Below, piece after piece: positions 1 through 64,000 of a DNA stretch of 64,000 nt. Position 1 is the first letter of the stretch, and each line of letters opens with the position of its first letter. Under the pieces are notes generated by a model. The model worked only from the letters and a program-made list of their open reading frames with translations, was not told the DNA's origin and searched no databases. A program made the position numbers and the translations under genes. The stretch covers positions 10,524,181-10,588,180 of the forward strand of contig JAZAYU010000006.1 in assembly GCA_038501625.1 (NCBI GenBank), in the 5' to 3' direction. Origin of the DNA: Corbicula japonica. Lineage: Eukaryota > Mollusca > Bivalvia > Venerida > Cyrenidae.

Positions 1-1640
1 CCTTGTTTTAATAGTTTTTCTGTAATGCAAAGATTACGTTCATTGAAATCATTCACATCGTTGCAAGCTCTTGAAAAGCGAACGCGCTGTGAGCTATAAA
101 CCCCGTAAGATATTGAACGAGGAACATCGCCGTCTAAAACGGAAAATTAACTATATTAAAATTAAAATAATCTCTTTTATCATAAATTTTAGTAGTGACG
201 TAACCATTTTCAATGGACAAATTTAAGCCAAGAAAGTTTGCTTGCTTTTCTGAAGTGTTCGCATTATTCAGCTGTAGTTCTTTAGGATAAATCTTATTAA
301 CCAGGGATGGAAAGTGGTTATTATCTATATTTAATCAATCATCAAAATACCTAAAGGTGTATTTAAAAGCTGTAATAATATCATCTTGATGTTCGGTAGA
401 AAGAGATAACATAAAGTCTCTTTACAGTATAAAAACAGATCGGCAACAAGGGGTACACAATTACTACCCATTGGAATGCCTATTACTTGTTTATAAATAG
501 AGGTACCAAATCTCAAATAAATATTATCCAATAAAAGTGTGAGCGCATGGATAAGGTCTTGACAGGTCAATGAAGTATAATTATCATAAGAACCATCTGT
601 AAAAATGCTTTATGTTCATTACAAGCGATAAATGTTTTATTTTCTCTAGCAAAGTTTTTTCAATGAGACTGGTTAGCTTGTCTCTTATTAAATTATGAGG
701 GAGAGAAGTATATAAAGTTGAAAAATCATATGTAGACAAACAGAACGCCTGAAAATTATTTGATTTAAGCTTCTTCAAAACGTCATTTGAATTTTGTATA
801 GGCCAACATAAATTTTTGCCAGTGGTTTCAAAAGCTTTTTCGCAATACCTATTACATGTTCTTTTATAGCTGTAAGACAAGATGTTTAGAGCACGGATAA
901 TTTTGTTGTTGCACAAGAACTAGAATTTGCAATGAATCTTGCTTTGTACAGAGTTTTGTGCATTTTAGGCAACCAATACATAGTAGGTACTTTGTCTTGT
1001 TTCGGCTCAACACTAATTCTAAATTTTGTAATTTGTAGAGTGTGTGCAGTAACAATATCACTCTCAGATGAAGAAGACAGTGTATAAGCATTGGTGCTAT
1101 TAAGCTCTTCAGTTTGAACATTAATATAGTGTATACGTCAAACTATAATTACATTATTAGAAGCCTTATCAGCAGGTGTTAAAACAAATCTGTTGTGAAA
1201 ATCTTTAATACCCTTTTTCAAATGACGAAAGTAAAAACGAGGTCGAGGTGGTAATAAAGCTATGTTTCTTTTATAGAAGGATATACAAGTGTCAATTATT
1301 TTGAATATTTGTTTTTTTCCAGTTTGAAAGAGCAATAGGCTCAGCATGTTCTAGTTTACACCATCTATTGCAAAAAGATTTTAAAGACTCTGCAATTTCT
1401 GCACGACAGGTATTAAAGTCGATGTCCGATGGAATTCTATCTTTCGGACCTTTTGAAATTAAATTGCGGATTCTAAAGTCTTTGATAACATTTAGATCCC
1501 CCGTTACGATGTGACCGGCAGGTTGATAGCAAAATTTTGATTTGGAATAGTCTCATGATATTGGTGTATTCTCAACAATTTGTAAATCAGAGGTAATTTT
1601 GTTGTGATTGAAAATTGTGTTTCTTATTGGTTTGTTGTAT
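1..1640 (-). pseudogene. Penelope-type reverse transcriptase, fragmented
   Basis: In order on the minus strand: GHIVTGDLNVI (about 1530), LTPADKASNNVIIV (about 1180), YWLPKMHKTLYKARF (about 960), STYDFSTLYTSLPH (motif A, about 720), YKQVIGIPMGSNCVPL (motif B, about 470), RYFDD (motif C, about 345) and a C-terminal YGVYSSQRVRFSRAC thumb-like segment near 80. This series is characteristic of Penelope-like RTs, which share ancestry with telomerase RT. Frameshifts fall near 1330, 860, 640, 598, 430 and 150. TGA codons occur at 1553-1555, 1138-1140 (directly after NNVIIV, a cysteine site in relatives) and 335-337 (directly after the FDD motif). The reading stays alignable to the window edge, so the true C-terminus is missing. 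Confidence 0.85.
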
Positions 1641-1668
1641 TTATAACAAACGATGAGTTCTTGAAATA

Positions 1669-2031
1669 TTAAGGTACAGCCGATTCAATAGTTTTATCTT
1701 TAAATATACTTGGAAGGTCAATAAAATCTATACCTTTATTTAAAAATGAAATTTTCGTGAAATGTCTTTGGTGATCAGATTCCAAGTCAGATTCCAAGTC
1801 AATTTCATAAAGTGGATGAGTTCTTATAACAATATCATCGGCTTCCTTATCCACTTTTTGTAAACTTGAAATAGAAAAAGAAGCTAAACGTGACAGCATA
1901 GCGTGTCTACCAGAATGTTTTAAAATATTTTGAAGGTCATGAATAGAATAATGAACACGTGATTTTCTTTTGATGTTACCATTAGTCCTTATCCCGTGTG
2001 ACCTCGATTTTCGTTTTCGTATTTGAAGCAA
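1669..2031 (-). pseudogene. linker region between endonuclease and RT of the Penelope-like element
   Basis: This open stretch of 120 residues is rich in Lys, Arg and Ser at its start (RKRKSRSHGIRTNGNIKRKS) and acidic later (EIDLESDLESDHQ, where a DLES repeat may be a small duplication). It lies between the GIY-YIG and RT domains in the same orientation. Both joins are frameshifts, near 2080 and 1670, and the TAA that closes it is created by the second shift. No separate domain is recognised. The position fits the connector reported between EN and RT in permuted Penelope-like elements. Confidence 0.6.
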
Positions 2032-2086
2032 ATCAAAAATGTCAAAATCAGGATTTTTTGAAATGTTGCCTTCTTGATAAATATTA

Positions 2087-2500
2087 TCATTTAAACCAAG
2101 TGGATAAGGTGTTTGTATTTTTTTTTATCCAATTATCTTCTGAAATAAGCTTTGCTCTAATTTTAAATGCTCTAGAAGCACTGTTATCAAATATAATTTT
2201 TTCAACAGGTTGAATATTTACGTGTTTTAAAGTGTGGCCCGATTGTTTAAAATGTTTATATAAATATGTATTGATGTTATTATTGTTTCTTATTTTGGAA
2301 CAGTGCTGACTGAAACGTGTTTTCAAAGGGCGTCCCGTCTGTCCTACATATTGAATGCCACAATTTAAAGCGTTTCAAGTTAAAACATAAATAATATTAT
2401 CTGTTTGTCAATCAATATCTGAATTAATATTTACTGAAAAAGTTCTTCCATTAACTGTTGATTTTATTGTTGAATTACATTTTAAAAACTGCAGCAACTA
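2087..2500 (-). pseudogene. GIY-YIG endonuclease domain of the Penelope-like element
   Basis: The minus-strand translation contains NIIYVLT followed by GIQYVGQTGRPLKTRFSQH, the GIY-YIG signature with its downstream arginine and histidine. It continues to HFKQSGHTLKH, which supplies the histidines of the CCHH pattern known in Penelope endonucleases. Two TGA codons interrupt it, one before the NIIY motif (2408-2410) and one directly after VLT (2375-2377). Both correspond to conserved cysteines in relatives (the pattern C-x-T-x-N-[IV]-[IV]-Y...C-x2-C). Upstream, a cysteine-rich stretch reading KCKTKRCSCCSF is joined by a one-base frameshift in a T run near 2485. The domain nicks DNA for target-primed integration in active relatives. 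Here it is inactive by frameshift. Confidence 0.8.
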
Positions 2501-2825
2501 CACCTCTTTGTTTTACACTTGTATATAAAAGAATACGATCTGCGTCTTCTGTCGTTTAGTTTTATAGATGTGGAAATGTTATATGTTTTAAGAATATGAG
2601 ATTTGATAGGTGACAATGTTATTTGAAATTATTTTTAAATAAATGAGTGCATTGTGCACTTTGCAAACCGGTCACATTGACGGAAGTAGCCGAAGATAAA
2701 TTTATTGGAGATAAACAAACTGACGGTTGCATGTATGTGAAAGTATTTAATTTAGCCGGCATATTGACAGAAGACGCAGAAGATAGCCTGGGAGTTAAAA
2801 TGTTTCCTTTTATTTTAAACGCCAT

Positions 2826-3261
2826 GATTATTTTATTTGAAAAAATACCATTTTATGGTTAGCGACCTTCAGTTATATCGCAAGTTTTTAAATGATGTCA
2901 CCATGCAATACATGACGTAAATGTTTGCGCGCTTATGTTTTTTTCTATAAATAGCACGCAGAACAATCTAAAAATATTGACATGTTGAATCACTGATCAC
3001 GAAATAATGAATGGGACTGTAAATGGTGCTTTCGAGTATATATAAAGGCCCAACTCTGGAACCAGATAATACACAAGAATAACACCATTTATATATAACA
3101 GAAGGTCGGTGAACATACACCCTTCAATGCGGTATATAAGAGTGGGGTGTGAAAAATTACTGTAAAATATCTCTGAAGAATGAAACGATAACAGTATTAA
3201 TTAAAAGTACGGGGAGACGTTTTACGGCCGCCACACAGCACAGACAAAACTACTGTGATTA
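2826..3261. other. AT-rich flank upstream of the Penelope-like element, with short repeat debris
   Basis: No gene is seen. If the minus-strand ATG at 2825 is the true start, 2826 to about 3060 would be the element's 5' leader. A stretch near 3205-3261 recurs at 4665-4735, and the bases at 3108-3140 resemble the family B motif GGTGAACATGGAACC, so older fragments are mixed in. Confidence 0.4.
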
Positions 3262-3690
3262 TAAAAAAGTAGTATATGCATATCAGGAGTCGCCGCACTC
3301 ACAAAACACAACCTCCCCACGCAGCGAAAAAGAAGAGTGGAAGTGAGAAAGAGAGCATGTTTGTTATAAGTATGTCAACTCAAATAAGATGCCACAAACA
3401 ACTAACGAAACAGAGAACCTTTGGGGATATCGCCTTGGAACGGTCAGTAGCAAGGCAAATTGTCACTGAGGGTTTAAACCAGGTTCTTGGGTGCACCAAC
3501 CTCACACTTGCATAAACAGGTTCTCGTATCACAAAACAAGTACCAGTTGTCTTGGTGAAAATACTCCAACCCACCCATCGGCTCAACAATGTTGCATGCA
3601 AAAGCACAAAAACATATAAAGCATAAGAAGCTAATAACAAAGCCAAAGGGCAAAGGGCAGGTACTCAACAATTTTGAGACTAATCAAGAA
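3262..3690 (+). repeat. dispersed repeat family A, near-complete copy
   Basis: This is about 430 bp, shared with copies at 7690-8160, 15630-16195, 16465-16720, 55328-55585 and shorter fragments. Landmarks in order: CATATCAGGA, a purine-rich AAGAAGAG tract ending in GAGAGCATG, CGCCTTGGAACGGTCAGT, CAAATTGTCACTG, GGGTGCACCAACCTCACACTTG and CAATGTTGCATGCAAAAGCAC. The segment GTGGCAA...TTGCCAC forms a small hairpin in better copies. Open frames cross it on both strands, but they are not kept between copies, so I read it as a non-coding, non-autonomous element of unknown class. Confidence 0.75.
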
Positions 3691-4129
3691 AACTAACTAA
3701 TGCTAAAATCTCAGACAAAAAAAGAAAATTTATTGTCAGTTCATTCGGTAAATACAGACTGCATTAATGTTCTCTTGACTTTTTGACATTGCTTGTTACA
3801 TTGCACTTAACGTATTAATGTTCAGTTGAATTCTCAAGGGATAGAGAAATACAGTGTAAACTTATGATGCCAGTTTTTCCCGTTTCACGCTTTCACTGAA
3901 AGACATTCCAATATGCGACATTCGATGAATATCTTAAATCACAGTTGTTGCCCATTTAAAACACTTGAATGTGCAAATTTGTATGCCTTTATCACAACGT
4001 CCAGTATTTTTTGTTATCCGCTCTATAGAATGTGACATCCTTCATTAGTGAAAAAAATATTAAATGCGACTTTTTCTTTTACGTTCAGCGTAAGTTATTG
4101 AAATTGTACTGTTTACTAAGATAAACAGT
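3691..4129. other. no recognisable feature
   Basis: AT-rich sequence between two dispersed repeats. I see no coding exon, RNA gene or strong repeat here. Confidence 0.5.
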
Positions 4130-4560
4130 TTTAATAGATGAAAAGGGAACCTTGAAGTCACTGAACACGACAAATATAAAACTACGCCGCCTAGTTCCAG
4201 CTTAAGCGCAACTTAGTATACAAGAAACAGTTCAACTTCGATCCATCTCAAGCGACGGTATGCATGTGGCGGTGAACATGGAACCTTCAATGCAGTATTT
4301 TCAGATTACCATTCCCTGGTCCCCAGGAAAAAGAATGTGTTTGACTTAAACGAGAAAACAATTGGCGGAACTAAATAAAATAGAATTTGGTAAGCTAGAG
4401 AATACAAATAACGCATATTACAGAGAACGGCAAAGGTAAAATTAAAACAGATGAAAGTATATCCTTGGGTTGATTGGGTTGATTGGTCTTTATCCACATA
4501 TATTTTGGCTGGGATATTGAAACCACCCCATCATTAAACTGGCCAAACTATTAAAATAAA
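4130..4560 (+). repeat. dispersed repeat family B, copy 1
   Basis: Shares landmarks with 5765-6060 (minus), 17800-18060 (minus), 29985-30510 (plus), 38395-38705 (minus) and partial copies. These are GAACACGACAAATAT, CCTAGTTCCAGCTTAAGCGCAACT, GGTGAACATGGAACCTTCAATGC, GTATTTTCAGATTA and GATGAAAGTATATCCTTGGG. In complete copies GAACATGGAA and TTCCATGTTC flank the centre as an inverted pair, giving a foldback core. The minus-strand open frame across 4306-4497 is not conserved in the other copies and is not called a gene. Confidence 0.7.
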
Positions 4561-5764
4561 ATAATAACAATATTAAAAGAAAAGTAATTTTAGAAGTACT
4601 ATTAACATTGTCCTTTAGTATCGTGCTCATAGACATTTAAAGGACGTAATTGATGACAGCACTGATGTAGGGGGAGACTTTTTACAGCCGCAACACGGCA
4701 CAAACAAAGCTACTGTGATATTGAAATACGTGAATAGGGAAACCTTTGAAAGCCACTGAACAATTAGTTAATTTATGAGAAGTTAAATTCATGTAACAAA
4801 ATTTGTATCAGTTTTGTATTATTCAAGGATGAAAAGTTAAAACTGTTTGAATATGAGAGATATTTAGATATACTCAAACGTTTGTAGACCTAGTTCACAG
4901 ATGCTAAGTTCACTAAATGTTGTGTGGAATTTAATCATACAATGCGCACTATAGCCTAAAGAAGTCGGAATGATCCATGGTTAACTATCTGCTGCTTGTT
5001 ATCAATTTATTTTATTAATTACAGCGTCTGCACATATAATTTTCTAAATATACATAAATCGAAAAGAAATATGTTTAAGATAATGATATACCTTTTATAT
5101 AATTTTAGCCTTATATTGTTTTAGATAAAGGTGGGGAAGGTAGAAAATAAAGTACGTTTAAAACGTAAGCAATTACTAGCATCAAATGTATTGTTACGTT
5201 GACATATTGTTCAATTAATAGTATAATAAAGTCTTTTATTGTTGGACAGTTACAGACACTGACGCACCAGACAAATATATCACGATTATTGATTTTCCTA
5301 TTTCATTTTGAACCTGATATTGTTACCTGTGAAGAAGTTTCAAAAGAATAAAAATTTATTAGGGGCCGTCTAAAGTCGTCATTGCATTGATTTATATCAA
5401 TAATAATATATCAATAAAAGAGAAAATTTTCGAAATCTCTCTAACGGCAAAATGCAGTTCAATAAGTTTTTGCACAAATAAATTTCATAACTGCATCTTA
5501 ATTTAAGATACATAAAACAATTAGAAAATATGAAAAAAAATGCTATCCCTTAAAAATGTCCCGAAAAATATATTATACTACACAAAATTCAATTTAAAAT
5601 ACCCGATGAGTAATAGGATACTAAATTGTTCGTTATCGAATGATTGTTTTATCCCATTATGTTTCTAACTTTTCCAGTCTCTTATCAGTACCAGAAATGA
5701 TATTATGTTAAACCATCTTTTCTGTGATATTCAGGATCTATACTATCAGATTCCCTTTCTAAAT
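4561..5764. other. AT-rich intergenic sequence
   Basis: Positions 4665-4735 repeat the GGGGAGAC...CAAACTACTGTGAT segment seen at 3208-3258. Nothing else is recognised. There is no open frame with coding character. Confidence 0.45.
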
Positions 5765-6060
5765 TATATTTTGTATTCTTTTATCTGGGGACCATTCACA
5801 TGGAATTGTATTTATTTGAACATACCATTTTAAAGGTTCCGTTTTTCACTGCCATATGCACTCACTGGTTTGGAATTGATCGAAATTAGTGTTTATTGTT
5901 GTAAATATTGAGTTGGTGTAAATATTGAGTTGCGCTCGACGCTCAACGTGAATTGCATTTACTGCCCATAAACAGGCTTAGTTAAATAAGGAATCTAGTC
6001 CTCGCGGGCTCAGCTAGATTCCTGGGTCAGCCGAGTGAGCTGCCATATGTTCATATATTC
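5765..6060 (-). repeat. family B repeat, minus-strand copy
   Basis: The reverse complement carries the family B landmarks: the GAACAT/GGTTCC region, the CGCTCAACGTG/AATATTGAGTTGCG region and CAGGCTTAGTTAAA near the end. It is diverged, with a duplicated GTAAATATTGAGTTG unit near 5905-5935. Confidence 0.6.
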
Positions 6061-6575
6061 CGAGTTCTTTTCCACTTAATTTACGTATGTAAGATGAGAC
6101 AAGGGCTGTGACGTAGTTGAACAACCATATCTAAGAAAAAAGACGTAAATAACTACTCTACAATCACCCTACATTACTAGGAAAAATTAATTACAAAAAG
6201 TAAACCCTTTTCAAATTTTGATTCAACCAAATAATTAAACACCGTTTGGTGACCTTGGACAAATGACAAATGTCTTTGTCCCCGTGAGTGTTTGGACATA
6301 AAAAAGAAAGATAGGTGGAGAAATTAAGGTAGATTCAGGTATTAGGGTTGTTCGCAGATCATTATCCTCACGTAGCCCCTCTGTAAACAGATTAACAGCC
6401 TCTTTTTATTGATGAAAATGACCCCTCCAAAGTAAAGCTTCCACATGGTGTTCCAATATTTAACATATTCCTGTGAACAAGCTTCACCAATAATGGGTAG
6501 AAATACATTTTCACAGTATTGCATACTAAACAAAAAATAACTTCACAACAAAGACGTAGATACACAGCAGTAAGC
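6061..6575. other. no recognisable feature
   Basis: AT-rich sequence. The minus-strand open frame at 6342-6533 has no recognisable domain and no splice or start support. Confidence 0.4.
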
Positions 6576-7268
6576 TTGGACAGTAATGGATAAGCATATT
6601 TTATCCATGCCGCCTAGCCCTGGGGTAAGCACAACACAACATTTACACTAGTAAACAATATATTTTTTATCCACCCCAAACCGAAAGATTAAAACAAAGT
6701 AAGTTAAGAAAAAAAGGTGAAACATGCATATCAAGAATGGCCACATCCAGCAGACACAGCCTCCTCACACAGCCAAAAAGTAGAGAGGAGAAGAGAAAAT
6801 GGGATTACAATAATCGGTTTCAAATATACGCTACAAACAATTAACGAAAGTGAGAACCCGAGGGGATACCGCCTTGGAACGGTCAGTGGCAAAACAATTT
6901 GCCATCGGTTAAAAAAAAGAATAATAAACTTACATATGTTTCGTGCTTAACGGCCATCAAAAAACGAAAAAGGGAACTTTGAAAACCACCGAAGACGACA
7001 AATATGAGAATATTTCAGGTTCGGTTTGATTTAGCGTGTTCAGAGCTTCAGTTTCAAAAAAGTAAAGGACGCTTATCGGGTATTGCCTCATTTAGAAGAC
7101 CCAGCCTCCCCACACAGCCAAGAAGAAGAGAGGAAGAGAGAGCATGGTTTATAAAATGACCAATTTTAAAACAGAAACCACAATAAATTGACAAAAATGA
7201 AAACCTGAGGGGTTACCGCCTTGTCACTGGGGGTTTAAACCTGATTCTAGGGTGCACCAACCTCACAA
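6576..7268 (+). repeat. mosaic of partial family A and family B copies
   Basis: Pieces in the same orientation alternate: family B at 6576-6690, family A at 6711-6905 (CATATCAAGAATGGCCACATCC to the GGTCAGTGGCAAAACAATTTGCC hairpin), family B at 6955-7060, and family A at 7060-7268 ending in the GGGTGCACCAACCTCAC landmark. The alternation may reflect insertion of one family into the other, or recombination between neighbours. Confidence 0.6.
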
Positions 7269-7424
7269 AGTTATAGTCTAATCTCAATTATGAGATCAGT
7301 CTCCAAATAAACATATAACATATAACTAGTAGAGTTCGCTTTTCACAGAAGGTGATGTCAGTACTCACTTTTGTTCATCATCAATAACGTTTGATTTGAA
7401 TTCCACTTAATTATATTTATTTTA

Positions 7425-7548
7425 ACTTCTTATTCAAAATTGTATCTATTTTACTGTGGATATTTTGAAAGCTTGATAATATTCATTTTATATTCTTATT
7501 CAAAATTGCATCTATTTTTAATGAAGATATTTTGAAAGCTAGTATTTA
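7425..7548. repeat. two-copy tandem repeat, about 65 bp unit
   Basis: CTTATTCAAAATTG[TC]ATCTATTTT followed by GATATTTTGAAAGCT occurs twice in a row with several differences. Confidence 0.6.
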
Positions 7549-7689
7549 CAAATTAATGCTTCAGACTGAGATGAGTAGTTAACAACTTAACAGTGCAGTT
7601 TACCTGTCTTACAACACTTTCACAAGTGTCAGATTTCATGGAAGGTATAATTTATCAAATTATTATAATTAATATTTATGTGCAAATAC

Positions 7690-8160
7690 AAAAAGGTGAA
7701 ATATGCATATCAGGAATCGCCACATTCAGAAAAAACAGCCTCCCCACACAGTCAAGAAGAAGAGAGGGGGAGAGAGCATGGTTAATAAAATGATCAGTTT
7801 CAAAAAAGACACCACTAACAATAAACAAAAATGAGAACCCGAGGGGTTACCGCCTTGGAACGGTCAGTGGCAAATCAAATTGCCACTGGGGGTTTAAACC
7901 AGGTTCTAGGGTGCACCAACCTCACACTTGCCCCAACATGTTCTCATATCACAAAACAAGTACAAGTTGTCTTGGTGAAAAAACTCCAACCCACTTATCG
8001 GCTTAACAATGTTGCATGCAAAAGCACACAAACATATAAAACATAAGAAGTTAAGAGCATTGCAAAGCCGAAGGGGCGGGTACTCAATGATCTTACCGAG
8101 ACCAGAGCTCCTGGAGTAAAATCAGCAAGAACAAGTTTTCATTAAAACAGCATTAATGGA
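7690..8160 (+). repeat. family A repeat, best full-length copy
   Basis: Starts at AAAAAGGTGAAATATGCATATC and runs through all family A landmarks to GATCTTACCGAGACCAGAGC and AAATCAGCAAGAACA. This is the copy that defines the left end used to recognise the split copy around 47825/55328. The hairpin GTGGCAAATCAAATTGCCAC is intact. Confidence 0.75.
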
Positions 8161-8539
8161 AATGTGAAGGCTACATAGTGATCTGTGTAGACACTAAACA
8201 GCCTTGGTGATTGTGCAAGACGAGTTTTCTTGACGAAAGTTAAGCCGGCAGCACATCTTGATAGCAGCCAATATGATTAAATGAGATGAAATTAATTTAT
8301 CACGAAATAAAATAACAAATGTTCATTTAAAATGCAATGCATATGAACAGACTTGCTTAGTTATACTTACTCATTACAGGACTGTTAATCTTCAGTTACA
8401 TCAGACATGCAAACATAGGCTACAAATTCATTTTGTACTTTAGAATGCACAACTAATATTTGGGAAATTTTCCTTGGCGACAGACACCCCGACTCTAACT
8501 CTCTCCTCATTGAAGAAGTTTAGCTGTTTAAAAATGATG

Positions 8540-8645
8540 TTGCCTCTACCTGGGAGCGAACCTGCACCGTAACGGCGACAGCGCCTAACCCTGCAATACC
8601 GACGACGCAACCATTTAAGCTAACCGGGACAACCCCCAAAAGGGA
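8540..8645 (-). repeat. tRNA-related SINE head
   Basis: The reverse complement begins GGGGGTTGTCCCGGTTAGCTTAA, has an A-box-like TTAGCTTAAATGG, and has a B-box-like GCAGGTTCGCTCC 50 bases later. The same unit lies on the + strand at 17582-17690. It does not close a full tRNA cloverleaf, so it is a SINE, not a tRNA gene. Confidence 0.65.
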
Positions 8646-9129
8646 AAATATTAATTAAAAAGTCATTCAATAATAAAATATGTGCCGGAAATTACACACC
8701 AAAAGGAAAACTTATCCATTTATCATAGACTTTTTATAAGAACTTTGTAAATATTATCATGAATTGTGACATCAATTATAATAGTTGTGACATGTAGATA
8801 TACATCTGCCTTATACATGTTATACACTATTAAATATTTCATTAAAACTACTACATGTTTCTGAAAAAAAAACAACAACAGTTCTATGTTTAATAAATGA
8901 TTCTGTTCAAAGAAGTGAAGTTCCTTCAGAGACTCGAAACAATGGTATACAACTCTGTTAACAGAGAATATTTTGCATGCTCTTGAAAAAAAACAAAAAC
9001 CAACAACTCTTGGCGTTATTTTCTGAAATTGTTCTGAGAATGAATGGTAGAAAATTACTTTGTTTTATTTAGTTTAGTTTAAACTTAGTTTAAACTTATT
9101 ATTTTACATCGATTGTGAAACAAGTTATT
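8646..9129. other. no recognisable feature
   Basis: AT-rich sequence with several A runs. No gene or repeat family is recognised. Confidence 0.4.
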
Positions 9130-9290
9130 CCAACTTATATTAATCACTGCTTCCTGGGTTACCAACCAGTACTCGCGCCGAATGTGGATTGAGTAAACTG
9201 CAGACGAACCTCATCCCTGGTGGGACTCGAACCCGCAGTCTCCGAATCTGGAGTCCGACGCTCTACCCCTTGACCACTGATCTTCCATTA
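9130..9290 (-). repeat. tRNA-derived SINE, second family
   Basis: The reverse complement reads GGAAGATCAGTGGTCAAGG (A box region), a five-pair anticodon-like arm with loop CTCCAGA, then GCGGGTTCGAGTCCCACC (B box), followed by a body with GGCGCGAGTACTGG. The D-, anticodon- and T-like arms are recognisable, but the acceptor ends do not pair. That indicates a tRNA-derived retroposon. Confidence 0.65.
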
Positions 9291-10435
9291 ATGATATTGT
9301 TGTTTTATTTAAATATTTATTACATAATTATGCATCTGTTGTGTTAGACTGATGTTGTAAGTTGTAGAGATAATATTAAAATCATTTTAAATTCAAATTA
9401 TATTTAAGGTGTCTTAACATATAGAACCTTAAAACCTAAAAGAATTAAGTCACTGTATTGTTTTAGAAACACTGTGTACACTCGGGTTATTATCAACCTG
9501 GCATGGCCGTTATCTTTCACATTGCTTACATTTTCATTAAATAACAGACAATGACATGTTGATTCGTTAAACGTTTTCTTGATCTTTGTTTCCATACATC
9601 ATATAAAAAATTTAATTGTCACAGCGTGAAACTAATCTTACTTTGGTGCACGGCACTGTTGAGAGAGCTACGTTCCGACTTGTTTATTTATGGATATTTT
9701 TCAATCATTTGACTAGTTATAATTATCAATAAACTGGAGAAAGGTATTTTGCTTCATTAAATTATTATCATATAAATATGCTCGCAGAGGTTTTACGGCT
9801 GTGTAATGTCAAGAAAGCATTGCCTTAAGATTTTATAATATGAACTAAGGCACTGCCTGTCTCGGAATCGACGAATCAAAAGTGAAGTATACCGTATGTT
9901 TAACAGTAAAACAAAGAAACAAGTCATCATTTGTTGTTTTACTTTTTAACCAAAACTGGTCAAGGTTGTAAGATGCAACGCTACATCTTAGTGAGTTGAA
10001 TGATTCTGTGAAGTTTGGAAGAATCCTGTGAGATGTTGAATACACCAGTTTGTCTGTAAACTCTTAGTTAAACAGCACCAAAATGTGATCAAAATGCAAG
10101 GCTGACTGATGGTATAAGAAATGTAGACTCATAAAAATCTGGTTAACAAGGTAGATTGTAAAACATCATTCCACAACACCTAAAATTCTGAGTTGGAATA
10201 TGGTGACACCAATGACAGAGCAAGTAGCGAAGCTTGTCATATTCTTTGAATATTCAAGCTTGAAATCAGCTAACATACTTTTTGGTCTGAGGACTTTAGA
10301 TAATACTATGAGTGACAGTAGAGGAATTTCTTATCCGAATAGAATGAAACATTCAAATTAGTCTATGAACAGAAAAGCAAATGCTGAAGGATGTGTCGTT
10401 ATGCTACCGCATAGAAGACACTAACAAAATGTAAG
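9291..10435. other. unassigned AT-rich region
   Basis: Holds two minus-strand open stretches (9404-9595 and 9845-10045) without recognisable domains. The second has balanced codon use but a non-ATG beginning, and could be chance or a 3' exon of the candidate gene at 11.5-13.8 kb. I do not call either. Confidence 0.35.
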
Positions 10436-10599
10436 TGTGCGTCGGCCAGGAGCCCGTGTCGTGGTCGCTCGAACGAGCTACTAAGACTGCCGCACTGGAG
10501 AGCTTTGCTCGCCCAGTATTTATATAGAACCCTATCTGTTTACCTAGCTACCGTTAATAACAAGTTAACAATAATGTCGCTAGGGTTATATAACTATTG

Positions 10600-10748
10600 T
10601 AATAATAAATAGTCTGCAACCACAGCGATACACCGGCTGACCCTATCCGCAGGCTGTGTGTCCAGTGCAAACTTGCACTGACACACTGACCTTCTTACAG
10701 GTTCACCGAGTACGAACTGATATCGCTGTAGTTGCTTATTATATTACA
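10600..10748 (+). repeat. GC-rich foldback with nested hairpin
   Basis: GCAACCACAGCGATA near 10617 pairs with TATCGCTGTAGTTGC near 10722 (14 of 15). The AT-rich flanks TGTAATAATAAA and TTATTATATTACA extend the pairing. Inside, GTGTGTCCAGTGCAA pairs with TTGCACTGACACAC across a two-base loop, and GTTC...GAAC forms a third short arm. The layout is cloverleaf-like. It could be a small MITE or a structured RNA. No Pol III boxes are evident. Confidence 0.5.
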
Positions 10749-11279
10749 AAGGAGTCTATTCCTATTTTCTATGGTTCCATTTAACAGCAAATTATATTCA
10801 TAACAAAATTATACTGATGGTGTTGTTTATTTACTGTTCTTCAATGAGGTCTACATTAAAACGTTTTTGTATTATTTGATATCACAATCACACAGTATAA
10901 GTGTATACATAATTCTTTTTAGTAATTTAGGAATTTGAAGTGGAAGTAATATATATGTAGACTGTATGCTCCCTCTACTGTCTAGAACAGTTAAACTGAT
11001 CTCCCCACAGCATTCCATGTGAAGCTGTTTTCCTGAAATATTAAATTCAACAGCAAATTAATTTATCTTCAAAAATAATTTTATATCTTATTGCTTTTAT
11101 AAATTTATTTGTCGACAGTCAAAATTGATTTAAAATATTTAGACCCAAAAATAAAATTTGTCAAATACATTGATTTTGTATGCTCTGATAATTACTTCAG
11201 GTATCCTGACGCTTGACTTACTCTATGGATACTCTTTAAATCACATGGACAACAGTATAGTTCCACGTCAGCCGAACAT

Positions 11280-11460
11280 TTTTGGTGTCTGATCTGGATC
11301 TAAACTGTTTGCTTCTTTGTCAGAAATAACCTCATGAATCTAAACTTAAACAGTGTAGATCCTGATCAGACTGCACAGATGAGCCTGCTGAACTGGATAT
11401 ACATTAGTCACTAACGTGATAAAGGGTGTATTCATGAAGTAAAATGTAAAGAAAACTAAC
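11280..11460. repeat. dispersed repeat family C (GATCTGGATCTA type)
   Basis: GATCTGGATCTAAACTG, CCTGATCAGACTGC and TTCATGAAGTAAAATG recur, diverged, at 11930-12090 and around 43520-43780. It is a short repeat cluster with no coding content. Confidence 0.5.
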
Positions 11461-11557
11461 ATAGTAACTTATATTCATGCACCGGTAGATTCAGTGTGAT
11501 GTCTATAATACATTCATGCAGCTATAATAAATGAAAATAAAGAAAATTTATGCAAAC

Positions 11558-11659
11558 CTTGTATCTGTTTACTATGGTAATGTTCATATTCTGTGCCATA
11601 GCTGTCTACCAATTCTGCATAAGTATCTATAGCCTTCATAAGCTTGGTGATACACATCT
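11558..11659 (-). other. exon-like block of an unidentified minus-strand gene (candidate)
   Basis: On the minus strand a 102-bp block is bounded by TTTATTTTCAG and GTTTGC and is open in one frame: MCITKLMKAIDTYAELVDSY, then about 13 more residues ending KQIQ. Entry phase 2 and exit phase 1 match the exit phase of the block at 12719-12805. I recognise no family. The first ATG lies two bases inside the block and could be the translation start. The donor is a poor match to consensus. The composition looks coding, but the evidence is only splice signals plus an open frame. Confidence 0.35.
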
Positions 11660-11929
11660 CTGAAAATAAATGTTTTATTTTAAATCTTCTCTGATAACTA
11701 CTCGTAGTAAGTCAACTTATACAGTATCTTTTGTGGCTTATGAAGATGTACATAAATTGCTGTTCCAGTTAACAGTGAACAATTTATACTGTTGCTATAA
11801 TTTATTTATTACATGTAGGGTCTTTTTATTAAAACACATAAAAGGAAGATGGTAATGATGAAAAATTTCATGCCATCTTTAATTCTTACACACGATTAGG
11901 ATAAAACCAGAGTTTTATCACATTTTAAA

Positions 11930-12090
11930 GACCACAAAAAGATGTGCCAGCTGATCTGAATCTACATCTATGCCATCTGATCTGGATTTACATGTGCTGA
12001 CCATGTGGTAAAAAGGTGTGTCCATGAAGTAGGTTAAGTTATTAACTGTGAAAACTGAAACAGCATTGTTTTTTTTTTTTCTAAAAAAGT
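11930..12090. repeat. family C repeat, second copy
   Basis: GCTGATCTGAATCTACATC, CTGATCTGGATTTACATG and GTGTCCATGAAGTAGG match the copy at 11280-11460. The minus-strand open frame across it is not conserved. Confidence 0.45.
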
Positions 12091-12715
12091 GAACAAGATT
12101 ACGAGATTTACCCACTAAATAAAGGATTAAATAAGTGACCACAGGGACCCATCATGTATGTACAACATGGTCCACAGAGAAACTTTGTGGCGTTTGATTC
12201 TGTGTCTTCCAAAAATTTGGCATGTTCAGGTGATGTTGTGTGAACATGCTAGAGATTATTAGTTTTTTTGTAACTAGTCCAGAACTAGCTGGGTAAACTT
12301 TTCAGCTAGTCCCTCTTTTGCGCAAATAAGCAAATTCTGATTGGTCAGTATTAACAGTAAAGAAAGAAACAGGAAATTCAAGAGGAACCGTTACATGGGG
12401 GCTTGATAATGTTAAAAGAGATCTCAAAACATGTTATTTTGTAATAAACATATTGCTGTTGTAATATGATATGCATGTGGTGCTAAAAGAGAATGGCGCA
12501 TATCAAATTAAGGTTTAAACTAGTCTGCACTAAAATTGAGCTAGCCCACGGACAAGCAATCAGATATTTTGAGATTGTTCGATACAATATTCAGCTTGTC
12601 CAGGGCGTCGGGCAAGTGGGTTTGTCCAGCCCTGCATAGTCATGTAAAGGAAGGGCAAATTCTGTGCTGTTTGAGTGTTTGTACTGCTTATTAAGGGTAA
12701 ATTAAAAAAAAACAT
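12091..12715. other. no recognisable feature
   Basis: Unassigned sequence. No RNA gene or convincing coding exon is seen. Confidence 0.4.
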
Positions 12716-12718
12716 TAC

Positions 12719-12805
12719 CTCTCCAGTAGTCTAATTTTTCTCCTATTCCAGTTTCATGCTCTTTGAACCAGATTTGTCACGCATCTTTCATATGTATACT
12801 TCAAA
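12719..12805 (-). other. exon-like block with strong splice signals (candidate)
   Basis: On the minus strand a long T-rich tract ending TTTGTATTTCAG precedes an 87-bp block ending GGAGAG, followed by donor GTAATG. In the frame that joins in phase to 11558-11659 it has two early TGA codons, then reads QIWFKEHETGIGEKLDYWR. It could be a 5' untranslated exon, a pseudogene exon, or a real exon with a different acceptor. No family is recognised. Confidence 0.3.
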
Positions 12806-13009
12806 CTGAAATACAAATTACAAAAAACAAATTTTATAAACGATATTATTTGCCCATTGCATGCATATACTTTCCGATGACTTATTTATTTTCTTAGTGT
12901 CAGCGATCATTACACTAAAACATACAGGCGTGTATACAAAAGCTTGGCACAAACTATTGGATTGTGAAAACTAAATAAAATAAATCAATTTTCAAATTTA
13001 TACCAATTA

Positions 13010-13262
13010 ATTAATGGTCAACACGGCTTCACCATGCAACACATTTGAACTTGAAACAGTTACATGTTTGACAGAGCAATTATTCCTAAAATCTGAAATA
13101 AATAATTAGTGGTAAACACGGCTTCGCCGTGCTTCATATTTAAATCATTCTACACTATGCCTCATTTGTTTATGAAATGTAGCTCTTATAATTTTTATTT
13201 GTTGTAAATGAAGCATTATTAAGATAGCATTTGGTAAACACAGCTTTACCATGCTTCAAACT
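13010..13262. repeat. three-copy imperfect tandem repeat with a short hairpin
   Basis: GGT[CA]AACAC[GA]GCTT[CT][GA]CC[GA]TGC occurs at about 13016, 13112 and 13231, each followed by a CA-rich or TTCA segment. The middle copy contains CACGGCTTCGCCGTG, a perfect 6-bp stem. Confidence 0.5.
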
Positions 13263-13284
13263 TCAACTTATATTAGCAGAGTAG

Positions 13285-13335
13285 CTGTATGCTATATCTG
13301 CGAACCTTGGGTTCGAGTCCTGATCATGAATACAC
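13285..13335 (+). repeat. fragment with tRNA-type B box
   Basis: GCGAACCTTGGGTTCGAGTCCTGATC contains a canonical B box (GGTTCGAGTCC), but no paired acceptor or A box at the right distance. It is probably the remnant of a tRNA-derived SINE. Confidence 0.4.
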
Positions 13336-13712
13336 ATCTTCAATGCCATTAGCTGGTCTGATTTCATTTGACCAGTTCTGTCCAAGCTACAATATCCAGA
13401 GTTAGTTCAACGCAATAACTTATCGCTTTCCCACACCAAATTAAAACGAAAGCAATCGATATTACTATCTAAACTGCAATGTTAAACTTGTTCTTGTTGA
13501 TGATTGCAGTAAAAAAAATTAAAAAACGTCGTAAATTTCCAATGTTTAGAAAGGTGGGGAAACCGTTGTAATTGTCACTTTGTCACTCTGTATTTTAATT
13601 AATTAACCAAAATCGAACAACTACCGTAATACGCATCGCTACGGTGGAGTCTACTGTTAGACCCTAACTCTGTGGCAATATTAGCTTTTAATCAATGTAG
13701 AAACTTATTTAC

Positions 13713-13930
13713 CTTAATTTTTTTGGCGAGTTTAATCTTAATTGTTATCTAACATATGGAAGAAGAACTTCTGAAAATGTGAATCGAGAAACAAAATGGC
13801 GGCTTTTCAGTTTTAAAATCCGGAAGCAAGCCATCTGCACTATTGCAATCTGATTGTCCAATCAGAAGCCTTATGTTACGACACGGTTTCAAAGTTTCAA
13901 GGTACTGCTTTTTGCTCATGCGCAATACCG
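13713..13930 (-). promoter_or_regulatory. candidate promoter and first exon, minus strand
   Basis: Within 130 bases lie CATGCGCA (13917-13924, NRF1-like), CCAATCAG (13858-13865, NF-Y), CCGGAAG (13820-13826, ETS) and AAAATGGCGGC (13794-13804, YY1-like). Read on the minus strand, the order NRF1, NF-Y, ETS, YY1 and its spacing fit a TATA-less start near 13805. Downstream on that strand AAG|GTAAAT at 13713 is a plausible first donor. The link to the exon-like blocks at 12.8 and 11.6 kb is inference. Confidence 0.35.
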
Positions 13931-15629
13931 TAATCGGAATCGTCGCGCGTCGAAATTTTAGGGTCGATTCCGTACTAATATTGGGGACAAGTCTCAGATC
14001 TCAGCAATCGGATGGGTTAATTGAGCATAGTCTTAGAACTGGCTTATTGAAAGTTTTTGTTCTGAGACTGGTCTTCAACGCATTTTATAACAATGAGACA
14101 TGGTTGTGTCTGTTAATGAGCAGCTATACTCTTTTTGATTATTTGTCTTCATAAAACTTAACAACAAATCTCCTCCTATGTATTAACATAATTTCCAGTT
14201 TTCTTTAATAAATCATGCATCACCACCATTAGTAACGATTAATCATTAATCAGATGTTTAGGATTACCGATTCTCTGATAATTTTCTGAATTTCCCGATT
14301 CAATTGCAAGTGCATATAAACATGTGCTGAGTTAATAGCACTATAACGATAAGGATGGTGGTGTTAAATGACAACATAATCTGGCAATTAACTTCTAGAA
14401 TTAAATCTTGACGACAGAGAGAGCTGTACAGAGTCTTTCCCGTTTAAACTTTGTGAAATCAGAATACAGTAAAAAAGAAATGAAACAATATTTTAGCCTT
14501 ATCGTTCATCTACGACGAACTATTTTTAGAACATTTTTTTAAGTTTCTTCGTTACCGCCATTGTGCATTTAAACTGTTTCTATCGATTTTTGTAGCCTTG
14601 TCTAATAAAATCACATTTAGACAGTATGACAAAAAGAACATGTTTACGGACACATAATGCTTTCCGGCGCCTTTTATAATGTTCGAATATTGTCCTATTT
14701 TCTTTAATAAGATTATATATACACTCTCTTAAGACGGTATGTGCATGGTCAGCGTTGTTTTAGGGTTGTTTTCTTTCAAAGAATTGTAAACCTTGATATC
14801 ACTTTGCATTGGATCAACTTTCATTGTTAATATTAAACTTTCGAATCACGAACGACTTTGCCTAGTGTGATTCAAATGTGTGCACGGAAAATTCATAATA
14901 TCGTGAAATCAAAAACTACCGTAATCGCCTTTAGCATAATTAACAATCACGCCTTTATGTTTCCTTTTAACATAAAAGTTCTCATATAAACAAACACTTT
15001 GTGTAGACTACTATGGTTGAATATATAAATATCTTATACACATTTTCTATTGACTGATTTATGTTTAAAAAAGCTGCATATGTACTGCTATGAAACACTA
15101 TATTGTTTTTGTGATTTTTAGTTATTTTGAAAGTATAAGCATCATGATCAACACTATATTAGGGCAATCTCTTTTTGTGGTTGACCTGGCTAACGCAATC
15201 GGTAGACACGTAGATGTTATACAAAAGTCCACCGTTTCTTATATTCGGAAAATCCTCTCGCTGTTTAAGGTTTGAAGTGGTTAACTCAATTATTTTTGTT
15301 GTTACAACTGCTTTATTGATTTCAAAGAAATCAATGCTTATACTGAACAACCCTCTCAGTGTTGAAAGGTGTGGCAATGTTAACGCTAATAATGTATTCT
15401 TGTGATTGGCAAAAGATCTCCAAATAGATAAATTGCATTGTGGGGTTTAAGTTTGGAGAATACGCTGTCAGGGTGTATTAGCTCCAATCCACAAATAAAT
15501 TCTACAGAATTGCTTACACAAGCGCAAAATAATGTAAAACACAGAAAGCTAATAATATTGTCATGATATCAGTACACCCTGGAGTATCAACTATCAAGAA
15601 CACGAAAAAGGAGTTTAAAAAAATTAATA

Positions 15630-15630
<1 letters not shown>
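13931..15630. other. unassigned region with a decayed foldback remnant
   Basis: Positions 13988-14085 contain CAAGTCTCAGATCTCAGCAATCGG and GAGACTGGTCTTC, a diverged relative of the foldback family described at 18592. Open frames here (13843-14154, 15090-15405) lack domains or conserved starts. Confidence 0.4.
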
Positions 15631-16195
<565 letters not shown>

Positions 16196-16464
16196 AAAGG
16201 AGTTTAAGAAACAGATCGAGCTCCTACGTTCCTAAACAAGATTTTCTAAGAAACATTGAATTTATAAAATTAAGAAAAAAAAAAAAAAGTTTATTAGAAT
16301 AATTATGATATTCTTTAGCGCTCTGATTACTTGGTGATTAGTCCATCAGGCTAATGTCTAAGTTTGCAAGACGGCGAGAGAGGTTTCGGAGTTTTTTTAG
16401 AAATCGTGTAAAATGCGTATAGGCTCGATCAGTAAAGTAAATATTGAAAATGCTAACAATTGTT

Positions 16465-16720
16465 AAAACCACGTTCTAGGGAGCACCAACAGGTCCTCTT
16501 ATGGACAAATAAGTTCAAGTTGTCTTGGTGAAATAACTCCAACCCACCATCAACTCTACAGTTTTGCATGCAAAACACACAAACATTTAAAACATAAGAT
16601 GCTAAAAGCATTGTAAAGCAAAATGGTGGATACTCAATGATCTTACCGAGACCAGAGCCCCAGAAGTCAAATCAGCAAGAACACGATGTTAGGGATAAAA
16701 GAAACAGATTTAGCTTCTAT
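16465..16720 (+). repeat. family A repeat, 3' part
   Basis: Begins inside the GGTTCTAGGG[AT]GCACCAAC landmark and continues to CAAGAACACGATGTTAGGGAT. It is 3' to a full copy in the same orientation. Confidence 0.65.
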
Positions 16721-17580
16721 GTTATTTTAAAAGATTCCCCATTAACCTTCTCAGACGTCAAAACTTCAACAATAAAAACATCCTTTGTAATTTACGCACG
16801 ATCACAATTCCAAGACAATTTTCGTTTCCATTTTAATTACTTTTATCTTCATATGCTAACAACGTTTCCGAAACAACATCATGGTACAATTAGACCTGCG
16901 TGTTTTTTATGTGTCGTTAGTGTGTTGTAAATGCTAGGTATGTCGACATGCAAACTATCGAGTTTTTAGACTACAGTTGATTTAGGTTAAGTGACAGCAA
17001 AGATTCTTTTTATTGTTTGTAAACAATACAGCTTCCGGATTCTTTAATCAAAGCTACTCGTTGCAGTTTTGATGCATTTAGAATAGTACGAGGATAATAG
17101 TTTCACAGAAACGCCTCAGTAAAGCGTGTCTTAAATTCATAAAATTATTTCAATTTCTTATTAAATTTATTTTTTTGTGAAGCGACAAATAAAAAAGGCA
17201 GCCTTAAACATGTTTTCCATTGACTGGGTAAACAGCTACGTTAAAAGTAGTAACTTTCTATTGATGACCAGTAATATTTAATAAAGCTTGTGTTTTAAAA
17301 ATATACCTATTTAAAATGTGTTTCTTATAAACAATGGTCTTGGAATTGATATAAAACATCTCCTTCTAATAAAAGTTATTTTAGACTAGTGTAATTTTTA
17401 CTAATTAGTTAGACTGTGAAAGGCTGAAATAGTTTCAAAAAGGTTTGTGCTCACGAAGTTTAGCAGAAAGAACAAAGATGTAGTTGACATGTATACATTT
17501 CATTCTGACATGCTGACAGGCGGACAGACCGAACATAAACACTCTTCTTTAAAGAGCTTGAAACATTTATAAACATCTTT
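16721..17580. other. no recognisable feature
   Basis: AT-rich intergenic DNA. Open frames are short and without motifs. Confidence 0.4.
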
Positions 17581-17581
17581 T

Positions 17582-17690
17582 GGGGGTTGTCCCGGATAGC
17601 TCAACTTGTTTCGTTGTCGAAATTGCGGGGCTAGGCGCTGTCGCCGTGACCGCGCGGGTTCGCTACCATCTAGAGGCAATATCATTTAAA
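17582..17690 (+). repeat. tRNA-related SINE head, plus strand
   Basis: GGGGGTTGTCCCGGATAGCTCAA followed by GCGCGGGTTCGCTACC and AGAGGCAATATCATTT. It is the same family as 8540-8645, in the opposite orientation. Confidence 0.65.
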
Positions 17691-17799
17691 GTTTTTTTTA
17701 AATGAAACAGTTAAGACTTTCATTTAATAATGCATACACATTACAATCTTGAGAACAAATCTGAAAAAAAATAAAGTTTTGCTTGATGATTAGGTAAAA

Positions 17800-18060
17800 A
17801 ACCCACTTTTTATCGAGGGACCATACGCCGATGAACATGGAATGGTATTAATCTGAAAGTACCGCATTGAAGGTTCCATGTTCACCGTCATATGCTTTTA
17901 TCGTTTGTGATGGATCAAAACTGTACTGTTTATTGGTATAAATATTGAGGCGGCGGGGGCAGTAATATGCATGTTCATTACTGTTCATGAACATGCTCAA
18001 TCAAACAGACCCTGCAATATTTCATATTTGTCGTGTTCGGTGGCTTTCAATGTTTCCTTT
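17800..18060 (-). repeat. family B repeat, minus-strand copy
   Basis: Reads GAACATGGAATGGTATTAATCTGAAAGTACCGCAT...GGTTCCATGTTCACCG, then AATATTGAGGCGGCGGGG, GGCAGTAATATGC and TTTGTCGTGTTCGGTGG. These are the family landmarks in reverse. Confidence 0.65.
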
Positions 18061-18591
18061 ATTGCAACGCCTACGTTTAGCTTGCTGACGATTTTTTGAA
18101 TGGCAATTTTAATTAAAAGCAAATAACATTGCTTGACAGTTTGATCAATATTTCCTTTTAAGTCAGTTATACAAATTAATTTATGGTTAGGATTATTTTA
18201 GCTAAAATGAACTATTCAGTATTGATATTGACATTGATTTGAATGCTTCAAAACCAAAAATATTGCAAAAAGTACGAACCATTGTGGCCCTTTGTATTGG
18301 CATATGACCCAAAGAGGCAATAAAATAACAAATAGACAAGCATAAATCAAAATAAGTAACATTATCACTGGCATACTAACTATCACAGAGGGTATATTTT
18401 TAAATATAATGGAAGATTTGGTCTTCAGAGTAATGTATATAATTAAGGCAGGATTAATCTAAACCGAAATCAGTTTAAAAGAAAAAAACAAAATCAATAT
18501 TCATGCTAAAAGTGTAAACTAAACAAAATAATTTTAGTCTTTAACGTTACTTAGTGAGACTATATCCGCCTTTATTACTCCACCTGGCTCT

Positions 18592-18727
18592 AAGGTTATA
18601 AAACTGAGATTGGAAACCAGTCTCAAATCTCAAGCATCTGATTGGCTGAAATGGCGACTGGTCGCCATTTCAGCCAATCAGATGCTTGAGATTTGAGACT
18701 GGTTTCCATGCTCAGTTTTATAACCTT
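18592..18727. repeat. perfect foldback (family F), 67-bp arms
   Basis: AAGGTTATAAAACTGAG at the left end is the reverse complement of CTCAGTTTTATAACCTT at the right. The arms are nearly identical over their whole length and meet at GGCGACTGGTCGCC with a two-base loop. Each arm carries CTGATTGGCTGAAATGGCG (an inverted CCAAT box plus ATGGCG). Eight or more relatives occur in this window. The structure is that of a foldback MITE. Confidence 0.85.
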
Positions 18728-18807
18728 GGGCACTGGTATTTACCTATGGACCGAGTCTTGAGCAACAAAAATTCAATCCATGTAACAAGGTTCCAAATTG
18801 CTCATAT

Positions 18808-18908
18808 GCCCAAGGTTATAAAACTGAGCAACTGGTCGCCATTTCAGCCAGTCAGATGCTTGGGATTTGAGACTGGTTTCCAGTCTTAGTTTTATAATCT
18901 CCAGCCCT
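18808..18908. repeat. family F foldback, partly deleted
   Basis: CCCAAGGTTATAAAACTGAGC joins directly to CTGGTCGCCATTTCAGCCAG, the first arm having lost its middle. It ends AGTTTTATAATCTCCAGCCC. Confidence 0.7.
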
Positions 18909-19559
18909 AATCTTGACATGACATTACATTTAATCGATTTTCGCGTCTGTTCAGTCCGCAGACGTAGCGGAAGTCAATTGTTCGCTAATATATTGGGGAA
19001 ACAGTAACCAAGATAAATGATTACAATGTTCTGTATAATTGCGGGTTCGGGCATCCATATTTAGTAAAATTGTTACCTTTTTATTCTTAGTGGTTTGTAA
19101 CCCTTTTTTAAAAATCGGGGATTAATTATTATAGCATACTGAACAGTCATAATTTTCGCTGCAGTATACTAAAACATAATTAGCAGCGTTTTGGTGTTTT
19201 CTTAAGTTTCAAGATATTACTTTTATTTTATTTCAGTTTTGCATTTGTTCGGTTAATTTGTTTTCGTTTCTTGATTATTTTTTTTATCTTCTTGCAATCA
19301 TAATATAACAGGAACGTTGTTCTTTATTCATGAAAGTAAATTGTTAGCAATAAAAATCTCGTGACTATCATTAACAAGAAAATTGTTTGTGATTTGTTAT
19401 TTTATTGCCAAGAAAAAAGAAGTAGACCACTTTAATTGGTCAATAAGACATTAGGAGTTGATATTTACAGTGAGGTTGCACTAATTTGCGATGGTGTTAC
19501 TTGAAACATTTTTAATTTTATAGTAAAAATCATAGCTTTAAGGCTTTGCTACAGTGACG

Positions 19560-19690
19560 CATTTGCCAAGAGATGGTGGTACATCCTAGAACAAACGTTT
19601 AACCCACAAAAGTTAAATCTTTTGAAACTGGTCGTTCCACGAGGGTAACCCTCAGGTTCCCATTTTTGCTAGTTTTTTATTGATCAAATT
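19560..19690 (-). repeat. family A fragment, minus strand
   Basis: The reverse complement gives AACCTGAGGGTTACCCTCG...AACCAGT, and the tail matches TTTATAATTTGATCAATAAAAAA and the AGGAAAAAAGAG purine tract. It is a diverged family A core. Confidence 0.5.
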
Positions 19691-20477
19691 ATAAACCCAT
19701 ACTCTTTTTTCCTCTATAGTTTTGGCTGCTACAGAAGGCTGTGTTCTCTGAATACTGCTAGTATACCCTTTTTTTATTTAACTACAGTTCGTACACCAAG
19801 TTTCAGGGTATTCAAGATGTAAAATGTATGTGCACTTTATGTGTAATAACATAGTATATGGTGAAACGGAAAGATAACCCTTTTAAACCGAACAGTATGC
19901 CTACATGTATATACTGCCAGAGACATCTGCATGATTTGAATTAACATACTACCATCAAAAGAAAAAAAGCATTTTTTGTCAAAAGGTCTAAGTGCACACA
20001 TTCTTAATTTTGAATATCATAAAAATATCTTAATTAAAAGACATTGTAACATGTTAATATGGACAAACGAATATAGACATTTAAACACGTGCGTTTTTGT
20101 TTCCTCTTATGTCAACCACAAATTAAGGGATGTCTTTTATTTAAGAACCTAGCGAGAACGTGTGAGTTTGATGCATCACAGAACCATTGTAATATTCGCA
20201 GCACTTGGCAATATGTTCTGCCAAAAACGCAGTTTATTATAGTCTTACTTTTGAAACCGATACTTTATTCATTATATATCTCTTCAACTCGGATGTTTGC
20301 GGAGGCTTTGTATCTTTATGTTACATACCCTTTTACATGTATTGACCGTTTCATAAGTAAAATACAAATTTATGAATGCTGCCATTCAGTTTGATTGCTT
20401 TCTGTCACAAAAGTGTAGTCAGTAAGGGAGAAGCTCATTATGATAAACTGACATTCCGCCGAGCCAGGCGAAAACAT

Positions 20478-20630
20478 TGCCCAAGGTTATTTAACTGAGC
20501 ATGGAAGCCAGTCTCAAATCTCAAGCATACGATTGGCTGACATGGCGACAAATCGGTCGCCATTTCAGCCAATCAGATGCTTGAGATTTGAGACTAGTTT
20601 CCAATCTCAGTGTTATAACCTCAAGCCCTG
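20478..20630. repeat. family F foldback
   Basis: TGCCCAAGGTTATTTAACTGAGC at left pairs with AATCTCAGTGTTATAACCTCAAGCCC at right, around GGCGACAAATCGGTCGCC. The CCAAT-box arms are preserved. Confidence 0.75.
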
Positions 20631-22100
20631 AAGTCAAAGAGTTGAGCAAACGACATTGCTATTGCTCAATATTCGTTTATCAGTAAAGTATAAAGAACAC
20701 AGTCAATTATTGTGAAAACAGGCCTCAGTATCATCTTAGGCAAATAGTTATGAGAAAACGAACGAGTATTGATAGTTCTTTACATAAATATCAACAACTT
20801 AAATATCACCGAAGATGAATTTGTCGTGGCTCAGATATACAGTATATAAATATTCATCACAAATTGCCTTTAGGGGTTATTTTCAATTTAGTGAATTTCC
20901 CTTACAATTTCAAAAGAAAAATCTCCAATGGATCACAACACGCTTACATAACAAAACATTATTATACACTTTTAGTTTCAAAAGCATTTTCATTCTTTTA
21001 AACACATATAGTAATGCACCTGGTGACAGAGAAATCTCCAAATAACTGCTCTTAGAATTCCGCTAGCATCGATTTGTGGCTTTCTGTTAATAAATACCTC
21101 TTTACTTCTCAAGTTTCGATCAGAACATGAAACCGAGCAATTAACGGAGACGGATGCTGACACGATTGCTTCTAAGAGTATTCTTAAAACAATTTTATGC
21201 CTGGATTTTTTTGGATAATGTTGTGATACTATTTATGGTCTTACTTATAGAAAATTTTAAGCACAATAAGCCACGATCAAGTTATCAATATTTTCCGTTT
21301 ATGAAGTTGGTTAACATGTTATAATCTTCTGCACTTATTCAGTCCTTAAACGATAGAATAACCAATTTAGTCACAGTGCGTGTAGAGGACAAAACAGATG
21401 AAAGTTAAAGACGTATTTGACGCATGACGTCATGCATGGGTTGCCATGTTCCGTGAATTTTCAAGAGTTTCATCTCATTAATCGATTTTGGTTTCAACTG
21501 ACAATAGCACGGAGAAATCAATGACACTATGTCGGGACAGTTATATTTTTAACAAGAATATTTTACTCAAAGGGACAATTTTATGCCCATAAATACAGAG
21601 CTGCACATGTCACATGTGCTTGCGTGCTTGTGTAAATATGTGTTTGTGAGTTCTTTTTCTCCGCGCTATAACTTCATTATGGATATAACTTGGCAAACAA
21701 AATGAGCATAACAAGATAAAATGTCGCCTCCTCTAAGATCAATTGTTCTGTTACTAAAATGGTTTTTTACAAGGCTATAATTTGATAATGAATGGAGACA
21801 TATTAAAATATTAACACTAATATGATGATCTTAATAAGCACTAGTGGCCCAAACCAATTTTCTATAATTATTGGCGAAAAAATACAATGTATGTTTAAAC
21901 TAAGCTAATAAGACGATGCGTTATGTGCAACACTTAGCCACCTGGGTTCAAGGTTAAGGTTCCATATGTATTCAGCTGGGATTTCAACTAAACTTGACTT
22001 CTCACGCGCAAGTACCATCTTCTAAGATCATGATCAACATTACTGTTTCTTAAATATTTTTTTCCAAATTATAATGACAACAACATTGAAGATACATATA
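20631..22100. other. unassigned AT-rich region
   Basis: No gene is recognised. It contains a palindromic CRE-like site at 21422-21435 (listed separately). Confidence 0.4.
21422..21435. promoter_or_regulatory. palindromic CRE-like site
   Basis: GCATGACGTCATGC is a perfect 14-bp palindrome around the consensus CREB/ATF site TGACGTCA. No promoter or gene start is evident nearby, so function is unproven. Confidence 0.35.
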
Positions 22101-22103
22101 AAC

Positions 22104-22163
22104 AATTTGATGAATATAAATATTCATCATAACAATTTGATGAATATAAATGTTCACCATATT
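22104..22163. repeat. two-copy 30-bp tandem repeat
   Basis: AACAATTTGATGAATATAAA followed by TATTCATCAT or TGTTCACCAT, twice. The first unit contains the palindrome GATGAATATAAATATTCATC. Confidence 0.7.
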
Positions 22164-23780
22164 GAGACAATGTTTCGCAAGCAAAAATCAGCCTTCTTGG
22201 TTCTGGGTCAAGGTAACTGTATAAAACAAAATTCAAAAACAAAAACAATGTTTGTTTTCCTTCAGTTGGAAGCCGGGACATCCTTGTGCTACCGAAAGGT
22301 TTCCGCGTTCTCTCCGTTAGCTTGCTCCTCAGAGAGGTTACTTAGTACTTAGTACAATTATAGTGTTGTAACACAAAGGCAGAATCAGATATACAGTGTA
22401 CGGTTCGTTCGATTGCTGTCGTAGTCTCTTACGAAGCTCAGCTTCTTTGAGAAGGCAGCATAGATCGAACAATCTGTTATCAAGATTCAGAGAGTCTATA
22501 GGAGATGGGAACTCCATACAATTAGGACTTCATAGTCCCAAGATAATAGTAGTGGCTGACGTCCACAGAGTTGAAGCGGCTCGATAGATAGTCCATAGAT
22601 AGAAAGTCGTGGCTTAGAAAGAAACTTGTTAAAGCCAAAACGTCTTTGTGATCAAACAAAACTTATTAGTTTCCAATATTAAATCATTGTAAATCACGTA
22701 GCTCAACATTTCATTCAATCATCTAAGCAAAGTAGCTTGAGAAAAATTACTATATAGTTGGTATACCAGCCACAGACTAAGGCATCGCCACCTTGTTAAC
22801 AAACCCTTTTATATTGTTCAAGGCTAAAAGATTGAACAGTCTTAGGTTCTCTTGGTAGCTCTTGACATCCCTTTATCCAATATATCGATATTTAAGCATA
22901 ATGTCTCTTATAGCAACTCATCATACGGATAAACTCAGTGCGTTCCTATGACATCTCTAGATTTGAATTCGATTTAATAGGTCTGGTATAGTCTAGACAA
23001 ACGTGTTAATCATTGGCATCCCGTCAGGTAAATTATGAATCATGAAACAATAACAACAATAATCGAACTATCTGGACTTATAATTGTGCCGCCAATTCAG
23101 CACATCTATCAGTTTATCAGTTTGCAGGGAGGCAATAATACGATTACGATTTGGTTTGTTTTGAACGTCATTTTTTGATTTGTCCGACTAGTGGTTAATC
23201 TTTCAAAGGTCTTAGGGTGTAATAAGACGAACACTTGGTCACGTTCCAAAATTACTTTATATGTAGATCAGTTTTTAACAGTTTATCTATTACTTGTAAA
23301 ACATAAATAGTTCTTTCTCATAAGTATAAATATTCCTAGTAAATTTCTAAGTGTCGTTTCCTAAACGCCTTACGTGGCCCATTCCGGCCGTCCGGCCGTT
23401 CACTTCTTCTCCCAATATACAGAACAATATCTGTGTTTTATACCTTTCTCTAGACTGTTCGTGAGGACGTATTATTTGTTCGAGATGACAGATTGACATA
23501 AGAATGTCTTCTATATCCATAAAACTACAGTTACAGTTATATAACGTCTTGCTTAATCATAGCAAGACCGAGTCCAATGTAATTAAAAGATACAGGTGAA
23601 GACATGAAATGACCTGTGGCTAAAATATTTTGACCGAGCAAGTAATTAGTAAACAAACTAATTGATGTTATCTAGGAAAGGATATTAGTAACTAAACAAG
23701 GCCCGTAATATATTTTAAAATATAAATGTTTAACACCTAATATGTTGGTAAATTATTAGCATAATTTCCTTATTACATTA
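22164..23780. other. unassigned region, no gene recognised
   Basis: The local GC content is a little higher than the surroundings. The plus-strand open frames at 22074-22352 and 22396-22587 and the minus-strand frame at 23347-23520 (57 codons from an ATG, beginning MDIEDILMSICHLEQ) have no recognisable domain. Any of them could be a fragment of an unrecognised element. Confidence 0.35.
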
Positions 23781-23786
23781 CATTTA

Positions 23787-23788
23787 TT

Positions 23789-23863
<75 letters not shown>

Positions 23864-23884
23864 CTCTTTCTTTCTTTCTTTCTC
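23787..23884. repeat. (CTTT)n microsatellite
   Basis: About 24 TTTC units with one TCTC interruption. Confidence 0.95.
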
Positions 23885-24417
23885 GCATAAACATAAAGAA
23901 AAGGCCACATTTGTACCGACAAGTGCTTAATAAATATCTGTAAATTTGTCTTTGATTTTTAATCTTTAAAATTATATACAGCTACGGTCAAACTTTTGTG
24001 GATATACTAGTAAACGGGCGATGGTATGTAGTCATGTTTTACGAATATCTGTTTAATTTTCGATGATAATTTATTAACGTTGCGAAAAATATAAGATACG
24101 AGCTCGTATATACAAGCTAGACCGAAAATCGTTTGTCAAACTAGGAAAAATAAAAAAAAGAAAGAGGGACGAAGGAAAAAGTTGACATCTCAAGCAACTT
24201 AAAAAAATCACTATAAAGAAGAATGACATCATACCAAAGAAGAAACGCTTCTGGTGTAGAAAGTTAAACGTAATAAACCACACAAATAGAAAATTACTAA
24301 GATTCAGTAAAGTGAAGTCAAACATGTCACTCAGCGCAGATGTGTACTCATTAATCCGAACAAAACAACATTGAATCTTAAGCGATCTTCACTGAAGATA
24401 TGGGCAAAGCAAACGAT

Positions 24418-24552
24418 GGCCTAAGATCTTAAAACTAAATCAGGAGACCAATTTCAAATCACATGCATTTGACTGGCTGAAATTTGGACATTTCAGCCAA
24501 TGACATTCTTGGGACTTGAGACTGATATAATCTTAGTTTTATGATATGGGCA
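24418..24552. repeat. diverged family F foldback
   Basis: GATCTTAAAACTAAATCAGG, GACTGGCTGAAATTTGG, CATTTCAGCCAATGACATTC and AATCTTAGTTTTATGATATGGGC preserve the arm order with many substitutions. An old copy. Confidence 0.6.
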
Positions 24553-24774
24553 GAGTAATTTTTATATTTTATTTCTGTGTTTCTTTATTAACAAAGCTTA
24601 TACGAGTATAAGTGGCGATATAGAAATAGGAAGTGTCTTAAAAACTGAAATAAAATTCTTAAATTAAAAATTTTAATGACTAAATTACATTTTAATGATT
24701 CAATAAGATGATAAATAATAACATTTTTGAGAAAATATCACATAAAATGCATAATATCTATAACAATTATTTTC

Positions 24775-24858
24775 CCGGACCCCGAGACAATATGGGTTGT
24801 CTCCGGGTCCGGGTCCGGACCTCGAGACCAAGAGTATAGAGCTCCGGACCCGGAGACA
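24775..24858. repeat. GC-rich triple inverted repeat
   Basis: Three 15-17 base arms: CCCGGACCCCGAGACAA, TTGTCTCCGGGTCCGGG and CCGGACCCGGAGACA. The middle arm can pair with either neighbour (16 of 17 with the left across a six-base loop, 15 of 15 with the right). It is strikingly GC-rich for this AT-rich region. Confidence 0.65.
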
Positions 24859-26260
24859 CTTCCATAGAAATAATGATGGCAATCATGAAGCAAAGAGTAG
24901 CACTTCTCATTTAGTTTTTAATTACTTCAAACTGGAGTGTAGATTCGAAAAGTGAGGAACACAACATGTATGTTGTTATAGACGACTGCTACAGTTTCTT
25001 ATCTTGTTTTCCTTCCAACTGATTATGGAAACAAATCAGCATTGATGAATTTTTACCAAGAATCATTAACGTGCTTCTAATTATCTTGTCCTAATTAAAT
25101 TCTAATAATTATCACCTCAACGCAGATACATACCAAGTGATCAAACAATTTTTTTCCATAAATACTGAGTTCAGTAGGATCAATTACATAAGAATAGATG
25201 CTGGTGACTGAAAATTAAAAGCCAATGGTATCCGTCACAGCGTGTGAAAATTGCGCGTCACCGTTTCCCAACCGATCCCTTCCTGAGGTGGTAAAATTTT
25301 TTCGGTCATTATTGAGGTTTCCAGTGGAAACAAAGAAGCTGTATGATTAAGCGACCGACACCTGCATTCAAGGTTTCGACGTTTTGGGTTCGAGCTTTTT
25401 ATAATAATATCTTTATAATTATAATATATGTAAAAAAATTGGCGGGACCGGCATGCTATGAGGTTTCCCGGGTGCTTGAGATTATGATTCTCGAGATTTC
25501 GAAGATTCACTGGACTGATGTCATAAAAAATATGAAATAAAATTAATTAAATAAAATAAAAATAAATATGAAATCATGTTTGTTGAAATTTGTTGAGCTT
25601 TTAAGTTTGACATTTTTGCCACTTGAAGTACGCGCAGCCGTTGTCATTTAACGGTACATAAATATGTATACTGAGCCGAAATGAAACTTGACAAAAATAA
25701 CATGTAGACCTTCTATTACGTTAATGATGTCAGTGAATGCTTATATCTGGAGAAATGTGATCCCCAATATGTTTATCTTCGAAATTGTCGGTTCAGTATC
25801 TATCAGTTTAAAAAAAGAAAGAAGAATAGAAACGTAGTTGCGGAAAATTAAGCGTTGGATTTTGTTCTTTGTTTAATTAAAAGGGGAGGGGGGTAATTTT
25901 CAAAAACGGATATTTAAGTAAATGTATCTTATTTTTTTCATCAGTAGGGTTTAAAAATTGAGTTCTTCCTTCTGTTAAAGCCATTAACTTCTTAATTTGA
26001 CATTCAAATAATCTGTTTGAGACTTCAAATTATCGATCTCACCTTAGAGAAAAGGAGATAACCCTGACCTTTGTGAAAAAATAACATCATCTTCCAGCTT
26101 TATCAAATGTCAAGATACAAGCAAATATCACAAATTTAATGAAAGATAATTAAAATTAAGCATCACTTAACAAAAGTTTTGAATTTAAAAACTGGTAAGT
26201 TTTCATTTTTGTTCGGTATATTTAAGTCAAAAGCACCAACCGCTCATGATATAACTGAAC
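24859..26260. other. no recognisable feature
   Basis: AT-rich. Open frames at 25235-25540 on both strands overlap each other and have no motifs. Confidence 0.4.
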
Positions 26261-26262
26261 TT

Positions 26263-26415
26263 ATTACATGAACTATAAATAGACGCAACGCGATTGGTCA
26301 CACCCCTAAAATAACCGAGTCAATAAATCTAGATATTGACCCGCTTTCGCTGATATTGACCTGTCTATAAATAGAATCCGAAAGTTTCTGTCTTTTATAT
26401 TATTTATAGTTCATG

Positions 26416-26419
<4 letters not shown>
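26263..26419. repeat. foldback with ATGAACTATAAATA ends
   Basis: ATTACATGAACTATAAATA at the left is inverted as TATTTATAGTTCATGTAGT at the right. CTATAAATAG recurs internally, and GATATTGACC motifs resemble those of the foldback at 26492. Confidence 0.65.

Positions 26420-26465
<46 letters not shown>
26420..26465. repeat. (TA)n microsatellite
   Basis: About 23 TA units, directly adjoining the right end of the preceding foldback. A further TTTATAGTTCATTTA follows, so the microsatellite separates two copies of the end sequence. Confidence 0.9.
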
Positions 26466-26470
<5 letters not shown>

Positions 26471-26491
26471 GTTCATTTAATAAAACAGTTA

Positions 26492-26632
26492 TTTACTTAT
26501 TAGCTGGGAAATATGCTGTTGATATTGACCGCAAAAATCGTTATTGACCTCGGCTATCGCCTTGGTCAATAACGATTTTTTAGGTCAATATCACAGCATA
26601 TTTCCCAGCTAATAAGGAAATAATTGTATACT
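26492..26632. repeat. long hairpin foldback, about 60-bp arms
   Basis: CTTATTAGCTGGGAAATATG in the left arm is matched by CATATTTCCCAGCTAATAAG in the right. GGTCAATAACGATTTTT and its complement face each other closer to the centre. Confidence 0.8.
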
Positions 26633-28585
26633 TAGTAATAAACGACGAGCATCTCCAATTAAATCTGACAAGAACTATCTAGAATCTGATTAGTATTATT
26701 AAGTTAAAAGAAGTTAACAAGAGTGTTTACGACAAATCGGGTAACCTAACAAGACTGCGAATTATCTAGAATTAGACATTAAGATACGTCAGAGAATCCA
26801 AAAAAATGGTTCATATTAATATAATTATTGGTTTCTGAAAACTCCTAGTCTGCGTGGGAAGGCCGGATCTGTATATGCGACTGCTCTTCGCCATTTATAC
26901 TCGAAATGAAAAAGATGCTCCACTGGTCTCCCAAAATTTTGCTTACTTCACCGACTTCGATAAAGTGTTCATCTCATTAAAAAAAAAACAAATTAAAGAT
27001 TCTATTAAAAGATTGTCGTGAATGTATAACCCAAATAAAATATCTCACGTGTGCGTGCGAGGTTCGGATGGGTATTAAATATTTACTATAAAACAATTAT
27101 GGGGTTTCAACATTGTTTGATAAAGACTTGTAAAGTAAATATATGATATGCATGGACATTAAATTATAACAAAATAAAATTTAAAAAAAAACAAAACAAA
27201 ATTCAAACAGAAATATATACTTTTTGCACCTTTTGCAAAATAAAATATTTTCCAACTATGCATAATCATGACGCACCAGGGCAAAATGGGGTTCATTGCC
27301 AATGCGACCGGTTAAGACCCAGATCAGCCAGAATATTCAGACTCTGAGATCAGGGTCTAGTCGTTCGCCAGTCAGTCAGATAACCATTTGTACATGCATT
27401 TAGAAAACAGCTTAGTTCTCTTCAGACTTTGTATGTCTGCAATTAATCAGTATCTACACTGAGTGCAATCCCCACTTTGTTAAAATGCTGCACGTACATG
27501 TATGTTGTAATCTATATGCCACAGTTTGATTAAGTAAACAAATGGCAAGTTCTTGTTCATTCTGCAAGTCGAGATGGTGGATATCGAATGTAAGCCGGCG
27601 GTTAGATACATACAAAAGGTGTATTCGCCCCAACACAGTACAACTGAACTTCATGAACAAAATAAATCGCTAATGACAATGCCAAACAATATCACATTCA
27701 ACGTTTTTTTCCGGCTTCAGCTTAAAATCCAAGCAATTAGCCGACCAATTTTGAAAAAAACTTTTAGCGGTATTGCGAAATTACGAGAAAAGCTTCAATC
27801 GCGTAGCAACGATAGAAACACTTTTTCGGCTGGCATCCGATGTCCTGGAGATCGACCGAGTTGCGATTGGGAAATCTGATGTCTATACATCGATGGACAC
27901 CGCGATCATGATATTACCCTACCATGGTTACTTGATTGATTTTTTTATATACAAATGCTTCGGTTGAAAGTATATTGATTAAAATCCTGTTTCATTTTGT
28001 TTGTGTTCTAATTTATACATTTAAACTTTACATCAAGTTGACTTTATTTAATGTCCTTGTAGAACTGATTTTTGCATGTTTAAACGTAATAAAAATGAAT
28101 CAAGTCCAATAAAGAAAACTACATAGCCGCCCCGCATTTTCACTCCTACCTCCTAACACATGTACACTTTTATAATAGTAATTCTGTATGTTTTATTTTG
28201 TTTTTGATGGTTATGTAATAGGGTTATTTTTACGCATGTTTCAACTTCCGAAAAAATGAATTCATTCCTAGAAAAGATAATTAAATTAAAAAGCCGCTCC
28301 CCTTACCACCCCTTTCCACAACAAACGTACAATCTAATCTGTATAGTTTTTATTTTAATTTTGTTGGTTTTTACCTTATTCAATGCAAAGAAGATGGATT
28401 TGTTAAAGGCAACGTATACAATACAGACAACACAATAAATCCGTGGATAGGAAAACAATGATTTCTCTATTATTATCTTTACTGGTATTAAAACTTAAAC
28501 ATAACTATTAAAATGTTGACTGAATCTCAATATTTTTACAGCGTTATGTTCATGAATATGTTGAACGAAAGAAAATTCATCAGAT
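26633..28585. other. unassigned region with a segment duplicated at 31.25 kb
   Basis: The segment 27896-27982 recurs at 31252-31337 with few differences (GATCATGATATTACCCTACC, then GGTTACTTGATTGATTT, then ACAAATGCTTCGG). An open frame at 27773-27967 ends inside it, and part of that reading (IMILPY-GYLIDFF) is kept in the second copy, but no protein family is recognised. Confidence 0.4.
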
Positions 28586-28587
28586 CT

Positions 28588-28735
28588 GGGCTGGAGGTTA
28601 TAAAGCTGAGATTGGAAACCAGTCTCAAATCTCAAGCATCTGATTGGCTGAAATGGCGACCAGTCGCCATTTCAGCCAATCAGATGCTTGAGATTTGAGA
28701 CTGGTTTCCATGCTCAGTTTTATAACCTTGGGCAC
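28588..28735. repeat. family F foldback, 0.6 kb upstream of the channel start codon
   Basis: GGGCTGGAGGTTATAAAGCTGAG at left, TCAGTTTTATAACCTTGGGC at right, with near-perfect arms meeting at GGCGACCAGTCGCC. CCAAT boxes are in both arms. Confidence 0.85.
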
Positions 28736-29310
28736 AGGTCATCTGTTGGCTCTGCTGAAGTAGGCAAAGTATTGACCAGCTTCCTTTATGCTCGAATCAG
28801 CCGCGGGGAAGATATTTTGTGATAAGCCGCTAAAACGAATCCGTTATTAATAAATACCTTTAATTGATATTATCTGTCAATGTTTACAATACTGAAAAAT
28901 TGCTATAGTAACGGCAAAGTTATTCCTTGTAAATGCAAACAGCTCTTTCTCTCCTTAATACAAAATACTGTGTGTTAAACAGGAGACGCGACAAAAAGCA
29001 ATAATGAAATCGACATCAGTCAAGAGATGCCAATAGAATGTTATTTGACCACGACAGACGATAGAGTACACAGCGTCGTTCAATCTATACTATAGGAATG
29101 ATGGATTAGAATTTTTTTTCAAAGTCTGTCTGATGAAGTTTTCTATGTATGGAATTTAAATAAAATATTTAGCTTGGTGAGTAACGTAAAACGAGTTGCG
29201 ATGAATTGTTGGGATTAGGAATTTTAATAATAGAGTAAACGAAGATATGATCTGAATAATTTAATAAATAAATCATTGTGTGAAACACCATAGAGGGGAC
29301 TTTTTAGCGG

Positions 29311-29330
29311 TATGGGGCTTGTTCCCCATA
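29311..29330 (+). promoter_or_regulatory. short hairpin just upstream of the channel start codon
   Basis: TATGGGG and CCCCATA form a 7-bp stem with loop CTTGTT, ending eight bases before the ATG. If it is in the 5' UTR it would sit where the scanning ribosome initiates. Confidence 0.4.
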
Positions 29331-29338
29331 GCTAAGTA

Positions 29339-29675
29339 ATGGCAAGGACCCACAAAGGCTGCTGTTCGAGTCTACATTTACGCGAAGACAATGCCCGGTT
29401 CTTTCTATTAATGCTCGTAATGACGTCTTACATGCTAGCTGGTGCTTCTATTTTTATGGTTCTTGAAGGTGAAAATGAACAAAAAGAGAAAGAAAAATAC
29501 AGAAATCATTTACAGGATTTCTACGACAAATATCCCTCAGTTAACAAAAGTGACCTTCAGGCGTTGCTCAAAGTTCATTCCGAAGCGGAATCGGCGGGGT
29601 TTGTTGGAGACAAGCGGCCACGATGGGACTTTTCCGGCTCATTTTACTTCGTTGGAACCGTTGTTTCTACCATAG
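29339..29675 (+). CDS. KCNK13-like: two-pore-domain K+ channel (THIK type), coding exon 1
   Basis: Encodes residues 1-113 of a 407-residue channel. The ATG at 29339 has G at -3 and +4, and the frame begins MARTHKGCC. The motif LREDNARF just before the first membrane segment (about residues 20-42) is typical of THIK channels. Residues 43-97 form the extracellular cap, with a glycosylation sequon NKS at 69-71. PRWDFSGSFYFVGTVVSTIG leads into the first pore loop. The exon ends at 29675, followed by donor GTATGC, and splits the first glycine codon of the selectivity filter (phase 1). This position is the intron site widely conserved in K2P genes. KCNK12 and KCNK13 of vertebrates are the closest relatives by recall. 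This is probably the single invertebrate orthologue of both. Upstream untranslated exons were not identified. Confidence 0.93.
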
Positions 29676-29984
29676 GTATGCAATGATAGTCTTTTAAAAG
29701 ATCCCTATAGATTTAAATAGTAAAGAATTATTTTAATTATATAAATTTTATGATGGATGACTTAATGTACATGTCGTATTTTAAATCGTTTACAGTAATA
29801 GTGACAATAGCGTTAAAGGTTTGCAACATTTAGTAAAGATTTAGGCGGTTTTAACATATCTAGTTTAAACTTTAGTTTTTTCTTCATTAATTCTGTGAGC
29901 AGCCAACCTTGATGATCCGGCATTTTGTATTAAGACCAGACTAAGAGTTTATTGATACTATAGATAAAAAGATGAAAGCCATCG

Positions 29985-30510
29985 AACACGACAACAATGG
30001 AAAATTGCACGTTCGGTTTGATTGAGCCTAATTGTGGACAGTAATGGAAATGCATATTACTGCCTAGCCCCGGGTTGAGCGCAACTCACTTTTTACACCA
30101 ACAAACAGTACAAATTTGACCATCCCAAACGATGGTGTGCATATGGCGTTGGACATGGAACCCTCAATGCGGTATTTTCAGATTAATACCATTCCATGTT
30201 CAGCGGCGTATGGTCACCAGATAAAAGAATGGGTTTTGCCCTAAACGAGAAAACAATGGGCGGAACTAAGCAGAATAGAATTTTGACAGGGGACTTTAGA
30301 ATATAAATCCTGCATATCACAGACAATGCCAAAGGCAAAATTTAAAAAGCAGGAAGTATATCCTTGGGGGTGATTGAACAATATCCAAATCTATATTGGC
30401 TGGGAAGATGAAACCACCCATCACAAAACTGGCCGAAATATTAAACAAAGATAATTTTAGAAGTACTATTACCATAGTACATAAGTATCGTGTCCAACGA
30501 CCTTCAAAGG
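29985..30510 (+). repeat. family B repeat, longest plus-strand copy
   Basis: Runs from ATCGAACACGACAACAATGG through GCCTAGCCCCGGGTTGAGCG, GTTGGACATGGAACCC, CATTCCATGTTCAGCGGCG, GAAAACAATGGGCGGAAC and GGAAGTATATCCTTGGG to the AAACCACCCATCA segment. It contains the inverted CATGGAA/TTCCATG core. Confidence 0.75.
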
Positions 30511-30889
30511 ACGTAATTTAGAACAGCACTGATTGAATATACTGATTGTATGACATCGTTTATATCGATCAGTATTGATTGGTCGATTCTTCACGATATG
30601 AGAATAAAGAAATGTAAATTTTGCAGGGAGTAAAATTAATACAAAAGTGAATTTTCTCGGTGTTCCCAGATAGATCCTCTTTAAAAATACTTAAAGCGGC
30701 ATTACTTCAATTTACCCCGCTCTTGTATGAAATATTACATGTATTTGGAACGATAGGCACAAATTTACAGCATTAGTTTGAGCTAATACAATTTTAATTT
30801 ACTAAAATAAATTTGGTCCGCGCGACTAAAAGCGAAAGTAGGATTTCCGAAACGTCACAGAAATCGAGATCTCACATGAAGTGGTCTCT

Positions 30890-30948
30890 TCATTATATTT
30901 AGCTTCTTAAAAGTTAGCTCCATTATATTTAGCTTCTTAAAAGTTAGT
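30890..30948. repeat. 27-30 bp tandem duplication
   Basis: CATTATATTTAGCTTCTTAA followed by AAGTTAG occurs twice in tandem. Confidence 0.85.
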
Positions 30949-31251
30949 TAACGATAATTTAACAATATCATTGAAAACCCCACCATAAGAAAGAATTCGC
31001 TCGGACCTTTTGTGTTCTGTTAGAGAGTTTATATATTGGAGTCTATATGGACAAATATGATTTTTCAATAGTATATTCTTACTTATATTCCCGAATGTAG
31101 GTACAAGAAAATGTCTCGTACAAACGAGAAAGTAGGAAGAATATTACAAGTTATTAGCGCACGTACATGACTTTATACATTTGTTCATGTTTTACAATGG
31201 CGTTAACCGGCATTCCTACTTGACGAATTATGACCATTTAATAAGTTAAAT

Positions 31252-31337
31252 GACACCGTGATCATGATATTACCCTACCGTGGTTACTTGATTGATTTCT
31301 TTACATACAAATGCTTCGGCTGAAAGTATATTGATGG
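31252..31337 (+). repeat. second copy of the 27.9 kb segment
   Basis: Shares GATCATGATATTACCCTACC through AAAGTATATTGAT with 27896-27982. Orientation is the same. Confidence 0.75.
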
Positions 31338-31437
31338 TATTTTGCTCTGTTGATACATGAACTGTGCATAATATGCAAAAATAATCACATTATTGGAGTA
31401 TTCAAATTAAAACAAAAATTATTTTTTATTTGTCAGA

Positions 31438-31515
31438 GGTTCGGACAGGATATCGAAAATCCGGCCCGAATGAACTGCCGAGTTGTCGCAAAAGCCGGAT
31501 TTTCTCATCCGAACC
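31438..31515. repeat. bipartite hairpin
   Basis: GGTTCGGA...GAAAATCCGGC pairs with GCCGGATTTTC...TCCGAACC, giving 8 plus 11 base pairs with an asymmetric internal loop and a 28-base apical loop. It is GC-rich relative to its surroundings. Confidence 0.6.
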
Positions 31516-32469
31516 GCGCATAAGTGAAATATACTTTTTATTGCATACAATTTATCTATTACGCCATTTCGTTAATGTTTTTCTCAAATGCATTTTATTA
31601 TTATCCAAGAGAAAGAATTTATTTCCCACTAGTAATATTAAAATACGTCATGCCTTGTCTTACGTCGTAGCATCTAACTTTTCTTACATATACATGTGGG
31701 ACAGTAAAATCGTAGTTCATGAACACGAGAAAAAACACCGTCTGGTATACAAAAATGATTATGTTGTCCGAGAATAATATTGATTTAAAATTAATAATGT
31801 TATGGCCTTAATTACAACCAAACATCCAGGGTTAATGACAGAACAACCAACAACCGAGGAACAAAACTATAAATTAAACCATATTGATTTAGCAATATTT
31901 GCTCTTCCAGTGTTTGCTTGGTCTTAGTTTGATGTAAACATTGTACCTTACACTACTAACAATCAAAGGGGGAGTTGTTTAAACTTGAAGGAAAACTATT
32001 CATCGCCCCTTTTAAACATCAATTTATATTTGTTTTTATTTCAATCATCATTTCAGCGAAAATAGGAGATGGCCCTCTGTTCTCTGTTCGAGTTCATGAA
32101 TAGTTATAGACATGTATGGCATTTTTTTCCACATTACATTTTCTCACATTCACTTACTGGTGATGAATACTTAAACATTTTCAAATGTGGCATATGTGTT
32201 TTTTTTCAAAAAGGGGTTACAATACACAACTTATATAACAAAAGGGTGTTCCAACATACATTTCAAACAAGCCTCCAAACAATCGATGACGTATATACAT
32301 GTAATGGTCGAAATATTTGTGTAACTGACAAAATAGTCGCCTCATAAATTGCATAAATTATAGGTATACACAAAATTAGCTGTCAAACTGAATAAATATA
32401 TTACATGTATTAGAATATGTTAATTATTATGAAATTTCTTTATCTGAAAACGTCATGGGAACATACCAG

Positions 32470-32620
32470 TGCTCAAGGTTAAAAAACTGAGCATAGAAAC
32501 CAGTCTCAAATCTCTAGCATATGATTGGCTGAAATGGCGACCAGTCGCCATTTCAGCCAATCAGATGCTTGAGATTTGATACTGGTTTCCAAACTCATGT
32601 TAATAACCTTCAGCCCAGAC
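32470..32620. repeat. family F foldback
   Basis: Left end CTCAAGGTTAAAAAACTGAGC, right end CTCATGTTAATAACCTTCAGCCC, centre GGCGACCAGTCGCC. Confidence 0.8.
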
Positions 32621-33035
32621 TCTCAGGGGAAAACCTGTGTGGCAGTCAACGTTTGGACGGAAAAACAAGGAACTGGTTCATCTGCTAATTTGAGCACTTA
32701 TAACGGTGAAACATTTTTTGAATCAATCACATTGCATTATTTAAAAGTTGCCTGTCTCAGTTTATTTGATAGGCTGATTTTCAGTCTGACTTTTACAGGT
32801 AATGGTTCAACACATGAGATCGTTCACGCCCTTTAAAAAATAAGTATAAGGACGAACAGATTTCTTCTTGTGTGTTATCACCCAAAAGTTGGACATTTCG
32901 CTCCCAACGGGGGACCGTTATAGTTATTAGGGTGTCAAATTTAAAATACACATAATTCGTGGAAACATTTCTAAATTTGAGGGGAGGGGATATGTCATGG
33001 TACTAATCTAGTCACTATTTGGATAAAAGACGAAT

Positions 33036-33115
33036 AAGCTCGCGGATAGCTCGGTCGCGAGAGCACTTGCCTTACTCGAATGTTCGAATCTGGCTTCACA
33101 TTTTTCTCACCCTGT
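33036..33115 (+). repeat. tRNA-related SINE head
   Basis: GCGGATAGCTCGGTCGCGAGAG is a good A box region, and ATGTTCGAATCTGG lies at B-box distance. The arms do not close as a tRNA. Confidence 0.55.
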
Positions 33116-33456
33116 GACACTATGCTTGGCCGTTTAATTTTCCTACAGGCCTCCAAGCAAACAATAACCTATTCATATCTCAACAATATGTAAAAATGCC
33201 ATGTAATAATGCACATTTTGGCTAAAACTGCACATTTATATTGATGCCACATAAAAACTTGCACTGAACACAAAGATCACATGAAATGAGACAAATTAGA
33301 TCCATATATCCTATCTTTATACATGTAAAAATGAATTGGGATTACAATATTGTCGTTCACAGCTTGAACCCAAATATTCTATTCTTTGAAAAAAAAACTT
33401 GCTTAAAGAAGATTAGAATGTTGTAGAAACAGCTACAGAAATAATTTGTTATACAG

Positions 33457-33518
33457 TACCCAATGTTATAAACCTGAGCATGGAAACCAGTCTCAGCTTT
33501 ATAACCTTGGGCACAGAT
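33457..33518. repeat. family F foldback, internally deleted
   Basis: CCCAATGTTATAAACCTGAGC, then GGAAACCAGTCTC joined straight to AGCTTTATAACCTTGGGC. Only the outer parts of both arms remain. Confidence 0.7.
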
Positions 33519-33919
33519 CTGAGGCTGAAACATAAATCATGCTAATTTAAAATTATTGTCAGTCGGCTTTAGAACAGGTCAGCTCTTGTCTAAATAAATC
33601 ATAAAAACTCCAATCATTACTTCCATAATTTTCTTTCACGAGGTTATATGATCGAGGAAATTTAATAAATTGAGCGGACAATTATATACAACCTATATAA
33701 TGAACAGCGATGTATACATAATATCACGAACCTATTGATTTGAATTTGTAAAAAGACCCCAGGCGTCTCTTTGTTCACCTGTGGAATTACCGTTAATGAC
33801 TACACCAGATGAATCCAAATCAATTTTAGTATAATATTCGTATGTATAGTAGGTTACCAATAACTAGGCAGTCGCGTGACTGACTGATGCATTTAAAAAC
33901 TGGACCCAAGATAAATGAG

Positions 33920-34190
33920 ACTTGAGGCCTGTCTAATATCATAAGTAGGGAAGCACTCTTTCCCATACTACCCTCTAAAGCTAAAATGGCGAAGAGCCAC
34001 AATTTCAGCTAATCAGATGATTGATATTTAAGGCTGGTCTCCAGTATCCAAGGTTATAAAACTGAGCATGGAAACCAGTCTCAAATCTCAAGCATCTGAT
34101 TGGCTGAAATGGCGACCAGTCGCCATTTCAGCCAATCAGATACTTGTGATTTGAGACTGGTTTCCAATCTCAGCTTTATAACCTTCAGGC
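33920..34190. repeat. two adjacent family F foldbacks, one old and one young
   Basis: 33920-34048 is a diverged copy (CTAAAATGGCGAAGAGCCAC, TTTCAGCTAATCAGATGATTG). It abuts an intact copy at 34049-34190 with AAGGTTATAAAACTGAGC ends and centre GGCGACCAGTCGCC. Confidence 0.75.
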
Positions 34191-36419
34191 CAGTTTTAGA
34201 TTGATGATCTTGGGCTAGGTTCATCAGCACAAAGTTTTACTAATTTTGGTGACGCCAAGTTATTTTGATGAGAATTTTCACACAAAAAATATTTACTTCG
34301 AACTTATCTCCCATATGATCATGCTTAATTACATGTATATACTAATATGGTATCACGTTACTGTCAAACTATCAATTTTCGGTTATACATCCAATAAGTA
34401 AAAACAGTCACTTCAACAAAACCATATCATTATAAACACAATAGGTGGAGTTATAACACAATTTATGCTAAAAAACACAGAATAATGACACTGCAAATTT
34501 CACCTTTATTCCAAGAATTAGGTTGGAATTATGTTGGAAAATCAGCATTGAATGTGTTTTGAACTTATTTGTGTAGTGTGATAATTCTGATTACATGAAA
34601 TATAAGATTTAGCCATTAGTTTGAATAGGAGGGTACATTATTATAGATGTTGTAAAAGTACGTCATGTTATTCAAAGTTATAATATCAGGTTTCTTGTTT
34701 TCTAAGCATTGTAAAACCTGTATTAAACAGCACTTCAAGGCAGTGATAAAAAGTGGCTGCATAACACAGATGGCTGTTTAAGACAGGAAAAATTAGAACA
34801 AAATGCCAGTTTAGGATATATTCAAACTCACTGTTTAAGACAGGTGGTTGCTGTATGTATGTGGCTTCTTAGGCAGGATACTGTATTTGTTAACGTTTTC
34901 ATTGAATTGTGTATAAGTTAGGTGCAAAATTGAGCAATTTATTATGCAATAAAGGAAACGCTAAGGAGCAAGGAAGTCCCATTGTCATATAAATTGTTCT
35001 TTTAAGCCTGTAAAATCATACCGTAGCTCAATGAAGAGATGAGCTAAAAATATATGCAACTGTCAAACTTTTATATGAAATAAACAAAGTTCGAAATTTC
35101 GTGCTATCTCATATCTCACTTGAAACCTTGGGTAAACACCAATCTTCATTAACTTTAACTTTTATTGCTAAGAGAATGGTTATTTGTTGATCGCTTTAAA
35201 GTGTGATGGTTGCGTAGTGATGATCTTTTATAGGAAGGCGTATGTGTGTATATTAATTTCAAAACTTGGGTGGGATATTTGATTCTCACAGGCTGGTTCG
35301 GATCACCATTAAATGGAACGCTGAAAGTGTCGCACAATATGTTGCAAATAATCAGTTTATCACCTATTTTTCCGAATGAACTTTAGCGCATGGGTGTCAC
35401 TGTCACTGTTCATAAAAAGTGATCAACTGCAACCTGACGCCGTAGACTTAGCGATTGTTAGTGGCTGACCTGGATTGCGACTGACCTGCTCACATCAAGA
35501 CTTGAACAGTGAGGGTCTACAGTGTACTCGGCATGATTCTTATTTTGAATGAAATTTCCCATGCACGCCACGAGAAAACGAGTCTCCAAAGTTGACATTA
35601 TTTCACGAAACGACGTCGAAAAGTTAAACCGACGTCAATGCTTTTTACACAGCTCGCAGGAATAAATACATAATGCAGCCAAAGAATGAAACAGGTTCGC
35701 AATTTGTCAACTAAAACTAGAAAATGAAATATACATTTCGTGCCTTTTCTGAAATATCAACGGAGACATTTTCGCATAAAAGGTCCTCTCTTATCGTGAC
35801 TAGCATTTAGAGCACGGAATTGCCTTGTATTAGCGGAAGAAGTAATAAAGCTGCATTACCGACCCGTTTTGTTGTGATTTAACCTAGTGGAATCTATGTT
35901 AGGCGGTATTATTTCCTAGAAAAAAGAAAGAAATTTCTTTCGGTAATGGCCAGGCTTAACACAGGATTATGGTGAAGTTCCTGTCAAGGAAAATAATCAA
36001 TACGGTTATCACTGAACTTAGTGACGCCCAGACAGAGCTAAATATAAACATGAAAGTGATATGCCGTTATTTTCAATAAAATTAGAAAGTTTTCAGCATA
36101 CAACGGCATTTTAATGATTTGAACGGTTACCATAAAGTCCTTGATTTGTGTGTCGTTATATATGTTACACATACTTCTGGTAGAAAATTGATGAAACTGA
36201 CAGCGTTACATAAAATGAAATTATGAAAGTTATTTGCCTTTTCAGCGTTTTGTAGTTTTTGTTTAGAAAACAATGACAATTTTGCCAATAATCAATATTA
36301 TCTAGTACCTATATTCCAGCATAACTGGATTTCAATACAAAACAATTCATTTCAAATAATGTGTCAACCATTAGCAAATTCTAAACTTAAATGTGCGAAA
36401 GTAGGGGAAGAAATGTTAC

Positions 36420-36576
36420 CTTCTTTTGAGGAAATGCATTTTCTGGATGCGGCATATTTTAGCCGTAAAACGCTTTCAGGAGTTTTACTAATTATTGTAC
36501 GACTTTTTTTTACATAATCTGAGCGTATTTTTTCTGGCGTCACTAACTTTACACATGACATCATAAAGCGATTCAA
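36420..36576 (-). other. exon-like open block inside the channel intron (candidate)
   Basis: On the minus strand, TTATAGTTCTTTTAG is followed by 157 bp open in one frame (LNRFMMSCVKLVTPEKIR, continuing YVKKSRTIISKTPESVLRL to ISSKE) and by donor AAG|GTAACA. Entry phase is 0 and exit phase 1. The peptide is basic and not low-complexity. No family is recognised, and no matching next exon was found, so this could be chance or a gene remnant. Confidence 0.3.
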
Positions 36577-37255
36577 CTAAAAGAACTATAAACTATATGT
36601 GTGGCCAAGTTTACCTCAAACGTACTAACAAGCGTATATCCGTCATAGATTGAAAGTTCGCACAAACCGACGCCAGATATATTTAGTAGTGTGAATTATG
36701 CAACAAAGTTGAGAATATTTCTAAATTAGATTGATATGACATCAATACTTAACAGTTCATTCTCTATATATGACAAAACTGTGCTAAAATATACGAAAAC
36801 ACCTATCTGAAATAATTTTTATTCTATTGAAAAAGATGTTAACCTTCAATCAGTATTTTTGTGAGAAATAATTGATTTATTGATTTATATTTGTGCTCTT
36901 AATACTTATATAAAAGAAAGAATCAAGTGCACAAATTGGTCAGGTTTGACACAAAGTCTATATTATAAATCAATGGCATTCATGTTTTTATATGAAAAAA
37001 TATACAGAAAAATATTGAAAAAAAGGAGCGAAAATGATTTTATTTACTTGTATTACTTCAGTTTTCATTTAAAAAGTTTGAAATTATTTGTTATTTAACG
37101 TTTGAAATGGCGGCATTATCATTGTTGACCCAGATATTAGCTAAGCTGTATCCCAAAAGCACATACATACATGTATTAGCACAGCAATTATATTAGGCCG
37201 ACAGAGATGATCATAAAATGACCAATAACATTAATGTTAATTAATAATATATGAA

Positions 37256-37820
37256 TATACACTTAACAACTTTTCTAAGTTTACACCTTCGTACTGGGGC
37301 ATTACTGGCTTGATAATTAAGCTATTGCTCTAAGACTTTCAATAAAAATGCAATAAATACTAACTGATTTATTAAAAATATGGTGGAATATAACAGGCAT
37401 ATTGGAAAACTAAACAATAGGCGACTACATTTTATGCATTCAAACTGATTTGCTTAAAAGGTGGGTTGGACTATAAACAGTTATAAAACATTAAGATCAG
37501 AATGAAATGAATTTAATTTAACATAAATAGAAGAATATCATACTTCTAGGTTCCAAATGTTCATTATATGTACGCGTAAATCGTTTATTAAGTTAAACAT
37601 ACGATTTACTAAGTCATGTTGTGAATTTGTATTCTGTGGGTGTCAGTATTCTAAATGATTTTGAGCAGTCAGTTGTCTGTCATTTTGAATGAAGTTTTAC
37701 TAATAAATCAGTTAGTATTTATTGCATGGATTACTAAATGTTTTAGGGCAATAGTCCAAAAATCAAGCCAGTAATGCCCCAGTTCGAAGGTGTATACTTA
37801 GAAAAGTTGTTAAGTGTATA
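37256..37820. mobile_element. MITE with about 120-bp terminal inverted repeats
   Basis: TATACACTTAACAACTTTTC at the left end is matched by GAAAAGTTGTTAAGTGTATA at the right. Similarity continues for about 120 bases (GGGGCATTACTGGCTTGAT; GCAATAAATACTAACTG). If the termini are TACACTTAAC, both sides are flanked by TA, as for Tc1/mariner-type transposition. There is no coding capacity. Confidence 0.8.
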
Positions 37821-37909
37821 ACTGATGTCAGATAGACATAAATTAGCAAACACAATCAATTCCCAGTGTAACTATAATTAAATAAGAATCCCAGATAGAG
37901 GCAAAATCT

Positions 37910-38180
37910 TGTTTATTTTTGTTTGCAAGAAAACCCATTCTTTTGAAAACAAACAGTATTACAGCCTTGCATTGATTTTAAGGCTTATCTTGTCAAGAGG
38001 CACCTTTTCCAGGAAACTGACCACTGCAAACAACGCCAATTTAGAAATGTCGTTGACATAAAAATCACTGTTATAACAAGGATACTCAAGGAGATCAATG
38101 TTATACTCTATAGAGGCTATAAAATCTGCCGTTGCCATAGCGTCAAAATTCTCAACATTTGTTAACATATGGTTAATTAC
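37910..38180 (-). other. possible 3'-terminal exon of a nested minus-strand gene
   Basis: On the minus strand TTTTTATTCCTTCAG precedes a frame open from its first base (VINHMLTNVENFDAMATADF, continuing to KINARL). It stops at 37959-37961, with an AATAAA about 45 bases further at 37911-37916. The composition is protein-like, but no domain is recognised. The acceptor, open frame and poly(A) signal together fit a terminal exon. Coding-like minus-strand sequence at 40.5-40.86 kb could be upstream parts, though the phases do not join simply. Confidence 0.35.
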
Positions 38181-38394
38181 CTGAAGGAATAAAAATTACC
38201 ATTGTTGATGTAAATTATATGGTGAACTGTTTCAGTATTTTTTATGATATTAAATATATGCTTATGCATAAATGTACATCAAATAGGAACAAACCACAAA
38301 TTTTCTATAGCGATCCCTTTTTCTGAGGAGTTTGTTCATGATGTGACTTCAATAAAGAGGACGTGTTAAAAAAATTAAGTATAAAATGGACAAT

Positions 38395-38705
38395 CATTTT
38401 GATTACGATATGAATAAACTGGAACGGTATTCATCTGAAAATACCGCATGAAAGGTTCCATGTTCACCGCCATATGCATACCATCGTTTGGAATGGATCA
38501 AAATTGTACCGTATATTAGTGTAAATATTGAGTTGCGCTCAACCCGGGGCTAGGCGGCGTGGGCAGTTATATGCATTTCCATTACTTCCCATGAACAGGC
38601 TCAATCAAGCCGAGCCAGAAATATTTTCTAATTTGTCGTATTCGGTGTCTTTCGTGTCGTGTTCGGTGTCATTGAAAGTTCCCTTTTCATCTATATTTAT
38701 AAAAT
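38395..38705 (-). repeat. family B repeat, minus-strand copy
   Basis: GGAACGGTATTCATCTGAAA...GGTTCCATGTTCACCGCC, ATTGAGTTGCGCTCAACCCG, GGGGCTAGGCGGCG and TTGTCGTATTCGGTG: all landmarks in reverse order. A short extra TTTCGTGTCGTGTTCGGTGTC duplicates the end. Confidence 0.7.
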
Positions 38706-39234
38706 ATGCACTCGCTTAAGTCTAAAGTTTTAACTAAAAGGTTCTTGAGCATAAAGTAAACAAAAACATAGATTTAGACAAAGGCAACGTTTTTATGAAG
38801 ATTTATAGATACCTTACTATTTATAGTAAAATATCCGTAAAGTATAGCAGGCTATTTTCATTTTTAAATAATCGGTCTGGACATGCGGCCGATTGATAAT
38901 CGGTCTGATTAGGAGCGCTCGATGCTTTGCTCTTTTCGTTTTCCTTAAAGTATCAACAACTGTGGAAGCTTATCAATGTGAAAAAAAAACAGTCATGTTA
39001 TGATAACAGATTACCTCTTGGGAACCCTAAATTGATGTATACACTTTATATTGTAAAGAAGACAGAAACGCCTATGAAACAAAAGATCAGTGATTAAAAA
39101 TTACTTTTAATTGGGCATATTTATTTAATGTCCCGATTTAAAAGCACGTGTTTTGCTACATTGTTTTTCATTCATTTTTTCTCCATAGCAATTATGATGA
39201 GAAAAAAGCTTAGGCTGAGAGACTCAGAACGTAG

Positions 39235-39365
39235 CCTTAATATACGGTAGCAGTAAAATGCATTTCCATTACTGCTAATGAACAGGCTCAATCAAACCGA
39301 GCCTGCAATTTTTTCATATTTGTCGTGTTTGGTGGCTTTTAAAGTTCCTTTTTGTCTATTTTAAC
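39235..39365 (-). repeat. family B repeat, partial minus-strand copy
   Basis: GCATTTCCATTACTGCTAAT through GAACAGGCTCAATCAAACCG to TTTGTCGTGTTTGGTGGC. This is only the head of the family. Confidence 0.65.
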
Positions 39366-39889
39366 ACTCGTACCACTATATTGGCATATGAACATCAAAC
39401 ATTGATTAAAATGTCAGTTATTGGAGTTCATAGAGTGCATCTCTTTCATGTGTTAATCTATCAAGAATTTTCCCCTTTGCGTGATTGAGAAATTCTTCGA
39501 TTCATTGATCAAAGAAGATTATTAAAACTTGAATGACAGGCTAATGAACTATGTATAAAGTCTTGTATTCTGGTATTTCTTCGACGTAAATTATACATAG
39601 ATAAAACAAGGTCCTCATTAAATAATATTAATGGTTTATACATAGTTTCATTTATTTCTTTCCCAACAGGCATTGTCTTAGGTAACCAATTAATAAGATT
39701 TACGCTTACATTGAAAGTATCCTTCGCTTGATTTTTATGGAACTTTGACGAGCAAGCATTTTAATTAAATGGTGGAAATAACCCTGAAGACTGACGTCTT
39801 ATGACGTGTAGCTACAATCTTTGGTGTCTTTTTAATATAATGTACGGGGATGAGCAAAACAATATAAACGTATACGTTATCTTTCAACT

Positions 39890-40350
39890 TAAGTCGTGGC
39901 GATGCCAAATTCTTTAGGTCATGGTCATATTTTATGGAGTTATGCCCCTTTTAGTATTTGGATCTAGAAACAAACAAGTCCCTTGCCCCTTGGATTTTGA
40001 CAAGAAATCTTAACATTTGCTATAGATTTGCCTTTTTTTCATCAAATTTCAAAGTATATTGCTCATGACATCATGGTAATGAGGCTGCCAAATTATTTAC
40101 GTCAAGGTAACATATTATTGATTTATGCCCCTTTTCGAACTTGGATATTGGAAAGGAAAATTTAACATTGGTTATAACTTTCATTTCTTAATATTGTTCA
40201 TCAAATTTCAAATTATATTGTTTATGACAACATGGTAGTGATGATGCAAATTCTTTAGGCCTGGATCACATTTGATAGAGATATGCAACTTTTTATGATT
40301 TTTTATTCTGACAAAATACCAGAGGGCGACACAAGTTTTTACACCCATCT
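39890..40350. repeat. imperfect tandem repeat, three units of about 160-180 bp
   Basis: The motif order ATG[CG]CAAATTCTTTAGG, ATTTATGCCCCTTTT and CATCAAATTTCAAA[GT]TATATTG recurs at about 39900, 40085 and 40240. It is diverged and non-coding. Confidence 0.6.
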
Positions 40351-40478
40351 AGTTATTACTTAGAAACGTTTAAAGTTTTAATAAACTAAAACATATGATA
40401 ATTTTTTTAAAAGTAACAAATGGAACAAAATCCTGACCCTCTGGGAAGGTTATTCACATGCCTTATTAACTACAACAA

Positions 40479-40860
40479 TTATGCGTCTTTAAAAATAAAA
40501 CATATTGAAGCGTCAACATATCTTAATGATTTATGTTCAGTAAGAGTTGTTTGCTCTGAAGTGGAAAAATCAGTTGTGCCGAGATAAATTCCGATTTTCT
40601 CGCAGTATTTTGATAACATCACAGAAGATAAAGAATTCCACTCGTGACAAGCAATGTCATAAACTTTCTTGGTAACAATGTCAATACAATCATTTTGTTC
40701 CACTCACTTTTGTTTGCACGCCACTTAAGAATGAAAGTACAATGAGGAGGAAAGCAGAGAATCAGAGAATCAACAGTTGTTCTTTCTTTAAAAACCTTAA
40801 ATTCAACAGTATTGGTTATTTTCAAGATAGTTAATGGATAAAAATTTGTAGTTTTTTTTT
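40479..40860 (-). other. coding-like minus-strand segment, one frame change (candidate)
   Basis: Two minus-strand frames overlap. One, open through 40860-40700, reads YPLTILKITNTVEFKVFKE and later LILCFPPHCTFILKWRANK. The other, 40703-40479, reads VEQNDCIDIVTKKVYDIACH through YCEKIGIYLG to FKDA and then stops. A perfect donor GTGAGT lies exactly at the transition, so the first could be an exon. The alternative is a frameshifted element remnant. No family is recognised. Confidence 0.25.
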
Positions 40861-41265
40861 CTTTTTGAAACTTAAAACTAGTATTACTCTAAAATTTGTC
40901 TGCCACATTGTCTGTAATTTAAAAGTTACTGTTTGATAACATGCAGTTTTAAATAATTTAAATAATGAAGAAGTCCATTAAAGACTTTTGTAATCTCAGT
41001 AGTTCATTCAACGTCGCAAAATGAACAAAATCAACAAGTTATGCAAAATTCAGTTGAGTTCACAGCGTTATTTTTGCTTAGGTCAAATTTCAAGGAATTT
41101 TAGGCAATTTTGAAAGAATTTAATAATAAAATAATATAATACATAATGAAATGATCAATAAATATGGATACACGTGTGAGAAAGGAACTGAGATGCAGTG
41201 CTAGATCGTCTTATTTCACATGTATAACTTAAAACATAAATAAAACTCTGTTTTGTTAATTTCAG

Positions 41266-42152
41266 GGTTTGGAATGACCACCCCTCGCACCATAGGAGGC
41301 AAAATCTTGCTCATATTTTACGGATTCTTCGGATGTGCTGGGGCCATCTTGTTCTTCAACTTATTTTTGGAACGTATCATCACATTTTTAGCCTACATTC
41401 TCCGCGCTATCCATGATCGTAAGCTGAGACACAAGTTAGGTATCAACAATAATAATAAAGAGAACCGTCGTGATTCTGGCTCCATCGATGAGGACTCGCT
41501 AAACGAATGGAAACCATCTGTGTATTGGGTAATGCTGATTCTTCTGATAGGGGCGGTAACTGTGGCATGTTGTGCCTCAGCAATGTATTCCCCTGTTGAA
41601 GACTGGTCATACTTCGAAGCAATTTATTTTTGTTTTGTTGCATTTGCAACCATTGGTTTTGGGGACTATGTTGTGAGTCAGCGTGAAACCTATCCACATG
41701 TGGACTTATATCGGTTTGGAAATTTTATATTTATTGTGATGGGATGTTGTTGTATATATAGTTTATTTAATGTTACATCAATTGTGATCAAACAAGCATT
41801 GAACTGGATCATTAAAAAGCTTAACTGTGAATGCCGCCGCCATCGCCGGCCGCAACCAACGGGTCGTAGGAATGCAATAACTCCTGGACATCTTGGTCGG
41901 CGATCTAAAGCAAACACTGTAACCGTAGACGTGGAATGTGACAGTGACTCGGAAGGAGGTCGACGAAACTCGGGGGAAATGATTTCAATGCGTGATTTCC
42001 TGCAAGCCAATAAAATTTCATTGGCAATGATGCAAAAGCAATTATGGGAGACCGCTCAGCGGGCTCAGAGCAGCTCAGTTGGTAATGGATTTCAAGGTGG
42101 TGTCGGACCGCTCGCAATTTTAAATAAAAAACTTGGACAGGAAGATGTATGA
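41266..42152 (+). CDS. KCNK13-like: two-pore-domain K+ channel (THIK type), coding exon 2
   Basis: Encodes residues 113-407, entering in phase 1 after TTAATTTCAG and completing TIGFG (first filter, 111-115). FGMTTPRTIGGK and a second membrane segment with LIFYGFFGCAGAILFFNLFLER follow. Transmembrane segment 3 is at about 197-218, the second pore loop CFVAFATIGFGD has its filter at 241-245, and segment 4 is at about 262-286 (CCIYSLFNV). The cytosolic tail has RRDS (180-183, in the TM2-TM3 linker) and RRNS (345-348) as possible basic-directed kinase sites, and SGEMISMRDFLQANK, a stretch shared with THIK channels. The stop TGA is at 42150-42152. The length of 407 is close to the known size of KCNK13 (about 408). 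The product should be a leak K+ channel dimer of the plasma membrane. Confidence 0.95.
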
Positions 42153-42696
42153 TAACAGAGCATATTTTTATTACCCAATCAGCTGTGATGTTTATATTTA
42201 ACAAATTGCTCAAGCGCTTGACAACAGGAGTACCGAAACAGGATTGTCAATTTAACCATAATTTTATCTATTACAAACAGTGGTGCACTATATTTTCTCC
42301 TATAAGTATCTCTTGATTAGAATTGGTAACATATACTGAATAATTTCTCTCAGCTTATTTGTTAACTATACAGAACAAATACCCATAAATATTCCCTTAT
42401 CAACTATTATAGGGCGAGTTGTTTTCTGACTGTAGTGGTATGACAAATTACTAAATGTACACAAAAGGAGGGTTTCTCTAACAGATTAATTGTACCATCC
42501 ATATAAAAAGTCCAAACAATATATTTTGAATCTAGGTAGAGGTCTCTATTCAATGCGACGACTATGTCATGTTATATTATTTTTGAATCGTTGCTTTGCT
42601 ACAACAGATAGGCCTACACATGTATGTATAATTTTTACCTAAAATAATTTAAAATTAGTATTGTTTGACATTTTGTCCACACTTTATAAAACACAA

Positions 42697-42702
42697 AATA
42701 AA
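42697..42702 (+). terminator. candidate poly(A) signal of the channel gene
   Basis: AATAAA 545 bases after the stop codon is the first clear canonical hexamer on this strand downstream. The cleavage site is not determined. Confidence 0.4.
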
Positions 42703-42744
42703 ACACTCAACACATGAAAGAAAAAGAAAACAAAAAAAGTTTGA

Positions 42745-43270
42745 CAGATTTTAACATGACATTTACCATCATCACGTGACATTAATGATGACAGGTAAAA
42801 TAACATTTACGTTCATCACTTTACATTTATGATGACAGATAACATGACGTTTACCACCATCTCGTGGCATTTATATGTAAGTTAACATGACATTTACCTT
42901 CATCACGTGACATTTATGATGTCAGGTGACTTGACATTACCACCATCACGTGACATTTATGGTGAAAGGTAAAATGACATTTACCATCATCACGTGACCT
43001 TTATGATGACAGGTAACATGACATTAACCTTTATCACGTGACCTTTATAATGACAGGTAACATGACATTTTCCATCATCACGTGACATTTATGATGACAG
43101 GTAACATGGCATTAACCATTATAACGTGACATGTATTATGACAAGTAGCATGACATTTACCATTATCACTTGACATTCATAATGACAGGTAGACTGACAA
43201 TTATCCCCACCAAGTCACTTTATGATGGAAGGTTAAATGACATTAACCATCATCATGACACATTTTTGAT
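42745..43270. repeat. minisatellite, about 12 units of 44-45 bp with E-boxes
   Basis: Consensus unit: ACATGACATTTACCATCATC, then ACGTGACATTTATGATGACA, then GGTA. Six units keep the palindromic E-box TCACGTGA in full. Others have one change (TCACTTGA, TAACGTGA, TCTCGTGG). The array starts about 40 bases after the poly(A) hexamer. Confidence 0.9.
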
Positions 43271-43582
43271 GGCAGAGACCGGAATCAATTGATACTAATT
43301 TGTGATTTTTACTTTGTTTTTTTCCACTTAGCACCCGAAAATAAATCCTGTAAAACGAAATGATGATACTTTTGATCTACAGTCGTGAAACTTAGAAATT
43401 TTGAAGTCTAGATATGGCTGTTATCAATGGGAGATTGTATAGTGTAGATCCACATAATCTGATTTAAAATAAATTATTAATATGATTAAATTTGAATATT
43501 ATAATTCTGACTAAGATGCAAACAGTTTTACCATCCAGATCTGACGGCACGAATGTGTTTGCTGATCTGAATCAACACTGGG

Positions 43583-43732
43583 CTGAAGGTTATAAAGCAG
43601 AGATTGGAAACCAGTCTCAAATCTCAAGCATCTGATTGGCTGAAATGGCGACTGGTCGCCATTTCAGCCAACAGATGCTTGAGATTTGAGACTGGTTTCC
43701 ATGCTCAGTTTTATAACCTTGGGCACAGGTCG
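43583..43732. repeat. family F foldback inside family C sequence
   Basis: GGGCTGAAGGTTATAAAGCAGAG at left, TCAGTTTTATAACCTTGGGC at right. It is flanked by GCTGATCTGAATCAACACT and GTCGCACATTTATGAAGTAA, which match the two halves of family C. Confidence 0.8.
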
Positions 43733-46700
43733 CACATTTATGAAGTAAAAGGTTAAATGTCGATATGACTTATACCAGCCCAGACCAATAACGAAACAAA
43801 TACGCAATATTATTACACTTTCATATGCTTTCGCTCCACAATCAAAACTAAAACAGATAAATCAACTATACTCTTATGTTAAAAATTTAGCTTTTTGCTA
43901 GAACTTTTCTCCCGTCAGTATTGCATTGTTCAAAAAATCAATCAAAAAGTATTTTGGTGTCGTGAGCAGCTCTTGGATATTACTTTCGTTTGGCTGCTGT
44001 TCACCATTTGAATAATTAAGCGGTATTTATGCGCATTTACAAAACGGCATGGGGGCCAAAGATCTGATAAAGCGTGATCAAACATGAGGGGGTGGGAAAT
44101 AATATCAGATTCTGTAAATAAACTTACACATACATTTTATTCCAACTCGTAGAGCGAACAATTACTATAGTGAAGTGCTATATTTATACTTTTTATTGCA
44201 GATTTTTCAAAAGTTAGAATTTTGTGCGCTCTATAAGTGACGTCGCGCTGACATTACTGTATTTTAAAATTACATTACATTTGCCGAGTGGTCAAAGAAG
44301 ACGAAAACAGAACATATTTCCTTTTTTGTAAAAAATCTCTACATTGAACACCGCTGATGAACAATGGATATCGCTCTGTTTGGTTAGACCATATTTACCT
44401 TAACATTTGGTTGACCCTCGATATGTGAATGAAGATAATGCCAACGATGGGCGATAGCTTTATAAGTCGAACTTACCCCATTGGTCAATGGAGATGTTTT
44501 TGCATACTACACATTTTCTGTGTTTACAAGAAAACTCTCATTTTATCAAAATCACTAGCATTGTTAATACCACAGGTGTGTTCATTTGAGGTTAACTGTT
44601 ATACTGTTATATTGTGACATTTAAGACCACAATTCTAATTGTAGAACAATAGTTTAATTAGTTTTAAAAGAAGAGGCGTCTCATCAAACAACAACTTAAC
44701 TGATGTTTCTCAAATTGAGAAATAAAACCTCTGCCCATTTTAATATAAAAATCACCACCCACAGATATCACTGTCATATCAGTGATACTATCACAGCTTT
44801 CAGATAAAAATAAAACACATTTTCTTCACACTACTTTTACCGAAACTAGTTTTTTCGCCAATTTTTTTTAACCCTTATACACAAGTAAACAGTCATCGAA
44901 CAAAACGTTTACTGTGCTGGCAATGTATTATCATTGATTTAGTTTTTTCCAAGCAACGATTCTCTATTTCCATCATTCAATGCAATGTAGTATAATTATG
45001 TACATATTCATAGAATATTTCGTTGGTAATTCATTTAATGATTTAACTTCAATGAGTCCTTGTTGCTGAACTGTATTTCACAAAATGTTTATTATTTACT
45101 CTTTATATAAATCTTTATATGTGTTCACAATATGCGTAAATATTTATTAACTAGAACTAGAAACTTAGATATACACAAAATTGCATTCATAATAAAACAT
45201 TTCTCTTTAAGTGTTAATGGGTGAGTGATCCGCCTTTTACTTTGATTTTATTTTTCTTAGATTGAAATCGCCTCCGCAATATGTACGAAATTATTGAAAT
45301 CAAACTACTCAATCAAACTGGATATATATACAGCTGTAAGAATTTCTTAATTAACTCACAACAAAAAGACAGTCTGAGAGGAATAAATCGAGACTTAGTT
45401 GATATGGTAACGCAAGTCAATTCTTTTTGTATCCTAAACATGTGTTCATATATGCGCTGTTATAAAGTAGTTCTTAATACAATGACTAATTTGCAAAGAT
45501 CTGTGTTAAATATCAGTCAGTAAAAGCGATATTTTAATGAATATAAACATCTTTTTTCTTTTTTGTTTTAATGATTTATTGATATATCACACCGGCAAAG
45601 CCAGTGTACTTAAATACTGAAAAAAAAACGGGTAGGCGAAAAGGGGTATACTTATATAAGCACCACAAACGCATATTAATATTGATTTCAGGCTTATATT
45701 AACGTTCGTTGTTTTTTATGAAATTTAAAACAAGTGATAACCTTTACATTGAATAAAATTGCATAGAAGAATATGAAAAGGGACCTTGTTTTTTACGTGT
45801 TTGTATTGAATGCGAACGCTCGCTCGTCTCTGTTATTTTGTTGTTTTTTTACGTGCAATAAGTATAAGAAGTTATTTTTGAAACGCCTACAGATGTCGTT
45901 ATTTATTATATCTCTTTCAACCTTGAATTGTTTTATGTTGCTTTATAAAATTATCAATTTGAAATTAAAGAGTGATAATTTTGTCAATTGTTATGAATGA
46001 CTTCCCTTTAGGTAGATTTTACGTCTTTTATGGTAATAAGGCTTTTTAAGAATGTTTATTGTAACTTGTTTTAATCAAAAAGACTCATATATAGCTTTTG
46101 AATTAAAAAATAAAATTTATATAGTGATCAACTTTTAATATATTTATACATCTTTTTTATAAGTTCACACTAAAATACATGTGTGTGCAGCAACAACTTA
46201 ACTCACCTCGATAGACTTTACAAGCAAATCTTATAGGTTACCGGTTGAGTGTTGTAGTAAGTCTTAACTTTTTGACAAGGTTTTGATGTTTAGCACACAT
46301 GTATAAAGAACTATTTATTTTGTTATTTGACAGATTAGTTTGACACTTTTCTATATTTTAAGTAATTTTTATTTGCAGTCTTAGTATTTTTTTTTATTTC
46401 GTATTGATAAGTAATTATGGGTATTCAAGGATCTGCAAATCTTTATAAAATATTATCTAATAATATATGTTGATTTTGATGTTATTCATTCTATTTTGCA
46501 AGTATATATGGTACCTTGTACAAGACAATCCCGTTGTTACTAATAATTGCTTTGATATGAACACTATATTATGTATATATATTTATACTTAAATGTATCA
46601 AAAATAAAATGTCACTGATTGATATCGCATTTGGTCTTTAATACATATACACAAAAACCGGCTACTACTAAAAGTATTAACTGACCTAAAAAAGTCTAAG

Positions 46701-46960
46701 AAATCAACTCGACTCTGTAAAATTATTCAACCCATATTAAAGAAATTAAAAGCAGACCCATTTCTAATATTTCGAATCTTTTTGCTTACTAATACAGACG
46801 TAGTGACGTTACTGTTTTGATTTTAAATATGGCTTACTTGTGTTATATTTTATTTAAGTTGATTATCTTACTAGAGTTTTTTCTTTACCTGAGCAATTTC
46901 AATGTGTAATTAAGAATAATAGAATAATATGGGTGGTATAAACATCTCAGCCAGTACAAC
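43733..46960. other. AT-rich intergenic region, no gene recognised
   Basis: Plus-strand open frames at 45281-45523 (ATG start, 80 residues, beginning MYEIIEIKLLNQTGYIYSCK) and 45773-46000 have AT-driven codon use and no motifs. A small hairpin ATCACTG-TCATAT-CAGTGAT lies near 44769. Nothing else is supported. Confidence 0.4.
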
Positions 46961-46961
46961 T

Positions 46962-47013
46962 CAGTGCCCAAGGTTATAAAACTGAGCATGGTTACCAGTC
47001 TCAAGGATCTCAC
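46962..47013. repeat. family F foldback, truncated to one arm
   Basis: GTGCCCAAGGTTATAAAACTG through AGCATGGTTACCAGTCTCAAGGATCTC, then unrelated sequence. Confidence 0.65.
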
Positions 47014-47251
47014 CAATTAGCTATTAGCGTTTAATATTGGTGTGGTTTTGCTTGGAACATTGTCGAGAAGATGGGTGAAATGTACATAGTACATAACTAA
47101 CCAAGGCAATTTGTGCTTGTTTGTTTAGATTCTTGTTTAAACCGACAGTGGTAAATAGTTTTGCTACTGACTGTATCCCATCAGGTTCCCGGTTTCGTTA
47201 ATTGCTTGTGGTGTCTTTTAGAAATTGATAAAATTGATAATCAATCCTCTC

Positions 47252-47254
<3 letters not shown>

Positions 47255-47345
<91 letters not shown>
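47255..47345. repeat. compound (CT)n(TA)n microsatellite
   Basis: About 36 CT units followed directly by about 9 TA units. Confidence 0.95.
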
Positions 47346-47824
47346 CTTTTGGCTTTGTGGGTAGGCTGTGTTTATAAAATAATGTGGCTTTTAAGATACG
47401 CATTCTACTGTCTTATAAATACTTCCATACTTCGACCTAAGGTACGTTTATGGATAAAATTTTACTTAATATATAGATTTTAAAAGAGTTTTTGTGGATC
47501 TCGGAACATTAAAAGTTGGCCGTATTAACGTTAGAAGTGTACGGCAGCTCGGAGGGTCAGCCAGAACAGGCAGAATTACCAGCAAGAATTTGAATTTACC
47601 TACAACCGACTGGCATAAGGAGATTCTGACACCGATAACAATCAGTTGAAAGGAAAATTGTTTCTAAACTGCATAGCTTCTTAGAATCAAAACAGAATCC
47701 TTGCTCGAAGCCAATGGGATCAGCAAATTTCCTGTGGCGATAGAGTTTCTCTATCAAATATTATCAAAATAGTATGGATTTTGATTACTCACGTGAGCTC
47801 ATGGTAAATGATTCTAAGAAAGAA

Positions 47825-47845
47825 GTGAAATATTCAAATTAGGAA
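47825..47845 (+). repeat. left remnant of a split family A repeat
   Basis: AGTGAAATATTCAAATTAGG matches the start of family A (GGTGAAATATGCATATCAGG at 7696). The family is interrupted here and resumes at 55328. Confidence 0.65.
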
Positions 47846-48328
47846 TGGGGTCCTACCGATATACAGAGTTATCTCAATATTAAGTCTTAAGTTACCTCTC
47901 TTTGTAACGCGCACCTGTTACTGGGTAGTTCCGGTCTGAGATTGACAATATTAAAACATACATGCAGTAGTCATCCGTGGTCCTTTCAGATATGTTTTTA
48001 TAGGGTCTAGTTGGTCAGAGATCAACATAATGCATTTTTTGATTATTATCATTTAATAGAAAAAATAGAAAGTTTTTTATAGTGCAGCGCATAATATTTA
48101 AATTTTCTATTCTAAGCATTGGAGAGGTCTGTGTTGAACATCGTTATGTTCGACCCCTTCGGTAACTAATAAAGAGTAAAAAATACGAATTTCTTATGCT
48201 CAAAAATGGAAGATTTGAGGAAAAGAAAAGTTAGAAAACCTTAAAAAAGGTAGTAAAATTTATAAAACATGATATAAAATAAAGTTTGACGTCCGCCATT
48301 GGAAACGTCCGATCTCTTTTATACATGT

Positions 48329-48337
48329 TCTTTCATG
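48329..48337 (+). repeat. target-site duplication, left (9 bp)
   Basis: TCTTTCATG immediately precedes the AGATGTGTG terminus of the foldback element and is identical to 54357-54365. Confidence 0.85.
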
Positions 48338-48565
48338 AGATGTGTGAAATTAGCGGCCTGGCGGCCTAGCGGCCTGGCGCCCTAGCGGCCTGGCGGCCTA
48401 GCGGCCTGGCGGCGTGAAGTTAGCGGCCTGGCGGCGTGAAGTTAGCGGCCTGGCGGCCTAGCGGCCTGGCGGCGTGAAGTTAGCGGCCTGGCGGCCTAGC
48501 GGCCTGGCGGCGTGAAGTTAGCGGCCTGGAGGCGTGAAGTTAGCGGCCTGGCGGCCTAGCGGCCT
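48338..48565 (+). repeat. left outer block: GCGGCCT[AG] octamer repeats
   Basis: Octamers GCGGCCTA and GCGGCCTG alternate, interrupted by GGCGTGAAGTTA about every 35-50 bases. One CpG per octamer makes this a sharp GC- and CpG-rich island. Confidence 0.9.
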
Positions 48566-51090
48566 AAACTTAATATTTATCATAATTTATGTTTATCTTT
48601 AAAACGGCTTGAAATCGATTTTTACAGCATGCAATGTACATTTCAGGGATGATTAAGTGAAATATCAACAAAAACTAGCTTTGATTTTTATCAAGTTTTC
48701 GAAGCCTGGCGGCCTAGCGGCGTAGCGGCCTGGCGGCCTAACGGCCTGGCGGCCTAACGGCCTGGCGGCCTGGCGGCCTAGCGGCCTGGCGGCCTAAACT
48801 TAAAATTTATCATAATTTATGTTTATCTTAAAAATGTATTGAAATCGATTTTTACGGCATGCAATGTACATTTCAGGGATGATTAAGTGAAATATCAACA
48901 AAAACTAGCTTTGTTTTTTTTTTTAAGTTTTCGAAGCCTGGCGGCCTAGCGGCCTGGCGGCCTAGTGGCCCGGCGGCCTAGCGGCCTGGCGGCCTAGCGG
49001 CCTAAACTTTAAATTTATCATAATATATGTTTATCTTAAAATGTTTTGAAATCGATTTTTACAGCATGCAATGTACATTTCAGGGCTGATTAAGTGAAAT
49101 ATCAACAAAAACTAGCTTTGATTTTTTTTAAGTTTTCGAAGCCTGGCGGCCTAGCGGCCTGGCGGCCTGGCGGCCTAAACTTAAAATTTATCATAATTTA
49201 TGTTTATCTTAAAAATGTTTTGAAATCGATTTTTACAGCATGCAATGTACATTTCAGGGCTGATTAAGTGAAATATCAACAAAAACTAGCTTTGATTTTT
49301 TTTAAGTTTTCGAAGCCTGGCGGCCTAGCGGCCTGGCAGCCTAGCGGCCTGACGGCCTAGCGGCCTGGCGGCCTGGCGGCCTAAACTTAAAATTTATCAT
49401 AATTTATGTTTATCTTAAAAATGTTTTGAAATCGATTTTTACAGCATGCAATGTACATTTCAGGGCTGATTAAGTGAAATATCAACAAAAACTATCTTTG
49501 ATTTTTTTAAGTTTTCGAAGCCTGGCGGCCTAGCGGCCTGGCGGCCTGGCGGCCTAAACTTAAAATTTATCATAATTTATGTTTATCTTAAAAATGTCTT
49601 GAAATCGATTTTTACGGCATGCAATGTACATTTCAGGGATGATTAAGTGAAATATCAACAAAAACTAGCTTTGTTTTTTTTTAAGTTTTCGAAGCCTGGC
49701 GGCCTAGCGGCCTGGCGGCCTAGCGGCCTGGCGGCCTAAACTTAAAATTTATCATAATTTATGTTTATCTTAAAATGTTTTGAAATCGATTTTTACAGCA
49801 TGCAATGTACATTTCAGGGCTGATTAAGTGAAATATCAACAAAAACTAGCTTTGATTTTTTTAAAGTTTTCGAAGCCTGACGGCCTAGCGGTCTGGCGGC
49901 CTGGCGGCCTAAACTTAAAATTTATCAAAATTTATGTTTATCTTAAAAATGTTTTGAAATTGTTTTTTACAGCTTGCAATGTACATTTCAGGGCTGATTA
50001 AGTGAAATATCAACCAAAACTAGCTTTGATTTTTTTTAAGTTTTCGAAGCCTGGCGGCCTAGCGGCCTGGCAGCCTAGCGGCCTGGCGGCCTTAACTTAA
50101 AAATTATCATAATTTATGTTTATCTTAAAAATGTTTTGAAATCGATTTTTACAGCATGCAATGTACATTTCAGGGCTGATTAAGTGAAATATCAACAAAA
50201 ACTAGCTTTGATTTTTTTTAAGTTTTCGAAGCCTGGCGGCCTAACGGCCTGGCGGCCTGGCGGCCTAAACTTAAAATTTATCATAATTTTTGTTTATCTT
50301 TAAAATGTCTTGAAATCGATTTTTACCGCATGCAATGTACATTTCAGGGATGATTAAGTAAAATATCAACAACAACTAGCTTTGATTTTTTTTAAGTTTT
50401 CGAAACCTGGCGGCCTAGCGGCCTGGCGGCCTAAACTTAATATTTATCATAATTTATGTTTGTGTTTGAAACGGCTTGAAATCGATTTTAACAGCATGCA
50501 ATGTACATTTCAGGGATGATTAAGTAAAATATCAACAAAAACTAGCTTTGAATTTTTTTAAGTTTTCGAAGCCTGGCGGCCTAGCGGCCTGGCGGCCTGG
50601 CGGCCTAGCGGCCTAAACTTAATATTTATCATAATTTATGTTTATCTGTAAAACGGCTTGAAATCGATTTTTACAGCATGCAATGTGCATTTCAGGGATG
50701 ATTAAGTAAAATATCAACAAAAACTAGCTTTGAATTTTTTTAAGTTTTCGAATCCTGGCGGCCTAGCGGCCTAAACTTAATATTTATCATAATATATGTT
50801 TATCTTTAAACCGGCTTGAAATCGATTTTTACAGCATTCAATGTACATTTCAGGGATGATTAAGTAAAATATCAACAAAAACTAGCTTTGATTTTTTTTT
50901 AAGTTTTCGAAGCCTGGCGGCCTAGCGGCCTAGCGGTCTAAATTTAATATTTATCATAATTTATGTTTATCTTTAAAACGGCTTGAAATCGATTTTTACA
51001 GCATGCAATGTACATTTCAGGGATTATTAAGTAAATTATCAACAAAAACTAGCTTTGAATTTTTTTTAAGTTTTCGAAGCCTGGCGGCCT
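48566..51090 (+). repeat. left arm: 14 composite units of about 160-230 bp
   Basis: Each unit has an AT-rich body of about 150 bp (AAACTTAAAATTTATCATAA, CAGCATGCAATGTACATTTC, CAACAAAAACTAGCTTTG, TTAAGTTTTCGAAGCCTGGC) followed by a variable number of GCGGCCT octamers. Unit starts are near 48566, 48796, 49003, 49177, 49384, 49557, 49738, 49911, 50094, 50268, 50433, 50616, 50773 and 50940. Octamer number falls along the arm toward the centre. Confidence 0.92.
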
Positions 51091-52800
51091 AGCAATAACG
51101 AGATCTTAATATTGTTCTGCAGGCCTGAGGAAATTCAACTAAAGCGATGCAAATAAATAAAAAAAAAACGTGGGGCTTGAAACCGAGTCTGGTCTCGATT
51201 TCTGATTTTTCTTTTGTTTCAAATAGGTACAGATCACTATGGTAGGCATACTTATTTGCGAGGGATGAAATTCTGGTTTCAACCATGTATGAATTGTTTG
51301 GCCAGATAAGAAGACTCTACAGATCCGAACCTCCGTAATTGCGATTATATGCAGAATATGGATTTGTCTTATTGTTAAACGTTACGTCGTCCTAAATCTC
51401 CACCATTTTATGGACAGTTTTTATGTTTTATATACCATTTTAATCGCAAGAACGAGATCTTAAAATTATTCAGCATGCCGGAAGAGATCGCACCAAAGCA
51501 ATCCAGGTTAAAGCGAAAGAAGGAAGGTTTTAATCCGAGGTTGGTCTCGGTTTCTGATATATTTTTTTCTTTAAAATAGGGACATATCGTAAAGATAAAC
51601 ATACATATTTTCGAAGGTTTAAATTCCGGTTCCAACCATGAATGGATTGTTTGGCTAGTTTAGAAGACAGTCCAGATCCGAGCCTCCGAAATTGCGATTA
51701 TATGCAGAAAATGGCATTTTTTCTCTGGGTAAACATTACGTCGTCCTAAATCTCCGCCATTTCATGAACAGTTGTCATGTTTTATATACCATTTTACTCG
51801 CAGTAAAGAAATCTGAAAATTATTCTACAGGACTGAAGAGACCGCACTTATTCAAACCAGGTTAAAGCGAAAGAAGTAGGGCTCGAATCCGAGGCTGGTC
51901 TCGGTTTCTGATATTTATTTCATGGAAAGAGTGACATATCGTAATGGTAAACATACACGTTTGTGAGGGTTTAAATTCTGGTTCCAACCATATATAGATT
52001 GTTTGTACAGCTTAGAAGACAGTACAAATTCGTGCCTCAGTAATTGCGATTATGTGCAGAATATGGATTTGTTCTATTGTTAAACGTAACGTCCTCCTAA
52101 ATCTCCACCATTTTATGAACAGTTTTTTTGTTTTATATACCATTTTAATCGCCAGAACGAGATCTTAAAATTATTCAGCATGCCGGAAGAGATCGCACCA
52201 AAGCAATCCAGGTTAAAGCGAAAGAAGGAGGGCTTTAATCCGAGATTGGTCTCGGTTACTGGTTTCTTTTGTCTTGAAAATTTGGACATATCGTAAAGGC
52301 AAACATACATATTTTCGAAGGTTTAAATTCCGGTTCCAACCATGTATAGATTGTTTGGCCAGCTTTGAAGACTGTACAGATCCGAGCCTCCGTAATTCCG
52401 GGTATATGCAGAATATGGCATTCTTTGTATAGGTAAACATTACGTCGTCCTAAATCTCCGCCAGTTGATGAACAGTTTTCATGTTTTATATACCATTTTA
52501 CTCGCAACAAAAGAGATCTGAAAATTATTCTACATACCAGAAGAGACCGCAACAAAGAAATCCAGGTTAAAGCGAAAGACGTAAGGCACCAATCCGAGGC
52601 TGGTCTCGGTTTCGGATATTTATTTCATTAAAAGAGGGACATATCTTAAATGTAAACATATATGTTTGCGAGGGTTTAAATTCTGATTCCATGTATAGAT
52701 TGTTTGACAAGCTTATAAGACTGTACAGATCCGAGCCTCCGTAATTGCGGTTATATGCAGAATATGGATTTGTTCTATCGTCAAACATTACGCAGAATGC
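51091..52800. repeat. central array: five units of about 353 bp in alternating A-B-A-B-A order
   Basis: Units begin near 51091, 51444, 51799, 52150 and 52504, at [AC]GAGATCT or AAATCTGAAAATTATTC. Units 2 and 4 share GAACGAGATCTTAAAATTATTC and ATGGCATT. Units 3 and 5 share AGATCTGAAAATTATTCTAC-type starts and ATGGATTTGTTCTAT, with unit 1 matching them at its end. Minus-strand open frames of 65-99 residues recur in the units but are broken differently in each, so I treat them as by-products of the repeat. Confidence 0.8.
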
Positions 52801-52859
52801 ACTGCTGGACATTCAAAACATGCATAAAATCGAATTTCAAAGAATCAAGAAGGCCGCAG

Positions 52860-53880
52860 GGCTTCTAAAACTTAAAAAAAGCAAAGCTAGTTTTTGTTGA
52901 TATTTTGCTTATTCACCCCTGAAATGTGCACTACATGCTGAAAAATCGATTCCAAGCCGTTTTAAAGATAAACATAAATTATGATAAATATTAAGTTTAG
53001 GCCGCTAGGCCGCTAGGCCGCTAGGCCGCCAGGCCGCTAGGTCGCTAGGCCGCCATGCTTCGAAAACTTAAAAAAAATCAAAGCTAGCTTTTGTTGATAT
53101 TTTACTTAATCATCCCTGAAATGTACATTGCATGCTGTAAAAATCGATTTCAAGCCGTTTTAAAAATAAACATAAATTATGATAAATATTAAGTTTAGGC
53201 CGCTAGGCCGCCAGGCTTCGAAAACTTAAAAAAAATCAAAGCTAGTTTTTGTTGATATTTTACTTAATCATCCCTGAAATGTACATTGCATGCTGTAAAA
53301 ATCGATTTCAAGCCGGTTTAAAGATAAACATAAATTATGATAAATATAAAGTTTAGGCCGCTAGGCCGCCAGGCTTCGAAAACTTAAAAAAAATTCCAAG
53401 CTAGTTTTTGTTGATATTTAACTTAATCATCCCTGAAATGTACATTGCATGCTGTAAAAATCGATTTTAAGCCGTTTTACAGATAAACATAAATTATGAT
53501 AAATATTAAGTTTAGGCCGCTAGGCCGCCAGGCCGCTAGGCCGTCAGGCTTCGAAAACTTAAAAAAAATTCAAAGCTAGTTTTTGTTGATATTTTACTTA
53601 ATCATCCCTGAAATGTACATTGCATGCTGTAAAAATCGATTTCAAGCCGTTTTAAAGATAAACATAAATTATGATAAATATTAAGTTTAGGCCGCCAGGC
53701 CGCCAGGCTTCGAAAACTTAAAAAAAATTCAAAGCTAGTTTTTGTTGATATTTTACTTAATCATCCCTGAAATGTACATTGCATGCTGTAAAAATCGATT
53801 TCAAGCCGTTTTAAAGATAAACATAAATTATGATAAATATTAAGTTTAGGCCGCTAGGCCGCCAGGCTTCGAAAAGTTAA
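52860..53880 (-). repeat. right arm: six inverted composite units
   Basis: The same body as the left arm in reverse (GGCTTCGAAAACTTAAAAAA, CAAAGCTAGTTTTTGTTGAT, GAAATGTACATTGCATGCTG, TTATGATAAATATTAAGTTT). Each unit is followed by one to five AGGCCGC octamers. Unit boundaries are near 52997, 53198, 53353, 53513, 53688 and 53847. Confidence 0.92.
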
Positions 53881-54107
53881 ACAATCAAACTTAGTTCTTT
53901 ATCATCAACTGAAATGTAATTTACAAAGAGTACATGGAAGCGAATGTACAAATAGATTCCGAGTCGTCTCTGCAGATAAGCTAGAACTTTGATTTAAAAA
54001 ATAAAAGCTAAATCATGTCGATAACTTTCTTATACACCCCTGCAATTTACATTATATCTGTAAAAGTAGATTTCAATCATTTTTTAAGATCAACGTTAAT
54101 TGCGATA
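53881..54107. repeat. degenerate right-arm segment
   Basis: Recognisable but diverged body motifs: ATCAACTGAAATGTAATTTAC, GTCGATAACTTTCTTATACA and TGCAATTTACATTATATCTG. Octamers are absent. Confidence 0.6.
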
Positions 54108-54356
54108 AATTCAGCCATCTTCACGCCGCTAGGCCTCTAACTTCACGCCGCCAGGCCGCTAACTTCACGCCGCCAGGCCGCTAGGCCGCCAGGCCGCTAA
54201 CATCACGACCCCAGGCCGCTAGGCCGCCAGGCCGATAACTTCACGCCGCCAGGCCGCTAGGCCGCCAGGCCACTAACTTCACGCCGCTAGGCCGCCAGGC
54301 CGCTAACTTCACGCCGCCAGGCCGCTAGGCCGCCAGGCCGCTAACTTCACACATCT
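54108..54356 (-). repeat. right outer block: inverted octamer repeats
   Basis: AGGCCGC octamers separated by TAACTTCACGCCGCC. It is the mirror of 48338-48565 and ends in TTCACACATCT. Confidence 0.9.
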
Positions 54357-54365
54357 TCTTTCATG
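54357..54365 (+). repeat. target-site duplication, right (9 bp)
   Basis: TCTTTCATG, identical to 48329-48337. Confidence 0.85.
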
Positions 54366-55250
54366 CCCATGCAACATTGTTTTGTCAGGAATTTAATAAT
54401 TAAAAAAAATTACTTTTTTACTACAAATTGAATGCACAAACCATTCTTTTCATAGATGTGTGCCATGTTCGTATTGACGTATTTTTCAATACACTGCTCT
54501 TTTTTCTCAAAAAAGTCCTTTCTTATTCTTATACAATTTAGAACACAATTTATTGAAACATTGTTTTATTATGTTTTCACGTTTTTCTCTTTATTTCTGA
54601 AATTTTCAGTTCATTTAGTTTCAAAATTAATTTTAATTCATTAAATAAATATATATTTGGGTAAAACTTTCCTGATTGCTATTTTTTAAAATTCAGTTCG
54701 GAACTCTTTAAGAGGCCAATATCAAATAATCTTAATGTCTCGGGTCTCAAACAACACTGTGGCAATTAATTAGAATATTTAATCTCTAGTTAGTTTCCTA
54801 AAACAACCCTTTTACCCCCAACAAGAAACAATTTCAACCTCTTACAAATCTACAACTAAACTTCAAAAGGCCTTTATCACACTTCCAGCTGGTAAAACCC
54901 CAGTCTTGTTAATTAGATTACGTAACACGGTCATAAAACACCAGGCCCTTTTCTTAATAAGCATTGTTTGCTTGACCTAACGGTGATTGGCTGAATACTT
55001 TAGTGAAAGTTTTAAAAAGGCATAATTTCCATGTCATGCAATAAATCAAATTTTATAAATGATACGTGCGGTTACGTAAATATGTTAAATTGCATTTAGT
55101 TATTAACTTAAAAAAATAAATTTACAAAGATGGTGGTTATTCTTGATATGCCTGTTTCACTTTTTTTGTTCATTCGTTAACGCATTTTAACTTCAAAAGC
55201 ACTTTGAGACTTTTTATATACACTTTTAACGCTACGCTTTATTACCGCTT
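54366..55250. other. interior of the outer element, no gene recognised
   Basis: AT-rich sequence between the foldback element and the right inverted end at 55253-55327. Open frame 54456-54644 is AT-driven. Confidence 0.45.
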
Positions 55251-55327
55251 CTAAACCGGAACTACCCAATCAGCAAGGGAAGCCACTGTTAATGGGAGGT
55301 AACTCAGTATATCGGTAGGACCCCATT

Positions 55328-55585
55328 GGGACCACCCAGAAAACACAGCCTACTCACGAAGCAAACATTGAGAGAGGAAATGAGAGCATGGGTTTATAAA
55401 ATGATCAATTTAAACACAACAAAAGTAAGGAAAAGGAAAACCTGAGGGTTACCGCATTAGAAAGGTCAGTGGCAAAACCATTTTTGTCACGGAGGGTTTA
55501 AACCAGGTTCTAGTGTGCGCCAACCTCACACTTGCCCTACCAGGTTCTCATATGAAGCAGCATGTACAAGCTGCCCAGGTGAAGT
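55328..55585 (+). repeat. right part of the split family A repeat
   Basis: CCACCCAGAAAACACAGCCT resumes family A at the point where 47845 broke off. It continues with GAGAGAGGAAATGAGAGCATG, the GGTCAGTGGCAAAACC hairpin and GCGCCAACCTCACACTTGCC. Confidence 0.7.
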
Positions 55586-57056
55586 GTATAAAAATGTATT
55601 TAATTTTCTTTTATGCACACATACATTATTGAATAAAAGTCGGACAAACTCCGTCTAAGCATTAATTACTAAATAAACTACATGTATAAGCTCAGAGTAC
55701 ATGTGTCGGAGCGACTTGTGACAAGTGATATTAAACTAATCAAAATAGAGATGTAATGTGTTTAATAATGTGTATTTATTTAAATCATGGATTATTCTTG
55801 TTCTATGGAACTGCATTAATTAAACAATTTAAAACATATTGTTGCAATTTCGATGCCAACATTTCGTGGCAGAGTTGGATGTTATATCATGTGATCCGTC
55901 CTTAGACAGTTATTGATGTATTCACTCGGTCAATTGAATTATTACGAGAATAACTTTAAATTAAAACTTAAATATAACATGCTTTTAATGTGAATTAAGC
56001 TATGATAAACTATTTTTACCCGTAATTTTAACACGTGAAGGCTGGATCACATGAGATTTCCTATCAATAATATTGAGGCGAACCCTCATACATAGAACGT
56101 TCTACACAACAATTCATTCTCGACATGTCCTGAATTAGATTTTTCTCAAAAATCAAAGAACGTTATGTCAAAAGCAATTAATTATTCGTCACAATATGTG
56201 GAATAAAAGGATCTGACCTTTCTCAATAGCTTTACAGATATGGTTTCTCTGATAAATACCTGTCATTTATATTTGCGTGTCCAGGGTAGCTACTTGAGCA
56301 GCTATAGACTCTAAAAAAGGATGTCCAAGATATATATGGAATATTATAACATTATGCAATCATAGGTTTAATTTTTTCGACTTGGGTATGTTAACAATAT
56401 CTCGCGAGAACGAAGGTCGAGCGTGTTGTGGTTTAAATACGCAACGATAAATAATAAGACCTTCAGAATTCATATTGTCATAATGTTCCTTTTATTATAT
56501 ACCCTTCTTGCTCAAAACGAATTTACATGTCAATGTGACAAACCCTGCATCCAATGATTAATAGAATAACAAGGTCCGGGATTCAAGTTCGATAAGTTTA
56601 TTAGACGAAATATGTACTTCCAGAAACAGGCTCTGAAATTACACAATAATAACAGATTTTTCAGAATAACAATCATTACAATCAGAATTCGCATAGTTAC
56701 ATCAATATCAATACAAAAATAATAATCATCAATAATTTATATATTAACATATGATAAAATTCATCATTAAAGTAGCATAGCATAGTGGATCTGGTGCGCA
56801 TGCGTCGGAAGAATAACAGCTGTTTCTAGCAGCTCTTCATAAAATCTAGGAAAACTAGGATACCTGACTAATATTGTAGATTTTACTGTAAAATCCAACA
56901 TATTATTAAATTTGAACATATGTCTCATTCATCTATTTTGAAACTTTTTTCGTTTATCACCTAAAACAGGTAAATTTCTTACCATCCCAACCCCCCACCC
57001 ACTGACGTTGATTTTGACAATACAACTTCCGGTGAAGGAAATAAACACAGGGAGGC
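55586..57056. other. AT-rich region upstream of the LINE
   Basis: No gene is recognised. The 5' leader of the LINE probably lies in the last few hundred bases, but its start cannot be placed. Confidence 0.4.
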
Positions 57057-57647
57057 ATGCTTACAGGTTTGTTTTGTTCGTTCTTGCTTCTGGCAAGCAT
57101 TATTACCATTAGTGGTATAACAAAGAGGCAAAGTAACGCCAAAATAATGCAGTGCCCACGACCTAGCGTATACCCAAATAAGTTTTCGCCCACCAATGCA
57201 CATTCGTGCGGAACAATTGCTGTAGTATTGAGGGCACGATTTAGACTATACAAACAACCAATTTTTCCAAGCAAAAATAAGACCCTCTCATATTTGGCTA
57301 TTCTATTACTGTCAATTTCATGTGACGTTGAATCAAACCCGGGCCCAGACTTCCCCTGTGGTGGCTGTGGACTGGAGGTGCTTGATTCGGACCCGGCAGT
57401 GGAGTGTGACAGCTGCGAAGTGTGGTTCCATCTCCACTGCCAGGGTCTCGATCCGGCTTGGTACCAACAACTAGTAGACCATAACCAATCATTTGCCTGG
57501 ACTTGTACACATTGTGACAACCTGAACCACTCAACTTTGTCAAGCATACTTTCAGTATCATCTCACAACAGTTACTCCTCCTTGCCAGAAGACAACACAC
57601 AAGTAAACAATGCAAGTAGCAGAGTCAGACCACCAAATGACTGCTAA
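57057..57647 (+). pseudogene. LINE N-terminal region: hydrophobic leader, 2A-like peptide, PHD finger
   Basis: From the ATG at 57057: residues 4-20 are hydrophobic (GLFCSFLLLASIITISGI), like a signal or membrane segment. YLAILLLSISCDVESNPGP follows, with DVESNPGP (residues 90-97, 57324-57347) matching the ribosome-skipping 2A consensus D-x-E-x-N-P-G-P. Residues 101-155 have the PHD zinc-finger pattern: CGGC, CDSC, WFHLHC and WTCTHC. 2A motifs in APE-type LINEs of marine invertebrates are known. In active relatives 2A separates an N-terminal peptide from the rest during translation. This segment has an intact frame, but the stop at 57645 disconnects it from the endonuclease. Confidence 0.85.
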
Positions 57648-58620
57648 AACACATTGGTACCAAATTTTAAAATATTATGCATTAACTGCCAATCAATTGT
57701 AAATAAAAGACATGAATTTCAAATCTTGATTAAAAACCATAACCCTGACATAATCACAGCAACAGAGACTTGGCTAAAAAATGAACATTTTACCAGCGAA
57801 ATTTTCCCACCATCCCTTGGATACACAACCTTTCGTAGGGATAGGCAAAAGGGCAAAGGCGCGGGGTTCTTATTTTGGTAAAAAACAACTTACTCCCTTC
57901 CGAACAACCTAAACTTAACACAGAATGTGAAATTATTTGGATTAAAATAGAAATTAAAGGCACTAAACCCTTCTACATAGCATCATATTATAAACCAAGT
58001 GAAACAGACATCAAAAGTACTCTTGAATTTGAAAAATCTTTGGAACTAGCACGCAATCTTAAAGGCACAAAACTTATTTTTGGCGACTTCAATTTTCCTA
58101 AATTATCTTGGGATCAAGATCATAATCCCTCTCTGAAACCAGGATGCTGTTCCAATACCGCCTATGACAAGTTCTAGATAACCATAATTTGACCCAAATG
58201 GTAACTGACAACACAAGAAACAATAACATTCTTGACCTTTTCCTAATCTCAAATCCCACCCTTGTTAAAACAGTAGAAATAACTGCAGGCATATCTGACC
58301 ATGATGCAATATCTGCAACAGTTAATGCTAGACCAATTATCTTAAAGCAAAAACCAAGAACATGCCATCTTTACAAAAAAGCAAACTGGCCAGATTTTAA
58401 AAAATATATGCAGTCTACCAGTGAAAATTTTTTACAAAACTCAAGCTCATTAACAGTAGAGGACCTTTGGAATACATTTAAAAACTCACTGGAGACCGGA
58501 ATTTCAAAATACATACCAACAAAAAGAATTGGCTCAAAAAAGTCTCTGCCCTGGATAAATAAAGAAATAAAAAAGCTAATACATAAAAGAGGCCGCCTCT
58601 ATAAAAAAAGCTAAGAAAAA
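57648..58620 (+). pseudogene. LINE apurinic-type endonuclease, frameshifted
   Basis: NFKILCINCQSIVNKRHEF (start of the fold), TATETWL, later KLIFGDFNFP and GISDHDAI are the catalytic signatures of APE-type LINE endonucleases. Two frameshifts (about 57880 and 58180) break it. The region after it (to about 58615) reads PWINKEIKKLIHKRGRLYKK, the usual link to the RT. Confidence 0.85.
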
Positions 58621-60495
58621 TAATCACAACCATGAAATGATGATGAAATTCAAAAAAACTAAACTTGCCATTAAAAATAAAATTAAAAGTTCTTATAACT
58701 CCTACCTAGAAAATATTCTTGATATCTCAGATAAAGATAACACACAAAGCAAATTTTCTACCAAAAAACTATATTCACTTATTAAAAACTCAAAACAGGA
58801 CTCACAAAATGTGTCCCCCCTTAAAGATCAAATAACAGGATCCTTTAAAACAAAGAACTCTGATAAAGCCAATATTCTTAACCGACAATTCCAATCAGTT
58901 TTCTCTGGAAATTCTCCACTATCCTTGAAACAAACATGCCTAGAAAAGCTCAGATTCCTTAATCCATCCCAACACTGTAATTATCCACAGATGCCAAAAA
59001 TCATTATCAGCAAAGCAGGTGTAATTAAGTTATTGGCCAACCTGAAGGCAGATAAAGCTGCTGGCCCAGATCTGATCAAACCAATTGTTCTGAAAGAGCT
59101 GAGGCTTGACATTGCCGACATAAACAGAAATCCCTTGAATCCGGAACTATTCCCAGGGATTGGACCAAGGCCAACGTGTGCCCAATATATAAAAAGGGTG
59201 ACACCAGTGACCCTGCAAACTACCGTCCTATTTCTCTCACCTGCATTCTCTGTAAAACTCTTGAACACATTGTAGCATCCCACCTATCCTCTCACTTGAC
59301 TACCCATAATATACTCTATGATCTCCAGCACGGCTTTCGTGAAAGACGCTCTTGTGAAACACAACTCATTGAACTAACTGACTATCTAACCAATAACATC
59401 GCTTCAGGCAAACAAACTGACCTAATTTTACTTGACTTTAGTAAAGCTTTCGATAAGGTAAACCATCTAAAACTTCTCTATATCCTTCAAGAATATGGTG
59501 TGTCTACTCAAATACTCAAATGGACTCGCTCTTTCCTCATAGGCAGAAGCCAAAAAGTCATACTAGACGGTGAATGCTCAACAGAAGTACCGGTAACCTC
59601 TGGAGTACCCCAGGGATCTGTCCTTGGTCCCCTATGCTTTCTCGTCTATATAAACCAACTTCCGTCTTCTGTTTCTAAATCCCAAGTCCGGCTATTTGCT
59701 GATGACACTGCCATCTACCTCACCATCAACTCCTTGGCAGACTCACTAACGCTACAACAAGATCTTGACAAGATGCAGGCATGGGAGAAGGCGTGGGACA
59801 TGGAATTTAACCCTCAAAATGTCAAGTCTTACACATTACTAAAAATAAACATGTCATTAAAAACAAATATTATCTCCACGGTCAAGCACTTGAATCTGTT
59901 ACACATGCAAAATACCTAGGGTTAGATCTTTCTTCTGAGCTTAATTTCAACACACACATAGCAAGAATTACAGCTAATGCTAATAAATCCCTAGGCTTTA
60001 TCAAAAGAAACATAACAACAAACAACCAAAAAGTCAAAGAACTGGCATACAAGACCTTGGTCCGACCCCGGGTAGAGTACGCATCACTGTCTGGAATCCA
60101 TACACCAAGACAAACATCCACAAAGTGGAAATGGTCCAGAGGCGAGCAATAAGATGGGTCAAACAAGACTACTCTCCTCTTTCCAGTGTCACGGCTATGC
60201 AGGGGGAGCTGGGCTGGAGGTCCTTAGAACATCGAAGGCTTGATGCTAGACTTATAATGTTTTATAAAATATACCATAACATCGTAGCAATAAACCTCCC
60301 TTCTTACATACAAAGACCGAACAAACCAGGCATATGCACCCCCTCTGTTTTAGACAGATTCAGGTCACGTCAGATTATCACAAGTTCTTATTTTTTCCTC
60401 ATAGTATCACTCTTTGGAATAGACTTCCCGTTAATATTGTAACCCTGCCTGATCTTGAGCATTTCAAGCAGGCAGTGGCTGGGATCCAATACTAG
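58621..60495 (+). pseudogene. LINE reverse transcriptase and C-terminal domain, frameshifted
   Basis: Motifs in order: KADKAAGPDLI (58.97-59.08 kb), PIYKKGDTSDPANYRPISL, QHGFRERRSCETQL, LILLDFSKAFDKVNH (motif A), TSGVPQGSVLGPLCF (motif B), LFADDTAIYL (motif C, near 59695), AKYLGLDL and NLPSYIQRP, ending QAVAGIQY then TAG at 60493-60495. Frame changes occur near 59170, 59870 and 60120. The catalytic FADD is intact in sequence, but the frame is not. Confidence 0.88.
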
Positions 60496-60700
60496 TCGGG
60501 TACTCTTTGTTTTTATCTCTTTTACTTTTAATCTCCATTTAATCTAGCACTCACTAACATTTTAACACTTGTCTTGGCATCCAAGATCACAATTCTTGAC
60601 TTTATTCTTTCACAACCTTACTAACACTTCCGACGTGCACCAAGTCCTGCCATTAACACTCGAAAGAGGAGTCGGCAGTATTCAGAGATAGAAAAACAGA

Positions 60701-61975
60701 TTATAACAAGTAAATATTTACTAGGCAATAATCAAACAAGTCACATTACAAATTACAAGCTACGTGTAACTCACCAATTTGTGGAACCGAGCCCAAACAC
60801 AAGTTGATGAAATGGTCAGCAAACTCTCCCACACTGTGATCTCGATAAAACTGTGAATAATAACAAGGTGATCAAAACATGCATGTTATGTTTATGCAAA
60901 CATTAGTCGTTATGATAGAGATAGTTATTGTTTGAGAATACCGCTTTATAATTTACAGAATCTTTTCTTTGTTCTAAAAAATCCGCGCCAAATTTGGAAA
61001 ACAATGAGTTTGAATCAAACACAAAGACTAAAAAAAAACATCATTCCAGCAATACAAATTACCTTGCTAAACAGAAAGTTGCACCCAAAACCTTTCATGA
61101 AAGGCCCTTACTGTGCCCAGAAATACAGAACAATCAATCAAAACTCAATTGACAATTGCCCACTGACAAAACCGTCTCTTTTCTGCACTTGCGGAAATGT
61201 TAACTGCGCATGTGTACTAAATGGTTGCGCTAAAAACCAGACTCAACTTAAGGATGTGTGCCACATTTAATCAACCTAAACAGCCCGTCAAAATATACTA
61301 AAATTACACTTGGCTACATTAATAAACTAAACAACAAAATTTAGTTAACAACGTAGTTTACATTAAAGTAGAAATTAAAATACTAACGCGATAGTAAACT
61401 TATTAATGGCGTAGAAAATTTATCAATGGCTTAAAAATATCGTAAGGGTTGTAGAACAGCGACGGAAACTTTCTATTTTAGAGTTCCACGGTGTGCAGAG
61501 TTTACGCATCTTTTTTCCGCATACCGCCTATATTTAATCATCCTTGGCTCATCACCGTATCATTGTTACGCAATCTTTGGAAAAAGGCAAGAGGTTAGTT
61601 CTGAAATGCGAACATTTTTTTCAGCTAAATGATAAGTTAGAGAGTTTGCCTACATCACGGAAGTTTTGAATGTTTTATCTGTGTGTGCAACACATTTTGA
61701 AACAAGTTTTGGATGTTTTAACTTAAAACTAATTAAAACACGTTTATACCTGTGTCACATATGTGTTCTAGATGCGAATAGTTTTTTAATCTTTTTCGAA
61801 GGAGACTTTATCCAAATAAGTACCAAAGGTCACATGATCACATGAATGCTCTGACATGAGCTTATTACATTAACATATTTTACAAGTAATACGAAATAAC
61901 GTTGTAAAACAGGGGGTCCAACGTATTTGGTTTTTTCGGAAAAGTAAGTGAGCGACATGTTCTCTGCGGAACAAA
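60701..61975. other. no recognisable gene
   Basis: The plus frame at 60932-61270 ends in a cysteine-containing LFCTCGNVNCACVLNGC, but has no ATG at its start and no known family. I do not call it. Confidence 0.4.
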
Positions 61976-62883
61976 ATGGCGGAAAATTGTGTGATTTGGT
62001 GCATTTCAGGAGATATTTTGACCTGGTAAGTAGATTTATATCAATGTTATCGTAATATAAATACACCTACCCGGAGGCCAGATGTGTAAGCTCCACTCGG
62101 TTTTTTAACTTATGTTTCTAGAGGCCTAAACAAAAAAGTTATTGAATGTATAAACTGCAAGATTGTTTGTTTACAAAGTGAAAATAGAAAATTTTGTGAC
62201 TTAAAACTGTGTTTTTAGTAAAAATATAACGTTTTTGAACCTATTTTAGCGAAATTATTATCGAGTTTTGCATATATTTCTTCACGGCGGCTTTTGCACT
62301 TTACATGGGTACTTTATGGCCAATTTTTTTTATGTTCAAACACCTTTAATGTTTGGCGTGGAAGTGGTAAGCATGTTTTTGTTCGGTGCAGAATCTGAAT
62401 AACACACTCGTATGCGTTTATATAAGTGAAAGTAAGACATGAGCTGATAACAAATGTTAATAATCAAAATAAAAGCCGATTTGTTACCCAAATACGAAAA
62501 TATCGCTTATTTGTTATGCAAAATTATCTACCACATATTATACTTGTATATTATTCTACCTCTTGATAAGTAAACTCCCGCCTTGTGACCACCTCAATTT
62601 CAAGACCATCCCGCTGTTACGGGCACCTTTTGAAAGAACAGATATTTCCTATATCATTCAATGGTCGCTCGCATCGATTACACGACCACCCCGCTATTCC
62701 ATATTCCATAATGCGACCACTTTCTACAGTCTTATATACCCAGTTGCCACTTATATTGACACCTTAATTACGACCACAAGGCATTTGCTCGCCGAATACA
62801 CAGTCAAGTGCCATTGTCTTTTGGCGAGAAGCGAGTTTACAGTTTACAGTCTTCAAGTATCTGACGTACTTTATTCAAGTTAG

Positions 62884-62891
62884 TGACGTCA
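62884..62891. promoter_or_regulatory. consensus CRE (TGACGTCA)
   Basis: The perfect octamer lies inside the palindrome's left inner segment. A chance occurrence cannot be excluded. Confidence 0.25.
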
Positions 62892-62992
62892 TTAAAAATA
62901 AGATTTACGTTTACGTCAATATTTCAGCGTAAGGAAACTAAATTTATTTTGAATACATATACACAAATGAACAGTAAAAGGTATGCAAGAAA

Positions 62993-63147
62993 AAGTATCT
63001 TGCATGGGACATTCGGTAAAGATAGAAAAATCTGTCACCTCGGGTGAACAGTTTTGGCGGGAATTCGGCAGAGCCTCGTTCCCGAAAAACAGTTCCCCCT
63101 CGGTGACAGATTTTTCCATCGTCACCTCACACTCATGCAAGATACTT
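62993..63147. repeat. central hairpin of the right-edge palindrome
   Basis: AAGTATCTTGCATG, GAAAAATCTGTCACC, GAACAGTTTT and CGGGAA on the left pair in order with TTCCCG, AAAACAGTTCC, GGTGACAGATTTTTC and CATGCAAGATACTT on the right. The loop is about 15 bases. Confidence 0.85.
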
Positions 63148-63538
63148 ATAATAGTATCAAAATTTCTCGGACACCCTTATAACAAAATGCTATGCTCGGT
63201 ATTGTTGTTTGGGTATATTCTGTGTCATATTTTCAATATTTAGAGATTGGTGTACGTTAAAAGGATAGCATCTTTTTTTAAAATAAAACCGATTATGGAA
63301 GTAATTTTTCTTACTGAAGGAGGCTACAAAAGCGTGTTACCCTTAATAAGTTAAGAGCCCTGGGAATCAGACTTGAGCGTCATACGGGGCATAGTGAAAT
63401 GACGTTTACCCATCCCGCATCAACTTGCGGTTCTACAGGTGCAACCCTAGATACAACTTATTTTTTTTCATTCCACCTAAATTAAGAAAAGATACTGGAC
63501 TGGTAAGAAATTTATATCGGGGTATAGATTTATATATA

Positions 63539-63575
63539 TGCGCACACACGCACACACACACAAACAAACACAAGA
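63539..63575. repeat. short CA-rich microsatellite
   Basis: GCGCACACACGCACACACAC followed by AAACAAACAC. Confidence 0.8.
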
Positions 63576-64000
63576 ATGGGTAGGTATATTCTAATTGATA
63601 TTATAAATACATATGAAGTTCTTGTTTCGGTAAAGCCATTTTCGGGAAAAGATCAAAGGAACATCCGTGTGTTTGGGTAAAATATTGGCTTTTGGTTTGA
63701 TTTTTAACATTTGTCAGCTAGTGTCTTACTTTCACTTATATAAACGCGTATTAGTGTTATTCAGATTCTGCACCGAACAAAAACATGCTTACCACTTCCA
63801 CGCCAAACATCTAAGGTGTTTGAACATAAAAAAAATTGACCATAAAGTACCCATGTAAAGTGCAAAAGCCGCCGTGAAGAAATATATGCAAAAACTCGAT
63901 AATAATTTCGCTAAAATAGGTCCAAGAACGTTATATTTTGACTAAAAACACAGTTTTAAGTCACAAAATTTTCTATTTTCACTTTGTAAACAAACAATCT

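Follow-up and report, generated by a model that had tools for sequence, protein, structure and literature searches.

Drosophila FB/NOF elements combine Foldback architecture and internal tandem repeats with a 9-bp target-site duplication (TSD). TSDs measure 7 bp in Galileo and 8–9 bp in Merlin, which has GG-type ends. According to the descriptions used here, Tetris of Drosophila virilis has no conserved open reading frame (ORF), carries ~220-bp repeats in its terminal inverted repeats (TIRs) and shows 8–9 bp TSDs at complete copies; its TIRs comprise outer flanking, tandem-repeat and inner domains, its middle domain is variable, and repeat number varies between allelic copies (PMC4079207). Muta1 of Aedes aegypti is an active MULE with an 8–9 bp TSD and over 300 putative non-autonomous derivatives, classed by its authors as a type 2 Foldback (PMC5225508). 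Tm1 of Meloidogyne, a Mutator/Phantom Foldback, has composite TIRs, with a short end motif and, after it, short tandem repeats in varying number, and its TSD is most commonly 9 bp (PMC3169594). In Galileo, a member of the P superfamily, the TIRs are long and internally repetitive, and sites in their repeats bind the THAP domain of the transposase (PMC3688188), while Rehavkus is described with a 9-bp TSD, TIRs of 26–400 bp and a transposase with a PHD finger (PMC6446971). MULEs occur in all mollusc genomes analysed in PMC10294476, and no Foldback element is described from a bivalve in the titles and abstract openings of the matching literature, which by title consists of the Drosophila Tetris paper, satellite-DNA papers and reviews.

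Within a 64-kb stretch of bivalve DNA (the window), we find apparently mobile DNA with no recognisable gene, whose two ends are long mirror-image repeat arrays. The element spans 6019 bp (48338–54356), starts with AGATGTGTGAA and finishes with TTCACACATCT, and its ends are alike at 41 of the 42 outermost bases. Copies of TCTTTCATG directly adjoin AGATGTGTGAA (from 48338) and TTCACACATCT (to 54356), and neither terminal 11-mer occurs again in the window. The original prediction of a ~6-kb Foldback-like element with a perfect 9-bp TSD is borne out; its interval, 48329–54365, includes the TSD, but the element proper is the shorter span. The features are laid out as follows.

48329–48337, no strand: left TSD TCTTTCATG (exact 9-bp match to 54357–54365; chance control)
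48338–51093, plus strand: left arm of 2756 bp, made up of the terminal motif, an octamer zone and 14 AT-rich bodies with octamer linkers
48338–48564, plus strand: left terminal zone, 227 bp; AGATGTGTGAA end, octamers and six GTGAAGTTAGCGG-type motifs
48565–51078, plus strand: bodies L01–L14 (138–141 bp) and 13 octamer linkers (19–91 bp, all 3 mod 8), by profile search
51095–52793, plus strand: middle domain, 4.8 copies of a ~352-bp direct repeat, 71.9–89.5% alike over common columns
52794–52862, minus strand: 69-bp junction from middle to right arm, belonging to neither repeat (sequence reading and alignments)
52863–53848, minus strand: intact inverted bodies R01–R06, numbered outer to inner (137–140 bp), with octamer linkers of 3 mod 8, by profile search
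53868–54114, minus strand: decayed bodies D02 and D01, which no octamer run separates (nhmmer, identity matrix)
54115–54356, minus strand: right terminal zone, 242 bp; seven GTGAAGTTAGCGG-type motifs, ending in TTCACACATCT
54357–54365, no strand: right TSD TCTTTCATG (exact 9-bp match to 48329–48337)

The arms are genuinely inverted (up to 312 nt at 96%) and unequal: the left holds 14 bodies in 2756 bp, and the right, inverted, six intact and two decayed bodies in 1495 bp. Their repeat unit is a ~139-bp AT-rich body (137–141 bp in single copies), joined by GCGGCCTG/GCGGCCTA octamers. Arms built of tandem subrepeats with GC-rich octamers had been predicted and were seen; an AT-rich body had been anticipated as well, but at 150 bp rather than ~139 bp, and the octamers are GCGGCCTG and GCGGCCTA. 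A profile built from 10 bodies found by regular expression, a method that missed many copies, recovered 20 intact bodies in the window at E ≤ 4e-38 (L01–L14 at 3e-42 to 4.4e-39), plus the two decayed ones, and outside the element returned nothing better than E 1.1. D02 is 53–58% and D01 60–63% identical to the intact bodies (nhmmer E 0.0017 and 2.3e-13, respectively). The linkers from body to body measure 8n+3 bp in 19 of 19 cases, a count to which the terminal zones, both inner edges and the D01/D02 junction do not contribute. On either side of the bodies stands GCC, or a variant differing from it at one base, an arrangement that would give this spacing. A further, rather unlikely reading is that the body arose when a small insertion entered an array of octamers: near the ends of the body consensus lies an 8-bp inverted repeat, equalled in 105 of 20,000 Markov-1 simulations in a test chosen post hoc, and among five single bodies printed this repeat reaches at least 8 bp in three and only 6 bp in two.

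GC content is 0.71 at 48338–48566, against 0.34 left of the element, and 0.69 at 54119–54356. The end motif GTGAAGTTAGCGG is repeated six times in the left outer zone (spacings 70, 22, 38, 38 and 22) and seven times in the right (38, 30, 38, 38, 38 and 22). Three octamer-zone pieces and one body all folded as single strands no better than their shuffles (z 0.77, 0.30, 0.95 and −0.09), which leaves hairpins of these small repeats unsupported as a signal or as a cause of slippage.

A tree of the bodies contains a branch (83/85) that separates nine bodies, L02–L10, from R01–R06, L01 and L11–L14. None of its 16 inner branches is starred, 13 are open and the bootstrap had not settled; left and right labels change five times on the tree, compared with a shuffle mean of 5.4, and as few changes occur in 254 of 500 shuffles. 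The tree is therefore weak, its arm labels are not clustered beyond shuffles, and no firm sequence of events follows from it.

The centre of the element, 4.8 direct copies of the ~352-bp repeat, is unrelated to the arm bodies. This separate tandem repeat is a feature beyond the original prediction, and elsewhere in the window it has only two 20-bp matches (E 0.33), the one long match listed (51089–52091) being that of the middle to itself. No transposase was detected in the element, either in the ORF list or by Pfam above cut-off in 11 of the 12 stop-to-stop frames of at least 60 aa, the scan excluding the frame at 52090–52296 (plus strand). Weak matches to Clr2_transil (E 0.029) and Sheath_initiator (E 0.2) fell below the cut-offs and were taken as chance. 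A 122-aa frame of the middle repeat drew eight candidate relatives, none at E ≤ 0.1, and Rfam and tRNA searches returned 0 matches each. Exact-pattern scans of contig collections likewise returned 0 matches, which says little about a mollusc because the collections are viral and prokaryotic. A KCNK12/13-type gene points to a heterodont bivalve as the probable host.

The locus combines terminal inverted ends, a 9-bp flanking duplication, long repetitive inverted arms and a repetitive middle in which no gene is recognisable. Long TIRs of tandem subrepeats and a middle that is non-coding (11 of 12 frames Pfam-scanned) agree with the structural definition of a Foldback element, and the perfect 9-bp TSD with the ~8–11 bp, often 9, of the Mutator superfamily. 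Compared by description, the element is like Drosophila FB/NOF in its Foldback architecture and 9-bp TSD. The resemblance had been foreseen and extends to published Foldback and MULE elements, but kinship to Drosophila FB does not follow from it, since this structure is reported to have evolved more than once among transposon lineages (PMC3169594, PMC4079207). Tetris, also compared by description, is similar in its lack of a conserved ORF, its long repetitive TIRs with a middle domain and its TSD length, and differs in its host and in having ~220-bp repeats rather than a 139-bp body with octamer linkers (PMC4079207). Muta1 shares the TSD length and a 10-bp end motif followed by short subterminal tandem repeats (9 × 12 bp), but its TIR is just 145 bp, its end motif is imperfectly palindromic, a transposase is present, and AT-rich bodies go unmentioned in the description used (PMC5225508). 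Tm1, alike in its composite ends and TSD, differs in its asymmetric 7-bp end motifs, its 13–15 bp repeats and its known Phantom-like transposase; one described copy is 1080 bp (PMC3169594).

We consider it likely that the element is a non-autonomous DNA transposon of the Foldback type. A transposase acting in trans, most likely of the Mutator superfamily, would move it, and slippage and unequal exchange would have reshaped its arms. TSD length by itself does not fix the superfamily, as the 9 bp of Rehavkus and 8–9 bp of Merlin illustrate. The same working with a transposase of another group (P/Galileo-like, Merlin or Rehavkus) is a rather unlikely alternative, to which the lack of a detected transposase in the 11 scanned frames lends some room. 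The 7-bp TSD of Galileo and the GG-type ends that accompany the 8–9 bp TSDs of Merlin argue against it. Galileo does place Foldback-like TIRs around its P-type transposase (PMC3688188, PMC3169594), and the TSD fits that described for Rehavkus (PMC6446971); taken whole, the inverted arms exceed 26–400 bp, and no transposase is seen in the scanned frames.

The significance of the ends and TSD was assessed on perfect inverted pairs with starts 200–12,000 bp apart, taking exact TSD lengths and using 40 Markov-1 simulated windows as the control. With 11-bp ends, the window holds 13,275 such pairs, and only this element has an exact 9-bp flanking duplication; the simulations yield 0 in 21,850 pairs. 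With 9-bp ends, a 9-bp duplication accompanies 4 of 24,358 pairs in the window versus 1 of 276,654 in the simulations, the four being this element, one short MITE-like element and two chance-looking pairs (5113–14491 and 11071–19282) whose ends are unlike beyond the seed. The MITE-like element, with 9-bp ends and a 9-bp TSD, lies at 24629–24863. Two further pairs with 9-bp ends and 7-bp TSDs (22353–26628 and 39884–46862) are likewise attributed to chance, their ends being unlike beyond the seed. At a fixed boundary, base composition gives a 9-bp match a chance of 8.8e-6. Other duplication lengths with 11-bp ends occur in 211 pairs (6 bp), 75 (8 bp) and 0 (7 bp). Among the matches listed, the 6- and 8-bp pairs belong to a palindrome family, to an inverted dispersed repeat (30075–38542) or to the element's own bodies, the last of which inverted copies in register would explain.

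These controls weigh against a palindromic block of satellite DNA that arose through inverted duplication and amplification, with no transposition and a 9-bp flank by chance. The mostly tandem-repeat interior, the unequal arms and the single copy seen within the window would suit such a block, but the exact ends and direct repeat are without counterpart in the simulated pairs, the ~1-kb flanks share only an inverted 32-bp piece (~0.45 kb left and 0.93 kb right of the ends), and inverted duplication would not itself produce a direct flanking repeat; we regard this origin as very improbable. A non-autonomous element of the Helentron/HINE type, with a satellite array at its centre as in oysters, is scarcely credible: short satDNA-like tandem arrays can occur in HINEs, which are dispersed through the genome of Crassostrea gigas, but Helitrons reportedly leave no TSD, and the Helentron/HINE description includes a 3′ palindrome and, for HINEs, subterminal inverted repeats of 11–12 bp (PMC7492417), so this reading is contradicted by the 9-bp TSD and terminal inverted repeats, as it is by kilobase-long arms.

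For a Foldback transposon mobilised in trans, the transposase would come from another genomic locus and would most likely be a MULE/Phantom-like member of the Mutator superfamily. It would recognise AGATGTGTGAA at the end together with the GTGAAGTTAGCGG sites repeated over the outermost ~230–240 bp of each arm, excise the element and open the target with a 9-bp stagger, whose repair would leave TCTTTCATG on both sides. The arms would lengthen or shorten by slippage and unequal exchange, 8 bp at a time within octamer runs and by entire body-plus-linker units. These processes would explain both the 14 versus six plus two bodies and the left-arm-only subtype L02–L10, flanked by bodies of a subtype shared with the right arm.

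The element probably represents a new Foldback family of an already known kind, as the original prediction had suggested. Four octamer strings tried had no match in the literature text searched. More doubtfully, the arm array of this new family could form a three-level (octamer, body-plus-linker, arm), adjustable, putative transposase-binding platform, in which GTGAAGTTAGCGG sites and octamer runs would set transposition strength and arm length would be quantised in 8-bp and roughly 160–230-bp steps.

In flies, Foldback-type elements have been implicated in chromosomal inversions and in seeding satellite DNA, according to the accounts used (PMC4079207, PMC3688188). The kind of element reported here is itself already familiar; in a bivalve, a Foldback whose TSD is clean and whose arm repeats are countable and quantised would make it possible to test arm growth, and likewise whether such arms feed bivalve satellite DNA.

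The putative Foldback-type transposon and its target-site duplication (TSD) occupy the following positions.

48338-54356: element, 6019 bp
48329-48337 and 54357-54365: 9-bp flanking duplication, TCTTTCATG

The outermost 42 bases of the two element ends agree at 41 positions; farther in, the ends fall out of register, because the outer repeats are arranged differently in the two arms. Both 11-bp ends occur only once in the window. Our scan took every perfect inverted pair whose starts lie 200-12,000 bp from each other and looked for an exact flanking duplication. Among 13,275 inverted pairs of 11 bp in the window, only that at 48338-54356 carries an exact 9-bp flanking duplication, and none does so among 21,850 such pairs in 40 Markov-1 control windows. 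The original prediction of an approximately 6-kb element with a perfect 9-bp TSD is thus borne out as real rather than a chance pairing. When the ends are shortened to 9 bp, 4 of 24,358 pairs in the window have a 9-bp flanking duplication, versus 1 of 276,654 in the simulations.

Each arm begins with an octamer-rich outer zone (227 bp on the left, 242 bp on the right; GC 71% and 69% over approximately these stretches) in which the end motif GTGAAGTTAGCGG, allowing up to two substitutions, occurs six times on the left and seven on the right, with spacings of 22 or 38 bp in 9 of 11 cases. Inward of these zones, a whole-window profile search located AT-rich bodies of ~139 bp, 14 in the left arm and, in the right, 6 that are intact and 2 that have decayed, with no match better than E 1.1 in the window outside the element. 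The 20 intact bodies are 84-100% identical to one another and are joined by linkers of GCGGCCTG and GCGGCCTA octamers with scattered changes, so that both arms have the predicted architecture of tandem subrepeats with GC-rich octamers. Linkers range from 19 to 91 bp, and all 19 have a length of 3 modulo 8; linker length has therefore changed by whole octamers. In the middle of the element (51095-52793), a ~352-bp repeat is present in 4.8 direct copies that share 71.9-89.5% of bases in their common columns; we found no relatives of this repeat in the window and no protein relatives in a search with its 122-aa frame.

In the body tree, one branch (83/85) parts left-arm bodies L02-L10 from L01, L11-L14 and all six intact right-arm bodies, but the tree as a whole is weak, since none of its 16 inner branches is starred and 13 are open. 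Arm labels change 5 times on this tree versus 5.4 when shuffled, and 254 of 500 shuffles are as low, indicating no extra clustering by arm. The simplest account is one body type common to both arms, with a variant amplified within the left arm. Changes common to L02 and L06, and to L03 and L07, in the alignment look like a four-unit block duplication in the left arm. More speculatively, an older array may have left the decayed bodies of the outer right arm behind as its remnants.

The window also contains a channel gene and several other repeats.

29336-29683 and 41244-42149: two-pore potassium channel, two coding stretches
about 57045-60500: non-LTR retrotransposon, several separate open frames
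18592-18738, 20454-20631, 28586-28740, 32465-32619, 34041-34202 and 43578-43731: palindrome family
near 18828-18913: palindrome family, partial copy
3260-3668, 7687-8133, 15785-16189, 16483-16704 and 55333-55583: dispersed repeat family, about 72-86% alike

Both channel stretches contain Ion_trans_2 above cut-off, and the best match of 41244-42149 among solved chains is KCNK13 (E 7.4e-102). Among the best 120 of 1031 matches, the closest named relatives of its product are from Mactra antiquata (86%) and Mya arenaria (81%), followed by Mizuhopecten yessoensis (76%) and Dreissena polymorpha (75%), which makes a heterodont bivalve the most probable host. A 44-bp tandem repeat of 12 copies (42752-43275) lies ~0.6 kb downstream of this KCNK12/13-type stretch. 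The retrotransposon has a reverse transcriptase stretch above the Pfam cut-off, and PHD-like finger and endonuclease stretches below it. The near-perfect ~140-bp palindromes, hairpin MITE-like, number at least six, and a second long inverted repeat (62160-62495 versus 63669-64000; about 335 bp, 93% identical) extends to the window end. The dispersed family, one copy of which adjoins a (GA)n run, is perhaps HINE-like, at a guess.

The inverted ends, together with the 9-bp TSD, point to an element inserted by cut and paste into a target opened with a 9-bp stagger. Yeast reinsertion of Muta1, a mosquito MULE, gave 8-9 bp TSDs (PMC5225508). No transposase was found within the element, which would therefore have moved in trans. 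Its repeated subterminal motifs are plausible transposase binding sites; in Galileo (P superfamily), the transposase THAP domain is bound by sites inside the TIR repeats, and the same paper calls such binding untested for Foldback and Phantom elements (PMC3688188). From TSD length and architecture (cf. PMC4079207), Mutator is the likeliest superfamily to mobilise the element. Every mollusc genome covered by PMC10294476 contains MULEs, and two molluscan MULE groups are tabulated in PMC6446971. Elsewhere in the window, a 235-bp MITE-like element (24629-24863) has 10-bp ends GGAAGTGTCT/AGACACTTCC, a perfect 9-bp TSD ATAGAAATA and GC-rich CCGGACCC-type repeats close to its right end. It suggests, and does not show, that 9-bp-duplicating enzymes have acted in this genome, because its ends differ from those of the 48338-54356 element.

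Three known systems map well on the element: Tetris of Drosophila virilis, with flanking, tandem and middle domains, an 8-9 bp TSD and no ORF (PMC4079207), the ends of Muta1 (PMC5225508) and the architecture of Tm1 from Meloidogyne (PMC3169594). None of four octamer strings was found in the open literature searched, and no bivalve Foldback element appeared by title or abstract start in open literature on mollusc or bivalve Foldbacks and long-TIR MULEs. These results speak for a family that is absent from the open papers searched, and for no more than that. Classed by structure and not assigned to the Drosophila FB/NOF family, the element is filed as Foldback-type, probably mobilised by Mutator.
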